A stretch of DNA of 47,702 bases, from positions 1-47,702 of the IMG/VR virus record IMGVR_UViG_3300008629_000010. One strand, given 5' to 3'. A program made the position numbers and the translations under genes. The DNA comes from a virus. Shown here one piece after another: positions 1-47,702 of the stretch. Each line of letters opens with the position of its first letter. Positions within the stretch are counted from its first letter, which is position 1. The notes beneath the pieces are model-generated. The model was not told where the DNA came from. It searched no databases and saw nothing but the letters and a program-made list of their open reading frames with translations.

Positions 1-2741
1 TCAGTAAAGATGTATATTTAACAGGAAAGATTACTGCTACTAGTGGATTTATAGGAGATAATGACGCGGGGTGGGAAATTGGTTCTAATTATTTAAAAAA
101 TGTAGGAAATACATCTTTTATTGGTATAGGTAGTGGTGGATACAATAGTAGCAATCAATATGTATGGCTAGGAGCAGCTGCGTCTGGTGGAAGTACAGTT
201 GGGAAATTTTCTCTCGGAGATAAATTAACGTGGGATGGCTCTAATCTTTACGTTAAAGGACAATTAATATTAACAAATGGAGATAGTGTTGGAGCAGGTA
301 TAACATGGAAAGGTACTTATAACGCTGGTGTAGCCTATGTTAAGAATGATGCAGTAGTATATCAGAGTGCTAGTTATATAGCTTTGCAATCAACAACAGG
401 CAATACTCCTAGTTCAGGCTCAAGTTATTGGGATTTATTAGCAGACCAGGGAGCTACAGGACAACAAGGGAACGATGGAGCACCTGGGAATAATGGCTCT
501 CCTGGCTCAGATGGTCATGTATACAAACAATTTTATGTATATAAGAATGGTAGTTCAGCTCCATCTACTCCTTCAAATGGCTCAGTTAATAGTAGTGCAG
601 TAATGACTCCTCCTAGTGGATGGTCTAATACTCCATCTACACCATCTTCTGGACAATTTACATATGCTAGTACATCAGTATGGAAACAAACAAATGGTTC
701 AGGAAGCTATGCAATAGATACTGCTTGGGCATCTCCAAGTAAATTTAGTGGAGATACGGGAGCACAAGGAGAGACTGGAGAGACTGGACAGACTGGGCAA
801 ACAGGTCAGACGGGTAACACTGGTCCACAAGGACCTGCGGGTGATGATGGGGCACCTGGTTCAAATGGGGCTCCGGGAACTCGTGGAAGTCGTCATTATT
901 ATTATACAGTAACGGGTAACTCATGGTCAGATAGTGATGCAAATACTGCAATCTCTAATGCAGGTGACACTAAGGTTGATAGAGATACAGTTACATTGTC
1001 TAAAGCAAATACTTTTTCTACTACTAAATATTGGGATGGAGATTCTTGGGAATCTATTGCTCAAGTTGTAGATGGTAATTTAATAGTTCATGGAACAGTT
1101 GGTGCTAATCAAGTAGATGCTAATGATATATTTACTCAAAGTATTTCTGTTACAAATTCTATAATATTAGGAACTGGTGGAAAATTATATACAAATGGTA
1201 AAACTAGCATAGCGGATAACACAACAGGAATATTTATAGGTCACGATGGTAGTAGCAATTATGATTTAGCTATTGGAGATGGTACTAATCATGTAAAATG
1301 GGATGGCTCAGCTGGTACAATGACAATTAGAGGTACTCTTAATGCAGATGATATTGTTGCGGGTACAATAACAGGTAGAACGGTGAGAACCGCAGCTAGT
1401 GGAGATAGGATTGTAATGGATGGTAGTGCTAATTCTATCTCTCTTATTGATTCAAATGACTACACAAGAGTTGTTATTGATGATAACGATAATCCCCCTG
1501 ATGATAATCCTGGATACAATACTATAATTAACCACGGTACAGACCAAGAGCATTCGTGGGACAACGATGAGCAGTCTGCGAGTTGGGATGATGGTAATTA
1601 TGGAACATGGAATCATGTTAAAGGTAGACAGTGTCAAGTAAGAATTGAATTTTATGCAATGCAAGGTGATAGTACCACTTATGTTAAAGTGTTAGGGTAT
1701 TCTGGTGGAACATGGTATCAATTAGCATTTGACTCACATAGTTTTAGCAATTCAGGAAGCACTATTGTTAAGTATTTACATTATACAAGTGGGAACGCTA
1801 CATCATTTAAAGTACAAGTAAAAGGAGAGCATGATGAGGGCGGTCTTGGTAACGCAACTAAAACTACACATATGTATGTTAGGGAGTATAAACAAGCAAG
1901 TTATTTAAACCATACGGGTATGCATTGGGTAGGAAATGGAATTTATTCTAGACTCGGACCGAATACAGAAACATTGCCTTCATCTATGTCAAGTAATTCA
2001 CAAGCTGACGCTGATGATGCGTTTGTATGTACTGGAAATGCTCATTTATATAAAAAACTTATATTCTCTGATGAAGTTGGCACTGATGAAGATAGTAGAT
2101 GGACAATGCAAAATAATTCTAGTAATAATCTTTATTTTCAAAAATACAATAATTATGGAAACCAAGTAACAGGCTCAGGATATATGGTGTCAAGTAATGT
2201 TGGGCAAATAGATTTTACAGGTCAACATAGATGTATAGGCAATAGTGGAATGACAGCAGCTCAATATGGTGCTATGATAGGTTATATTGTAAGAGCTGAT
2301 GGTAAATATAATAATATATCTGATAATGGAACATCTGCTAGTATAAACGAATCGTTACCTGTGATTGAATTATCTGATTCTAATAATGATAAAAGAGTAT
2401 TTGGAGTTATATCTTCCCATGAAGACAATGAAAGAGAATATCAACAAGGTACATTTGTATCAGTATATGATATACCAACAGATGATGAGAGGGTTATTAT
2501 TAACTCACTTGGTGAAGGTGGAATATGGGTAACAAATCTTAATGGAAATTTAGAAAATGGAGATTATATTACTACCAGCACGGCAGCTGGTTTAGGTCAA
2601 AAGCAAGATGATGACTTGCTTCATAACTATACAGTAGCTAAAATAACACAGGATTGCGACTTTAGTGGAGGAACAGATTTTGAACATAATAGTCAAACAT
2701 ATAAGAAACAGTTTGTAGGATGTACATATCATTGTGGATAA
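1..2741 (+). CDS. Collagen-containing tail fibre / receptor-binding protein, 5' truncated by the window edge
   Basis: The reading frame is open from base 3, so this is the 3' part of a longer gene; the first start-like codon inside (TTG at 384) is not a plausible start. From the left there are beta-rich fibre repeats, a chitin-binding-like W-x-G-x-Y...Y-x-x-N-D-x-V-x-Y motif (about 300-440), and two collagen-like Gly-X-Y stretches (about 444-518 and 750-890) flanking a globular insert. A long receptor-type region follows. The C terminus (about 2260-2741), with VFGVISSHED, INSLGEGGIWV and NGDYITTS, resembles C-terminal chaperone or peptidase_G2-like domains that finish phage fibres; that family link is from memory. 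The protein probably forms a trimeric fibre that binds the host surface. It may be the end of the gene that starts at 47535. Confidence 0.85.
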   Translation, partial: SKDVYLTGKITATSGFIGDNDAGWEIGSNYLKNVGNTSFIGIGSGGYNSSNQYVWLGAAASGGSTVGKFSLGDKLTWDGSNLYVKGQLILTNGDSVGAGITWKGTYNAGVAYVKNDAVVYQSASYIALQSTTGNTPSSGSSYWDLLADQGATGQQGNDGAPGNNGSPGSDGHVYKQFYVYKNGSSAPSTPSNGSVNSSAVMTPPSGWSNTPSTPSSGQFTYASTSVWKQTNGSGSYAIDTAWASPSKFSGDTGAQGETGETGQTGQTGQTGNTGPQGPAGDDGAPGSNGAPGTRGSRHYYYTVTGNSWSDSDANTAISNAGDTKVDRDTVTLSKANTFSTTKYWDGDSWESIAQVVDGNLIVHGTVGANQVDANDIFTQSISVTNSIILGTGGKLYTNGKTSIADNTTGIFIGHDGSSNYDLAIGDGTNHVKWDGSAGTMTIRGTLNADDIVAGTITGRTVRTAASGDRIVMDGSANSISLIDSNDYTRVVIDDNDNPPDDNPGYNTIINHGTDQEHSWDNDEQSASWDDGNYGTWNHVKGRQCQVRIEFYAMQGDSTTYVKVLGYSGGTWYQLAFDSHSFSNSGSTIVKYLHYTSGNATSFKVQVKGEHDEGGLGNATKTTHMYVREYKQASYLNHTGMHWVGNGIYSRLGPNTETLPSSMSSNSQADADDAFVCTGNAHLYKKLIFSDEVGTDEDSRWTMQNNSSNNLYFQKYNNYGNQVTGSGYMVSSNVGQIDFTGQHRCIGNSGMTAAQYGAMIGYIVRADGKYNNISDNGTSASINESLPVIELSDSNNDKRVFGVISSHEDNEREYQQGTFVSVYDIPTDDERVIINSLGEGGIWVTNLNGNLENGDYITTSTAAGLGQKQDDDLLHNYTVAKITQDCDFSGGTDFEHNSQTYKKQFVGCTYHCG

Positions 2742-2807
2742 AACAGTAGAGATTGATGATGAAACATCTTATTATTAATAGGGAAAAAGCAGTAAATTAG
2801 GTCAATT

Positions 2808-4007
2808 ATGGCGAATGGCATAGGTAAAATAGCGATGGGTAGACAAACTGCCCAGACTTCAATGGGTAGGGGGGCGAGTAGAGGTGCGCAGTATGCTCAT
2901 AGATTAGGCACTAAAAAAAGACAAGAGGATTCTGCTTCTAGAATGGCAATTCTATCATCTCTTGGTAGTTTAGCTGCTGGCTTTAAACAGAACACCGAAT
3001 CATGGGGTAAGGTTGAGCAAGGAGCTAAAGCAGCTGGCGTAGAAATGGAGAAGGCTAGTTTTGGAGATAAGCTACTACGTGGTTTTGGTATACAGAATGT
3101 TGATTTAGATAAAAAGTATAAAGCTGGCGATGGTATGTGGGAATATTCTGGTTCCGAATTAATGAATATAGGAGAAAAAGCTCAGACTGGTACTTTGGAA
3201 TCGTTTTTAGGTGATAAGAAAATAGGTGATTTATATGGGGGAGCAACTAAAGAACTCCAAGCATATCAATATAAGGGAGAAGGTGGTCAAGGATTATCTG
3301 CTATGGATAAAGGAGAAGACTTTCAAGCTTTTAGTAAGAAGTTAAGAGGTGAAATAGATTTAACTGAACCCCCAGAGTATGGCAAGAAGCCTTACAATGA
3401 AGAAACGTACAAGCAAATGAAGGCAGCTGAGGCAACTTCTCCATTAAGTAAAGAAGAATATGGAGGCTTAATTAAAGATACTCATGCAAGAAGAGAAATT
3501 TCTCAAGAACAATGGGAAAAACAAGCTATGAGAGAACAGTTTCCAGTAGACCAGGCTCGTGTTGATGCAAGGTTTACTGACCCAGCTTCATTTGGAGCAG
3601 GTCCTAAAGACCCATTACGTGACCAACGTCTAAAAATTGCACAAGGTGTAGAAGAAGGCGTATTTGATGAGGGTTTTAGCTTAGAAGATTTATGGGCTTC
3701 TAATGATAAGAGAGGTATGAGACCTGAGTTGCCTTACGAAGAACTGCAACCAGATGAGCTTAATATAGATGAGATGCCAATGTCTGAAAGTACTATTCAA
3801 CAAGATATGATGGGAGGACCTGAAGACCCACTAGCCTCTCAAAGACAAAATTTAATGAGAAATCAATTAGGCTCCGGGCAAGATATGACATTAGAAGAAT
3901 TATTTACCGAGCAAGATAGATTATCAGAACTGTTAAAACCCACTGATTTAGAATATGATTACTCACCAGGTGGGTTAGCAGTTAGCGTTACTGGAAAAAG
4001 AAAATAA
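2808..4007 (+). CDS. Internal virion / ejection-cassette protein, 399 aa
   Basis: Unrecognised family. The N terminus is Gly/Arg/Ser-rich (repeated MGR and GRG-type motifs). Then come a mixed charged region and an acidic C-terminal third rich in EDL and EEL. An alanine-rich patch at about residues 45-60 (SLGSLAAGF) is the only mildly hydrophobic part, and no signal peptide is seen. The ribosome site is weak (AGGTC about six bases upstream). It opens a coupled run of six genes leading to the giant protein, and its TAA overlaps the next ATG (TAATG). Position between the fibre and the giant protein suggests an internal head or ejection protein. This role is inferred from order only. Confidence 0.75.
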   Translation: MANGIGKIAMGRQTAQTSMGRGASRGAQYAHRLGTKKRQEDSASRMAILSSLGSLAAGFKQNTESWGKVEQGAKAAGVEMEKASFGDKLLRGFGIQNVDLDKKYKAGDGMWEYSGSELMNIGEKAQTGTLESFLGDKKIGDLYGGATKELQAYQYKGEGGQGLSAMDKGEDFQAFSKKLRGEIDLTEPPEYGKKPYNEETYKQMKAAEATSPLSKEEYGGLIKDTHARREISQEQWEKQAMREQFPVDQARVDARFTDPASFGAGPKDPLRDQRLKIAQGVEEGVFDEGFSLEDLWASNDKRGMRPELPYEELQPDELNIDEMPMSESTIQQDMMGGPEDPLASQRQNLMRNQLGSGQDMTLEELFTEQDRLSELLKPTDLEYDYSPGGLAVSVTGKRK

Positions 4008-4552
4008 TGATTGTAAGACATTATAAAAGAATGCGACCACACAGGACTAAAAAAGAGAAGTCGCCTTCTGATGATGATGAGAGTGATTGGATTCAGGCGG
4101 CAGTGGCTGTCGCGGGTCTTGGGATGTCTCTTTGGGATAGAAAAAAACAAGATGACGCAGACAAGCTTTTAAAGAAACAAATGAAGGAACAAAAGGGTCA
4201 AACTGCTTACAGTGCTGTTGGCATAGGTCAATCTCTTGAAGGTGAGTTGGAGTTAGCAGATGATAGAAAGCAAGTTCAAAAAGATATGATGACATCGCAG
4301 ATGACAGAAGGATTGAAGACTGAGATGGGCAAAATACATGATGGGGGAGGTTCTTTCTCAAATAGTTATAGAGACCAAGCGACATCAGACCAAATGCAAA
4401 CATCTGTTTGGCAAGGCTATAAAGCAGGTAAAGAAAATATAGACACACAATATGAAAATCAAAAAATAGGAGCATATTCGAATGCTTTCGCATCCACAGC
4501 TGATATGAGAAGACAGATGGATGAGATTGAATCACAAATAAGTCAATTATAA
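4007..4552 (+). CDS. Small ejection-cassette protein with possible membrane segment, 181 aa
   Basis: No family recognised. The first 25 residues are strongly basic (RHYKRMRPHRTKKEK). A short hydrophobic stretch follows (IQAAVAVAGLGMSLW, about residues 31-45), then a charged helical region rich in Lys, Gln and Glu. The pattern of a positive head, one apolar helix and a helical body is common in small ejection proteins that meet the membrane, such as the T7 gp14 type. That comparison is by architecture, not homology. It is coupled on both sides through TAATG overlaps at 4005-4009 and about 4550-4554. Confidence 0.7.
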   Translation: MIVRHYKRMRPHRTKKEKSPSDDDESDWIQAAVAVAGLGMSLWDRKKQDDADKLLKKQMKEQKGQTAYSAVGIGQSLEGELELADDRKQVQKDMMTSQMTEGLKTEMGKIHDGGGSFSNSYRDQATSDQMQTSVWQGYKAGKENIDTQYENQKIGAYSNAFASTADMRRQMDEIESQISQL

Positions 4553-5919
4553 TGGCAAATCAACGATTAGGAGCATTAGCAGATTTATCAAGCGTCTTAG
4601 ATACGCTTTCTAGGATTGAAAGAGAAGAGACTCGTAGCAAAGAACGTATAGCTATGCAAAATATAAGAGAGTCTGCTGCCACTAAGAGACAACAACTAAG
4701 AGACGATAGAGCATATAGAGAGCAGAAAGAAAGAGATGTATATACACATAACAAAGCTTTACTTAGTCAATACTCAGAGTCAGATTTAAAGAAAGATTCC
4801 GAAGGCTTTTATGCACCAAAATCAGGTACTCTTACATATGACAAACAAGCTGAAAGAGTTGCTAATTTAGAAGATGCTATTGGTGTTCATGGTATAGATT
4901 ATGGAGGAGATTTGTACTCTGCGTATAGAACTAGTGTTCAAAGAGGCGCTGCTTTTGCAGAAAATTTAGATTATAAGGGGGATGCAAGTCCTGGTGTTTT
5001 AACTGTCCACGATATTGATATGATGGAAGAAACAATTATACAAGATGCAAAAGGCGAATATAAAGGTCTCGAAGGTATAGACTGGGAAGGGTTTGGAAGA
5101 GGCGTGAGGTCAGGGCTAGCCGCTAATAAACGAATTATGTCAGCTGATAAGTATCAAGATTATTTAAAGGATAAAAGAGTTACAGGTAAGTATGCTGATG
5201 AATCAAAAACTGAACAATATGCAACTGAAGAAGATATAATATATCAAAAATATACTACACCTATATATTCTGCATTATATATGGATACTGAAAGAGGTCT
5301 TGAAAAAACAGATTCTACGTTTGAAATGGAAAAGAAATTTTTAGAGTCAAAGGCAGGCGTTGCTCCAGCTGTTTTATCTCAATACGAACAAGCTATGTAT
5401 GATATGTGGGGTAATCCACAAGCAACAGACAGAAGTATTATTGAAGGATTTATAAAGTGGGATAAAAAGGGAAGGTCAAAATCTGATATTAGTGTAGCAC
5501 AAGAAATATTTAGTTATTTAGGAATGGATACACAATATAAAAGTTTAAAAAGACTAGTTACGACAGGTGATGAGACAGGTCAGATTGCAAAGGATAGATT
5601 GAAGCTACATTTTGATTCAACTTACCCTCAAGAAGAAAAGATTGACTCATGGTCTCTCCAATATCCTAATTTTGTAGGCATATTTGACCAAGCTGCGGCT
5701 GAAGGGTCTATTGATTTAGACCATGAAATATATGACACTGGAGCAGGAAGGCAACAGCGTTTAATAATTAATGTTAAGAATGAAAAAGAATGGGATGATT
5801 GGATGGATGTCATGTATGACGCATCGGATGAAAGTAGCCAAAATTTCAATCAAAGGTCAGCTGATGCATTTAAAGAATTTTTAGACCATCTTGAGATGGG
5901 AGTATTGGATATAAGATGA
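4552..5919 (+). CDS. Ejection-cassette protein, helical N terminus, 455 aa
   Basis: No family recognised. Residues 1-70 are highly charged and predicted helical, with runs such as REQKERDVY, which suggests a coiled coil. The remainder is mixed alpha/beta with many Tyr, Asp and Glu and no hydrophobic segment, signal or catalytic motif. The start overlaps the upstream stop, and the downstream gene begins four bases before its stop (ATGA at 5916-5919), so translation is probably coupled. The order suggests an internal virion protein, which is inference. Confidence 0.72.
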   Translation: MANQRLGALADLSSVLDTLSRIEREETRSKERIAMQNIRESAATKRQQLRDDRAYREQKERDVYTHNKALLSQYSESDLKKDSEGFYAPKSGTLTYDKQAERVANLEDAIGVHGIDYGGDLYSAYRTSVQRGAAFAENLDYKGDASPGVLTVHDIDMMEETIIQDAKGEYKGLEGIDWEGFGRGVRSGLAANKRIMSADKYQDYLKDKRVTGKYADESKTEQYATEEDIIYQKYTTPIYSALYMDTERGLEKTDSTFEMEKKFLESKAGVAPAVLSQYEQAMYDMWGNPQATDRSIIEGFIKWDKKGRSKSDISVAQEIFSYLGMDTQYKSLKRLVTTGDETGQIAKDRLKLHFDSTYPQEEKIDSWSLQYPNFVGIFDQAAAEGSIDLDHEIYDTGAGRQQRLIINVKNEKEWDDWMDVMYDASDESSQNFNQRSADAFKEFLDHLEMGVLDIR

Positions 5920-7154
5920 ACGGTGACAAGAAAAAGAAGAATTTAAGAAGTAAATATTTAAATAAATATAGACCTAAAGAAGAACCTGTTGATTCTAGTA
6001 AAGTATCACCTGCGTCTCCTACCGTTGAGCAAAGAACAAATCAAATTTTACAAGAGGAAGTTGTTCAAGGTGAGGGTACTTTATCTGGCATAAAAGGATT
6101 GTATGGTAATATTGAGAGTTATTTAGAGCCTGGTCTTTTAATGGGAGAAGCTGAAGAGCTATTTTCTTCAACTCAAGCAGCCTCAACAGAAGGATTGCAT
6201 TCAGTACTAGGAGAAGGCTTAGACCCGTGGGATTGGTCAGGTCAGGGTTTTTGGGATAAGAATATGGGGGATTTAAATAAAGGTTGGAATAGAGGATATA
6301 GAGTAGAAGCGTCTAAGGATAGAAGCAGAGCTGAATCCGAAAGGTCTGGAATGATTTCTCATGCAAAAAAAATTGGTGAAGCTAGAGGAGTAAGGGCTAA
6401 TAAAATAGATAATTATTTTTATAATTTAGCACTAACTGAAGTCTATCAAAAATCTGCCGAAAGTATTGCAGCTGCTCATGATATAAATCCTGGTTATATG
6501 GATTACTTGCAATATCGAGGTGGTGGAGGAGGCTTAACAGGCAGAAGCTTAAGAAACCTTGCCAAAACAGATGCTTCTAAGATTTCAGAGTTGAAAAATA
6601 TGAAAAGGGCAGATTTTAGTGAAGGTAAAACGGAAGGTCATATTTTTAGAGGTTCGCCTACAACTGAAAAGACATGGGAAAGATATGAAGGTATTATACA
6701 TGAATATGCACCTCATTCAATGAAAGACTTACAGGCTAAAGCGTCTGCTATGGCATTTCAAAAGAGTAACGAATATAGAAGTTTTCTTAGAAATGAGTTA
6801 AATTTAACAGCGGATGCTATAAAAGGTGCTAAAGGAGTCGAGGATAAAAAGGATTTAATTTTAACATTAAATAATATGTTAGAAACAACTGGAGATATTA
6901 ATAATTATGATGAAACCCAAAGAAGATTAATGTTTGTAAGTGAACAATCTAAGTCATTAGACGCGAGTAGAATACTAGATACATTCAAGGCTTTAGATAA
7001 TGCTAACTTTGAATACGATAGAAAGAAAGTTTCTGATGTTTATAAGAGCGGTAATAGTGCAACAAGAAATATAGTTAGCGTATTTTCTGATGTAAGTCAA
7101 GATTTGAATAACCAAAAAGATAAACAATCAAAAGCCGCATACCCTCCAAGATAA
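5916..7154 (+). CDS. Ejection-cassette protein, 412 aa
   Basis: No family recognised. The N terminus is very basic (KKKKNLRSKYLNKYRPK) and could bind DNA or RNA inside the capsid. The centre has a Gly-rich patch (RGGGGGLTGRSLR, about residues 199-211). The rest is charged and helical. The start is set by the ATGA overlap with the previous gene. It ends two bases before the giant gene starts. It probably works with the giant virion protein as an ejection partner; this rests on context only. Confidence 0.72.
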   Translation: MNGDKKKKNLRSKYLNKYRPKEEPVDSSKVSPASPTVEQRTNQILQEEVVQGEGTLSGIKGLYGNIESYLEPGLLMGEAEELFSSTQAASTEGLHSVLGEGLDPWDWSGQGFWDKNMGDLNKGWNRGYRVEASKDRSRAESERSGMISHAKKIGEARGVRANKIDNYFYNLALTEVYQKSAESIAAAHDINPGYMDYLQYRGGGGGLTGRSLRNLAKTDASKISELKNMKRADFSEGKTEGHIFRGSPTTEKTWERYEGIIHEYAPHSMKDLQAKASAMAFQKSNEYRSFLRNELNLTADAIKGAKGVEDKKDLILTLNNMLETTGDINNYDETQRRLMFVSEQSKSLDASRILDTFKALDNANFEYDRKKVSDVYKSGNSATRNIVSVFSDVSQDLNNQKDKQSKAAYPPR

Positions 7155-7155
7155 T

Positions 7156-10100
7156 ATGCCTCAAGATTCATTATTTGTAGATAAAAGACAATTTATTAGA
7201 GATTTAAATGCTTCTCTAGACGAAGAGCAAGTACGATATAACTCTCCATCTAAGTCTGTCAATGTGATAAGAAATATATCAGAGGTTGAAGACGCTGAGA
7301 GAGTAAGAGCATCTGCCTTAAATCGTGTAAGGATGGATGCTGACCAAACAGAAAAAGGTGGTACATTTTCCAATCAATTTATATGGGGATTAGCTAGTAC
7401 TGCTGCAGTAGCACCATCTCTTTGGGAACATTTAGGTGGGTACGATAAGGGCACTATGAAGAAGTCTCTTATTGGGGATGAGGATGAAGAGTTTTGGGAT
7501 TTAACTCCAAGAGCTATGGCAGGACACGCTGTTGGAGCTGGTCTTGGTATGTTAATTCCTTTTGGAGCAGCTGCTAAACTTGTTAAAGGCGTTGGTTATG
7601 TAGGAGCTAAAGCCGTTGGAGGTGCAACTAGACTTCTTGGAGTAACTCCTAGACTATCGAAAGTAGCTCAAAAAGAATTAATAGAAGGAGCTGCTAAGCT
7701 CACAGGAAAGTCCTCAACTAAGTTAGCAGATGACGCAGCTGCAGAGGTTATAAAAGTAGCTAAGACATCTATTGGTAGAAAAGGTAGAGCTGCTGGCATT
7801 GGATTAAGAAAGCATAATGAATTATATGACAAAGTAGCTAAAGCTGAAATAAAAGAAACTCTATCTAAAGTATCAGGCGTAGCAGATGACGCAGCTGATG
7901 ATATTGCAAGTATCGCCCTTGAAACTGTCAAGTATAATAAACCAGGAAATGTTCATGCATTACTAGAAGGAACTATTGGTAGAATACCTGGAATGACTGG
8001 AGATTTACTAGCCGCTTATAGCTATGATGCTTTATTAGGGGCGACATATGGGATTGGCTCTACATTAGCTAGTCAATATGCTGATGCTTTATGGGGAGAT
8101 GCTCAGCAATATGCAGATTCTAATAAAGATTTAACATTCTTTGGACCTGAAGGATACTATAAAGACGCAGGGTGGGGACATTTGGTTAACGAAGGATTAA
8201 AACATGGTGCTTATTTAGGTTTCTTAGGACCTGTTAGGCATTTTGGTAAGGGTACTACAAAGCCATTGTTAACAATACCTAGACCTTGGAACAAGAACAA
8301 AGGTAAGATAAATACGGTTGTTGGTGGTCTTATGAGAAGTCTAAAGCCTATAAAAAATATGAAGCCTAGAGAAATGAGGGCTACCTTAAAGCTTATCAAC
8401 AATTCAAGTGAAGGTTCTTTAAAACATTATAAAATACCTGCTTTAGATAAACATATAGGTAAAACTGATTGGTGGACACATATACCAGAGAAAGAACTTC
8501 CGTTAGTGTTGGCTCAAGTAAGAAGAGCCTTTCGCAATAATGCTCCATTCTTACTAGGTAAAGAGACTATGAAAGAATTAGGTCATTCCCTACCTAGAAT
8601 GGGAGCTGGTGCTTTCACTATGAATTTACAGACAGTTCATGAAGTGTGGAAAACAACGCATGGTGCTAATGTTACAGATAGAGTTAAACATACTCTTGGA
8701 ACTTCTTTTGGTGAGGGATGGGAAGATATTTCAGCTAATATAGTTATGGGTGCAATTTTTACAAGACAAGGTAGAAGCTTTAGAAGGCAAGACCCAATTG
8801 GTTCTCAAAAATGGTATGGAGCTAGAAGGGGAACAAAAATTAATGAGTACATTGAAGGTAAAAATGGTTATTTAGCCGAAACAACAGCTGCTTTACAACG
8901 GTTTGGATTAAGTAGAAAACAAAGACAAAGAGTAGGTGAACAATACTTTCGAAATATAGAAGTCCCTGAAAAATATAGAGACAGTCTATTAATAAATATG
9001 ACAGAGGCTCACCCTGATTACAGAAGGATGTTTGAGAGATTAAGAGACAATGAGCTTGACCCTAATAAAGTTAAATCAGACAACCCTGATGCTCAAGCAT
9101 TTGATGCGGCTATCCATGAAGCTTTAACTAGTAAAAAGTATTCAAAAAAAGAGAAAGCATTAATAAGGGAACAATATTCAATAGCCATGTCTATGGTAAA
9201 ACATTTAGATGGATTCCAGTCTGGCGAGACAGTGCTTCGAGAGATGACACCAAAGGAAGCTGTTGAGTTCGTTAAAGAGCTGGCTAATACTCCTATTCAA
9301 GGTAAAAGAGCTACTATGAGGGGAGAAAATAATGTACATAGATTATTAGAAAATTTGCAGGCAGAGGCTTCTATTGAGACAACAAGATATGCTCATAATA
9401 ATATCGTTGGTTGGTTTACTAATATAGCTGACGCTTTAGGTATTAAATATCAAACATTAGATGATGGAAGAATAGTTGTCCCTAAAACTATTAAAATGCC
9501 ATACAAATCTTCTGATACCAAGAACGCTGACTCTCAACAAAAGCAAAATGTTATACTAACTTGGAATCAAGTTGTTGAATGGGGTAGAAGAAACAGGTGG
9601 ATTGTTGAACAAAATATAGGAGCTGAAGGAAAGTTTGATGCTAGTTCTGGAGATTGGGATTCAGCAGTTAAGATTCACCGTGAAAGAGTTGATGACCATC
9701 ATCGTATAGTATACGGTGAAAGCTCTACAAGGGAAGCTAGAAAAGAATCAGGTACACAGGATGACTTAATATTAGGTCACGATGTTTGGCACGCTGCTTA
9801 TGATGTAAGTCGTAAATGGACTCAAGCAGAGAATGTTATGGAGTTTATGACAGGAAGCCCTGATAAAGTATCTACAAATCAATCACCAGAAAAAGTTAAA
9901 GAGTTACAAGATAAGGTTGACCAAATATTTACAACTGGGAAAACAAAGCTAGATGGTAATAGCGAGAACAAAGGTAAGTTAAATGATAGTGAATTATCAG
10001 AGCTATCAGAATTTGTCGCTAACTTTAGCAGAATTAATAAATTAGGTAATCAACAGAAATCTGGCACTGATAGAGATAATGAAATATCTATTGAGCAAGC

Positions 10101-13100
10101 AACTGAAATTAAAGATTTAGCAGAGGGTATGTTTGGTGATGCCTTTAAGAACGCAGATGCTTTACAATACGTTGAAGCCAAACTTGTTGACAAGGCAATT
10201 TCTAAATTAGATATACCAGGAGCTTCAAGAGAAATAAAGCGTGGTATTTTAAGCCTATCTAAAAATAGGGATTTTACAGAAAGCATTGGTCGATTAAGAG
10301 ACCCTGTTGATATGGAATATTATTTTAGTCAAATGGAAGCAAAAGGGAAAGACCCAGGCGAAGTACAATTATTAAGAGAATTTTATCAAGATATACATGA
10401 AGCAGTTATAAATAGTGGCTCTAAAATGATAAGGATGGATTCTAAAGACTCCATGAAAGACAAGGAAGAGGTTATTTGGTCTGCTTTAAGAGTCGCTGAG
10501 ATGGAATCTAGAAGAGAAAAGAACTTAGCAGGGATGGAAGATGCTCATACTATGATTGTAGAAGGTTCTGATTTGATAAATAGAGTTAGAGGTATGGCAG
10601 AATCTCTAATTGATAGCGATGGTAAGGTAGTTGATAAAGAATTGCATGATATGTATACAAAAAGCGGAGCTACTGTTAAATCCTTAACCGAACAAATGAC
10701 TATCGCATTAAATGACAATAATATAAATGCTGTTAGAGCGATAAGAAAATTAAAACCAGAGTATGAGAATATACTTGAAGCTATTGAAAACGCATCCCCT
10801 GATACACCTCATGGAGATTATCAGACTATCTTAGCAAAAATGTTTAGAGAAGTAAGAGAGTGGAACTTAAAACCTGATAGGAAAGATGTAGAAGATATAA
10901 TAGAAGGTCAAATATCTAATAAAGAATTACCGTCAGATAAGGTAAATATAGAACAAGAAAACAAAATAAGTCCAAATAGATTTCTTTCAAAATATCTATA
11001 TGATACAGCTGATTTTGTAAAACTTGAAAGAGCCCTGATGGAGAGGTTACAAACTGAAAACTCAGGAATACATATACTTGATTCAGCTTTAAATAGTATA
11101 GAAACTAATTATAGAGCTTTAAATAGAGAAGTACCTCAAGCAGTTCTTGATAAATTAAGACGTGATAAAGCTAGATTGGTAGAGTTAAAAAACAGAAGAG
11201 ATTTAACTCCAGAGGAGATGGTTGATTTCTTCTTTGATACAATAAAGCAAGATATTATAGGAAGAATGGAGATAGCAATATCAGAAGGCACACTTAAAGC
11301 ATCTGAACGAGGACAGTTAATGCAAGACCTCAACACCGATTTAGGTCAAGTTTTATCTAATGCATTTACAAGTAAGATTGTTAGAACTTTAGAATACAAT
11401 CAAGGGGGATGGGAACTTTCGAAAATGTCTGTACCTAATACAGAGAAAGGTGGTTTTTTAGGTATTGAGAGATACGTTCCAGGTCTAGCTGGTAATATGT
11501 TTATTATGAGTAATAGTGCGATAGGTAGAGATGGTAGACGATATAATTTTATAGACAAAAATTTAAGAGCTGAGATAGAATCAGATATATCAAGAGGAAG
11601 TATGGGTGTAAACTCTGTCGAAGCTAAAAAAGAATTTTACCAAGAAGGTACAACACGAGATTTAGAGAAAAATAAAGATGTATTAGCAAAAGAACATGAA
11701 GAGTTCTCTCTTGTCAGTTTAGATGAGGGAACAGATATACTTATAAAGGTTAATGACTCATCTGTTGGGGCTATAAGAGATTCTTTTATGGATAGAAATT
11801 CTGAGTTTAGAAAAGATTTAGAAGCTGTTGTTGATATGAGTAACACAAGAATATCTAGAAAGCTTGAAGAAATATTTGACTTAGGCGATAAAAGGGATTC
11901 TAAGATAGCAGAGGCTATCACTATTATAAGAGCTGTTTCTGATAGTCCAACTAAAGTTGAAGCGTATTTACTAGAGACTCTTTCAGCTTCTGACTTGAAA
12001 TCAGATTGGAAGCGTTTAAAAATGTTTGAACCTAAGACTGGCTTTGTAGGTACACCAGAAAATATTGCTTTTCATTATGCTCTTATGCGTAAACAAAGAA
12101 CGGATTCAGATAGACACGCAATAGCATTTGAAGCTGTTAAGAGAGTTTTTGGTGAAGATGGAACTTCCCCTTTTAAAATATTATCTATTGATGATGAAAT
12201 GAGCTTTGAACGAGCTGGTGAATTTAACCCTTTTGACCATGCAGAAACATCAGCTCGAAGATATGAAGAAGGTCTTGATAGGAAGTATACGCAAGAACAG
12301 ATTGATGCTATGAAGGAAACCTTAGAAGCCGGCAGAACTAATGTAGACGCTATAACTTATGTTAGCAGAGATGCTTTTGAATCTCTTATGTCATTAATAG
12401 GTGTTAAAGATAGCATGATAGAATACGACTCACATGGAGGTAGGCATATAAAAGCAGGAGCTATAAAGCCAATATTTGCACATAATGATATAAATAGAGA
12501 CACTGGGGATATATCATCTTTCTTACTGAAAACATCTATTCAGTATAATCCAACATTAGACCCTGTGTTTAGTGCAAGAAGTATACATGGAATAACTTTT
12601 AAATCAGCTAATAAAAGGAATGAGACTAAGAACAGAGATGGTGAGATAGTTGAAAATTATATGCCTGTCAATTCTATGACTAGTGAAAATTTAGGTCTAG
12701 AAACGTTAAGTAAGGTTGCAAATCAAATTACACTTAATTATGCTGATAATTACGTTCAAAGAATACCTCTAGAAAGTATCAATATCAGACAAGCCTCTAG
12801 AGAACATGATGCTGTCTTTGGTGCAAACACATCGATACACTGGAATACTGATGGTCAAGCATCAGCTACTGATTGGACTCAAATCAATAGAAGGATGAGT
12901 ACATTTGAAAAGAATATGGATTTATTATGGCAAGACCCTATCAATGCTACTGCTGTTGCTAGAAAAGTATTAGGGTATTCTCAAGAAGTTGGAGACCAAT
13001 ATCTTGTCAACACAGGTTTAGATTATATTATACAAAACAATGGAATAATGGCTTCAGAATGGATGATACCTATATTAGAAAGAAGTGTTATTAGTTCATA

Positions 13101-16100
13101 TTTAGATGGTGGGAATATATCAGCGTCAAGGATAAGAGACGGTTCTTCTGATGTGATGACTGCTGAAGCTGGTGACTTAGACCTACCTGTTAGAATGAGA
13201 AGAAATATAGGTGGAACAGACCGATTGGTACAGGAAGTTTTTGGAGGTGGAAGAGTTTCAAATTATAGTGCAGGTAAACCATTAAAAATATTTGATAAAA
13301 AATCATTAGCTGCAAGTGGAGATACTCACAATTCAAATACGAATGATACTCATGCGTTAGTTGTTAGAGTTGAATCAGGCTCTGAGGGTATATTTGTTGA
13401 TAGAGGTAAAAACGGTAATGTTTTATATATAGATGGATTTCAAGTAAGTAGGGATAAAAAATTAAGAGGTGAACCTGTTGTTGTCTATGATATGGCTGAA
13501 AGTATGACAGATAAGGTTACGACTGAAAGCTTAGTATCAGAAATGACTAGAAAGTATGAATTAGCTGAAGCAAAAGTTCAAGAAACTTTAGGCATAAGAG
13601 AGCTTGAAGGTCTTACTGTAGCCGAATATATACATAAATTAGAAAATTTACATGGCAAAGATGGACAAGAAGTGTGGTTAGCTGGATTAAAATCTAGACA
13701 ACCAAGAAACATGGCAGGTGACATCGTAATTGAGAAAGTTCAAGGTGTGTCTAAAGGAGAGGGTAATGTCGCTGAAACTAATTCTGTTGATGCTTTAACT
13801 ATACTTGATGCCGACTTTGACTTTGATAAGTCTTCAAATTATTTATCGGCTCCAGAGGGAGTATGGGGTGAAGCTTCTAGACTAGCAGGTCACACAACAT
13901 TAGCGTCTAATAAAGATATACATAATAAGATTAAAAAAGAATTTGAATCATTCCAAGATGCTGTTGAGCATAAAGGTAACATAATTGAAACTGGTATAGT
14001 TCGTTCTAGGTTTGTTAAAATGCATCAAATAATGACATATATGAATAATATGTTTGGAGAAGGTGCTATTGGTGAGATTAGTATAGGTAAAAACCAGTAC
14101 CATCTTAAACTTAAAAGAGGACAGTCTAACTATTTGAATACATCAGATACAATTACTAAGTATGTAAAAGCTTTTATAGACGTATATAAGGATACTCCTA
14201 GAAATTGGAATAATAAGGAATTTGTTCAAGATTCTATGAGAGACATATGGTTTGGTGAAGACGGACTGTTTAAATTAGAAAAGATAAGTGGTAGTCAAGT
14301 TGGTGATAATGAGATTAATAACTTAAGACCTGCTGAGTTTAATAATATAGTAGAAGCAGTAGAAAGAAACTTTATAAGACCTCTTGGCTCATACATACAG
14401 TTAAATAGAGGGCAAGATATAGATGGTGGTGGATACTCTAGACACGCTGGTTTACAAGAATTTGCTACAGCTTATGATAAATTACAATATGCTTTCCATA
14501 AAGATAAGAATAAAGCTTACATGGGCTCAGGTATAGATATGGAAACTGGCTTAACTTCAGCTAGGGGTTATTTTAACACTAGAACTCAAAGTCCATTTGA
14601 CTTAGGTATGAGAAGAATGCAGAACTTAAATGCTAGAAAATTTAGAGACATAGACCCTTTTCAATCAGATGTTGGAAAGCTTTTACGTCTTATTGAGGAA
14701 GGTGAGGCATATGATGTTCCAGGTTTAACGTCAGAGCAGGCATACCAACAACAGTATAATAAAAATATAAATAATGCCTTTAAGAACTATGTAAAGAATG
14801 AAATGAGAGCAGCTGATGTAATAGGTATTCGAAGAAGATTGGATGCTGTTGAAAACAAGATACAGGATATGAGATTACGATATAAGCCTGAATTAGTAGA
14901 AGATTATTCAGAATTTAAAGGATTAGAAAGCGAAAAAATAAAGCTAACAGAGGCGTTAACTGATTTGCAACATATTATGGGAGCAGGTAGAGATTGGCAG
15001 AATACAAAAGGCGAGATGTTCTTTGATAAGGCTGCTTACCCATTTGCCAATACTGAGGCATCATTTCTACCCGCAGGTAAATACACAAATAACACTCGTG
15101 ACCCTATTGTTGTTATAAAAGGAGATAAGATTGTTGAAGTAATAGCTCCAGGTAAAAATAATTTTAATGCTTTAGGTAAAAATATGAAATTTCATAGGCA
15201 CGGAAGAAGATACGAATATAGTAGTGAAGACCAGACTGGTGCTTATATAAATCATGAAGCGTTTACTGGTTTACCAACTATATATAGAGATGGTGCTATA
15301 AAGGAAGTTATGCCTCGGGGGGAATATAAGGTATATGATGCTATGGTTAGAGAGTTAGGGGATAGATTAAAAGATATAGACGCTAGAATGCTACCTAATC
15401 ATACGGGTAGAGCTAAGTTATACTTACATCCAAGACAACATTCTCTTGTTGGCTCTGAAAGAAAGGCTCAACTACATTATCTTATTATGGATAAATTTGG
15501 TCAAAGAGCTACTGATAAGAGTTCATCTGAGCTATTAAGAATCCATGCATTATTTCAAAAGATGTTGACACCTGAATCGTCTAAAAATATTATCCTTTCA
15601 TTTCCAGTGACAGGTTCGAATGTTCAGAAAATGGCACACATGGAAAAGGTATACATGAAAGACTTTGGTAGGATGGAGCAACTTGCAATAGAATACTTAA
15701 AAGATATAGTGAATCAAACTGGATATACAGATGGTCCGATAACTCAGAAATATGCGGCAGATATATTAAAGAATATTATGTATCAGCAAAAATTGGGATA
15801 TAGAAAACTTGTAGAGCCTATGGGTGATTATAGATTAGCTATGGACGGTATGGTGGGCTCAGATATTGATGTTAAAAATCATTACTTGTTCAACTCAGAC
15901 TATTTAAATCAAACTGTGCATGAAAAATTTAGAGAGATGAATAAGTCTGAAAAAGACGCAGCTAATGTTTTGATAGGGTATACTCAAGGTGAAGGAGGAA
16001 TGATAGACCCAATATCTATGTATAGAGCAGCGTTAAAGCTTAAAAAACATATACCAGCTAATCAAATATTTTTTAACTCCCAGAAATTTCATGATGGTAA

Positions 16101-16248
16101 AAGCAGGAACTTTGGTAATATACCAACAAATAAAATAGCAAGATATTGGGATAATGCTAAAAATTTAAATAGAAACTATGGTAGAGATGGTATAGTTAAG
16201 GAAAAACCTCTTGACCATTGGAAAAGAAAGAGCGAGTGTATTAGATAA
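7156..16248 (+). CDS. Giant virion protein, candidate injected two-barrel RNA polymerase, 3030 aa
   Basis: Seen: residues 121-160 and about 277-306 are Gly/Ala-rich and apolar, unlike the charged remainder, as in membrane-active ejection proteins. Residues 1758-1762 read DSHGG. Residues 1811-1825 read HGITFKSANKRNETK, with lysines at 1816, 1820 and 1825. R2181-Q2182-P2183 is followed by D2218-A-D-F-D-F-D-K2225. Known: catalytic barrels of beta-prime/Rpb1 carry R-x-P and, about 35 residues later, NADFDGD, whose Asp triad binds the catalytic Mg; the other barrel contributes lysines. YonO and crAss-like phage gp66 are single-chain members, and gp66 is a virion protein. Inferred: D2220, D2222 and D2224 form the Mg site, and the protein is injected to transcribe early genes. 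The size and the cassette position fit. The weaker point is that the lysine barrel is assigned only by motif spacing. The alternative is a giant structural protein with a chance motif. Confidence 0.75.
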   Translation: MPQDSLFVDKRQFIRDLNASLDEEQVRYNSPSKSVNVIRNISEVEDAERVRASALNRVRMDADQTEKGGTFSNQFIWGLASTAAVAPSLWEHLGGYDKGTMKKSLIGDEDEEFWDLTPRAMAGHAVGAGLGMLIPFGAAAKLVKGVGYVGAKAVGGATRLLGVTPRLSKVAQKELIEGAAKLTGKSSTKLADDAAAEVIKVAKTSIGRKGRAAGIGLRKHNELYDKVAKAEIKETLSKVSGVADDAADDIASIALETVKYNKPGNVHALLEGTIGRIPGMTGDLLAAYSYDALLGATYGIGSTLASQYADALWGDAQQYADSNKDLTFFGPEGYYKDAGWGHLVNEGLKHGAYLGFLGPVRHFGKGTTKPLLTIPRPWNKNKGKINTVVGGLMRSLKPIKNMKPREMRATLKLINNSSEGSLKHYKIPALDKHIGKTDWWTHIPEKELPLVLAQVRRAFRNNAPFLLGKETMKELGHSLPRMGAGAFTMNLQTVHEVWKTTHGANVTDRVKHTLGTSFGEGWEDISANIVMGAIFTRQGRSFRRQDPIGSQKWYGARRGTKINEYIEGKNGYLAETTAALQRFGLSRKQRQRVGEQYFRNIEVPEKYRDSLLINMTEAHPDYRRMFERLRDNELDPNKVKSDNPDAQAFDAAIHEALTSKKYSKKEKALIREQYSIAMSMVKHLDGFQSGETVLREMTPKEAVEFVKELANTPIQGKRATMRGENNVHRLLENLQAEASIETTRYAHNNIVGWFTNIADALGIKYQTLDDGRIVVPKTIKMPYKSSDTKNADSQQKQNVILTWNQVVEWGRRNRWIVEQNIGAEGKFDASSGDWDSAVKIHRERVDDHHRIVYGESSTREARKESGTQDDLILGHDVWHAAYDVSRKWTQAENVMEFMTGSPDKVSTNQSPEKVKELQDKVDQIFTTGKTKLDGNSENKGKLNDSELSELSEFVANFSRINKLGNQQKSGTDRDNEISIEQATEIKDLAEGMFGDAFKNADALQYVEAKLVDKAISKLDIPGASREIKRGILSLSKNRDFTESIGRLRDPVDMEYYFSQMEAKGKDPGEVQLLREFYQDIHEAVINSGSKMIRMDSKDSMKDKEEVIWSALRVAEMESRREKNLAGMEDAHTMIVEGSDLINRVRGMAESLIDSDGKVVDKELHDMYTKSGATVKSLTEQMTIALNDNNINAVRAIRKLKPEYENILEAIENASPDTPHGDYQTILAKMFREVREWNLKPDRKDVEDIIEGQISNKELPSDKVNIEQENKISPNRFLSKYLYDTADFVKLERALMERLQTENSGIHILDSALNSIETNYRALNREVPQAVLDKLRRDKARLVELKNRRDLTPEEMVDFFFDTIKQDIIGRMEIAISEGTLKASERGQLMQDLNTDLGQVLSNAFTSKIVRTLEYNQGGWELSKMSVPNTEKGGFLGIERYVPGLAGNMFIMSNSAIGRDGRRYNFIDKNLRAEIESDISRGSMGVNSVEAKKEFYQEGTTRDLEKNKDVLAKEHEEFSLVSLDEGTDILIKVNDSSVGAIRDSFMDRNSEFRKDLEAVVDMSNTRISRKLEEIFDLGDKRDSKIAEAITIIRAVSDSPTKVEAYLLETLSASDLKSDWKRLKMFEPKTGFVGTPENIAFHYALMRKQRTDSDRHAIAFEAVKRVFGEDGTSPFKILSIDDEMSFERAGEFNPFDHAETSARRYEEGLDRKYTQEQIDAMKETLEAGRTNVDAITYVSRDAFESLMSLIGVKDSMIEYDSHGGRHIKAGAIKPIFAHNDINRDTGDISSFLLKTSIQYNPTLDPVFSARSIHGITFKSANKRNETKNRDGEIVENYMPVNSMTSENLGLETLSKVANQITLNYADNYVQRIPLESINIRQASREHDAVFGANTSIHWNTDGQASATDWTQINRRMSTFEKNMDLLWQDPINATAVARKVLGYSQEVGDQYLVNTGLDYIIQNNGIMASEWMIPILERSVISSYLDGGNISASRIRDGSSDVMTAEAGDLDLPVRMRRNIGGTDRLVQEVFGGGRVSNYSAGKPLKIFDKKSLAASGDTHNSNTNDTHALVVRVESGSEGIFVDRGKNGNVLYIDGFQVSRDKKLRGEPVVVYDMAESMTDKVTTESLVSEMTRKYELAEAKVQETLGIRELEGLTVAEYIHKLENLHGKDGQEVWLAGLKSRQPRNMAGDIVIEKVQGVSKGEGNVAETNSVDALTILDADFDFDKSSNYLSAPEGVWGEASRLAGHTTLASNKDIHNKIKKEFESFQDAVEHKGNIIETGIVRSRFVKMHQIMTYMNNMFGEGAIGEISIGKNQYHLKLKRGQSNYLNTSDTITKYVKAFIDVYKDTPRNWNNKEFVQDSMRDIWFGEDGLFKLEKISGSQVGDNEINNLRPAEFNNIVEAVERNFIRPLGSYIQLNRGQDIDGGGYSRHAGLQEFATAYDKLQYAFHKDKNKAYMGSGIDMETGLTSARGYFNTRTQSPFDLGMRRMQNLNARKFRDIDPFQSDVGKLLRLIEEGEAYDVPGLTSEQAYQQQYNKNINNAFKNYVKNEMRAADVIGIRRRLDAVENKIQDMRLRYKPELVEDYSEFKGLESEKIKLTEALTDLQHIMGAGRDWQNTKGEMFFDKAAYPFANTEASFLPAGKYTNNTRDPIVVIKGDKIVEVIAPGKNNFNALGKNMKFHRHGRRYEYSSEDQTGAYINHEAFTGLPTIYRDGAIKEVMPRGEYKVYDAMVRELGDRLKDIDARMLPNHTGRAKLYLHPRQHSLVGSERKAQLHYLIMDKFGQRATDKSSSELLRIHALFQKMLTPESSKNIILSFPVTGSNVQKMAHMEKVYMKDFGRMEQLAIEYLKDIVNQTGYTDGPITQKYAADILKNIMYQQKLGYRKLVEPMGDYRLAMDGMVGSDIDVKNHYLFNSDYLNQTVHEKFREMNKSEKDAANVLIGYTQGEGGMIDPISMYRAALKLKKHIPANQIFFNSQKFHDGKSRNFGNIPTNKIARYWDNAKNLNRNYGRDGIVKEKPLDHWKRKSECIR
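13696..13827 (+). other. Putative RNA polymerase active-site segment (RQP to DFDFD) inside the giant gene
   Basis: Codons 2181-2224 of the giant protein. R-Q-P at 13696-13704 corresponds to the R-x-P that contacts the incoming nucleotide in beta-prime and Rpb1. The D-F-D-F-D codons at 13813-13827 correspond to the metal-binding D-F-D-G-D. The spacing from Arg to the first Asp is 39 residues, against about 35 in cellular enzymes. The Gly of DFDGD is Phe here, and a Lys follows directly (DFDFDK). To my recollection, related viral enzymes also vary at the Gly position. Confidence 0.65.
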
Positions 16249-19200
16249 TGAGTTGGTTAACTTGTCATAAGGATTATAGAACCGGTAAAGCTATGGGTGC
16301 TTTAACTGAAAGTCAACGGACTAAACTATTAGAGAAAATGGACACTGTTGTTAAAGATTATCAAACAGATAAAAATCTAATAGAAGCAGGATATGCTAAT
16401 GACACTGAGACTATGAGATGGCTGTTTAGAAAAGCCACTGGTAAAGAGTTAGATTTTGAAGTTAACGACATCACGATTAAAGATGCTAGAAAGTTTGATA
16501 TACGCAGAAAGGGTATGTCTAGGGATATAGAAAAACAAGGCAAAGGCACTAGATGGTTGTTTGACTTTATAAAAATACCTAAAGCAATTTCACGTAGATT
16601 TCCACAATTAGATAAATTTCAACATACATTATCTGATGAAGCTTCTTTTTTTAGAGCCAATCAACTAGGTAACAACGCTAAAATATCTACAGTTATAAAG
16701 AATTGGGATAAACTAGCTAAAAATCATGGTGGTGATGTTAAAAAACTTAGACGACTTGAATATGAATTAGATAAAGAAGTTTCACTTCCTTTTACTAAGG
16801 AAAGAGCTAAAAAAATTAATGAGCTCGAAGGAGAACTATCAGAATTTAGATTGTCAGGTTCTGCTAAAACTTTTAGACACTTTCATGAATTAATGAATGG
16901 TTTAGATGTTGAGCAGTTAACAAAGCCAGAGCATGGATATTCAAAGCAAGATATGCAGAGATGGAGAGAAATAGATAAAAATATAAAAGAAGTTAGGGAA
17001 AGTGGGGCAAATATATTAGGTAGAGGTCTACAAAAAGTTATGCAGACTGCAAAGTTAATAGATGGCAGAGAGGGTAATTATAGAGATTTAACTAGCGTTG
17101 TGGAAAAAGCTCAAGAGATGATAAGAAATATTGAGTTTCAAAGGAATATAGACATTGAAGGTAAGCCTAAGACTTATAAAGCTATGGAAGACTTTGAAAT
17201 GATGTCAGCATATGGATTTTCAAAAGCCGAGATGGGACAAATATCCCAGAGAAAATATATGCCACTGTATGTATTAGGAGCTACTAGATTATTGAGACAG
17301 ATTCAGGTGGCTATGAGAGATACAAAGCAAAAAGATAGACCTCTTTTAGGAAAAGATGGTATTCTTACTAAAGATTTTGAAGCATTTCAAAAATCAGTAG
17401 ATAGAGTTGAAAGTAGAGGAGGAATTTTTGACCCTAGATATAGTATAGACCCTGCTTATTTTATGAAAAAATATATATATGACGCATCTGCTTTTAATTT
17501 TCACACTCATCTTGAAAATAATTTTATGCAACAAACTGTTAGTTTATTAGATATGCACGCTCGTGCAAGTGCCAAAGGCAATCAAGACATAATGGATATG
17601 TCAGATGCTCTTATACGTCAAATGCAAGAAGTAAAAAATAGTCTTACACAAGTAGATGGACATTCAGATGCAGTTATAAATGATTTAAGTAGAGTTCTTA
17701 CTTCAGTTACTTATTTTAGGCTTATGGGTGGAAATGTTAGGTCTGCTTTAAGAAATGCTTCACAAAGGATGTATGAATATGTTGAATATGGTTGGAAAGC
17801 GAGAAAGCAGTCTAAACAGTGGTATAGAGAAAATGTTGATAATCAAACTATGGTTAAACGCCAAGCTGCTAAATATGGATTGAATTGGTATATGGAATCT
17901 GAGGGTATTTTTGGAAATTCTGAAAGATTAGGAATGTCAAGAGAAGAGGCTACAAGAGGTGCTGTTGCTGGGTCAACAGTTCCAAAAGGCTATCAGCTTG
18001 ATTCGTATGGTGAATTGGTTAGGGCGGCTCCTGGTGTTAAGGCAGTATCTAAAAAAGCTGCAGACGTTGCAGGTACAATAGCTGGTGCAACTGGAAGATT
18101 CCATAAATTAGCTGAAGATTGGAACAGAGGTAGTACGTTTAAAATATCCTTTGGTCTTGTTCATTCCAATTTAGAGACTCTTCCTAAAGGTTATGTTTTA
18201 GAGCAAATAAATGCTACTAGAAAAAAGAATCCAATAAAGATGGAGAACCTCAAAGATGATATGATAAAACAATGGCGAGAAAATACTGCTGGTAAGATGG
18301 CGTATAATTTAACTAGTGATTTACACTTTGAATACGCAAAATGGGCGAAGGCTAAACCTTTTGGTGGTTCTAAAGGTAAGTTCGCGGCTCCAGCAGGTCA
18401 AGCTATTGGTCAATTTATGCATTATAGAATGTCTATGTTTGATTTAATGGCTAAGTGGGTTAAAGATGCTGGCGTATCCATGAGAGCAGGAGACTTTACA
18501 AGTCATGAGATGTTTAAAATATATAGAATGGGTTTACTTTATAATTTTGTTAGAGGTTTAAGTATCGTATCTGATGTTAATTTTAACCAGCTAGCTCAGA
18601 ATGATGTTATTGAAGAAATGAAAAAACTTATTACATTTTTTAGCGCAGATAGGGATAACCCAAAAGAAATGGAAGAAGTAAAGAAAGCTACATACGGGCA
18701 AGGTGCATGGTCATTCGCTGGTCCTAACTTAGTATGGGCTGCTAATATAGGTGAAGCTGTCGGAATGTGGGACTTAGGTGAAAATAGTTTTTTTGATAGA
18801 GCTCAGGTAGTTCAAGGTAATGATGAATTTAAAAGAGAACAAAAGTATAAGATGATGTCACTTGTATCTTCAGTTGGTTCAAGGTGGCATAATTATACAA
18901 TTCCGATGATGGGTAAAAGAGATTGGTTTACGGCATTAAAGGGTGAATTGGGTTTTCATCCTGACCCAGATGTTAAAGAAATGAGAACATATCTAGATGC
19001 AACATTAAAAGAAGTATTGCCTAGAAATATAGCATCTGCAATAGGTAAAGAAGGCTCATATCCAAGAGGATGGTCAAAGAGACAGCATTCTATGAGTGCA
19101 AGAAGACAACCAGACATAGGTCATAGAGAAGGAAGAAGATTATCTGTTGCTGAGGCTAGAAAAGTATATGGTTCTTTGGACTATCTAAGAGGTCAAGCGA

Positions 19201-19310
19201 CTCCAAAACAAGTACTTAATCGAAGGAAAGGTAAGCGCGGCAGGGCACTTGACAAACGTGTAATGGAGCCACTTAAATTGAGGGAAGCTATTGAGGCAGG
19301 TTTCTTCTAG
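16248..19310 (+). CDS. Large virion / ejection protein, 1020 aa
   Basis: No catalytic family recognised. The protein is basic and mostly helical. It contains a patch YFRLMGGNVRSALRNASQ (about residues 485-502), a type that recurs in late parts of giant phage virion proteins. A Gly/Ala-rich stretch lies near residues 600-625 (KKAADVAGTIAGATGR), and the Arg/Lys-rich C terminus carries an RRKGKRGR motif. It starts in a TAATG overlap with the giant gene, so it may be a functional partner or a part split from a longer ancestor. Its 3' end overlaps the leftward gene 19288-19476 tail to tail by 23 bases. Role as internal virion protein is inferred. Confidence 0.78.
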   Translation: MSWLTCHKDYRTGKAMGALTESQRTKLLEKMDTVVKDYQTDKNLIEAGYANDTETMRWLFRKATGKELDFEVNDITIKDARKFDIRRKGMSRDIEKQGKGTRWLFDFIKIPKAISRRFPQLDKFQHTLSDEASFFRANQLGNNAKISTVIKNWDKLAKNHGGDVKKLRRLEYELDKEVSLPFTKERAKKINELEGELSEFRLSGSAKTFRHFHELMNGLDVEQLTKPEHGYSKQDMQRWREIDKNIKEVRESGANILGRGLQKVMQTAKLIDGREGNYRDLTSVVEKAQEMIRNIEFQRNIDIEGKPKTYKAMEDFEMMSAYGFSKAEMGQISQRKYMPLYVLGATRLLRQIQVAMRDTKQKDRPLLGKDGILTKDFEAFQKSVDRVESRGGIFDPRYSIDPAYFMKKYIYDASAFNFHTHLENNFMQQTVSLLDMHARASAKGNQDIMDMSDALIRQMQEVKNSLTQVDGHSDAVINDLSRVLTSVTYFRLMGGNVRSALRNASQRMYEYVEYGWKARKQSKQWYRENVDNQTMVKRQAAKYGLNWYMESEGIFGNSERLGMSREEATRGAVAGSTVPKGYQLDSYGELVRAAPGVKAVSKKAADVAGTIAGATGRFHKLAEDWNRGSTFKISFGLVHSNLETLPKGYVLEQINATRKKNPIKMENLKDDMIKQWRENTAGKMAYNLTSDLHFEYAKWAKAKPFGGSKGKFAAPAGQAIGQFMHYRMSMFDLMAKWVKDAGVSMRAGDFTSHEMFKIYRMGLLYNFVRGLSIVSDVNFNQLAQNDVIEEMKKLITFFSADRDNPKEMEEVKKATYGQGAWSFAGPNLVWAANIGEAVGMWDLGENSFFDRAQVVQGNDEFKREQKYKMMSLVSSVGSRWHNYTIPMMGKRDWFTALKGELGFHPDPDVKEMRTYLDATLKEVLPRNIASAIGKEGSYPRGWSKRQHSMSARRQPDIGHREGRRLSVAEARKVYGSLDYLRGQATPKQVLNRRKGKRGRALDKRVMEPLKLREAIEAGFF

Positions 19311-19476
19311 TTTCTTCATCCATAGAATAATACCTCAAAAACTCTACTTGAGACCAAAGTATGTCTAATACATCTTCCCAAGTATTTGATTCTAATAATT
19401 TATTGTAGTTCTTCTCTGCATTGTTAAATATTATATCTTTCTCATCTTTTGTTAGTGTCTCATATTTATTTAGCAT
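19288..19476 (-). CDS. Small hypothetical protein, 62 aa, last gene of the leftward arm
   Basis: Unrecognised acidic helical protein beginning MLNKYETLTKDEK. It starts 11 bases inside the 3' end of the resolvase gene, so it is probably translationally coupled. Its stop codon lies inside the coding region of the rightward 1020-residue gene, giving a 23-base tail-to-tail overlap. No function can be assigned. Confidence 0.6.
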   Translation of the reverse strand: MLNKYETLTKDEKDIIFNNAEKNYNKLLESNTWEDVLDILWSQVEFLRYYSMDEETRRNLPQ

Positions 19477-19933
19477 CAGGTAACTCCTTCAAATATTTAG
19501 CAATTAAGATAGCATCTGATGTTGATAGTGTTACTTTAAACTTAACAAACTTTTGTGCTATCGATTTAAGTTTACGTTTCTTATCTTGATAGTCTTTAGG
19601 TATCTTATATCTCTTTAACATTGATTGCCATTCTTTAGGCAATATTAATTTAGGTTCAACACCATTAGAACTTAATACACCTAACCACATACCATAATTC
19701 ATTCCAAACGTAAACGCACCTTTTCTCCCATCTCTTGGGAGTGTCCAAACTCTTTCTATGCCTGCTATTAATTTATAATTCTCTACTGCACAATGACTGG
19801 TCACGCTTCTAACTAGGTCTGACATTTTACGAACAGTATTAGGGCATTTATATGCATCAATAGTTCCATCTCCCCACATAATACATAATGCACCACTAAT
19901 CCCTGGGTCAATACCTAAATAAGCTTTCTTCAT
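19466..19933 (-). CDS. RuvC-like Holliday junction resolvase, 155 aa
   Basis: The RNase H-fold nuclease pattern is visible: LGIDPGISGAL at residues 6-16 (Asp9), a central Glu in IAGIERVW (Glu60), and a C-terminal Asp in STSDAILIAKYL (Asp140). PKEWQSMLK and DKKRKLKS fit the usual RuvC region between strands. It is close to the normal RuvC length. It would cut four-way junctions or branched replication intermediates before packaging. It sits directly downstream of a Cys-rich small protein and the helicase, overlapping the former by 26 bases. Confidence 0.85.
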   Translation of the reverse strand: MKKAYLGIDPGISGALCIMWGDGTIDAYKCPNTVRKMSDLVRSVTSHCAVENYKLIAGIERVWTLPRDGRKGAFTFGMNYGMWLGVLSSNGVEPKLILPKEWQSMLKRYKIPKDYQDKKRKLKSIAQKFVKFKVTLSTSDAILIAKYLKELPDAK

Positions 19934-20117
19934 ATATTATCTCTCCGTCAAACACTTCTATTAAATGTTTAACTTTACTTGTTATATAGTATTTGCATCC
20001 TTTGTTGAGTACGTTCTCTGGTATGAGCTTCGACTCCTTTTCTTTTCCATATGTATTAAACCAAGTGCAGCTGCCATCATCATAAAAATAACAACGATGA
20101 CAACTGATAGGTTTCAT
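19908..20117 (-). CDS. Small Cys-rich (probable zinc-binding) protein, 69 aa
   Basis: Cysteines fall as C-H-R-C at residues 6-9, then single Cys at about 17 and 41, with a nearby His, compatible with one zinc site. The N terminus reads MKPISCHRCYFYDDGSC. The start overlaps the helicase stop by one base (TAATG), and the 3' end overlaps the resolvase start by 26 bases. It is presumably a replication accessory protein, but no family is recognised. Confidence 0.6.
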   Translation of the reverse strand: MKPISCHRCYFYDDGSCTWFNTYGKEKESKLIPENVLNKGCKYYITSKVKHLIEVFDGEIIYEESLFRY

Positions 20118-21427
20118 TATACATTCATCGCATCTGCTTCTGAGTTATAGAATTTACATTTATTACCATTAAATCCAACAGTGCTTTCTCCAGTCAAACC
20201 ATACCTTGCTTTAGCAGATATAATATTAACTGAATAAGGACTGAACTTCTCATCATCATACTGATATGGATAATAAACAAATATAGCAGCCTCAGCTGTT
20301 TGTTCTATTACACCACTTTCAGCAAAATCAGAAAGTTTAGGTTTAGGGTCAAATCTTCTTTCTATTTCTCTATTAAGTTGAGATACTAATATTGCACTGC
20401 AATTTTCCTTCTTACATAGCCACTTATATTCATTCATAATGTTCTCAAGTTGAAATCTACGTTCCAATTGACTAGGCATTTGAATTAATTGAATATAATC
20501 ATCTACTACAACATCAGGTTTAAATTTAGTAATCTCTCCTACTGCATCTTCTAGGCTTTTAAGATTATCAAACATTTTAAGTTTTTTATATTTCTTTTCA
20601 ATGTTAGGTATAATCCCATTTGCTAATTCTTTCTTATAGTCTTCGCTTATCTCATTTTCTCTTATGCCATCATATGTTAAATTGCCAGACTCTAATACAA
20701 TTAGCTTTCTCATCATTTCAGTATTATTCATTTCTCTATTTATGAGCAATACTTTTCTACCATCTTCAATTAGCTTTTGTATTAGATTAACAATTAGAGT
20801 TGTTTTGCCATGTCCTGGTCTGCCACCAACGACTGTTATCTCGCCACGTGTCATTCCACCAGCAAATTCATCTAATGCTTTAAAATTATAAGATATTAAT
20901 GAGTTTCCCTTAATAATCTTATCTACTGTCTCTTTAGCAATCGAACCTATGTCTACATTTCTAGTAGGCAGTAATGCTCTCAATGTATCAACATATCTGC
21001 CATGTTCTTCTAATATCTGTTTAGTTTTCTCAATAGGCAAATAGCTTGAGTTCAATAACTTATTAGCAGTTCTATTAACTTGCCGTTGTATATGTTTTTC
21101 CCAAACTATCTTTGCATGACCAGGAATAAAGGAAGCACCTACGCTATTACCTATTAAACCTGTAAGCCAATATGCCGTTATAGTATTATTCTTTTTCTTT
21201 GCTTCATCTTTTATTGTAACTATATGATACTCTTCTTCGTTTCTTCTTAGTCTTCTAAGAGCCTTCCATAGATGTTTACATTTTGGGTCATAGAAAGCAT
21301 CATCATCTTGAATCGTCTTTTCTGCTTCATCATAACCTTCGAACCCTGCTTCTATTACTTCAGCAAGCAGACCTTCTTCTGCATCTATATCTGATGGCGG
21401 CATCTTAATATCTTCTATTTTTTTCAT
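20117..21427 (-). CDS. dnaB: DnaB-like replicative helicase, 436 aa
   Basis: It has the two-part DnaB layout: a helical N-terminal domain (about residues 10-150) beginning with the DIDAEEGLLAEV-type motif, then a RecA-like ATPase. Walker A is GRPGHGKT at residues 202-209, Walker B is PDVVVDDYIQL near 308-318, and an SAILVSQLNRE-type sensor segment follows. The length is typical of phage DnaB. It unwinds DNA at the fork. With no primase or polymerase gene visible, host DnaG and Pol III are the likely partners. I chose the ATG at 21427 (MKKIEDIK) because GGAGA lies five bases upstream; an in-frame TTG at 21442 would add five residues inside the methylase gene. Confidence 0.92.
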   Translation of the reverse strand: MKKIEDIKMPPSDIDAEEGLLAEVIEAGFEGYDEAEKTIQDDDAFYDPKCKHLWKALRRLRRNEEEYHIVTIKDEAKKKNNTITAYWLTGLIGNSVGASFIPGHAKIVWEKHIQRQVNRTANKLLNSSYLPIEKTKQILEEHGRYVDTLRALLPTRNVDIGSIAKETVDKIIKGNSLISYNFKALDEFAGGMTRGEITVVGGRPGHGKTTLIVNLIQKLIEDGRKVLLINREMNNTEMMRKLIVLESGNLTYDGIRENEISEDYKKELANGIIPNIEKKYKKLKMFDNLKSLEDAVGEITKFKPDVVVDDYIQLIQMPSQLERRFQLENIMNEYKWLCKKENCSAILVSQLNREIERRFDPKPKLSDFAESGVIEQTAEAAIFVYYPYQYDDEKFSPYSVNIISAKARYGLTGESTVGFNGNKCKFYNSEADAMNV

Positions 21428-21428
21428 A

Positions 21429-22283
21429 TTAGTCTCCATCAAATAGGTTTTCTTGGATTGTTGGCTGAGAATAATTAGTTATTACTAATTCATTCTTATA
21501 TTCTCGCTTGGTGGTTTGTCCTGCGTAGATGACTGGGATAGCTTCTATATTGTATTGCTTGTATAGTTCATGTACATTATCATTATCATCATAACTTACC
21601 ATAAACTTACCTCCAGCATCATTGATTCTATCACATATATTTAATAAATCCAAATGGTCATCATGTTGCAAGGTGTGTATGTAGTAATCCTTACGCTTAG
21701 CTGCGACAAAATATGGTGGGTCTATATACCATAAATCATCACTTGAAGGGATATACTTTTCTACAAGAGTTCTAAAATCCAAGTTCTCAATTACTATACC
21801 ATCCAAATGTCTTCTAGACAATTTTAGGTCTTCAATAAATGTAGACGGATTCCAATCTCCAGAGTTCTTGCTAAATGTACCTTGAGGATTATTATTAAAT
21901 GAGCACTTAACCAGATAGTAATATCTAGCAGCTCTTTTTACATCAGGTATATTACTTATATCAACTTCACTTGATATGTCTATGATATATTTCTTAAGCA
22001 ACTGATGTTGTGTTCTGCTTTTAACATACCAACGAATACATTCACAAAATTCATCAAACTTCTCAGCGATAGACATATACAGATTTACAAGATTATTATC
22101 TTTGTCATTAACGACAGTCCAATCGGCTCTAGCTTTGCGAAAGAACATAGATAAACCACCTGCAAACATCTCTACATATCTTGAGTGTTTAGGAAGTCTT
22201 GGTACAAGTTGTCTACTTAACTCGAATTTCCCGCCATAATACGGAATTACGACGGGACAATCCTTCCATCTACTATCAGACAT
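21429..22283 (-). CDS. dam: DNA adenine methyltransferase, D12/Dam class, 284 aa
   Basis: The family's N-terminal motif IPYYGGKFELSRQL is at residues 13-26, and the AdoMet-site region reads YVEMFAGGLSMFFRKA. The catalytic motif is DPPY at residues 188-191, inside LWYIDPPYFVAAK. Length and motif order (FxGxG-like first, DPPY late) are those of the alpha-class N6-adenine methylases. No partner restriction enzyme is adjacent, so it is a solitary methylase that may protect phage DNA or mark replicated DNA. Target specificity is unknown; GATC is only the family default. The start lies in a TAATG overlap with the DUF932 gene. Confidence 0.9.
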   Translation of the reverse strand: MSDSRWKDCPVVIPYYGGKFELSRQLVPRLPKHSRYVEMFAGGLSMFFRKARADWTVVNDKDNNLVNLYMSIAEKFDEFCECIRWYVKSRTQHQLLKKYIIDISSEVDISNIPDVKRAARYYYLVKCSFNNNPQGTFSKNSGDWNPSTFIEDLKLSRRHLDGIVIENLDFRTLVEKYIPSSDDLWYIDPPYFVAAKRKDYYIHTLQHDDHLDLLNICDRINDAGGKFMVSYDDNDNVHELYKQYNIEAIPVIYAGQTTKREYKNELVITNYSQPTIQENLFDGD

Positions 22284-23074
22284 TAAGCATTTGCAACAGA
22301 CTTAGCCCAATTGCTAATCGTTGGATAAATCTGCTGTTCAAACTTGTGTGTAGTTGTGTTGTTTCTGTTCATATGATGTGTATTAACATATGTAGCTGCA
22401 TTGAATAAATCCCAATACGTATGAGGCTTATGAGCACACAAATATTGTACAAAGCCATCCATAACATTAGTTGGAACTAAATCTATTAGCTTTTTAACAT
22501 GAGCATAATCAACCTTAGTATCTTTCAACATTGTAAAGTCCTGTTTAAAGACTTCAGAAGTATTCTCAATCGTATTAACAATCATTTCTTCAAGATTGCC
22601 AAGATTAGGATTATATATACTATGTCTATTAGATTTCTTATCGAGAACGATTCCTACTACCATACCATTTTCACATACTAATCTAAAAGCACCTGCCATT
22701 ATTCCTAATTCCCAACTACCATCGTATGAATTTTTAATAACTATCTCAGGTGAAACTTCATCACCGTCAGATATAGGAACTTTAACATTACCAATAACGT
22801 ATTTCCATATTGTCTTCTTACCATCTTGTAATACTTTAGCTTCTCTTAATCTGCCCTTAACACTTTTTAATATTGGTTCAGCTACATTCATTATCTGATT
22901 ATTTGTAACTAGCTTATATTCATCTGTCATACAACTTAGAATATCACCAGTATCTTCTCTTACTATAAACTTATGACCAGTGTTTGTTGCTTTATCACCA
23001 AACGTATCTGACCATTCATTTCCTGTTACAATAGCTGGTACTTCCTTAACTGGAAACATTGTCTCTGTTAGCAT
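22283..23074 (-). CDS. DUF932-family protein, 263 aa
   Basis: The sequence has the character of this phage and plasmid family: an N-terminal YKLVTNNQIMNVAEPIL segment, a central IVIKNSYDGSWELGIMAGA, and an RLVCENGMVVG motif, followed by a helical C-terminal half. The biochemical role of DUF932 is not established to my knowledge. It often travels with replication genes, as here beside Dam and DnaB. The start at 23074 follows GGAAGGAG with proper spacing and overlaps the end of the upstream gene by 29 bases. Confidence 0.75.
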   Translation of the reverse strand: MLTETMFPVKEVPAIVTGNEWSDTFGDKATNTGHKFIVREDTGDILSCMTDEYKLVTNNQIMNVAEPILKSVKGRLREAKVLQDGKKTIWKYVIGNVKVPISDGDEVSPEIVIKNSYDGSWELGIMAGAFRLVCENGMVVGIVLDKKSNRHSIYNPNLGNLEEMIVNTIENTSEVFKQDFTMLKDTKVDYAHVKKLIDLVPTNVMDGFVQYLCAHKPHTYWDLFNAATYVNTHHMNRNNTTTHKFEQQIYPTISNWAKSVANA

Positions 23075-23462
23075 AACCTAACTCCTTCCTTTTATTCTTA
23101 ATATTTTTAGGTGTTTTACCTAATAATTTTAACTCTGCACGCATTTTTACCTTATAATCTTTATCTGCGTTCTGAATCATAGCTCTTAAGTATGCAAAGC
23201 CTTTACCTTTTTTATACTCTTCATGGTTTAAATATATCTTTGTAGTATGGATTATAATTTCATCATTGATAGTAGATATATAATGTAGGAAAGCATAAAA
23301 CTTATAGTCTTTATTATCAGATGGGACATATTTCATAATACTCTCACCTGCCTTTGTTAACATTTTTCTAGCTTTTTTACCTTTAGAAAATAGTTTTCTT
23401 CTTATCTCTGGTTTCTTATCACCTGGAGTGTATTCATATCCACATGACGGACATTTACTCAT
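23046..23462 (-). CDS. Small protein with N-terminal zinc-ribbon half-motif, 138 aa
   Basis: It begins MSKCPSCGYEYTPGDKKPE, a rubredoxin or ribbon knuckle (C-P-S-C-G-Y), followed by a basic helical body. Only one Cys pair is seen, so two molecules or a partner may be needed to complete a zinc site. I chose the ATG at 23462, which overlaps the upstream stop in an ATGAGTAA arrangement, over an in-frame start at 23492 that would lie well inside the upstream gene. Winged-helix-like or DUF-type functions cannot be excluded. Confidence 0.65.
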   Translation of the reverse strand: MSKCPSCGYEYTPGDKKPEIRRKLFSKGKKARKMLTKAGESIMKYVPSDNKDYKFYAFLHYISTINDEIIIHTTKIYLNHEEYKKGKGFAYLRAMIQNADKDYKVKMRAELKLLGKTPKNIKNKRKELGYANRDNVSS

Positions 23463-23652
23463 CTTTAAATAACTCTTTAACTTTGTTTGCATCTCTTTCT
23501 AAATCAGCATATGCTTTTAAGAATTGGTCTGCAGCTAATTTTGGATTTCTAAAGTTACAATCTTCTCCTAAATACTTTTCTAATTCTTTCTTTTCATCTT
23601 TATCAGTGTGTGCTATTTGTACTAAATGGTGTAACCATCCCATTTTTCCCAT
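23455..23652 (-). CDS. Small hypothetical protein, 65 aa
   Basis: Unrecognised, charged and mostly helical, beginning MGKMGWLHHLVQIAH. The ribosome site GAGG lies six bases before the ATG and overlaps the last codons of the 43-residue membrane protein gene. The stop is embedded in the next start (ATGAGTAA). The well-spaced ribosome site and tight packing make it a likely real gene; function unknown. Confidence 0.6.
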   Translation of the reverse strand: MGKMGWLHHLVQIAHTDKDEKKELEKYLGEDCNFRNPKLAADQFLKAYADLERDANKVKELFKDE

Positions 23653-23655
23653 GAG

Positions 23656-23787
23656 TTACCTCTCTTTCATATATTCAATTAACTCTTTAATTAATACGAA
23701 GCCTATTACTGAACACAATAAGATTATTAGTAATCCTATACCTCCAACAAATAAACTTCCTGCTATTTTAACTAATCCTTCAATCAT
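23656..23787 (-). CDS. 43-residue single-pass membrane protein
   Basis: A short reading frame, MIEGLVKIAGSLFVGG followed by a strongly hydrophobic stretch (IGLLIILLCSVIGFVLI), then the charged tail KELIEYMKER. This gives one clear transmembrane helix (about residues 8-33). The start is an ATGA overlap with the upstream stop, and GGAGGTG sits seven bases ahead, one of the strongest ribosome sites in the arm. It could act at the host membrane early in infection; a holin role is possible but the late genes are elsewhere. Confidence 0.7.
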   Translation of the reverse strand: MIEGLVKIAGSLFVGGIGLLIILLCSVIGFVLIKELIEYMKER

Positions 23788-24083
23788 ATAGACACCTCCT
23801 TGACTTCTGTTTCAGCTCCTATGATATGTTTGCCTAAATAATAATTCACATCTTCTTCTTGTACGGAGGGTGCATCAACAATTATTACTCTTGCATTTAC
23901 TGTACACTCGATGAGTATACCTTTTAAACCTGATTGTGTTTGAAATATAGAGCCAGGGGTAAAGTCTTTAATATACTTATACCCTTTCGCAGGTTTTACT
24001 CTAAACTTATTTTTTAATGCTTTAGTCGCAAGTTTCGCAATGTTGCGGTTCTTGGTCGCTAGTGGATTCCGTTTTCTGGTCAT
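23784..24083 (-). CDS. Small basic protein, 99 aa
   Basis: Unrecognised. The first 35 residues are strongly basic (MTRKRNPLATKNRNIAKL), suggesting nucleic acid contact. The rest looks like a small beta-rich domain (GSIFQTQSGLKGILIE). ATG at 24083 is preferred because GAGGTG lies six bases upstream; an in-frame GTG at 24092 falls inside that ribosome site. It overlaps the upstream gene by 62 bases, a long overlap for this genome, but both frames have good ribosome sites. Confidence 0.6.
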   Translation of the reverse strand: MTRKRNPLATKNRNIAKLATKALKNKFRVKPAKGYKYIKDFTPGSIFQTQSGLKGILIECTVNARVIIVDAPSVQEEDVNYYLGKHIIGAETEVKEVSI

Positions 24084-24279
24084 TTTGAACACCTCTTTTA
24101 TATTCTCTTAATTGCTTTAGAATATTTACAAAGTCTTTTTCCAGTTGTTCATAAGGTACTTTCCATTCGCCACTGTCAACACAAGGCACTAAAGTTGATA
24201 TTGACATTCTTAAACTATTAAGAACTAATTGTATTTCTGATTCTGATAATTTGATAGTTGCTATACCTTGATTACTCAT
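24022..24279 (-). CDS. Small hypothetical protein with Cys-rich tail, 85 aa
   Basis: Unrecognised helical protein (MSNQGIATIKLSESEIQ) with a low-complexity polar tail ending PQHCETCD, where a C-x-x-C pair could bind zinc with a partner. The start is embedded in the previous stop (ATGAGTAA at 24272-24279). The C-terminal region is shared in another frame with the start of gene 23784-24083. Confidence 0.55.
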   Translation of the reverse strand: MSNQGIATIKLSESEIQLVLNSLRMSISTLVPCVDSGEWKVPYEQLEKDFVNILKQLREYKRGVQNDQKTESTSDQEPQHCETCD

Positions 24280-24676
24280 CTTTTTTACCTTCTATTCTTT
24301 TTAATACATTACCTAATTTTAATCCAAATTGTTCATTTATAATTAATTTGAATACTTCATTAGCTATATTATGACGAACAGATTTTTTATGAATATCTCT
24401 ATCTTGATATGATGTAAGGACAGATTCTACAATACCATGTATTGCAACTTTAACTAATTCTTCATCCATATCATTAGGCATATCATTTAAATCAATAGGT
24501 TTATCTCTGCCATCTACGACAGGAGGATTATTTAACCTATTCATCACTTCTTTTGACTGCATAGATTCCTCCTTCTTCATTAATATTAGGATGTCTACTA
24601 CTTCTTGACTTCTGAAGCCATCATCTCCAATAGTGTAATCAACGGCTTCTCTTATTTGTTTGAGATTAAATAACAT
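24272..24676 (-). CDS. Hypothetical protein, 134 aa
   Basis: Unrecognised, acidic and mainly helical, beginning MLFNLKQIREAVDYTIG. GGAG stands five bases before the ATG. It is the first gene after the structured gap 24677-24978 and begins a run of seven overlapping genes (24676 down to 22283). No catalytic or metal motif was seen. Confidence 0.65.
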   Translation of the reverse strand: MLFNLKQIREAVDYTIGDDGFRSQEVVDILILMKKEESMQSKEVMNRLNNPPVVDGRDKPIDLNDMPNDMDEELVKVAIHGIVESVLTSYQDRDIHKKSVRHNIANEVFKLIINEQFGLKLGNVLKRIEGKKDE

Positions 24677-24698
24677 TTTAACTCCTTTAAAAATTTAA

Positions 24699-24803
24699 GG
24701 GACACGGTAGCTAACACCGAGCCAACCTTTCACTTCACGTGCCATGTCTTTATTAGCCAGTAGTCACATACCTTTACCTACAAACTAAAAGCACTTCTGT
24801 CCC
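24699..24803 (-). other. Stem-closed element A1
   Basis: The outer inverted repeat is GGGACA (24699-24704) with TGTCCC (24798-24803). Inside, GTGC (24739-24742) can pair with GCAC (24791-24794), and CGGT/ACCG (24705-24719) forms a small hairpin. It is drawn on the minus strand because both flanking genes are leftward. Function unknown; perhaps a leader of gene 24272-24676. Confidence 0.4.
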
Positions 24804-24813
24804 CCAATGCTTT

Positions 24814-24881
24814 GAGCGGCTAATACTCTGTGGTAGTTGCGGAAAGGGGGTGAATCGATTATCCAGAGTTACCAACCGCTC
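24814..24881 (-). other. Stem-closed element A2
   Basis: The outer stem is GAGCGG (24814-24819) with CCGCTC (24876-24881). The inner stem is ACTCTG (24825-24830) with CAGAGT (24864-24869). The two perfect 6-bp stems are nested with short asymmetric internal loops. The 68-base length is tRNA-like, but no T-loop consensus fits. Confidence 0.45.
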
Positions 24882-24898
24882 TGTATAATATAAGAATA

Positions 24899-24970
24899 AA
24901 TAGGCTAGAGCCATAGCATTACTCTACCAATACTAGTATTTGTAGCCGTAACTGGCAATACCTAGCCTAT
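24899..24970 (-). other. Stem-closed element A3 with central palindrome
   Basis: The outer stem is ATAGGCTAG (24900-24908) with CTAGCCTAT (24962-24970), nine perfect pairs. Inside, TTAC/GTAA and CTAC/GTAG stack onto the perfect 12-base palindrome AATACTAGTATT (24929-24940). It begins eight bases beyond the stop codon of the SSB-like gene. ATAGGCTAG also occurs at the element near 29221. Confidence 0.5.
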
Positions 24971-24978
24971 ATACCTAT

Positions 24979-25554
24979 TTAGAACGGTACGTCAGATTTG
25001 ATTTCATCGACATCTATCTTCTCACCGCTAGCCCATGGATAAACGTTAAACACTTTCCATGCTTGTTTTGGTTCTCCAGTTTTCTTATCAGTATACTCAT
25101 CTTGAGCAATCTTAATAAGACATGGAAGACCAAGTACATCATCTTCTTCAACTTGACCTAGTACTGTATCGCCATTATCATCTGATTCAAATACTACTCC
25201 AAGAGATTCAAAGTATGCTTTGTACTTTCTATTTTTCCACTTCTCATCACCAGGGTCTGGCGTTAACCATACACCATCACCTCTAAACTCTTTACTTGTT
25301 AAGTAACTAGCAGTGATTTTCTGTGGATTGCCTTCAGCATCAAGCACTTGAACAAGTTCACCATTTTCTCTGGTCATCTTATTAATTTGTACTGTTTCTA
25401 CTTGCGGGGCTATTCGGAATGTTACATTGTAAACGAAACTATCGTTATACTCGTTAATTCCAACATTACATACATGAGCTGGGTATGTTCCAGGTATTAT
25501 AGGCAGCGAGCGTTCATCTCCTTTACCTATTACTGTTCCTTCTAGATTCTTCAC
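24979..25554 (-). CDS. Candidate single-stranded DNA-binding protein, 191 aa
   Basis: Seen: a beta-rich body and a C terminus EIKSDVPF, very like the acidic D-x-I/V-P-F tip by which bacterial SSB recruits partners. The YTDKKTGEPKQAWKVFNVY region resembles OB-fold-type phage proteins annotated as DUF669-like or SSB. Context fits: it lies between recombination genes and the structured gap. It probably coats single strands during replication and annealing. The start is GTG at 25554, with GGAG five bases upstream; no nearer ATG exists. The assignment rests on the tail and the context and could be wrong. Confidence 0.55.
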   Translation of the reverse strand: MKNLEGTVIGKGDERSLPIIPGTYPAHVCNVGINEYNDSFVYNVTFRIAPQVETVQINKMTRENGELVQVLDAEGNPQKITASYLTSKEFRGDGVWLTPDPGDEKWKNRKYKAYFESLGVVFESDDNGDTVLGQVEEDDVLGLPCLIKIAQDEYTDKKTGEPKQAWKVFNVYPWASGEKIDVDEIKSDVPF

Positions 25555-25562
25555 TTTTACTC

Positions 25563-25838
25563 CTATTTGCTATTTGTTCTAATAGTGGTGTACTCACTAA
25601 CTAAAGAATTAAACTTGTCACGGAACTCTGTCATTTTCTTGCTATATCCGTTACCATTTAATCCTTGAAAGTATAATTGAGGGCATACCCAATTACCATT
25701 AGCAGTCTTCATATATCTGCGTGTATTACGCTGACGACTACTAACTAAACCAGATTCTTGCATCTCTCTTATTGTTCCTTCAGTAAGAACACCTTCTTTT
25801 TTAAGCTTTTCAGCTTCTGCTATGGTTAATTTTCCCAT
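25563..25838 (-). CDS. Small hypothetical protein, 91 aa
   Basis: Unrecognised. The N-terminal half (LTIAEAEKLKKEGVLTEGTIREM) looks like two short helices as in helix-turn-helix or SHOCT-like modules. The middle is basic (SSRQRNTRRYMK). GGAG is present ten bases before the ATG. It lies between the 78-residue gene and the SSB-like gene in the recombination cluster. A DNA-binding role is possible but not shown. Confidence 0.6.
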   Translation of the reverse strand: MGKLTIAEAEKLKKEGVLTEGTIREMQESGLVSSRQRNTRRYMKTANGNWVCPQLYFQGLNGNGYSKKMTEFRDKFNSLVSEYTTIRTNSK

Positions 25839-25853
25839 TACTATTTTACTCCT

Positions 25854-26090
25854 TTAATAATCATCATCTACATAAACTGGTTCTAACTCTTTATCTGTTT
25901 CCAGAATAAAAGTATAGAAACTAGGATTTATAGATACTTTTTTATTACTGACAGTCCTAAAGACCATCATTGGTTTACCATTCAGTAATTTCATGCCTGT
26001 AAATCGAACTTCGGGAATTTCTCTTCCGTCGTTAGTTCCAACAGTATATGAATTACCAACTTCTAATATTCCATCATCATGCAGTTGCAT
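25854..26090 (-). CDS. Small hypothetical protein, 78 aa
   Basis: Unrecognised, acidic, probably an all-beta domain (VGNSYTVGTNDGREIPEVRF), ending in an Asp-rich tail (VYVDDDY). It starts 14 bases inside the end of the annealing-protein gene, so the two may be co-translated. No motif was found. Confidence 0.6.
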   Translation of the reverse strand: MQLHDDGILEVGNSYTVGTNDGREIPEVRFTGMKLLNGKPMMVFRTVSNKKVSINPSFYTFILETDKELEPVYVDDDY

Positions 26091-26649
26091 TACTCTTTGC
26101 CCTTCTTTCTAAAGACTTAAGAGTGACAGCATAGTTATCAGCATGAACGACTTCATTGTCTATTCCATTTGCTACTTCAGATGCTTTATCATCGCTTATT
26201 TTACTAGCAATATCTAGTAACGCTTTGGCTTGTTCTTTGGTAAGTGGAGTTGTTTGTGGAAGGTCTTCACCTGCGAAGATATACAATCCTAATCCATGTA
26301 GTGCTATTGCTTTAGCTAAACATCTTTGAATGGATGTATTAATTTGAAACGCATTAGGATTTTCTATTGTTTGATTACGATTATCTAATACAGGATGTAC
26401 TTGTGTTCTTTCGACACCATCTACCACTACAGTAACCTGAACAAAACAACCTGCTTCAGTCTGCATATATGGCTGACGACTACCTTCTATTCCCCATTCA
26501 TGTATAGTCCATGTAGCATGAGGGTATACTTGTAGTAACTCTCTAACTGCCCATGCCCAACTTAAATAGGTAAATTGACCTTTCTTTTCAGTATAACTAT
26601 TTACATTTATACTGTTAAGCTTATCAAATGTGCTTTTCTTTTCTGGCAT
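26077..26649 (-). CDS. Sak3-like single-strand annealing protein (DUF1071 type), 190 aa
   Basis: Family hallmarks are clear: TYLSWAWAVRELLQVYPHAT at about residues 27-46, a VQVTVVVDG strand, HPVLDNRNQTI, and the signature QRCLAKAIALHGLGLYIFAG at about residues 108-127. DUF1071/Sak3 proteins are phage recombinases in the Rad52-like annealing group that pair complementary single strands. The Cas4-like nuclease two genes upstream would supply those strands. The start has GGAGG four bases ahead. The C-terminal 60 residues (from LTKEQAKALL) are a separate helical tail. Confidence 0.85.
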   Translation of the reverse strand: MPEKKSTFDKLNSINVNSYTEKKGQFTYLSWAWAVRELLQVYPHATWTIHEWGIEGSRQPYMQTEAGCFVQVTVVVDGVERTQVHPVLDNRNQTIENPNAFQINTSIQRCLAKAIALHGLGLYIFAGEDLPQTTPLTKEQAKALLDIASKISDDKASEVANGIDNEVVHADNYAVTLKSLERRAKSNATA

Positions 26650-26664
26650 ATAGCCTCCTTTATT

Positions 26665-26934
26665 TTATGTCCATTGATAATAATATAAATCTCCACAATC
26701 ACTATCACCGAAACCGTCTTCATCAATTGGAGCTACTTTACTTATTTCAGAAATACACGATACAGGCTTCCAGTAAGCATATCTCATACCTGTAGTCCGA
26801 AATTCTATTTCTTTAGGCTCATAGCCCTTATTTTTCATTATTTTTGCTATTTTATTACGCTTATTAACATCGATAGGACAGTTTTCATGAAATCTATAAC
26901 CCCATTCAATATCAACAGTGTCTGGTACTCCCAT
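26665..26934 (-). CDS. Small hypothetical protein, 89 aa
   Basis: Unrecognised, beginning MGVPDTVDIEWGYRF, with a basic helical centre and an acidic, Tyr-rich end. ATG at 26934 follows GAAGGAG with ideal spacing and comes one base after the nuclease stop; in-frame upstream starts would lie inside the nuclease gene. It sits between the nuclease and annealing genes, so a recombination accessory role is possible. Confidence 0.62.
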   Translation of the reverse strand: MGVPDTVDIEWGYRFHENCPIDVNKRNKIAKIMKNKGYEPKEIEFRTTGMRYAYWKPVSCISEISKVAPIDEDGFGDSDCGDLYYYQWT

Positions 26935-26935
26935 T

Positions 26936-27673
26936 TTATACTCCTTCACAATGTATTTTATGATAGGGACAATATTTACATTCCCAATTACTAACTGGTG
27001 TATTATAATCACCAACTTCAGGTACTTTATCATTTTCTAAGGCTTCATTTAATTCAACCCAATAGAATAAAGCATTATCTACCCATGCATTATCTATTAT
27101 TTGTACCTTCATCATGCTATCATCTTTTTTATACCATATTAAACCAATCTCTAAGGATTCATCACCTCTAACATAATTATCTATTTCATTTATCATACCT
27201 AGAGCATAAGTGCCTAATTGTAATTGATAGTTGACTGATGGCTTAGGGTCTACGTTTCTTCCAAATACTTTCTTCCATTTAAAGCTATGTGCAGTTTTTA
27301 AATCATATACATATAGTTTATTAGCGTGAACTGCTATATCTAAATGACCTACTACATTAATATCTGGTAACTCTATTCTATGTTCTGAATAAAATTTTAT
27401 TTTTTTATCACCAAATAAGTCAGGATATTTCTTTTCATAAAATTCAATAGCCTTTTCAATGTCCTTATGTACTAATGTACCAAGTCTCATTACTCTTAAT
27501 GGTCTAATTGCATGCTCTGCTTCTTCATAATTATTTATCTTATACCACTGTTTACGATGACAAGAACCAGCTGATGAGGCACTAAACCATCCATCATACT
27601 TTTCATATTTCTGTTTGTGACCCTTCCCTTCTTCCAGTAGGTATTCATGATACATTTCTTCAATATTAATCAT
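26936..27673 (-). CDS. Cas4/RecB-like PD-(D/E)XK exonuclease with Fe-S cysteines, 245 aa
   Basis: Active-site pattern: LGTLVHKDIE (His69), VVGHLDIAV (Asp112), YVYDLKTAH (Asp124, Lys126) and YQLQLGTY (Gln150), the order typical of RecB/Cas4/AddB-type nucleases. Four cysteines, Cys38 (AGSCHRKQ) and Cys232, Cys235 and Cys242 (WECKYCPYHKIHC), match the iron-sulfur clamp of Cas4 and AddB. It probably resects DNA ends to feed the annealing protein encoded just downstream. It is the first gene after the structured gap 27674-27907, preceded by an AGGGGTG ribosome site. Confidence 0.87.
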   Translation of the reverse strand: MINIEEMYHEYLLEEGKGHKQKYEKYDGWFSASSAGSCHRKQWYKINNYEEAEHAIRPLRVMRLGTLVHKDIEKAIEFYEKKYPDLFGDKKIKFYSEHRIELPDINVVGHLDIAVHANKLYVYDLKTAHSFKWKKVFGRNVDPKPSVNYQLQLGTYALGMINEIDNYVRGDESLEIGLIWYKKDDSMMKVQIIDNAWVDNALFYWVELNEALENDKVPEVGDYNTPVSNWECKYCPYHKIHCEGV

Positions 27674-27907
27674 AATATAACACCCCTTATTAGGTTATAA
27701 ATTTACTTATATATGTACTTAGATAAAAGACTTAAAGCTTCAATGACATAATGACATAAGGCTTATCCTATAAACATTAATCAAAAAACAACAACTTTTA
27801 TTGTTATCTATTTAACTATTTTACGTGTGAATATCAAGATAAGCCTTAAAGATTAGGAGGGACAGAACCGAGACCCATCCCTCCTTGCATCCATCTAATT
27901 GCAGAGT
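27674..27907 (-). other. Non-coding gap with alternative RNA pairings and a terminator-like hairpin
   Basis: There is no supported gene; all reading frames are short and lack ribosome sites. The gap holds the nested element 27835-27915, a second partner strand at 27758-27767, and a weak T-tailed hairpin near 27784-27805. A tandem AATGACAT repeat lies at about 27742-27757. This is the leader of the nuclease gene and the trailer of the winged-helix gene. Confidence 0.55.
27784..27805 (-). terminator. Possible weak intrinsic terminator
   Basis: On the minus strand AACAA, a six-base loop and TTGTT are followed by G and six T residues. The stem is only five A/T-rich pairs, so termination would be weak. 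It lies between the two alternative pairing strands of this gap, where a conditional terminator would be expected. Confidence 0.3.
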
Positions 27908-27915
27908 TTATCTTG
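27835..27915 (-). other. Stem-closed element B
   Basis: The outer stem is CAAGATAA (27835-27842) with TTATCTTG (27908-27915), overlapping the stop codon of the winged-helix gene. The middle stem is ATTAG/CTAAT (27852-27856, 27895-27899). The inner stem is GGAGGGA (27856-27862) with TCCCTCC (27878-27884). GATAAGCCTT (27838-27847) can instead pair with AAGGCTTATC (27758-27767), ten perfect pairs that exclude the outer stem. Confidence 0.5.
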
Positions 27916-28147
27916 CATTAGTACTAGAGACCGAAGCCTCTAATTTGTAGGAAGCGAATGTCTTACCTTTGCGGGTCATTTTCTTTGTTCTTATTTTATG
28001 ACCCTCTTGCCTTAAAGTATGTATAACAGCTGCTAATCTAAAGCAACCATACTGCTCTAAAGCATCTAATGGCGTTAGCTCTCCATGATTTCGTAAGTGT
28101 TTCAATATACTATTTTTCTGAGTACTATATATTCCAGGTCTTAACAT
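27908..28147 (-). CDS. Small winged helix-turn-helix protein, 79 aa
   Basis: The sequence SILKHLRNHGELTPLDAL, then YGCFRLAAVIHTLRQEGHKI, is the recognisable small phage HTH type in which helix 3 (RLAAVIHTLR) leads into a two-stranded wing (HKIRTKKMTRKG). It would bind DNA and may regulate the arm or assist replication. It starts seven bases inside the end of the upstream gene with GGAGG ahead. Its stop codon is part of structured element B. Confidence 0.8.
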   Translation of the reverse strand: MLRPGIYSTQKNSILKHLRNHGELTPLDALEQYGCFRLAAVIHTLRQEGHKIRTKKMTRKGKTFASYKLEASVSSTNAR

Positions 28148-28776
28148 ATCTCAAACCCTCCTGAATTAAGGCAGAACTTAGCAAAATTGCTTATATTCTC
28201 TTTATTGAATGGATAATCGGATGACCATGATTTCTTAGCATAAGCATCATTCCATTGAGTCTTATAAGGCTCTGGGTAATCTCTAGGTACTAAATTATCA
28301 CCGTGTTTCTTTTTACACTCTTTAGTTATTTTATCTAACTCTTTTTGTACACCTGCATTATGTATATTTGCTTCAGCCGCTCTAACTGTATAATCTTTTT
28401 CCGTTGCATCTACAGTACCATCTGCTAATAATTCAGATAATCTCTTACCTATTTTAATAGCTTTATACTTAGCAATCTTTCTGCCGTCATTATAAGAACC
28501 ACCTTCCATATCTTTATCGCTTAAGAAATCATTACATGACGCACATACAAATGACCATAATGGTCTCCACCACCATACATTGTTTCTGAAATAATATCCA
28601 ACATTATGTTCTTCATACTCTGATTTAATATCAAAATATTCATTCTTTACATCATCAGGTATATCTTTAGTCCAGTCTAACCATCCATCACTACCATATT
28701 CTTTCATTATTTCTTCATATCTTGGTGGATACTCTTGTACTATTTTAGGATTAACTCCATATACATCGAATCCCAT
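28141..28776 (-). CDS. Conserved phage protein of unknown function, 211 aa
   Basis: It begins MGFDVYGVNP and contains GYYFRNNVWWWRPLWSFV (about residues 60-77), a Trp-rich block I associate with a widespread phage and bacterial family without a known role. A Cys pair (CASC) and the terminal GGFEIC are other fixed-looking elements. No membrane helix. GGAG is well placed before the ATG. It is flanked by MazG-like and winged-helix genes. Confidence 0.7.
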   Translation of the reverse strand: MGFDVYGVNPKIVQEYPPRYEEIMKEYGSDGWLDWTKDIPDDVKNEYFDIKSEYEEHNVGYYFRNNVWWWRPLWSFVCASCNDFLSDKDMEGGSYNDGRKIAKYKAIKIGKRLSELLADGTVDATEKDYTVRAAEANIHNAGVQKELDKITKECKKKHGDNLVPRDYPEPYKTQWNDAYAKKSWSSDYPFNKENISNFAKFCLNSGGFEIC

Positions 28777-28779
28777 GTT

Positions 28780-29031
28780 TTACTCCTTTGCTTTTATTGT
28801 TTTTAATACATCTAACATTCTACATAAATACACAGACATATCCATAGCTTCCTCAAGAGCTTCTTGAACCCATTGTTCTAAACTCTCATGTCTGTTATGA
28901 ATACCACCGTCTTTATATTTCTTATTAGACTCTATTGCTCTTTCAATATGTCTAAAGACTAAATCATTAACTACCTTGTCACCACAATAATCATAGTCTA
29001 CAACCTTTGGAACATCATCCGTCATCTTCAT
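28780..29031 (-). CDS. MazG-like nucleotide pyrophosphohydrolase, short form, 83 aa
   Basis: The helical segment ESLEQWVQEALEEAMDMS, followed by VYLCRML, carries the E-x-x-E-E-x-x-D-type metal-binding pattern of all-alpha NTP pyrophosphohydrolases. The length is near the minimum for a phage MazG-like subunit. Such enzymes clear non-canonical nucleotides or lower alarmone signals. The start is ambiguous: the ATG at 29031 has GGGG upstream, ATG at 29025 is also possible, and an ATG ten codons or fewer further upstream cannot be excluded. It overlaps the previous gene by 17 bases. Confidence 0.65.
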   Translation of the reverse strand: MKMTDDVPKVVDYDYCGDKVVNDLVFRHIERAIESNKKYKDGGIHNRHESLEQWVQEALEEAMDMSVYLCRMLDVLKTIKAKE

Positions 29032-29200
29032 CTTTACCCCAAGCATCATTTAATTTTCCATATTCTCGCATTATAGTAACCCATTCATCCTTAGTCAAAT
29101 CGGTCATTGCTCTAGCTTGTGGGTCAAACATATTAAACTCACCACTCATCTGCACTCTCTTATACTCATCGAACTTCTCTTTGGTTATATCAACTGACAT
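29015..29200 (-). CDS. Small conserved phage protein, 61 aa
   Basis: It begins MSVDITKEKFDEYKRVQMSG, followed by EFNMFDPQARAMTDLTKDEW. The layout of a helix, the FNMFDP turn and a second helix recurs in small phage proteins of unknown function. ATG at 29200 is chosen because GGAG lies seven bases upstream; a GTG two codons earlier is unlikely. It follows structured element C. Confidence 0.65.
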   Translation of the reverse strand: MSVDITKEKFDEYKRVQMSGEFNMFDPQARAMTDLTKDEWVTIMREYGKLNDAWGKDEDDG

Positions 29201-29220
29201 AATCACACTCCTTTAAATTT

Positions 29221-29288
29221 GAGAATAGGCTAGTAAGTACAGTCAGACCTTACTAATTAATCACATTATACTGTCAGAACCTATTCTC
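29221..29288 (-). other. Stem-closed element C
   Basis: The outer stem is GAGAATAGG (29221-29229) with CCTATTCTC (29280-29288), nine perfect pairs. The inner stem is AGTAAG (29232-29237) with CTTACT (29249-29254). It lies in the 92-base gap between the ParB-like gene and gene 29015-29200. TATAAT is present on the minus strand within it, but no matching -35 was found. Confidence 0.5.
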
Positions 29289-29298
29289 TCTTTGATGG

Positions 29299-30063
29299 TC
29301 AAATAAACCTTACATATGCACCAGTTGTCTTAAAGTTATATAACTTCTCTAACAACCGAATGTAAGATTCTGTATCTGGACAACGAACAAGACGCTCACT
29401 TAAATAATCCATCTTACGCATCATCTGGTCATGATTATAGTCAGGTACATTCTCAATTATTCTAAGCATCGCAACAATAAAGCCTCTTTGCTTATAATAT
29501 TTAAATATAGTACTAAACTCATTAATCATCTCAATGATAGCGTTTGCTTCAGCCACACTTCTAAGCATCACAAATGTACCAGCTTTGAAAGCAGATGCAA
29601 TACCTTTAGTATTACCTGCTAGTAATGTCATAACCGAATTATGACTCCATCCACTTCTTTTCTTAAAACCAGCATACACAGCGTATTCTTTAAAGCCTAG
29701 CTTACAATAATAATTCATATAATCATCGTATGTCCAGCTCTTGGATACATTAATCCAATGTAAGTGCTCAGCTTTGAGTCTATCTTTCTCGTCAACCACA
29801 TAATACACCCAATCATTCTTAAGTTTGATACTAACAAACCTAAACTGACCATTCCAGATAGGATATTTGCCATCAGGATGTTCCTTATCAGCATATTTCT
29901 TATCTAGTGGTTTAACTACTATTGGTATGAGGTCAGTTACATTACCAACTACTTCCATTGATTTAAGAAGATTAGCAGTATGAGAGTGATATTTACTCTG
30001 GTCTCTGTTCTCTTCCATTAAATGAAACATTTCGTAGTCTTTGCTTCTTTTGATACTTGCCAT
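29299..30063 (-). CDS. ParB/Srx-like domain protein, 254 aa
   Basis: Residues about 10-90 follow the ParB/sulfiredoxin-like pattern: polar start (MEENRDQSKYHSHTANLLKS), MEVVGNVTDLIPIVVKPL, then KYPIWNGQFRFVSIKLKN, where GQ-x-R corresponds to the family's nucleotide-binding turn. A helical C-terminal half follows. Phage members act as DNA-binding or nuclease-like proteins and often occur without ParA, as here. GGAG is five bases before the ATG. Function beyond the fold is not known. Confidence 0.65.
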   Translation of the reverse strand: MASIKRSKDYEMFHLMEENRDQSKYHSHTANLLKSMEVVGNVTDLIPIVVKPLDKKYADKEHPDGKYPIWNGQFRFVSIKLKNDWVYYVVDEKDRLKAEHLHWINVSKSWTYDDYMNYYCKLGFKEYAVYAGFKKRSGWSHNSVMTLLAGNTKGIASAFKAGTFVMLRSVAEANAIIEMINEFSTIFKYYKQRGFIVAMLRIIENVPDYNHDQMMRKMDYLSERLVRCPDTESYIRLLEKLYNFKTTGAYVRFI

Positions 30064-30072
30064 TCTAACTCC

Positions 30073-30210
30073 TTATCTGAGTCCAAAAAACTCTAGTATT
30101 CTATAAATTCTTGATTCTCTACAATAATTCTTCCAAGCAGATAATACAGCATCTGCCTTAATAATATTCTCACCCACTGGGCGAAAGTTTGAAATTCTTC
30201 TATTGTCCAT
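30073..30210 (-). CDS. Small basic protein, 45 aa
   Basis: MDNRRISNFRPVGENIIKAD leads into a basic helix (AVLSAWKNYCRESRIYRILEFF). AGGGAG is spaced seven bases before the ATG, and the next gene's GGAG begins at its stop, as expected for a polycistronic message. Family not recognised. Its leader contains structured element D2. Confidence 0.62.
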   Translation of the reverse strand: MDNRRISNFRPVGENIIKADAVLSAWKNYCRESRIYRILEFFGLR

Positions 30211-30243
30211 GATAATACTCCCTATTGGTTTAAGTTAAATAAA

Positions 30244-30342
30244 GAGTGTGTGACAGGCTTTGAGAATACCTGCAAGTAGGGATAGTTTGACTGGTCTTTC
30301 GACCTATCGATGTTATATTAAATACCTGTCGGTACAACACTC
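30244..30342 (-). other. Stem-closed element D2 with GAAA-capped hairpin
   Basis: The outer stem is GAGTGT (30244-30249) with ACACTC (30337-30342). The second stem is GACAGG (30252-30257) with CCTGTC (30325-30330). The inner stem is GATA/TATC enclosing GGTC-GAAA-GACC (minus-strand sense, 30293-30304), a GNRA tetraloop hairpin. It stands in the leader of the 45-residue gene. Confidence 0.5.
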
Positions 30343-30648
30343 ATAAATAGATAGCTAACTACTTACATTGTGTTAGGCACTACACCATTAATATATCAGG
30401 GCTAGAGACTATAAACTCTTTTACCATGATAACACCGCAACAAGAGATTCTCATCTTTGTTATATTCACCCACTACAACTGTTTGATGGTTACATCATTA
30501 TCGACCTCATTAGAGAGAAGACAAATCACAACAACAACAGTTTACCTGCATACCCTTGTTGAGTAGAAGTCCACAGGTTTCACAAGATAACATCATAACT
30601 AGCTATGCATCACTAGTCAATCAGTTCACTCTTTAAATTAAATGGATA

Positions 30649-30674
30649 GGGCAGACAACAGGTGTCATCTGCCC
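30649..30674 (-). other. Hairpin D1 behind gene 30686-30919
   Basis: GGGCAGA (30649-30655) pairs perfectly with TCTGCCC (30668-30674), starting 11 bases beyond the stop codon of the upstream gene. The stem is strong and G+C-rich for this genome, but no T-run follows in the leftward sense, so a simple intrinsic terminator is doubtful. RNA stabilisation or processing is an alternative. Confidence 0.5.
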
Positions 30675-30685
30675 GCAATTAGATA

Positions 30686-30919
30686 CTACCTCTCTAATAA
30701 TTTGATAAGAGGTTCAAGTACATGCCACGTGTCCCGTTTGATTAGATAGAACTCATTAACCATTTCACGGTCTCTAAGCTCTACTAAGTCTTTGCCATCA
30801 TTCTTATCCATCAACTCATTATGCCACTCCCTAGTAGTCTTATGAAACAGACTCCAAACAGGTGCAGGATTATGAGCTAAGTCATCTATTGTAATGTTCT
30901 TACTAGTGTATTTCAACAT
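30686..30919 (-). CDS. Small hypothetical protein, 77 aa
   Basis: Unrecognised, charged and mostly helical, beginning MLKYTSKNITIDDLAHNP, with a Trp-rich middle (VWSLFHKTTREWHNEL). ATG at 30919 follows AAAGGAGG six bases upstream; an in-frame ATG at 30937 lies upstream of that site. It is one of the two genes nearest the divergent control region and so likely expressed first. Confidence 0.65.
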   Translation of the reverse strand: MLKYTSKNITIDDLAHNPAPVWSLFHKTTREWHNELMDKNDGKDLVELRDREMVNEFYLIKRDTWHVLEPLIKLLER

Positions 30920-31090
30920 AAGATGCCTCCTTTTCATGTTTTAACCCAAGTTATGTAAGAATAAGTAGTTTATATAGCGTTATGCCTGTCTTTATCTAAT
31001 CTCTGGGTAAGAGTACGATAATAACGACAAATCCTTACTATTGTTGTATTATTACACTGGATAAGGTAAATAAGTACAGTAACAGTGCTA

Positions 31091-31110
31091 AGTGGGAAAC
31101 TAATCCCACT
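31091..31110 (-). other. Perfect 7-bp hairpin
   Basis: AGTGGGA (31091-31097) and TCCCACT (31104-31110) enclose a six-base loop. No T-tract follows. It is one of the series of stems in the leader of gene 30686-30919. Confidence 0.45.
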
Positions 31111-31130
31111 CAACACAAACGTATCACACT

Positions 31131-31186
31131 AATGCAAGAGGATGCTCCAATCGGTTGGGTTTCCCTCTGCTGTTAGAGGATGCATT
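31131..31186 (-). other. Stem-closed element E2 with competing inner hairpins
   Basis: The outer stem is AATGCA (31131-31136) with TGCATT (31181-31186), two bases beyond the stop codon of gene 31189-31431. Inside, CCTCT (31164-31168) can pair either with AGAGG at 31175-31179 or with AGAGG at 31137-31141. CCAA/TTGG (31147-31158) forms a further hairpin. GCATCCTCT occurs twice on the minus strand. Confidence 0.5.
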
Positions 31187-31188
31187 AA

Positions 31189-31431
31189 TTACTTTCTAGC
31201 CTTCTTAAGTGCTTTGAGTTGTTGCTTTAGCTCTTCCAACTCTACTTGAACACTAGCGTTGCTAGACATAGCAGCGTATAAGCTTGTTACTTCGGAGGCT
31301 GAGCCTTCCTTAGATAGCTTACTAATCATAAGTGCTTCAAGAGTCTCTAAGAACTCTGGTGACACACTCTTAACATTTGACATATTGATGTTGTCAGGAT
31401 ACTGCCTACCTGATTGTATTCGAAAGCTCAT
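31189..31431 (-). CDS. First gene of the leftward arm, coiled-coil protein, 80 aa
   Basis: Unrecognised. It begins MSFRIQSGRQYPDNINMSN; the second half is helical and ends in a heptad-like tail (VELEELKQQLKALKKARK), suggesting a dimer. ATG at 31431 follows AAGGAG with five-base spacing; an in-frame upstream start at 31470 is disfavoured because it would contain the ribosome site. The position next to the divergent control region suggests very early expression. Confidence 0.65.
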   Translation of the reverse strand: MSFRIQSGRQYPDNINMSNVKSVSPEFLETLEALMISKLSKEGSASEVTSLYAAMSSNASVQVELEELKQQLKALKKARK

Positions 31432-31611
31432 ATCTTCTCCTTCGTTTAAGTTAACAATTAAAACTTTCAACAGGGATAAATAAATAGAAATTAACGTAAA
31501 AGTCAGATAGGAAAAACCCTTTTAAAGGGGTACTATAAGAGAATAAGAGCGCAGTTCAAAATGCTACAATTTTTCTTGTAAATCACCTGGGTATAGCTTT
31601 AAGTTTGGTAT
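31432..31611. promoter_or_regulatory. Divergent control region between the two arms
   Basis: This 180-base AT-rich region separates the leftward replication arm from the rightward packaging arm and must hold start signals for at least one of them. An imperfect palindrome, ACCC-T-TTTAAA-G-GGGT (about 31516-31531), followed by TACTATAAG, could be an operator or -10 area. No convincing sigma70 -35/-10 pair was found in either direction, which fits use of a phage-coded polymerase but does not prove it. Confidence 0.5.
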
Positions 31612-31830
31612 ATGAGCGACGGATATATAACATCTAAGCAATTATCTGGAAATGAGGCATCAACTGGCGTAGCCCGAACAGAGGCTAAATCTGCCAAAGA
31701 AAAAAGGGATACTGTCTTAAAATTAGCCAAGCAAATGGCAGCTGAAATTGTAAAAGAAGAGAAAGAAAGAAAAGAAAGTAATATAAAGAAAAGAAAGAAA
31801 GAGAAGAAAACAGTTGCAGCTAAGAAATAA
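31612..31830 (+). CDS. Lys-rich small protein, first gene of the packaging arm, 72 aa
   Basis: Unrecognised. The N terminus is polar (MSDGYITSKQLSGNEASTG). The rest is an almost continuous charged helix rich in Lys and Glu, ending in a strongly basic tail (KKRKKEKKTVAAKK). It may bind DNA or a terminase subunit. The ribosome site is weak, so the start is less certain than for other genes. Confidence 0.5.
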   Translation: MSDGYITSKQLSGNEASTGVARTEAKSAKEKRDTVLKLAKQMAAEIVKEEKERKESNIKKRKKEKKTVAAKK

Positions 31831-31844
31831 AAAGACTATTCATA

Positions 31845-32054
31845 ATGCCTACCTCCATCGATTGGTTAGTTAACCTATCAAAAGAAGAGCAAGAGAAAAT
31901 GCTTGAATCTTTGGCTAATACCGAAGAACTCTGCCCTATTGAAGTTGATGGCATAGTATATCATATACCAACGCCTGTTGCTGGGTTAATAGATTCTTTG
32001 TGGTTACAAATACAGGATAAAACCATCCCGAAAGATGCAATCGAGAAAAATTAA
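31845..32054 (+). CDS. Small acidic protein, 69 aa
   Basis: Unrecognised, beginning MPTSIDWLVNLSKEEQEKML. A short strand-turn-helix block (VYHIPTPVAGLIDSLWLQI) fills the second half. It overlaps the terminase small-subunit gene by 20 bases. It is probably part of the packaging operon; function unknown. Confidence 0.55.
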   Translation: MPTSIDWLVNLSKEEQEKMLESLANTEELCPIEVDGIVYHIPTPVAGLIDSLWLQIQDKTIPKDAIEKN

Positions 32055-32811
32055 AGGAGTTGAGCATTTTGTCTATGATGATATTGATGAATGGAAAAAG
32101 GCAACAGACTCAGAAGAAGATTTAGTTTATAAATGGCGAGAAGGCAATCAAGATGATTGGGTCTTATCAGACGATGGAAAGGTTGTCCAATTATTAAAAG
32201 TTTCAAGAAATATCAAACATCCCTCAGATAGTAAAAATTATAAATATGCAACGGGGTGGGTTAGAACTGTTGTGGGAACTTTTCTCATGCACAAAAATAC
32301 CAAAATGGACACAGACTTCAGCTCTCATCCTAATAGGTATACATTCAGCAAGAATATTAAAAATACTAACTCTCGTGTAAAAGAACGTGAGAAAGTTACT
32401 AAAAAGGAGAAGATTTTTGCTACCAATGTTGCCGTTGGGATGGGGGCTGTTAAATCATACATGGATGCTTATGGAGAGCTTAGTCACGATAAAGCCAAGA
32501 ATAAAGCAGCCGTATTACTAAAACAGGATAGAGTTATGAAAGAAGTTGAAAAAAGTGTAATGGATGTAGCAAAAGAGATGGGCGTAGACCATGAATACAT
32601 CTTTAGAAGTTTAAAATTATTAGCTGAAACATCTGCTGATGAGAATATTGCTTTGCAATCATTAAAAGAAATGGGTAAGGCAATAGGTACTCTAGGTGGT
32701 GGAGTTAGAAAAGTAGAAAGTGGCGTTGTAGGGCTATTTAGTGGCTTTACTCCTGAACAGATTGAGAATGTAGAAAGAAAGATGATAGGTTCAGGAAAGG
32801 ATTCTAAATAA
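32035..32811 (+). CDS. terS: Terminase small subunit, 258 aa
   Basis: The central region (about residues 120-230) reads as a TerS helical DNA-binding module: EKIFATNVAVGMGAVKSYMD, AYGELSHDKAKNKAAVLLKQ, then DRVMKEVEKSVMDVAKEMGV, a pattern of A-G-Y-like turn and AxxLL followed by oligomerisation helices. The N-terminal 110 residues are an extra beta-rich domain with Trp residues. TerS rings recognise phage DNA and regulate TerL. TerL lies five genes downstream. The end overlaps the next start (TAATG). Confidence 0.75.
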   Translation: MQSRKIKGVEHFVYDDIDEWKKATDSEEDLVYKWREGNQDDWVLSDDGKVVQLLKVSRNIKHPSDSKNYKYATGWVRTVVGTFLMHKNTKMDTDFSSHPNRYTFSKNIKNTNSRVKEREKVTKKEKIFATNVAVGMGAVKSYMDAYGELSHDKAKNKAAVLLKQDRVMKEVEKSVMDVAKEMGVDHEYIFRSLKLLAETSADENIALQSLKEMGKAIGTLGGGVRKVESGVVGLFSGFTPEQIENVERKMIGSGKDSK

Positions 32812-33689
32812 TGGTATGTCCTAGATGTTCTAGCCTATATGTTAAAAAAGATGGCGTAAAAAAGTATAAAAAGGGTAATGCACAACAATATCGATGCAAG
32901 TCTTGTAAAAGGTACTTTTCTGTACCACTTGAATCTGAGATTAAAGAATATAAAGAAGTTAGCCCTGGCAGTGTATTTCGCTACGAATCAGATAAAGTAG
33001 TTAGGGTTCATGGGTTAACTGATGTTCATGTTGGTGCAAATGAATTTGATTTAGAAAAATTTCAACAAGCAGTAAAAGCTATTTATGAAGATGATAATGC
33101 TGTTTGGTTTGGTAATGGTGACTTATTAGAACTAATACCACCTAATTACAAGATTAGTCAGAGAGGGCAGGAGATTCCACCTGATGAACAATATCTAACA
33201 TTTATAGATTTAGTAAGAACCATAAAAGATAAATGCTTGTTTATTAGAGGTGGTAATCACGATTTCTTAAGAAGTTTTAATATTTTAGACTTAGACATTT
33301 GTAAAATAATCGCAAATGAAATGAACGTACCTTACTTTAGGATGCCAGGATATTCTCAGATAGTCGTAAGAGGAAAGGCTTGGAATCTTGTAAGTGCTCA
33401 TGGCAAGAGTGGTGCTAAAAATGGTGATTTAGAATTAGATAAGTTAGCAGCTGTCTATTCTCAAGGAGATGTATTCTTCTTAGGTCACAATCATCAACTC
33501 TATGCTAAACCAATAGATTCTCTACGCATTGAAGGAGGCGAGGAGAGTTTACATAGGAGATGGTATGTTCGAGGAGGTTCTTTCTTAAGGTACGCTGAGT
33601 ACGCTAGGTATTCAATGTATCCAATAGTTAGAACTGGATGGATTACTATGGAATTTAGTGAAGATGGGATAAAGTGTTGGGAAAACTAG
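32811..33689 (+). CDS. Zinc-ribbon / calcineurin-like metallophosphoesterase fusion, 292 aa
   Basis: Residues 1-40 form a zinc ribbon, Cys3-x-x-Cys6 ... Cys29-x-x-Cys32 (VCPRCSSLYVKKDG, YRCKSCKRYFS), of the type seen at the N terminus of transposase-related DNA-binding proteins. Residues about 65-260 carry the metallophosphoesterase signatures in order: TDVHVG (Asp71, His73), GNGD (101-104), GNHD (148-151), SAHGKSG (His196) and LGHNHQ (His225, His227), a complete two-metal site. It is probably a DNA- or RNA-acting nuclease or phosphatase guided by the ribbon. It lies in the packaging operon between TerS and TerL, so end processing or removal of branched DNA is an attractive but unproven role. 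Confidence 0.88.
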   Translation: MVCPRCSSLYVKKDGVKKYKKGNAQQYRCKSCKRYFSVPLESEIKEYKEVSPGSVFRYESDKVVRVHGLTDVHVGANEFDLEKFQQAVKAIYEDDNAVWFGNGDLLELIPPNYKISQRGQEIPPDEQYLTFIDLVRTIKDKCLFIRGGNHDFLRSFNILDLDICKIIANEMNVPYFRMPGYSQIVVRGKAWNLVSAHGKSGAKNGDLELDKLAAVYSQGDVFFLGHNHQLYAKPIDSLRIEGGEESLHRRWYVRGGSFLRYAEYARYSMYPIVRTGWITMEFSEDGIKCWEN

Positions 33690-33859
33690 ACCCAGGAACA
33701 AAGCTTCCTTTAGACGTTGCAATTAGAGATTTAAAACAATATTCTCGTGAGTTGCCTAGCAACCTTTATGTTCTATCATCTCGTCATGTTCGATATATTG
33801 AAAGAATGATTTCAATTATCAAAGGAATGGATGTTCCAGAGAAGATGACAAATGAATAG
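33674..33859 (+). CDS. Small hypothetical protein, 61 aa
   Basis: Unrecognised. It starts at GTG 33674 inside the end of the metallophosphoesterase gene (16-base overlap) after a GGGAT sequence. It is helical, with IERMISIIKGMDV near the end. The start could also be TTG at 33677. Its stop overlaps the next start by eight bases. Confidence 0.5.
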   Translation: MLGKLDPGTKLPLDVAIRDLKQYSRELPSNLYVLSSRHVRYIERMISIIKGMDVPEKMTNE

Positions 33860-33986
33860 AATAGTTGAGGATTATACCCCTAGAAAGGGTGTTAAGAAAA
33901 CAAGACAAGGGCAGGGGAGAGGCTCTAAGTTCGGTATGAAGAATAGCAAGAAATATTATGTAAAAAAGAAAAGAGGACAAGGATGA
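33852..33986 (+). CDS. Very basic small protein, 44 aa
   Basis: It begins MNRIVEDYTPRKGVKKTRQG and continues with a Gly/Lys/Arg-rich body ending KKKRGQG. More than a third of residues are Lys or Arg, so nucleic acid binding is likely. It is bounded by an eight-base overlap upstream (ATGAATAG) and an ATGA overlap with the next gene, which supports a real translated unit despite its size. Confidence 0.55.
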   Translation: MNRIVEDYTPRKGVKKTRQGQGRGSKFGMKNSKKYYVKKKRGQG

Positions 33987-34225
33987 GTAATATAAAAATG
34001 CCTGGAAGAAAGAGCTTAACTAAGTCTGATATAGTAAGAGCTATACAAGGCTTAATTCAGCACACTTCTTTGTTATCTCAAAGGTTAGATGACGTAGATA
34101 GGATACTAGGTGATTATATTTTATTTAATAAAAATATGGATAAATTTGAGGAATATCTAGATGGCAAATATAAACAGCCAGAAGATGAGCCAAGCGGAAA
34201 ACGCACTAAGACTAGCAAAAAGTGA
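33983..34225 (+). CDS. Small helical protein preceding TerL, 80 aa
   Basis: Unrecognised. A basic start (MSNIKMPGRKSLTKSD) is followed by a helical region with heptad-like Leu spacing (TSLLSQRLDDVDRILG) and a polar tail. It overlaps the TerL gene by 65 bases. It may be a terminase accessory or expression coupler. Confidence 0.6.
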   Translation: MSNIKMPGRKSLTKSDIVRAIQGLIQHTSLLSQRLDDVDRILGDYILFNKNMDKFEEYLDGKYKQPEDEPSGKRTKTSKK

Positions 34226-35732
34226 CTTAATTGCATTTGGGAAATTATTCTTACCAGATGATTTCCTGCGAAGTGAAACGCCGCACTTTCATTATGAAAT
34301 GGCTGATGCAATTGATGACCATGATGCAAAGCAACTTGCTATTATTCTGCCTAGAGGTCATGGGAAAACTGTTTTAACTAAAGCATCTATTATAAAAGAT
34401 TTTGTATTTTGTCCTCAAGACGATATGCACTTTTACGCATGGGTTGCTGCAACGCAGAAACTTTCTGTGGGCAATATGGATTATATTAAGTATCATTTAG
34501 AGTACAATGAGAGTATTAAATATTATTTTGGTTCTCTGAAAGGAAAGAAATGGACAGAAGAAGACATAGAGTTAGCCAATGGATGTAAACTCATTTCAAA
34601 ATCAAATGTTGCAGGCATTAGAGGGGGTGCAAAGCTTCATAGAAGATACGACCTTATCATACTTGACGATTTTGAACACGAACAAAATACGATTACACAG
34701 GAAGCACGGGCTAAAAATGCTAATCTCGTTACCGCTGTTGTTTATCCTGCCCTTGAGCCTCATACTGGTCGTCTTCGTGTTAATGGCACTCCAGTTCACT
34801 ATGATAGTTTTATTAATAATCTCATCATCAATTATGAACGTTTCAAAAAGGGTAAAAAATCTAAAGATGAGTTCTCTTGGAGAGTAATTACCTATAAAGC
34901 AATACAAAAAGACGGTACACCACTATGGGCATCATGGTTTCCTATTACAAAGCTAGACGAAAAAAAGAAATTCTACCAAGACTCTGGCACACCCTCAAAG
35001 TTCTATCAAGAATATATGATGGAAGTTCAATCAGCCGAAGATTCGGTATGGTTGCGTTCTCATATCAAAGACTGGGAAGGGTATTATAAAAATGAAGAGG
35101 GAGTCAATTACATTGTCATTGGTGGCGAGGCTACTCCAGTTAACACGTTCATTGGCTGCGACCCAGCGACAGATATTGATACTAAAGAAAGTGATTTTTC
35201 TGTTATTATGGTTATTGCTATCGATATTGATAACAATCTTTATGTATTGGAATACGAACGGCATAGAAGTATACCCACTATTGGAGCAAAAAGACCAGAT
35301 GGAACTCTCAGAGGAAAGAAGGGAGTTGTTGATTTTATTATAGATTTATACAAAAAATACCAATGTGCATCAGCTACTGTTGAAGATGTGGCTATGAATC
35401 GTTCTATCTTTCAAGCATTAAATGATGAGAGAAGACGTATAAATAGGTTCGATATATCTGTTATACCTCAAAAACCTGGTGGAACGCAGAAAAGAAATAG
35501 AATATATAGCGGTTTAAGTGGTAGATTCAGTATGGGAACTGTGCATTTAAGGGAGAATATGTTTGATTTAATCAACGAAATCGTTACTTTCGGTCCGAGA
35601 ATGGCTCATGATGACACGATTGAATCACTTTATTACGCAAATCTGCACGCATTTCCACCAAATTATGCTCAGAATAAAGAAAAAGAGTGGTATAAGCCTA
35701 AACGTAAGGCAAAGGCTTGGATAGTCGCATGA
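34161..35732 (+). CDS. terL: Terminase large subunit (packaging ATPase-nuclease), 523 aa
   Basis: The ATPase domain has Walker A PRGHGKT (64-70) and Walker B LIILDD followed by Phe-Glu (165-172). The C-terminal RNase H-like nuclease shows FIGCDPATD (Asp333), TVEDVAMNRS (Glu near 405) and MAHDDTIES (Asp near 490). Length and order are normal for TerL. It pumps DNA into the prohead through the portal coded just downstream. ATG at 34161 is used because GAGG precedes it; an ATG at 34185 is possible. Its stop overlaps a 26-codon frame (ATGA). Confidence 0.95.
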   Translation: MANINSQKMSQAENALRLAKSDLIAFGKLFLPDDFLRSETPHFHYEMADAIDDHDAKQLAIILPRGHGKTVLTKASIIKDFVFCPQDDMHFYAWVAATQKLSVGNMDYIKYHLEYNESIKYYFGSLKGKKWTEEDIELANGCKLISKSNVAGIRGGAKLHRRYDLIILDDFEHEQNTITQEARAKNANLVTAVVYPALEPHTGRLRVNGTPVHYDSFINNLIINYERFKKGKKSKDEFSWRVITYKAIQKDGTPLWASWFPITKLDEKKKFYQDSGTPSKFYQEYMMEVQSAEDSVWLRSHIKDWEGYYKNEEGVNYIVIGGEATPVNTFIGCDPATDIDTKESDFSVIMVIAIDIDNNLYVLEYERHRSIPTIGAKRPDGTLRGKKGVVDFIIDLYKKYQCASATVEDVAMNRSIFQALNDERRRINRFDISVIPQKPGGTQKRNRIYSGLSGRFSMGTVHLRENMFDLINEIVTFGPRMAHDDTIESLYYANLHAFPPNYAQNKEKEWYKPKRKAKAWIVA

Positions 35733-35809
35733 TTGTCGCAATAAAGAACTGTTATCTTAAGATAAAGTTTCGTGTTCTTTTATGGTTTGCACGTGAAGGA
35801 GATAAATAA
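35729..35809 (+). CDS. Possible 26-residue peptide before the lysozyme gene
   Basis: The frame starts in an ATGA overlap with the TerL stop and gives MIVAIKNCYLKIKFRVLLWF plus a charged end. It is basic with an apolar centre. The ribosome site of the lysozyme gene lies in its last codons. It could be a coupled micro-protein or a small membrane-active peptide, but the same bases form a hairpin, so it may not be translated for its product. Confidence 0.35.
   Translation: MIVAIKNCYLKIKFRVLLWFAREGDK
35743..35780 (+). other. Hairpin with central palindrome behind TerL
   Basis: The outer stem is AAAGAAC (35743-35749) with GTTCTTT (35774-35780), followed by one more T. Inside lies the perfect 14-base palindrome TTATCTTAAGATAA (35752-35765). 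It could be a weak terminator or attenuator between packaging and virion genes. Confidence 0.4.
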
Positions 35810-35812
35810 CTC

Positions 35813-36301
35813 ATGATTAGTATAAAACAAGTTGAGTCACTTGTAAAACAGACTTGCTCATCTTTAGGTAGTAAATATGCTTCTGATGATGCGGTTAGGT
35901 TAGTAGTGGCTACTGGAATTGTTGAAAGTAGATATGAGTATTTAAGGCAAATGGGAGACGGTCCCGCGAGGTCGTTCTGGCAGGTCGAAGCCGCGACCGC
36001 TGTAGATAACCTAGCTCACTATCTTAAGCATCGCCCGAAATTAATGCAAAAGTGTGCAGAGGCTAGTTATGTTGATTTAAAGCATTGGCAAAATTTTGAT
36101 GAGAAATTATGGGAAGAGATATTAGAAAAGAATATAGCTGCATCTATTATTCATTGTAGGTTAAAATATTGGAGAGTACCAAAGCGTATGCCTAACTCGA
36201 TTGAAGGAATGGCAAATTACTGGAAAAAATATTATAACACAGAGCAAGGGAAAGGGAATCCTGAGCATTTTGTTGATGCTTGTAGGAAATATTTAACATA
36301 A
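35813..36301 (+). CDS. Lysozyme-like peptidoglycan hydrolase, 162 aa
   Basis: VVATGIVESRYEYLRQMGDG (residues 31-50) places Glu38 as the probable catalytic acid of a lysozyme or transglycosylase fold, and ARSFWQVEAATAVDNLAHYL (52-71) matches the following conserved block. The length fits a single-domain endolysin or a virion-bound cell-wall enzyme. No signal peptide is seen, so export would need a holin, or it acts during entry. It lies between TerL and portal, unusual for an endolysin. GGAG is 12 bases upstream. The stop overlaps the portal start (TAATG). Confidence 0.65.
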   Translation: MISIKQVESLVKQTCSSLGSKYASDDAVRLVVATGIVESRYEYLRQMGDGPARSFWQVEAATAVDNLAHYLKHRPKLMQKCAEASYVDLKHWQNFDEKLWEEILEKNIAASIIHCRLKYWRVPKRMPNSIEGMANYWKKYYNTEQGKGNPEHFVDACRKYLT

Positions 36302-38571
36302 TGGCAAGAAAAAGTAATAAAGTAAAAGCTCAAGAAAACCACCAATTATGGAAAAGAGCAAATACTGCTCAAAGAGATAAATGGCAACATGTTGCACAGC
36401 AAGGGTATGATTTTTATTTAAACGAACAATTATCAACTGAGGAAAAGGATGCCTTAAGAGATTCAGGTATGCCTGATTTTATTGTAAATAGAATAACTCC
36501 AGTTATTGAGATAATGAAGTATTTTGTTACTGCTAATAACCCTAAATGGAAAGCAGTCGGAGCTGAGGGTAGTGATTCAGATATTGCTCAAGTTCATTCA
36601 GATGTAGCTGAGTATTGTTGGTATCATTCTAATGGAAAATCTTTATATAGCAATGTTATACTAGACTCTCTCACTAAGGGAGTTGGTTACTTTATGATGG
36701 ATGTTGACCAAAATGCTGATATGGGCAAAGGTGAGGTAGTGTTTAGAAGAGTAGAGCCTTTTGATGTATTTGTAGACCCAATGAGTAGAGATTTCTTATT
36801 TAGAGATGCATCATTTATGATTATTAGGAAGAATATGTCTAAAACACAATTAAAGCTTCTTCTTCCAGATTATAAAGCAAAAATTGAAAAAGCAGCTGGT
36901 CAACACGATATGATGTCCTTCTCAAGAACTGATTTCGGAGATAGAGATAGCGTTATAGCAGAAGATGTTGAGTCTACATACAAGGAAGATGGCTCAGATG
37001 ATGAAGTTCTTCCTTTCTATGAGTGCTATAAAAAAATAAAAGTTCCTTTCTACAATGTTCTTATGAAAGTTCCTCCTTCAAAAGAGGAAATGGAACAAAT
37101 CAAGCAGGATGTACAAGTACAACTTCAAGAATTTCAAGCTGAAATAGCAGTTCAAGTTCAAGAAAAGAGTACTGAATTAGATGAAGCTGTTCAAACTGGT
37201 GAAATAATTCAAGAAAGAGCACAGTTAGAAAAAGATAAGTTTCAAAAGGAAGCTCAAGAGTCTATACAACAAATGGAAATGCAATTGACTTCACAAATGC
37301 AAGAAGCAGCCTCTCGAACTGAAACTAGCATTGTTAGTGAGGAAGAGTATAAAATTTTAATGGAAAACGATGCTGTTGCAAGTCAAGTTCTAGAAGCTAA
37401 TAGATTTTTTCAATCTAGAATACAATTAACTTGTAGTGTAGGTGAAGAAATGTTTCTTTATGAGTATATATTGCCTATTCCTGATTATCCATTAGTGCCA
37501 TTCCCATATATGTATACTGGAACACCATATCCAATGTCAGCAGTTGTTCCTCTTATAGGAAAACAACAAGAAGTGAATAAAGCTCATCAGATTATGATTC
37601 ACAATGCAAATCTTGCTTCTAATCTGAGATGGATGTATCAAGAGGGTTCAGTCCCTGAAGAAGAATGGGAAAAATACTCATCTGCTCCAGGTGCTTTATT
37701 AAAATATAGGCAAGGCTTTGAGCCTCCAACACCTGTACAGCCAGCAGCTATTAACAATGCTTTTTATACAATCACCCAAGAAGGTAAAGGGGATATGGAG
37801 TATATTAGTGGTATTCATTCGTCTATGATGGGGAATACTAAAGAACAACCTGAAACGTATAGAGGTTTATTAGCTAATGATGAGTACGGTACAAGGAGAA
37901 TTAAGGCTTGGATGACAAATATTGTAGAGCCTTGTTTAGAGCATTTAGGTCGAGTATTTAAGGAAGTTGCACAAAAGACTTATACTGCTAATAAAGTATT
38001 TAGACTAGTACAACCAGAAGCTGGTCAATCCATAGAACAGGCTCAAGAGAAAGATGTCGAAATAAACATACCTATTTATAACGACTATGGGGAAGCCGTA
38101 GGTAGATGGATGGATTATGAAACTTCAAAGTTTGATGTTAGGGTTATAGCGGGAGCTTCTATGCCACTTAATAGGTGGGCTTTATTAGAAGAATATTTTA
38201 GATGGTTCCAGGCAGGTTTAATAGATGACATCGCTATGTTAGCCGAAACTGATATTAGAGGTAAAAAACAAGTAGCTAAGAGAAAGTCATTATATTCACA
38301 ATTATCATCACAAGTCTCGCAAATGGAAGAAGCCTTAAAAGATAAAGAGGGAACAATCGAAACATTAGAACGTCAATTAGTACAAGCTGGTATTAAGGAT
38401 AAGATTAAATCTGGAGAAATGGAAGTCAGAAAAGGCGTTGTAGAGTCGGAAGGACAGCAAAAGCTATTTAGAGGTATGATGAAAGCTGAAATGGATGGCT
38501 TTAGGAAAGATATGCGCAGAGAGATAGATAAGGCAAAAGATAGCCAAAAAAAAGAAAATAAAACAGAATAA
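36301..38571 (+). CDS. P22-like portal protein, 756 aa
   Basis: The protein resembles the P22 portal family: basic start with WKRANTAQRDKW, PDFIVNRITPVIEIMKYFVT (about 58-77), DVAEYCWYHS, a VEPFDVFVDP turn (151-160), and LVPFPYMYTGTPYPMSAVVP leading to the crown and C-terminal helices. Twelve copies would form the DNA gate at the unique vertex. A long Gln/Glu-rich coiled-coil segment (about 260-345) looks like an insertion. The last 90 residues are also coiled coil, comparable to a barrel extension. The location after TerL and before scaffold and coat is as expected. Confidence 0.85.
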   Translation: MARKSNKVKAQENHQLWKRANTAQRDKWQHVAQQGYDFYLNEQLSTEEKDALRDSGMPDFIVNRITPVIEIMKYFVTANNPKWKAVGAEGSDSDIAQVHSDVAEYCWYHSNGKSLYSNVILDSLTKGVGYFMMDVDQNADMGKGEVVFRRVEPFDVFVDPMSRDFLFRDASFMIIRKNMSKTQLKLLLPDYKAKIEKAAGQHDMMSFSRTDFGDRDSVIAEDVESTYKEDGSDDEVLPFYECYKKIKVPFYNVLMKVPPSKEEMEQIKQDVQVQLQEFQAEIAVQVQEKSTELDEAVQTGEIIQERAQLEKDKFQKEAQESIQQMEMQLTSQMQEAASRTETSIVSEEEYKILMENDAVASQVLEANRFFQSRIQLTCSVGEEMFLYEYILPIPDYPLVPFPYMYTGTPYPMSAVVPLIGKQQEVNKAHQIMIHNANLASNLRWMYQEGSVPEEEWEKYSSAPGALLKYRQGFEPPTPVQPAAINNAFYTITQEGKGDMEYISGIHSSMMGNTKEQPETYRGLLANDEYGTRRIKAWMTNIVEPCLEHLGRVFKEVAQKTYTANKVFRLVQPEAGQSIEQAQEKDVEINIPIYNDYGEAVGRWMDYETSKFDVRVIAGASMPLNRWALLEEYFRWFQAGLIDDIAMLAETDIRGKKQVAKRKSLYSQLSSQVSQMEEALKDKEGTIETLERQLVQAGIKDKIKSGEMEVRKGVVESEGQQKLFRGMMKAEMDGFRKDMRREIDKAKDSQKKENKTE

Positions 38572-38588
38572 TGTTATTGTATATAACA
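38572..38588 (+). other. Small hairpin in the portal-scaffold gap
   Basis: TGTTAT (38572-38577) and ATAACA (38583-38588) form a six-pair A/T-rich hairpin directly at the portal stop codon. No T-run follows. The remaining gap holds the scaffold ribosome site AAAGGAG. Confidence 0.35.
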
Positions 38589-38624
38589 GGTAAAATATTT
38601 TAAATTAAGTAAAGGAGTAATTTT

Positions 38625-39515
38625 ATGGCAGATGCACAAACAGGTAACACTCAAAAAGAGTCCCCTGACGTAGACATCATGAATTTAGATGATACATCAG
38701 TAGACACCAGTGATGATTCTTCAGCATTTTTTGATGCTTTAGACTATCAAACAAATGGTGCTATATACGATGAAAACCCAGAGCAGACAACCTCCGCAAG
38801 TGCGAGTGATAACAAACAAGCACAGAGCCCTGCAGAAGGAGCTGAAGAAAACGCCTCTGATAACAAAGCAGACGTTTTACAGCAAAGGTACTCGGCATCT
38901 AGTAGGGAGGCGAAGCGTCTTAATGGTCGCCTTACCGAATTGGAGCCGTATCTACCTATTCTAGACGCAATGAAAGAAGACCCTAATTTAATTTCTCATG
39001 TGAGAAGTTATTTTGAGGGTGGTGGTAACACCCCTAATAGTATGAAAGAGCAGTTACAGTTAGACGAAGATTTTGTCTTTGATGGTAACGAAGCGTTTGA
39101 GAATGCAAGTTCCGATTCTGCTAAAGTTCTTAATGCAACAATAGATGGGCTGGTGCAAAGAAGGTTGTCTGATTATGCATCTAAACAATCTGCTGAAAAT
39201 CAGAGATTAAGTAAAGAAAGTACGTTTAGAGAAAAACACGAAATGACCCCAGAAGAATGGGAAGATTTAGTGGGATTCGCTAAAGAGAAAAAACTAGACT
39301 TAGAAGACATTTATTATCTAAAGAACCGAGAAAATCGAGAACAAAACATCCATCGAAACGCACAAGAGGAAGTGGCAAAACAAGTACGTAGTACTCAATC
39401 ACGACCTCAATCGTTAGCATCTGCAGGAGGAGCACCTCCTGAAGAAGAATCTCCAGACGATAAAGTGTTTGACCAGCTATTAGGCGGTGAATCAATTAAC
39501 CGTCTACTTGGCTAA
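38625..39515 (+). CDS. Scaffolding protein, 296 aa
   Basis: An acidic, low-complexity N terminus (VDIMNLDDTSVDTSDDSS) is followed by Ser/Ala/Asn-rich linkers and a helical C-terminal half with many charged residues. This is the usual composition of podovirus scaffolds that guide coat assembly and then leave. Position between portal and coat supports this strongly, although sequence similarity cannot be judged by eye. No protease motif was seen. The stop codon lies inside a nested inverted repeat. Confidence 0.75.
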   Translation: MADAQTGNTQKESPDVDIMNLDDTSVDTSDDSSAFFDALDYQTNGAIYDENPEQTTSASASDNKQAQSPAEGAEENASDNKADVLQQRYSASSREAKRLNGRLTELEPYLPILDAMKEDPNLISHVRSYFEGGGNTPNSMKEQLQLDEDFVFDGNEAFENASSDSAKVLNATIDGLVQRRLSDYASKQSAENQRLSKESTFREKHEMTPEEWEDLVGFAKEKKLDLEDIYYLKNRENREQNIHRNAQEEVAKQVRSTQSRPQSLASAGGAPPEEESPDDKVFDQLLGGESINRLLG

Positions 39516-39543
39516 TTAGGTCGAACTAGCCGCCATAGTAGAC
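39502..39543 (+). other. Stem-closed element between scaffold and coat genes
   Basis: The outer stem is GTCTAC (39502-39507) with GTAGAC (39538-39543). The inner stem is GGCTA (39510-39514) with TAGCC (39527-39531). It straddles the scaffold stop codon (39513-39515) and ends just before the coat ribosome site AGGAG. It could tune coat against scaffold translation or be an RNA processing site. Confidence 0.5.
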
Positions 39544-39562
39544 ACACATAGGAGATAGAACT

Positions 39563-41134
39563 ATGGCACAATCAGACGCAGCCTATCCTGCAAACCATCC
39601 ATTATATGTAAAACATTCTAGTGGATTAGATGAGGGATATGGCGTATTTCAAGGCTCATCGCTTTCAACAGGCGACCTTCGGAGGAAGTATAATTTCGCT
39701 GAGAGATTTAGTGAACTGGCAATAGACCAGACACCATTTTTCCGCTTGGTATCCAAAGTTGCGAAAAAGCCAACTGATGACCCTTCGTTCAAGTTTACCG
39801 AAAAAAGACAGTCATGGATGAAACGTTATTCATATGTTGTTGGACAGAGAGATAATGCTGGCAACGACCAATTTGATAATGGAAGATTCTTAGCTGTTAA
39901 AGGCTCATCCCCTTACTCCATCGCATTAGGCGATACAGTTAAGGTTTGGATGGCTACTGATTATGAATCAGCAGGTAACCTTCAGAACATATCAGGTCAA
40001 TCTAATGGTGCTATTGCTATCGGTGCTGCTGGAACAGCCCCTGAGTTTTTGTTACCAAATCAAATAATTCAGATAAACCTATCCTCTACCAATGCAGGTG
40101 GAACAGATATCAACGACTACGTATTAGCAAAGATTGTTAGCGTGGGAGACCAAAAAGATATTTCTCAAACTGCAAACACTGTTGGTTCGCAAGTCCTAGC
40201 AGATTGCGTAGAGGCTAAACTCGTAGAAGCTAAAGTAGTTAGAGCTGCTAGCGGAGGATTTTGTTCCTTTGCCAGTAACGCACCTCAACTACAAGCTTAT
40301 GACAAAGAAATCTCTAGCGATTTAGAAGCTAAGAGAAGCTATGTTGTAGGTAATTCTTACGAGGAAGGTTCATCTTTGATGGGTAAAACTTGGAAAGATA
40401 ATCCTTACAGTACTGGTTATGGACAAACTCAGATTTTTAGGTCTGAATTTGGTATGACTAATACTGCTCGTGCAACTGTCCTTAAATACGAACCCAATGA
40501 ATGGGCACGTGTTTGGAGAGATAAGCTCATTGAACATAAATGGGAAATCGAGCAATCAGGGTTATTCGGCTCACAGTATACCGATGCAAGTGGTGTATCT
40601 CATACTCAAGGTGCAGTAGATTATATTGCTAATTATGGTAACTTATTTTCATGGTCTTCAACTAAAACTGTTGATAGTTTTCTTGATGACATGAGCAAAT
40701 ATGTTGACCCTCGTTACAATCAATCTAAAGCAACTGTATATTTTTGCGACACTGAAGTGTACAACTGGTTACATAAACTAGGTGGATATTTCAAAAATAA
40801 CATCGAAGTCGGTGGTCAATTTAGAGCTGACTTAGCTGTTACTGGTCGTAAGAAAGTTATGGGACTTGATATGACATCCATCAGCACACCAATAGGTGAT
40901 ATGAGTGTAGTTCGGAATATTGCTCTTGATAGAAGCGCAGTTAAGATTCTTGGTATTAACATGAGTAATGTTAAGTACAGACCTCTAGTAGGAAATGGCA
41001 TCAACCGTGATACATCGGTTTATGTAGGAGTGCAATCACTAGAGAATACTGGTACTGACAAACGTGTTGATATGATTCTTACAGAAGCTGGTTTTGAGTG
41101 GCAAATGCCCGAATCACACGCAGTCTGGAAGTAA
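39563..41134 (+). CDS. Major capsid protein candidate, 523 aa
   Basis: The position directly after the scaffold and the composition fit a major coat protein: few cysteines, a balanced beta-rich sequence and a good ribosome site (GGAG) in an abundant-product location. The N-terminal region has FAERFSELAIDQTPFFRLVS, the helix typical of HK97-fold coats in the N4gp56/SU10-like families, then KRQSWMKRYSYVVG. The C terminus ends FEWQMPESHAVWK. Family placement is tentative; the coat role is well supported by context. Confidence 0.8.
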   Translation: MAQSDAAYPANHPLYVKHSSGLDEGYGVFQGSSLSTGDLRRKYNFAERFSELAIDQTPFFRLVSKVAKKPTDDPSFKFTEKRQSWMKRYSYVVGQRDNAGNDQFDNGRFLAVKGSSPYSIALGDTVKVWMATDYESAGNLQNISGQSNGAIAIGAAGTAPEFLLPNQIIQINLSSTNAGGTDINDYVLAKIVSVGDQKDISQTANTVGSQVLADCVEAKLVEAKVVRAASGGFCSFASNAPQLQAYDKEISSDLEAKRSYVVGNSYEEGSSLMGKTWKDNPYSTGYGQTQIFRSEFGMTNTARATVLKYEPNEWARVWRDKLIEHKWEIEQSGLFGSQYTDASGVSHTQGAVDYIANYGNLFSWSSTKTVDSFLDDMSKYVDPRYNQSKATVYFCDTEVYNWLHKLGGYFKNNIEVGGQFRADLAVTGRKKVMGLDMTSISTPIGDMSVVRNIALDRSAVKILGINMSNVKYRPLVGNGINRDTSVYVGVQSLENTGTDKRVDMILTEAGFEWQMPESHAVWK

Positions 41135-41144
41135 TTCTAGAAAT

Positions 41145-41202
41145 ATACGGTGAAGGGGTGTGAGATTTTCGCCTCCTTTCTACTTACATCCCTGACCCGT
41201 AT
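41145..41202 (+). other. Stem-closed element behind the coat gene
   Basis: The outer stem is ATACGG (41145-41150) with CCGTAT (41197-41202). The inner stem is GGGGTGT (41155-41161) with ACATCCC (41186-41192), seven pairs with one G-U. It begins 11 bases after the coat stop. No T-run follows, so it is more likely a processing or stability element, or a leaky terminator that lowers downstream expression. Confidence 0.5.
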
Positions 41203-41215
41203 TTAAGGAAAAGAA

Positions 41216-43588
41216 ATGAAAATTTGGGAAAAAGTAAATAATATAACAGGAAATAGCTCAAAAGCTAGATTCCTTGTAGAATATATAAACGCAGGTGCTA
41301 AATTTATTCTAGCGGCTCTGCCTGAGAAATTCTTATGGACTGTTGCATCAGAAACTGAAATAACAGGTTTTGATAGTGATGGAAATAGTAAAATAGGACA
41401 AGGTTCAAGTATTGCATATGATAAGATATTAGCGGTTTATCGTATGGATAGTGGTAAAAAGAGAGTGGCTGCAGAGGCTCCTGATAAAAACATACACATA
41501 TTTGATGAAGCAGGTAGTTTATTAAGAGCTACTGAGATGTTTCCTAAATTTTACAAATTAGGAGGAAAGATTTATATTAAACCTGACCCTGACTATAATG
41601 AACATAAGGGAGAAGGAAATTCGTACCAACACGCATATACGGATTTAGATGGCAATTCTGTTACAGTGGATTCAGAACAAGGGGATAAAGGAGTTATTGT
41701 ATATTCAGCTCCTCCAGTAATTGATGAGAATACTGATAGTTGGATATTAACAGAGTATGAGAACGTAGCAATATTCTATGCAGGTTCTTTAGACTTTTTA
41801 AGATTAAGTAGTGTTTATAGAGATTTATGTAAAGCTGAAGTAGATGCAGTCGTAGGTGCTTCTGGTTTATTATCTTCATATAGAACTGCAATACCTTCAT
41901 ACGACCCAACAAAAGCTACTGATGATTCAACAAATGTTAATATACCATCAAAAACATTAAGTCTTGTAGTTGGAGAAACCTTACCTACTTTTAGTTTTAG
42001 TGGAAGTCTTCCTTCAGATTTTACTTCAGCACAATCTCTTCCTAGCGCGATTAATGTATCTTCTTCCTTACCTACATTTGCATTTAATAGAACTCTTCCA
42101 AGTAGCATTGCGATGTCTACGTCATTACCATCAGGAATAACGCCTACTAAATCATTGCCAACAAGTATAAGCACGGCAGCTTCTCTACCTTCAGATATAA
42201 GTATAACGCAGAGTTTACCATCATCTTTCAGCGTAGCAGTCTCTTTACCAGGGGCTATAAATGTAACATCTAATCTTCCAGGGGACTTTTCTCCAGGAGG
42301 TGTTCTTCCAAGCGACTTTAATGTTTCTCAGAGTTTGCCAAGTATATCTGAAATAAGTCACGTATTTGATTCTACAAAATTAGATGATGCGTTGACAAAA
42401 GCTGAACAATTGATTGATGGAAGTGTTACTTCAAATAATGCTCAAGAGTGGATAGATGATGAAGATGTAGAGATGACAGGAGCAATAATCAATACTGCTA
42501 GTGTAGAAATAAATAGAGCTAATACTTCTATATCTAAAGAAAAGGTTAAATTAGAAGATTTTTCATCTAAAGTTGGTCAGAATATGAACAAATATCAAAA
42601 TGATATTGGCAAATATAACGCTGAGGTTCAAAAAGAACGTAACCGTATGCAATCTCAGATGGAAAAGTATCAACAAGCAGTTCAACGTGAACAATCGAGA
42701 ATGGGTTCTCAATTAGATAAATATGAAAAAGAATTATCGAAAGAGGCTCAGAGAGTACAATCAGAGACTGAAAAGTTTACATCAGCAATTAATAAAGAAA
42801 GCAATAGAGTTAAGTCAGATGTTGAATTATATAATACTGAAGTGCAAAAAGAAGTATCAAGAGTTCGTTCAGGTGTAGAGAGATACCAACAACAAATAGA
42901 AAAAGATTTTAAAGTCTTTGAAACGCAAATAGAGAATTATAATGCAGAGATACAAGGTCAGGCTGCTATAAAAGGTATTGATATAACTAAATACGAAAAA
43001 GAATTAGGTAAAGAAGCTCAACGTATTCAAAGTGAGATTGCCAAATACAATGCAGAACTGCAGAAGTCAGTACAATCTTTTAATTCAGATATTCAGAAAT
43101 ATCAAGCAGAGCTTTCAAAGGAAAGTGCAAGGGTTCAAACTGAAGTATCAAAGTATCAATCTGAAGTTCAAAAAGAATCTCAAAGAGTTAATAGCGGTAT
43201 TACTAAATACCAATCTGAGTTACAAAAAGATGTGCAAGAGTTTGGTACTTCACTTCAAAAATATCAAGCATCTTTACAAAAGGGGACTGCAGATTTAAAT
43301 AAAGATATACAACAGTTTACTTTAGACATTAACAATTATTCCAGTTTAATTCAGGCTAAAAGCGGTAAATTTCAACTAGATATGGCAAAGGCAAAATCAT
43401 ATTTAGAAGAGTCTGGTACAAAGCTACAGGCATCGCAAATTTATGCTAGTAAAAGTCAACAATCCATTGGTTCTAGTAGGGATTATTACCAACGAGCAGT
43501 AAGTGAATTATCAGCTATCACAGGCTCAGTAACGGCTCCTCCTCAAAAACAACAAGGTCAAAGACAAGAGCAAGGAGCATCTACATAA
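41216..43588 (+). CDS. Adaptor-like protein with decapeptide and 18-residue repeat rod, 790 aa
   Basis: Three parts. Residues 1-260 resemble a head-tail adaptor (FYKLGGKIYIKPDPD, VIVYSAPPVIDENTDSWILT, then a YENVAIFYAGSLDFL helix). Residues about 264-378 are a 10-residue repeat built on S-L-P-S. Residues 464-715 are 14 tandem 18-residue units of the type I-x-K-Y-x-x-E-L-x-K-E-x-x-R-V-x-S-x, an alpha-helical coiled coil. The C-terminal 75 residues are Gln/Ser-rich. At 1.5 Angstrom per residue the helix would span about 38 nm. It is probably a tail or neck appendage fixed by its adaptor domain. Role beyond this is inference. Confidence 0.72.
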   Translation: MKIWEKVNNITGNSSKARFLVEYINAGAKFILAALPEKFLWTVASETEITGFDSDGNSKIGQGSSIAYDKILAVYRMDSGKKRVAAEAPDKNIHIFDEAGSLLRATEMFPKFYKLGGKIYIKPDPDYNEHKGEGNSYQHAYTDLDGNSVTVDSEQGDKGVIVYSAPPVIDENTDSWILTEYENVAIFYAGSLDFLRLSSVYRDLCKAEVDAVVGASGLLSSYRTAIPSYDPTKATDDSTNVNIPSKTLSLVVGETLPTFSFSGSLPSDFTSAQSLPSAINVSSSLPTFAFNRTLPSSIAMSTSLPSGITPTKSLPTSISTAASLPSDISITQSLPSSFSVAVSLPGAINVTSNLPGDFSPGGVLPSDFNVSQSLPSISEISHVFDSTKLDDALTKAEQLIDGSVTSNNAQEWIDDEDVEMTGAIINTASVEINRANTSISKEKVKLEDFSSKVGQNMNKYQNDIGKYNAEVQKERNRMQSQMEKYQQAVQREQSRMGSQLDKYEKELSKEAQRVQSETEKFTSAINKESNRVKSDVELYNTEVQKEVSRVRSGVERYQQQIEKDFKVFETQIENYNAEIQGQAAIKGIDITKYEKELGKEAQRIQSEIAKYNAELQKSVQSFNSDIQKYQAELSKESARVQTEVSKYQSEVQKESQRVNSGITKYQSELQKDVQEFGTSLQKYQASLQKGTADLNKDIQQFTLDINNYSSLIQAKSGKFQLDMAKAKSYLEESGTKLQASQIYASKSQQSIGSSRDYYQRAVSELSAITGSVTAPPQKQQGQRQEQGAST
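42008..42346 (+). repeat. Coding repeat array, 10-residue S-L-P-S units
   Basis: About 11 units of 30 bases encode patterns such as SLPSDFTSAQ, SLPSAINVSS and SLPSDISITQ. The period is exactly ten residues with Leu-Pro fixed and an alternating apolar pattern, which suggests a beta-solenoid or extended linker. Units differ at DNA level, so this is an old array and not a recent duplication. Confidence 0.75.
42605..43360 (+). repeat. Coding repeat array, 14 units of 18 residues
   Basis: Each 54-base unit encodes a variant of LDKYEKELSKEAQRVQSE, in register from residue 464 to about 715. Eighteen residues equal one heptad plus one hendecad, a known way to build straight or slightly right-handed coiled coils. 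Divergence between units is substantial, but the frame and length never slip. Confidence 0.85.
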
Positions 43589-43866
43589 TGACTATATTAG
43601 AAATTATGGAAAGAGCAAATTCTAGAGATACTAAGCTAGTAACTGCTTTCATAAAAGATGCAATAATGAAGATTCAATCAACGTCTGAAGAGGGTTTAAA
43701 GGTTGATAAACAAAATATTGTAAAAAATACAAGAGATTACACATTACCCGCTGATTTAATTTCACTAAAGTCTGTAAGCGTTTTAGATACTGAGGATGAC
43801 AATAAGTATAAATCTATAAAGAGATTAGTCCATGAACCTATGATGACAGAGGATACAAATCCATAA
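43588..43866 (+). CDS. Head-tail adaptor, N-terminal part, 92 aa
   Basis: It starts MTILEIMERANSRDTKLVTA and continues with VKNTRDYTLPADLISLKSVS, the opening of phage adaptor or connector proteins that sit below the portal. It is shorter than usual adaptors and ends at TEDTNP in a TAATG overlap. The next gene looks like the remainder of the same domain. Confidence 0.65.
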   Translation: MTILEIMERANSRDTKLVTAFIKDAIMKIQSTSEEGLKVDKQNIVKNTRDYTLPADLISLKSVSVLDTEDDNKYKSIKRLVHEPMMTEDTNP

Positions 43867-44321
43867 TGAGTTTCGATACTGGTAAAAATTACGTATACAC
43901 TCACAAAGGCAAAACTGTTAGATTGTTAAGATTTAGAAGAACACCTGCGAAAGATATAGACACAGAAGGAAGAGTTTCTACTTCGGGTTGGCATTCGTTA
44001 ATATACCCAGATGAAAGTATAACTAATGGTTTAAGAATTGAATATACTGCAATAAAAGACCCATTTGTAGTAGAAGACCCTGAGGCTAACACATCATTAA
44101 CATCAGTTGCTTCACCGACAGAAGGTTCTCATGTTAATTTAAATAGAATGTTGTCACTTGCAGTGGTTGATTATGTAAAAGCAGAGCTTTCTGAAAGAAA
44201 TGGCGATTTGAAGGCTAAAGAGTATTTTATGAGAGAATTTTATAATAAATTGGCTGACAATGAAAGTAATAAAAATAAAGCATTTGTTGCGCAGGCGGTC
44301 AGTCCCTACGCAGTGAAATAG
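43866..44321 (+). CDS. Head-tail adaptor, C-terminal part, 151 aa
   Basis: A beta-rich start (YVYTHKGKTVRLLRFRRTP) and ITNGLRIEYTAIKDPF are followed by a helix MLSLAVVDYVKAELSERNGD and then KAKEYFMREFYNKLADN, the usual end of adaptor proteins (charged helix that packs on the portal). It probably works with the 92-residue product from the preceding gene as a split adaptor. Confidence 0.65.
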   Translation: MSFDTGKNYVYTHKGKTVRLLRFRRTPAKDIDTEGRVSTSGWHSLIYPDESITNGLRIEYTAIKDPFVVEDPEANTSLTSVASPTEGSHVNLNRMLSLAVVDYVKAELSERNGDLKAKEYFMREFYNKLADNESNKNKAFVAQAVSPYAVK

Positions 44322-44330
44322 GAGTAAATT

Positions 44331-44828
44331 ATGGCAAGAATAGATTATGCAGTAAGCATAACTCCAATACAAGATGGTACTCATTCTACTACATATAGCT
44401 CAGACCACGCTAATGCCAACACAACTAATGTCGATGATGATTATGTTGATAAAAATGTAGGCAGGTCTTTAGGTGGTGGAAAATCTGATACCGCATGGGC
44501 AGGGAGTGCTTTTGCAAGTAACCATTGGAATGCTGGTACTCATACCCATATTTCATCTAATGGTGCTACAGGAACTGATATAGTTGTAGACTCTGGTGCA
44601 GAGGGTCTTTGGATAAAACATACTGGTTTTAAATTTGACAGTGGATTGTCTAGCACGGCAGAAACAACTAGCAAAGTAATAGTGTATGCGATAGGTGGAA
44701 GTGTTGAGGTGTGTAGACTATCATCTGGTCAAGCAATATTTTTCCCAGCATCAAAAAATGGTACTTGGAAAATAAAAGATGATACTGGCGGCGAGGTTGT
44801 CGCAGTAGAATATGGAATATTTACATAA
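44331..44828 (+). CDS. Minor virion protein, 165 aa
   Basis: Unrecognised beta-rich protein with a Gly/Ser/Thr composition typical of tail parts, beginning MARIDYAVSITPIQDGTHST and ending with a compact barrel-like region (WKIKDDTGGEVVAVEYGIF). GGAG precedes the ATG. It is the first of a series of small tail or spike genes. Confidence 0.65.
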   Translation: MARIDYAVSITPIQDGTHSTTYSSDHANANTTNVDDDYVDKNVGRSLGGGKSDTAWAGSAFASNHWNAGTHTHISSNGATGTDIVVDSGAEGLWIKHTGFKFDSGLSSTAETTSKVIVYAIGGSVEVCRLSSGQAIFFPASKNGTWKIKDDTGGEVVAVEYGIFT

Positions 44829-44837
44829 GGAGTTAAG

Positions 44838-45077
44838 ATGGCTAAATCATTACAAGATTATTCGGTGAATGAAAGTGTTTCACCGTACATTAAAGTTGTA
44901 GCATCTACTACCAACGCTATGGATGAATGCCGAGCAGTTATGCTAAGTGGAGCAACTGCAAGTGCGATTACATTAACAGTTGATGGTACTGATGTTTCGG
45001 TATATATGTTAAGAGGACATATATATCCAATAGCTTGTACGAAATCTAGTTCAGCAAACGTATTACACCTTTATTAA
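44838..45077 (+). CDS. Small virion protein, 79 aa
   Basis: Beta-rich, beginning MAKSLQDYSVNESVSPYIKV, with GATASAITLTVDGTDVSVYM and RGHIYPIACTKSSSAN, the pattern of small phage collar or decoration proteins (a single beta-sandwich). AAGGAG is upstream. The stop overlaps the next start by one base. Confidence 0.65.
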   Translation: MAKSLQDYSVNESVSPYIKVVASTTNAMDECRAVMLSGATASAITLTVDGTDVSVYMLRGHIYPIACTKSSSANVLHLY

Positions 45078-45532
45078 TGATAACTAACGAACAATATAAA
45101 GATGTTCAAATCATGCAAGGAGCAGGATTTAAAATGGTCGTTACTATGGATAGTACACATACAATGGGTGCAACAATGAAATACTCAGCTGTTATCGTGA
45201 AAGATAAAGCTAGGTCACAGTTTACTGGTCCAAGTAAGTCACAAGGTACTCATGGTACTTATGCTTCAAACGATGATTGGGTAAGCTCAGGTGTAACTTC
45301 AATACATTTTAACCTAGTGGCTGATAGAAGCGCAGGTACGGTAACATTGACACTACCTGAAGCTGCTACTAGACATTTTACTGATGATTTCGAGGGTTTA
45401 TGGGATTTGATTGAATATGACCCTAGCGCAGGAAGTGGAGACCAATATACAAGACATATGCAAGGTGATATAGTTGTTTCTCCAAGTGCAACATCTAAAG
45501 AATTTGATACATTTACTGCGACGGTGGCATAA
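45077..45532 (+). CDS. Virion protein, possible fibre-base or immunoglobulin-like domain, 151 aa
   Basis: It opens with MITNEQYKDVQIMQGAGFKM and alternating beta strands (TMKYSAVIVKD, SIHFNLVADRS, GTVTLTLPEAAT). The content resembles small tail-associated domains that hold fibres. Coupled at both ends through TAATG-type overlaps. No enzymatic motif. Confidence 0.62.
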   Translation: MITNEQYKDVQIMQGAGFKMVVTMDSTHTMGATMKYSAVIVKDKARSQFTGPSKSQGTHGTYASNDDWVSSGVTSIHFNLVADRSAGTVTLTLPEAATRHFTDDFEGLWDLIEYDPSAGSGDQYTRHMQGDIVVSPSATSKEFDTFTATVA

Positions 45533-45855
45533 TGGCAATAACCGCTAAAGTAACAAGTAATGCTTCGGCAAAATCAGTAGGAACGCAAAATGCGTCTAAA
45601 ACCTCTGATTCTTTTAATATTAAAGCGAGTGCAATACCAATAAGTTTAACAACTTTTCCAAACATTAAGAATGTACAGGATGCAGTAGAAAAGGTAACGG
45701 CTATTGTTGCAGTTACAGATTCTGCTCCTGGCTCTCCAACAGAAGGAGATTTATGGTATGACTCAGATGATGATAAATTTTACGTTAGAGATGAAGACTC
45801 TTGGAATGAGTTAGTCTCTAGTGTTTCTGGAACTGTCGATGGCGGTTCCTATTAA
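45532..45855 (+). CDS. Small virion protein, 107 aa
   Basis: Ser/Thr/Ala-rich, with GSPTEGDLWYDSDDDKFYVR near the C terminus, a strand-turn motif frequent in phage fibre heads. It ends DGGSY, like the DGGTY end of the next gene's product, suggesting a shared C-terminal interface. Confidence 0.6.
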   Translation: MAITAKVTSNASAKSVGTQNASKTSDSFNIKASAIPISLTTFPNIKNVQDAVEKVTAIVAVTDSAPGSPTEGDLWYDSDDDKFYVRDEDSWNELVSSVSGTVDGGSY

Positions 45856-45876
45856 CAACCAAATAAGGAAGTAACT

Positions 45877-46929
45877 ATGGCACGTAATAATGCAATACAA
45901 ATTAGAAGAGGTTCAGATAGTTCTGCTCCTTCTAGTAGTATGTTGGCTGGTGAACCCCTATTTAGTACAGATAATGGTAAGTTCTACATAGCGACAGCTG
46001 CTTCGACTAAATCTTGGATAGGAGCACCTATTCTTGACCAAGATAATATGAGTAGTGATAGTGCAACTTCGTTGGCTACACAACAAAGTATTAAAAAATA
46101 TGTTGATGATTCAGTTGCTGCTAAAGATGCATTATCCGAATTAGCCGATACTACAATATCTTCTGAGCAATCAGGGCAAATGATATTATGGGATGGTTCT
46201 AATTCATGGGATAACGTATCTATGAGTGGAGATGCTACGTTAAACAGTAGTGGTGTTCTTACAATTGCAAGTGACGCAGTTCATGGAACTATGCTTAACG
46301 ATGATGTAGCTGGACATGGTGTAGAAATCAGTTCAAATGCATTGAGAGTTAAATTAAATGGTTCTTCTCTTGACAGAAGTGCAAGTGGTATGAAGATAGC
46401 TGATACTGGTGTTACTAATGCTATGTTAGCAGGTTCTATTGCAAATGGAAAACTCGTCAATTCAGATGTGACTATTAGCGATGGAAGTGCAACTGATGAT
46501 GTATCTTTAGGTGAGACACTATCTATTCTTGGCACTGCCAATGAAGTAACCACTGCAGTCACAGGCAACACTGTAACGATTGGTCTTCCAGACGATGTAA
46601 CAATCACTGGAGATTTAATTGTTCAAGGCGATACTGTAACTACAAATGTGGCTACTGTAACAGTCGAAGACCCTTTGGTTCAATATGCAAGTAACAACTC
46701 AGGGAATGCAGTAGATATTGGATTCTATGGTAAGTATGTTGCTAGTGGAACAAAGTATTGTGGTTTAAGCTGGGACCAGAATGGTTCAACAGGAGCTGAG
46801 TTTATTTTGTATCATGGCAACCAAGCAGCACCTACTACAACAGTTGACACTGGTGGAACTGGGTATACATTATCTGCATTAAGATTAGGTTCAATTCATT
46901 CAGCAACCGTTGATGGTGGCACATACTAG
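45877..46929 (+). CDS. Tail fibre / spike protein, 350 aa
   Basis: The N terminus AIQIRRGSDSSAPSSSMLAG, followed by EPLFSTDNGKFYIA, is the recurrent phage-fibre attachment motif (I-x-I-R-R-G ... G-E-P-x-x-x-T-D-x-G). A long beta-rich body with irregular repeats follows (SDVTISDGSATDDVSLGE, VTITGDLIVQGD), and it ends GGTY. It probably belongs to an adsorption structure. Confidence 0.75.
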   Translation: MARNNAIQIRRGSDSSAPSSSMLAGEPLFSTDNGKFYIATAASTKSWIGAPILDQDNMSSDSATSLATQQSIKKYVDDSVAAKDALSELADTTISSEQSGQMILWDGSNSWDNVSMSGDATLNSSGVLTIASDAVHGTMLNDDVAGHGVEISSNALRVKLNGSSLDRSASGMKIADTGVTNAMLAGSIANGKLVNSDVTISDGSATDDVSLGETLSILGTANEVTTAVTGNTVTIGLPDDVTITGDLIVQGDTVTTNVATVTVEDPLVQYASNNSGNAVDIGFYGKYVASGTKYCGLSWDQNGSTGAEFILYHGNQAAPTTTVDTGGTGYTLSALRLGSIHSATVDGGTY

Positions 46930-46944
46930 TAAGGAGAAAAACAT

Positions 46945-47190
46945 ATGGCTCGAAATAACAAAATTCTTCTTAGGAAAAAAGGAGACGCTGCTGGAGCACC
47001 TAGTCATGGTGATTTAGAATATGGAGAATTAGTAATTAATTACAATTCTGCTTCTAAGAAGTTATACTTTAAAGATAGTGGAAACTCTGTTAGAGAGTTT
47101 ATTGATTCAGTTCAAGTACAAACCAAAGCTGACACTGCACAATCAAATGCGATAGCAGATGCTACTGCCTTAGCGATTGCGTTAGGATGA
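46945..47190 (+). CDS. Small fibre-head-like protein, 81 aa
   Basis: MARNNKILLRKKGDAAGAPS, then DLEYGELVINYNSASKKLYF, is a short stand-alone version of the same attachment domain seen at the start of gene 45877-46929, followed by a short helical tail. AAGGAG lies well upstream. It probably forms a trimeric adaptor for fibres. Confidence 0.65.
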   Translation: MARNNKILLRKKGDAAGAPSHGDLEYGELVINYNSASKKLYFKDSGNSVREFIDSVQVQTKADTAQSNAIADATALAIALG

Positions 47191-47193
47191 TTT

Positions 47194-47535
47194 ATGGCTA
47201 ATACATTTAAACTAAAATCAGCAGCAAATCTAACAACGAGTTTAGCTACAAAATATACTGTTCCTAGTTCGACTACGGCAGTTGTCCTAAGTATATCATT
47301 TGCTAATACAACATCTTCAAGTAAGACTGTTGACCTTCAGATAATATCAGATACAAGCGATACTGAAACAAATGCAAATGCATATTTAGGAAAATCACTA
47401 CCAGTCCCCGCAGGAGGTACATTAGAGATAATGCAAGGTAATAAGTTAGTATTACAAACAACAGATGCGATTAAAGCCAAAGCAAGTGCAGGCAGTTCTG
47501 TTGATATACTTATTTCCGTAATGGAGATTACCTAG
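47194..47535 (+). CDS. Beta-rich virion protein, 113 aa
   Basis: MANTFKLKSAANLTTSLATK, then SSTTAVVLSISFANTTSSSK and LPVPAGGTLEIMQGNKLVLQ, is a single beta-sandwich of a type common in marine phage tails (head-binding or fibre-linker domain). There is no clear ribosome site. The stop overlaps the GTG of the next gene. Confidence 0.65.
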   Translation: MANTFKLKSAANLTTSLATKYTVPSSTTAVVLSISFANTTSSSKTVDLQIISDTSDTETNANAYLGKSLPVPAGGTLEIMQGNKLVLQTTDAIKAKASAGSSVDILISVMEIT

Positions 47536-47702
47536 TGGCTTATTTTGGAAATGAACCTGCAAAAGTCGCTGTAAAGGTTGGAAGTGGTGTAATAACTGCA
47601 ACAGAACTTGCAGATGATAGTATCACAACTGCTGATATTATAGATGATGCAATTACTCCTAATCAATTAGATGAGGATGGAACTGGGTTTCAAGTTGGAA
47701 CT
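47535..47702 (+). CDS. Start of a large tail fibre gene, 3' truncated by the window edge
   Basis: GTG start overlapping the previous stop (TAGTG). The 56 codons visible read MAYFGNEPAKVAVKVGSGVI, then TTADIIDDAITPNQLDEDGT. The T-A-x-x-I-x-D-x-x-I-T pattern is the typical shaft opening of phage fibres. It may be the 5' part of the fibre whose end is at 1-2741. Confidence 0.7.
   Translation, partial: MAYFGNEPAKVAVKVGSGVITATELADDSITTADIIDDAITPNQLDEDGTGFQVGT

What the first reader, a model, noticed from the sequence alone, without database searches (positions are those of the whole stretch)
7156..16248. Giant ejection-cassette protein carries the signature of a two-barrel RNA polymerase
Seen: R2181-Q-P and, 39 residues later, D-A-D-F-D-F-D-K (nt 13696-13827), with a lysine-rich GITFKSANKR block about 400 residues upstream. 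Known: beta-prime and Rpb1 have R-x-P and NADFDGD about 35 residues apart; YonO and crAss-like phage gp66 are single-chain members, and gp66 is a virion protein that transcribes early genes. Inference: this podovirus-like phage brings its own RNA polymerase of the cellular fold class into the host, an arrangement best known from N4 (unrelated T7-like fold) and crAss-like phages. A third lineage would be new to my knowledge.
Basis: partly seen in the sequence, partly recalled or inferred. Interest (0 to 1): 0.92.

Follow-up and report, generated by a model that had tools for sequence, protein, structure and literature searches.

The report
Phage-carried giant RNA polymerase family
A 3,030-residue protein of an uncultured phage contains the two-barrel catalytic core of a cellular-type RNA polymerase, belongs to a large unnamed family found in more than 100 environmental phage contigs, and is most likely injected into the host to switch on the phage's first genes.

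Summary
A partner-gene scan that did not use the motif returned 60 loci with a large upstream ORF. All 60 keep DxDxD, and 59 keep R-x-P at the expected spacing (in the other it lies off the contig). The motif context varies (DADFDFDK, DADNDFDK, EGDYDADK, EGDHDGDA, EYDFDGDT). An AlphaFold2 model of residues 1525-2705 (pLDDT 76.6, pTM 0.73) finds the crAss-like phage virion RNA polymerase gp66 (6VR4) as its best PDB match (E 4e-9). The next ten matches are also two-barrel polymerases. Blind window-by-window profile comparison gives the same two collinear regions of gp66; a sister lineage matches gp66 at E 7e-7. So this is a divergent relative of the crAss-type single-chain two-barrel RNAP, in unrelated ~50-kb podovirus-like phages, followed by a conserved ~1,000-aa helical partner. 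'Third lineage' needs correcting: Thermus phage P23-45 already has a virion two-barrel RNAP, and this one is nearest to crAss gp66. Packaging in the virion and enzymatic activity are inferred. The family is absent from Pfam, PHROGs and named phage genomes here.

The parts
7156..16248 (+). Giant 3,030-aa protein: N-terminal ejection-like region plus C-terminal two-barrel RNA polymerase core
   Evidence: ORF; homologues of about 2,820-3,210 aa at the same place in >100 contigs; no Pfam or PHROG match
7360..8065 (+). Residues about 70-303: Gly/Ala-rich hydrophobic segments (best AVGAGLGMLIPFGAAAKLV at 125-143), a candidate membrane or ejection element
   Evidence: Hydropathy; in 37 of 43 full-length proteins the strongest hydrophobic stretch lies in the first 420 residues. 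Function inferred.
11728..15270 (+). Residues 1525-2705: polymerase core as modelled
   Evidence: AlphaFold2 pLDDT 76.6, pTM 0.73; Foldseek best PDB hit 6vr4_A, E 3.8e-9, prob 1.00
12337..12855 (+). Residues about 1728-1900: DPBB-B (beta-like) region with K1771, K1792 and K1820
   Evidence: K1771 27/27, K1792 29/29, K1820 29/29 in the aligned relatives; equivalents invariant in lineage 2; matches gp66 929-1165 in blind window comparison
13450..13959 (+). Residues about 2099-2268: DPBB-A (beta-prime-like) region
   Evidence: Matches gp66 1253-1472; lineage 2 vs gp66 same region E 7.4e-7
13696..13704 (+). R2181-Q-P, equivalent of beta-prime/Rpb1 R-x-P and of gp66 R1322-I-P
   Evidence: R and P 40/40; 59/60 motif-independent loci, the other truncated
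13807..13830 (+). DADFDFDK 2218-2225: catalytic DxDxD (D2220, D2222, D2224), equivalent of gp66 D1361/D1363/D1365
   Evidence: DxDxD in 60/60 motif-independent loci
16248..19310 (+). Conserved 1,020-aa all-helical partner protein, start overlapping the polymerase stop
   Evidence: Homologue directly downstream in 22/22 family loci with enough flank; also in lineage 2; model pLDDT 64.5, no PDB match. Role inferred.
2808..7154 (+). Four upstream genes (399, 181, 455, 412 aa) of the putative virion/ejection cassette
   Evidence: ORFs; no Pfam match above cut-off and no PHROG match; position between tail fibre and polymerase; role inferred

Best explanation
[quoted passage not shown] DPBB-B (residues ~1728-1900, Lys 1771/1792/1820) and DPBB-A (residues ~2099-2268) form the active site; D2220/D2222/D2224 bind the catalytic Mg2+ ions. 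The protein is made late with the structural genes, packaged in the head with its helical ~1,000-aa partner, and ejected ahead of or with the DNA, perhaps helped by its hydrophobic N-terminal region. In the cell it refolds and transcribes the early genes (probably the minus-strand replication/recombination block 19466-31470) independently of host RNAP. Shown: gene, conservation, fold match, homology to gp66, linkage to the partner. Inferred: packaging, ejection, catalytic activity, which genes are transcribed.
For: AF2 model finds 6vr4_A first (E 3.8e-9), then maize RDR2, P74-26 gp62 / P23-45 gp64, yeast Pol I, AR9 and phiKZ RNAPs: the first 11 PDB hits are all two-barrel polymerases. BFVD hits include several crAss-like phage proteins and P23-45 gp64. 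In 640 blind window pairs the 19 best profile matches to gp66 are all at the two collinear barrel regions, E 8e-5 to 2e-3. Sister lineage 2 matches this family at E 2.9e-13 (DPBB-B) and 2.8e-10 (DPBB-A), and gp66 at E 7.4e-7 across R-x-P to DxDxD. DxDxD in 60/60 and R-x-P in 59/60 motif-independent loci. Conserved RNAP + partner unit. Published precedents: crAss vRNAP transcribes early genes and virion cargo includes RNAP-associated proteins (PMC10136315, PMC10172136); P23-45 gp96 (PMC10770324).
Against: No sequence-level hit to any RNAP in Pfam, PHROGs or PDB. TM-scores to 6VR4 are modest (0.33 query-normalised, over the whole multidomain model). No direct evidence of virion presence, promoter or transcription. 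Some relatives replace the Phe or Lys around the aspartates. The partner did not match crAss gp49 convincingly.
Confidence: 0.87

Rival explanations
1. It is a two-barrel RNA polymerase, but not a virion protein: it is made after infection and transcribes middle or late genes, like P23-45 gp64 or phiKZ nvRNAP.
For: No proteomics available. gp64-type non-virion enzymes are among the structural hits.
Against: The gene sits in a run of structural/tail-side genes, has a Gly/Ala-rich hydrophobic N-terminal region in most relatives, is giant (~3,000 aa) as virion RNAPs are, and is linked to a helical partner much as in crAss cargo cassettes.
Confidence: 0.12
2. It is an ejection/structural protein that keeps a two-barrel RNAP core without polymerase activity.
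For: Fast divergence: TerL is 55-61% identical across contigs in which the polymerase is 17-40% identical. Local variation around the aspartates (DADNDFDK, EGDHDGDA).
Against: Precisely the catalytic residues (R-x-P, DxDxD, three Lys) stay invariant while the rest drifts, in two lineages. Fast divergence is also reported for active crAss RNAPs (PMC7886860).
Confidence: 0.05
3. Chance resemblance: an unrelated giant ejection protein with a DxDxD-like acidic motif.
For: No hit to known RNAP profiles. DADFDLDK occurs by chance in Wza.
Against: Structure search, blind collinear profile matches, a second sister lineage and motif-independent conservation.
Confidence: 0.02

Closest known systems
crAss-like phage virion RNA polymerase (Cellulophaga phage phi14:2 gp66, PDB 6VR4; Crassvirales)
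   Same: Single chain; DPBB-B then DPBB-A; R-x-P...GSDFDIDK vs R-x-P...DADFDFDK; invariant Lys equivalents (K1027, K1065 vs K1792, K1820 by profile alignment and eye); gene followed directly by a large partner protein; rapid divergence.
   Different: No detectable pairwise sequence similarity; window portal and MCP belong to other families than those of phi14:2; genome ~50 kb instead of ~100 kb; partner not demonstrably homologous to gp49; ~1,500-aa N-terminal region without a known relative.
Thermus phage P23-45 gp96 (virion RNAP fused to tail tape measure) and gp64
   Same: Two-barrel RNAP inside a giant virion-side protein with hydrophobic segments; gp64-type structures are PDB hits 3-6.
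   Different: gp96 RNAP is N-terminal in a 5,002-aa tape measure of a long-tailed phage; here it is towards the C-terminus of a 3,030-aa protein of a podovirus-like phage; nearer to gp66 than to gp64.
QDE-1 / RDR2 (eukaryotic RNA-interference RNA polymerases)
   Same: Same clade of single-chain two-barrel RNAPs as gp66 (PMC10770324); maize RDR2 is PDB hit 2 (E 5e-3).
   Different: Cellular enzymes; no phage context.
N4 virion RNA polymerase
   Same: Giant injected phage RNAP; same proposed job.
   Different: T7-like fold; no T7-like RNAP detected in this window (weak control).
YonO (SPbeta) and multisubunit RNAPs of jumbo phages (phiKZ, AR9)
   Same: Two-barrel fold and DxDxD.
   Different: YonO is a shorter single-chain enzyme of a prophage; jumbo-phage RNAPs are multisubunit and are weaker structural matches than gp66.

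Membership tests
Two-barrel (double-psi beta-barrel) RNA polymerase superfamily | DxDxD metal-binding motif in DPBB-A, with upstream R-x-P | tested here: met
   60/60 DxDxD and 59/60 R-x-P in loci found without using the motif
Two-barrel (double-psi beta-barrel) RNA polymerase superfamily | Two DPBB domains | tested here: met
   Foldseek best hit 6vr4_A E 3.8e-9 and only two-barrel RNAPs to rank 11; both barrel regions matched by profile. Residue-level superposition not possible.
Two-barrel (double-psi beta-barrel) RNA polymerase superfamily | Two basic residues supplied by DPBB-B | tested here: met
   K1771, K1792 and K1820 invariant in all family members that cover them; equivalents K192/K208/K236 invariant in lineage 2; which two are catalytic is not resolved
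Two-barrel (double-psi beta-barrel) RNA polymerase superfamily | Bridge helix and trigger loop | tested here: inconclusive
   Long helices follow DPBB-A in the model but were not assigned
Two-barrel (double-psi beta-barrel) RNA polymerase superfamily | RNA synthesis activity | not testable with these tools
   Needs purified protein
crAss-type virion RNAP (gp66 family) | Profile-level homology across both barrels | tested here: met
   Direct: E 8e-5 (DPBB-B), 6e-4 (DPBB-A), collinear, best of 640 pairs; via lineage 2: E 7e-7
crAss-type virion RNAP (gp66 family) | Detectable pairwise sequence similarity | tested here: not met
   tblastn against phages: none; PDB hmmsearch: none; hhalign of A2 vs gp66 as a single sequence: no credible match
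crAss-type virion RNAP (gp66 family) | Protein present in virions | not testable with these tools
   Uncultured phage
Crassvirales (the phage) | Crassvirales portal and major capsid proteins | tested here: not met
   Window portal phrog_156/P22_portal and MCP SU10_MCP; phi14:2 portal phrog_6547, MCP phrog_11589
N4-type (T7-fold) virion RNAP | T7-like RNAP fold | tested here: not met
   Model's significant PDB matches are two-barrel RNAPs; PF00940 no match in the window, but its controls did not ring either

The most novel reading that the evidence does not exclude
A large, so far unnamed group of environmental ~50-kb podovirus-like phages (two sister lineages, about 125 contigs found) carries a giant injected two-barrel RNA polymerase with an obligate ~1,000-aa partner. 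It forms a deep sister branch of the crAss-type/RNAi-type single-chain polymerases, showing that virion two-barrel RNAPs are widespread outside Crassvirales and independent of the rest of the crAss virion.
Probability: 0.6. Interest if true: 0.85.

Novelty: new variant of a known kind. Interest (0 to 1): 0.74.

Why it matters
Virion-carried two-barrel RNA polymerases are known experimentally from crAss-like phages, one Thermus phage and jumbo phages. This adds a widespread family in small environmental phages, with a genome half the size and an unrelated structural module, plus a conserved partner protein. It suggests a common host-independent early transcription strategy in uncultured phages, gives a new branch for the origin of single-chain RNAPs (the clade that includes RNA-interference polymerases), and offers compact cassettes for studying how a ~340-kDa enzyme is packaged and threaded into a cell.

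Tried and rejected
Pfam, PHROGs, PDB-sequence and INPHARED tblastn searches with the polymerase: no RNAP hit. Default peptide scans for relatives failed because the chosen peptides were not conserved or found no relative; a catalytic-motif DNA pattern worked. The pattern CARGAYNNNGAYTTYGAYNNNGAYAAR mostly gave unrelated proteins, showing the motif alone is not specific. Direct profile comparison to bacterial beta-prime showed only the ADFD core or nothing (the template set was one narrow clade). Partner vs crAss gp49: best E 0.011 in about 204 window pairs, not significant; its model has no PDB match. Early-promoter search by repeats in 19300-32100: nothing convincing. A third collinear match (FIDVYKDTP 2340-2348 vs gp66 VDNAKDP 1611-1617) is by eye only and did not appear among the best window pairs. 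The apparent invariance of DADFD in the first family set was circular (pattern-selected) and was replaced by the partner-based test. Novelty in the literature was checked only in the open-access library.

Full report
OBSERVATION. The ORF 7156-16248 encodes 3,030 aa. In composition-preserving shuffles a loose R-x-P...DxDxD occurs in 1.8% and the strict motif in 0 of 5,000, so the motif is suggestive but not decisive; the same octapeptide type turns up by chance in the export protein Wza.

FAMILY. A DNA pattern for DADFDxDK in IMG/VR gave 63 contigs, 40 of them with a clear homologue. R and P of R-x-P, which were not part of the pattern, are invariant in 40/40; K1771 (27/27), K1792 (29/29), K1820 (29/29), N2209, D2212 and D2342 (41/41 each) are also invariant in the sequences that cover them. 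Because the DxDxD itself was selected by the pattern, I repeated the search with the neighbouring gene. Its profile (A3) returned 66 loci. Of 60 that have a large ORF upstream, all 60 carry DxDxD and 59 carry R-x-P at the expected spacing; the sixtieth (L260) is cut before that point, and its regex match is a different, chance site. The context varies: DADFDxDK, DADYDFDK, DADNDFDK, EGDYDADK, EGDFDVDK, EGDHDGDA, EYDFDGDT. This drift around fixed catalytic residues is what an active site looks like. Close to half of these loci belong to a sister lineage ('lineage 2', motif RNPRTRPND...EGDYDADK), of which a further scan found 84 contigs (79 of the 80 kept have R-x-P + DxDxD in one ORF, though that scan did select on EGD[YF]D). 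Together about 125 contigs are known.

FOLD. AlphaFold2 on window residues 1525-2705 with 39 relatives gave pLDDT 76.6 and pTM 0.73. [quoted passage not shown] Ranks 2-11 are maize RDR2, P74-26 gp62, P23-45 gp64, yeast RNA polymerase I, AR9 and phiKZ non-virion RNAP. Against predicted viral structures the best hits are unnamed viral proteins (E down to 1.8e-29, TM 0.56), followed by several crAss-like phage proteins and P23-45 gp64. TM-scores to 6VR4 are modest and coordinates could not be superposed, so the assignment of individual barrel strands is not shown.

HOMOLOGY TO crAss gp66. I cut the family profile and a profile of crAss-like RNAPs (phi14:2 plus ten others) into 150-column windows and compared all 640 pairs. 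The 19 best pairs all fall on two collinear regions: window 1718-1949 with gp66 886-1165, and window 2099-2304 with gp66 1253-1519 (E 8e-5 to 2e-3). Lineage 2 matches the family at E 2.9e-13 and 2.8e-10 in the same two regions and matches gp66 at E 3.4e-6 or, with more sequences, 7.4e-7, aligning R-x-P with R-x-P and DYDADK with DFDIDK. In lineage 2 the invariant residues include K192, K208, K236, R561, P563, D601, D603, D605, the counterparts of K1771, K1792, K1820, R2181, P2183, D2220, D2222, D2224. The protein is thus a divergent relative of the gp66 type, in the clade that also holds QDE-1/RDR2 (PMC10770324).

CONTEXT. The polymerase gene is followed, with overlapping stop/start, by a gene for 1,020 aa whose homologue is directly downstream in 22/22 family loci with flank and in lineage 2. 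It is predicted to be almost all helix, with no PDB match. crAss-like phages have the same order, RNAP then a 150-kDa helical RNAP-associated protein found in virions, but sequence homology of the partners was not demonstrated. The window phage has a P22-type portal, an SU10-type capsid protein and a TerL with at most about 25% identity among the best-listed phages in INPHARED; its portal and capsid families differ from those of phi14:2. Family contigs share TerL (mostly 55-61%, one 89% identity) and MCP (mostly 50-58%), so the polymerase travels with one coherent lineage of phages of roughly 50-60 kb and diverges much faster than the packaging gene, as reported for crAss RNAPs (PMC7886860). 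The N-terminal ~420 residues hold Gly/Ala-rich hydrophobic stretches in 37 of 43 full-length proteins, as expected for an ejected protein; this is inference. Replication/recombination genes (DnaB, Sak, exonuclease, resolvase) lie on the opposite strand between 19466 and 31470 and are the natural early targets.

MECHANISM (partly inferred). Late expression and packaging with the partner; ejection through the short tail; refolding; host-independent transcription of early genes. The published crAss model is the same (PMC10136315, PMC10172136). Shown here: conservation, fold match, homology, linkage. Not shown: virion location, activity, promoters.

VERDICT. 'Third lineage' should read: a new, widespread branch related to the crAss-type enzyme, in phages that are not Crassvirales; P23-45 gp96 already is another virion two-barrel RNAP. 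No paper found in the open library describes this family, which does not exclude a description elsewhere.

Noticed in passing
L259-L289, L290-L369: A sister lineage of the polymerase (RNPRTRPND...EGDYDADK) with the same two-gene unit, in at least 84 contigs and as unannotated as the first.
   Followed up: partly
L278:1-4077 and L282:3-8537: Two outlier polymerases with EYDFDGDT and EGDHDGDA, closer in letters to the cellular DFDGD motif; they may bridge this family to other two-barrel RNAPs.
   Followed up: partly
34161-35732 and L005: TerL is 89% identical between the window and the L005 contig, whereas the polymerase core is about 40% identical: an unusually large rate contrast.
   Followed up: no
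30064-30685: About 620 nt without an ORF between minus-strand genes, a candidate early control region for the phage polymerase; no repeated promoter-like motif was recognised.
   Followed up: partly
20117-27673: DnaB helicase, D12 adenine methyltransferase, DUF932, Sak annealing protein and PD-(D/E)XK exonuclease, but no recognisable DNA polymerase or primase among the genes searched.
   Followed up: partly
384-2741: Tail fibre with a collagen repeat and a PB4-type spike domain.
   Followed up: no
31612-31830: Small protein ending in an A/G-rich repeat (lysine/glutamate tract) next to the terminase genes.
   Followed up: no
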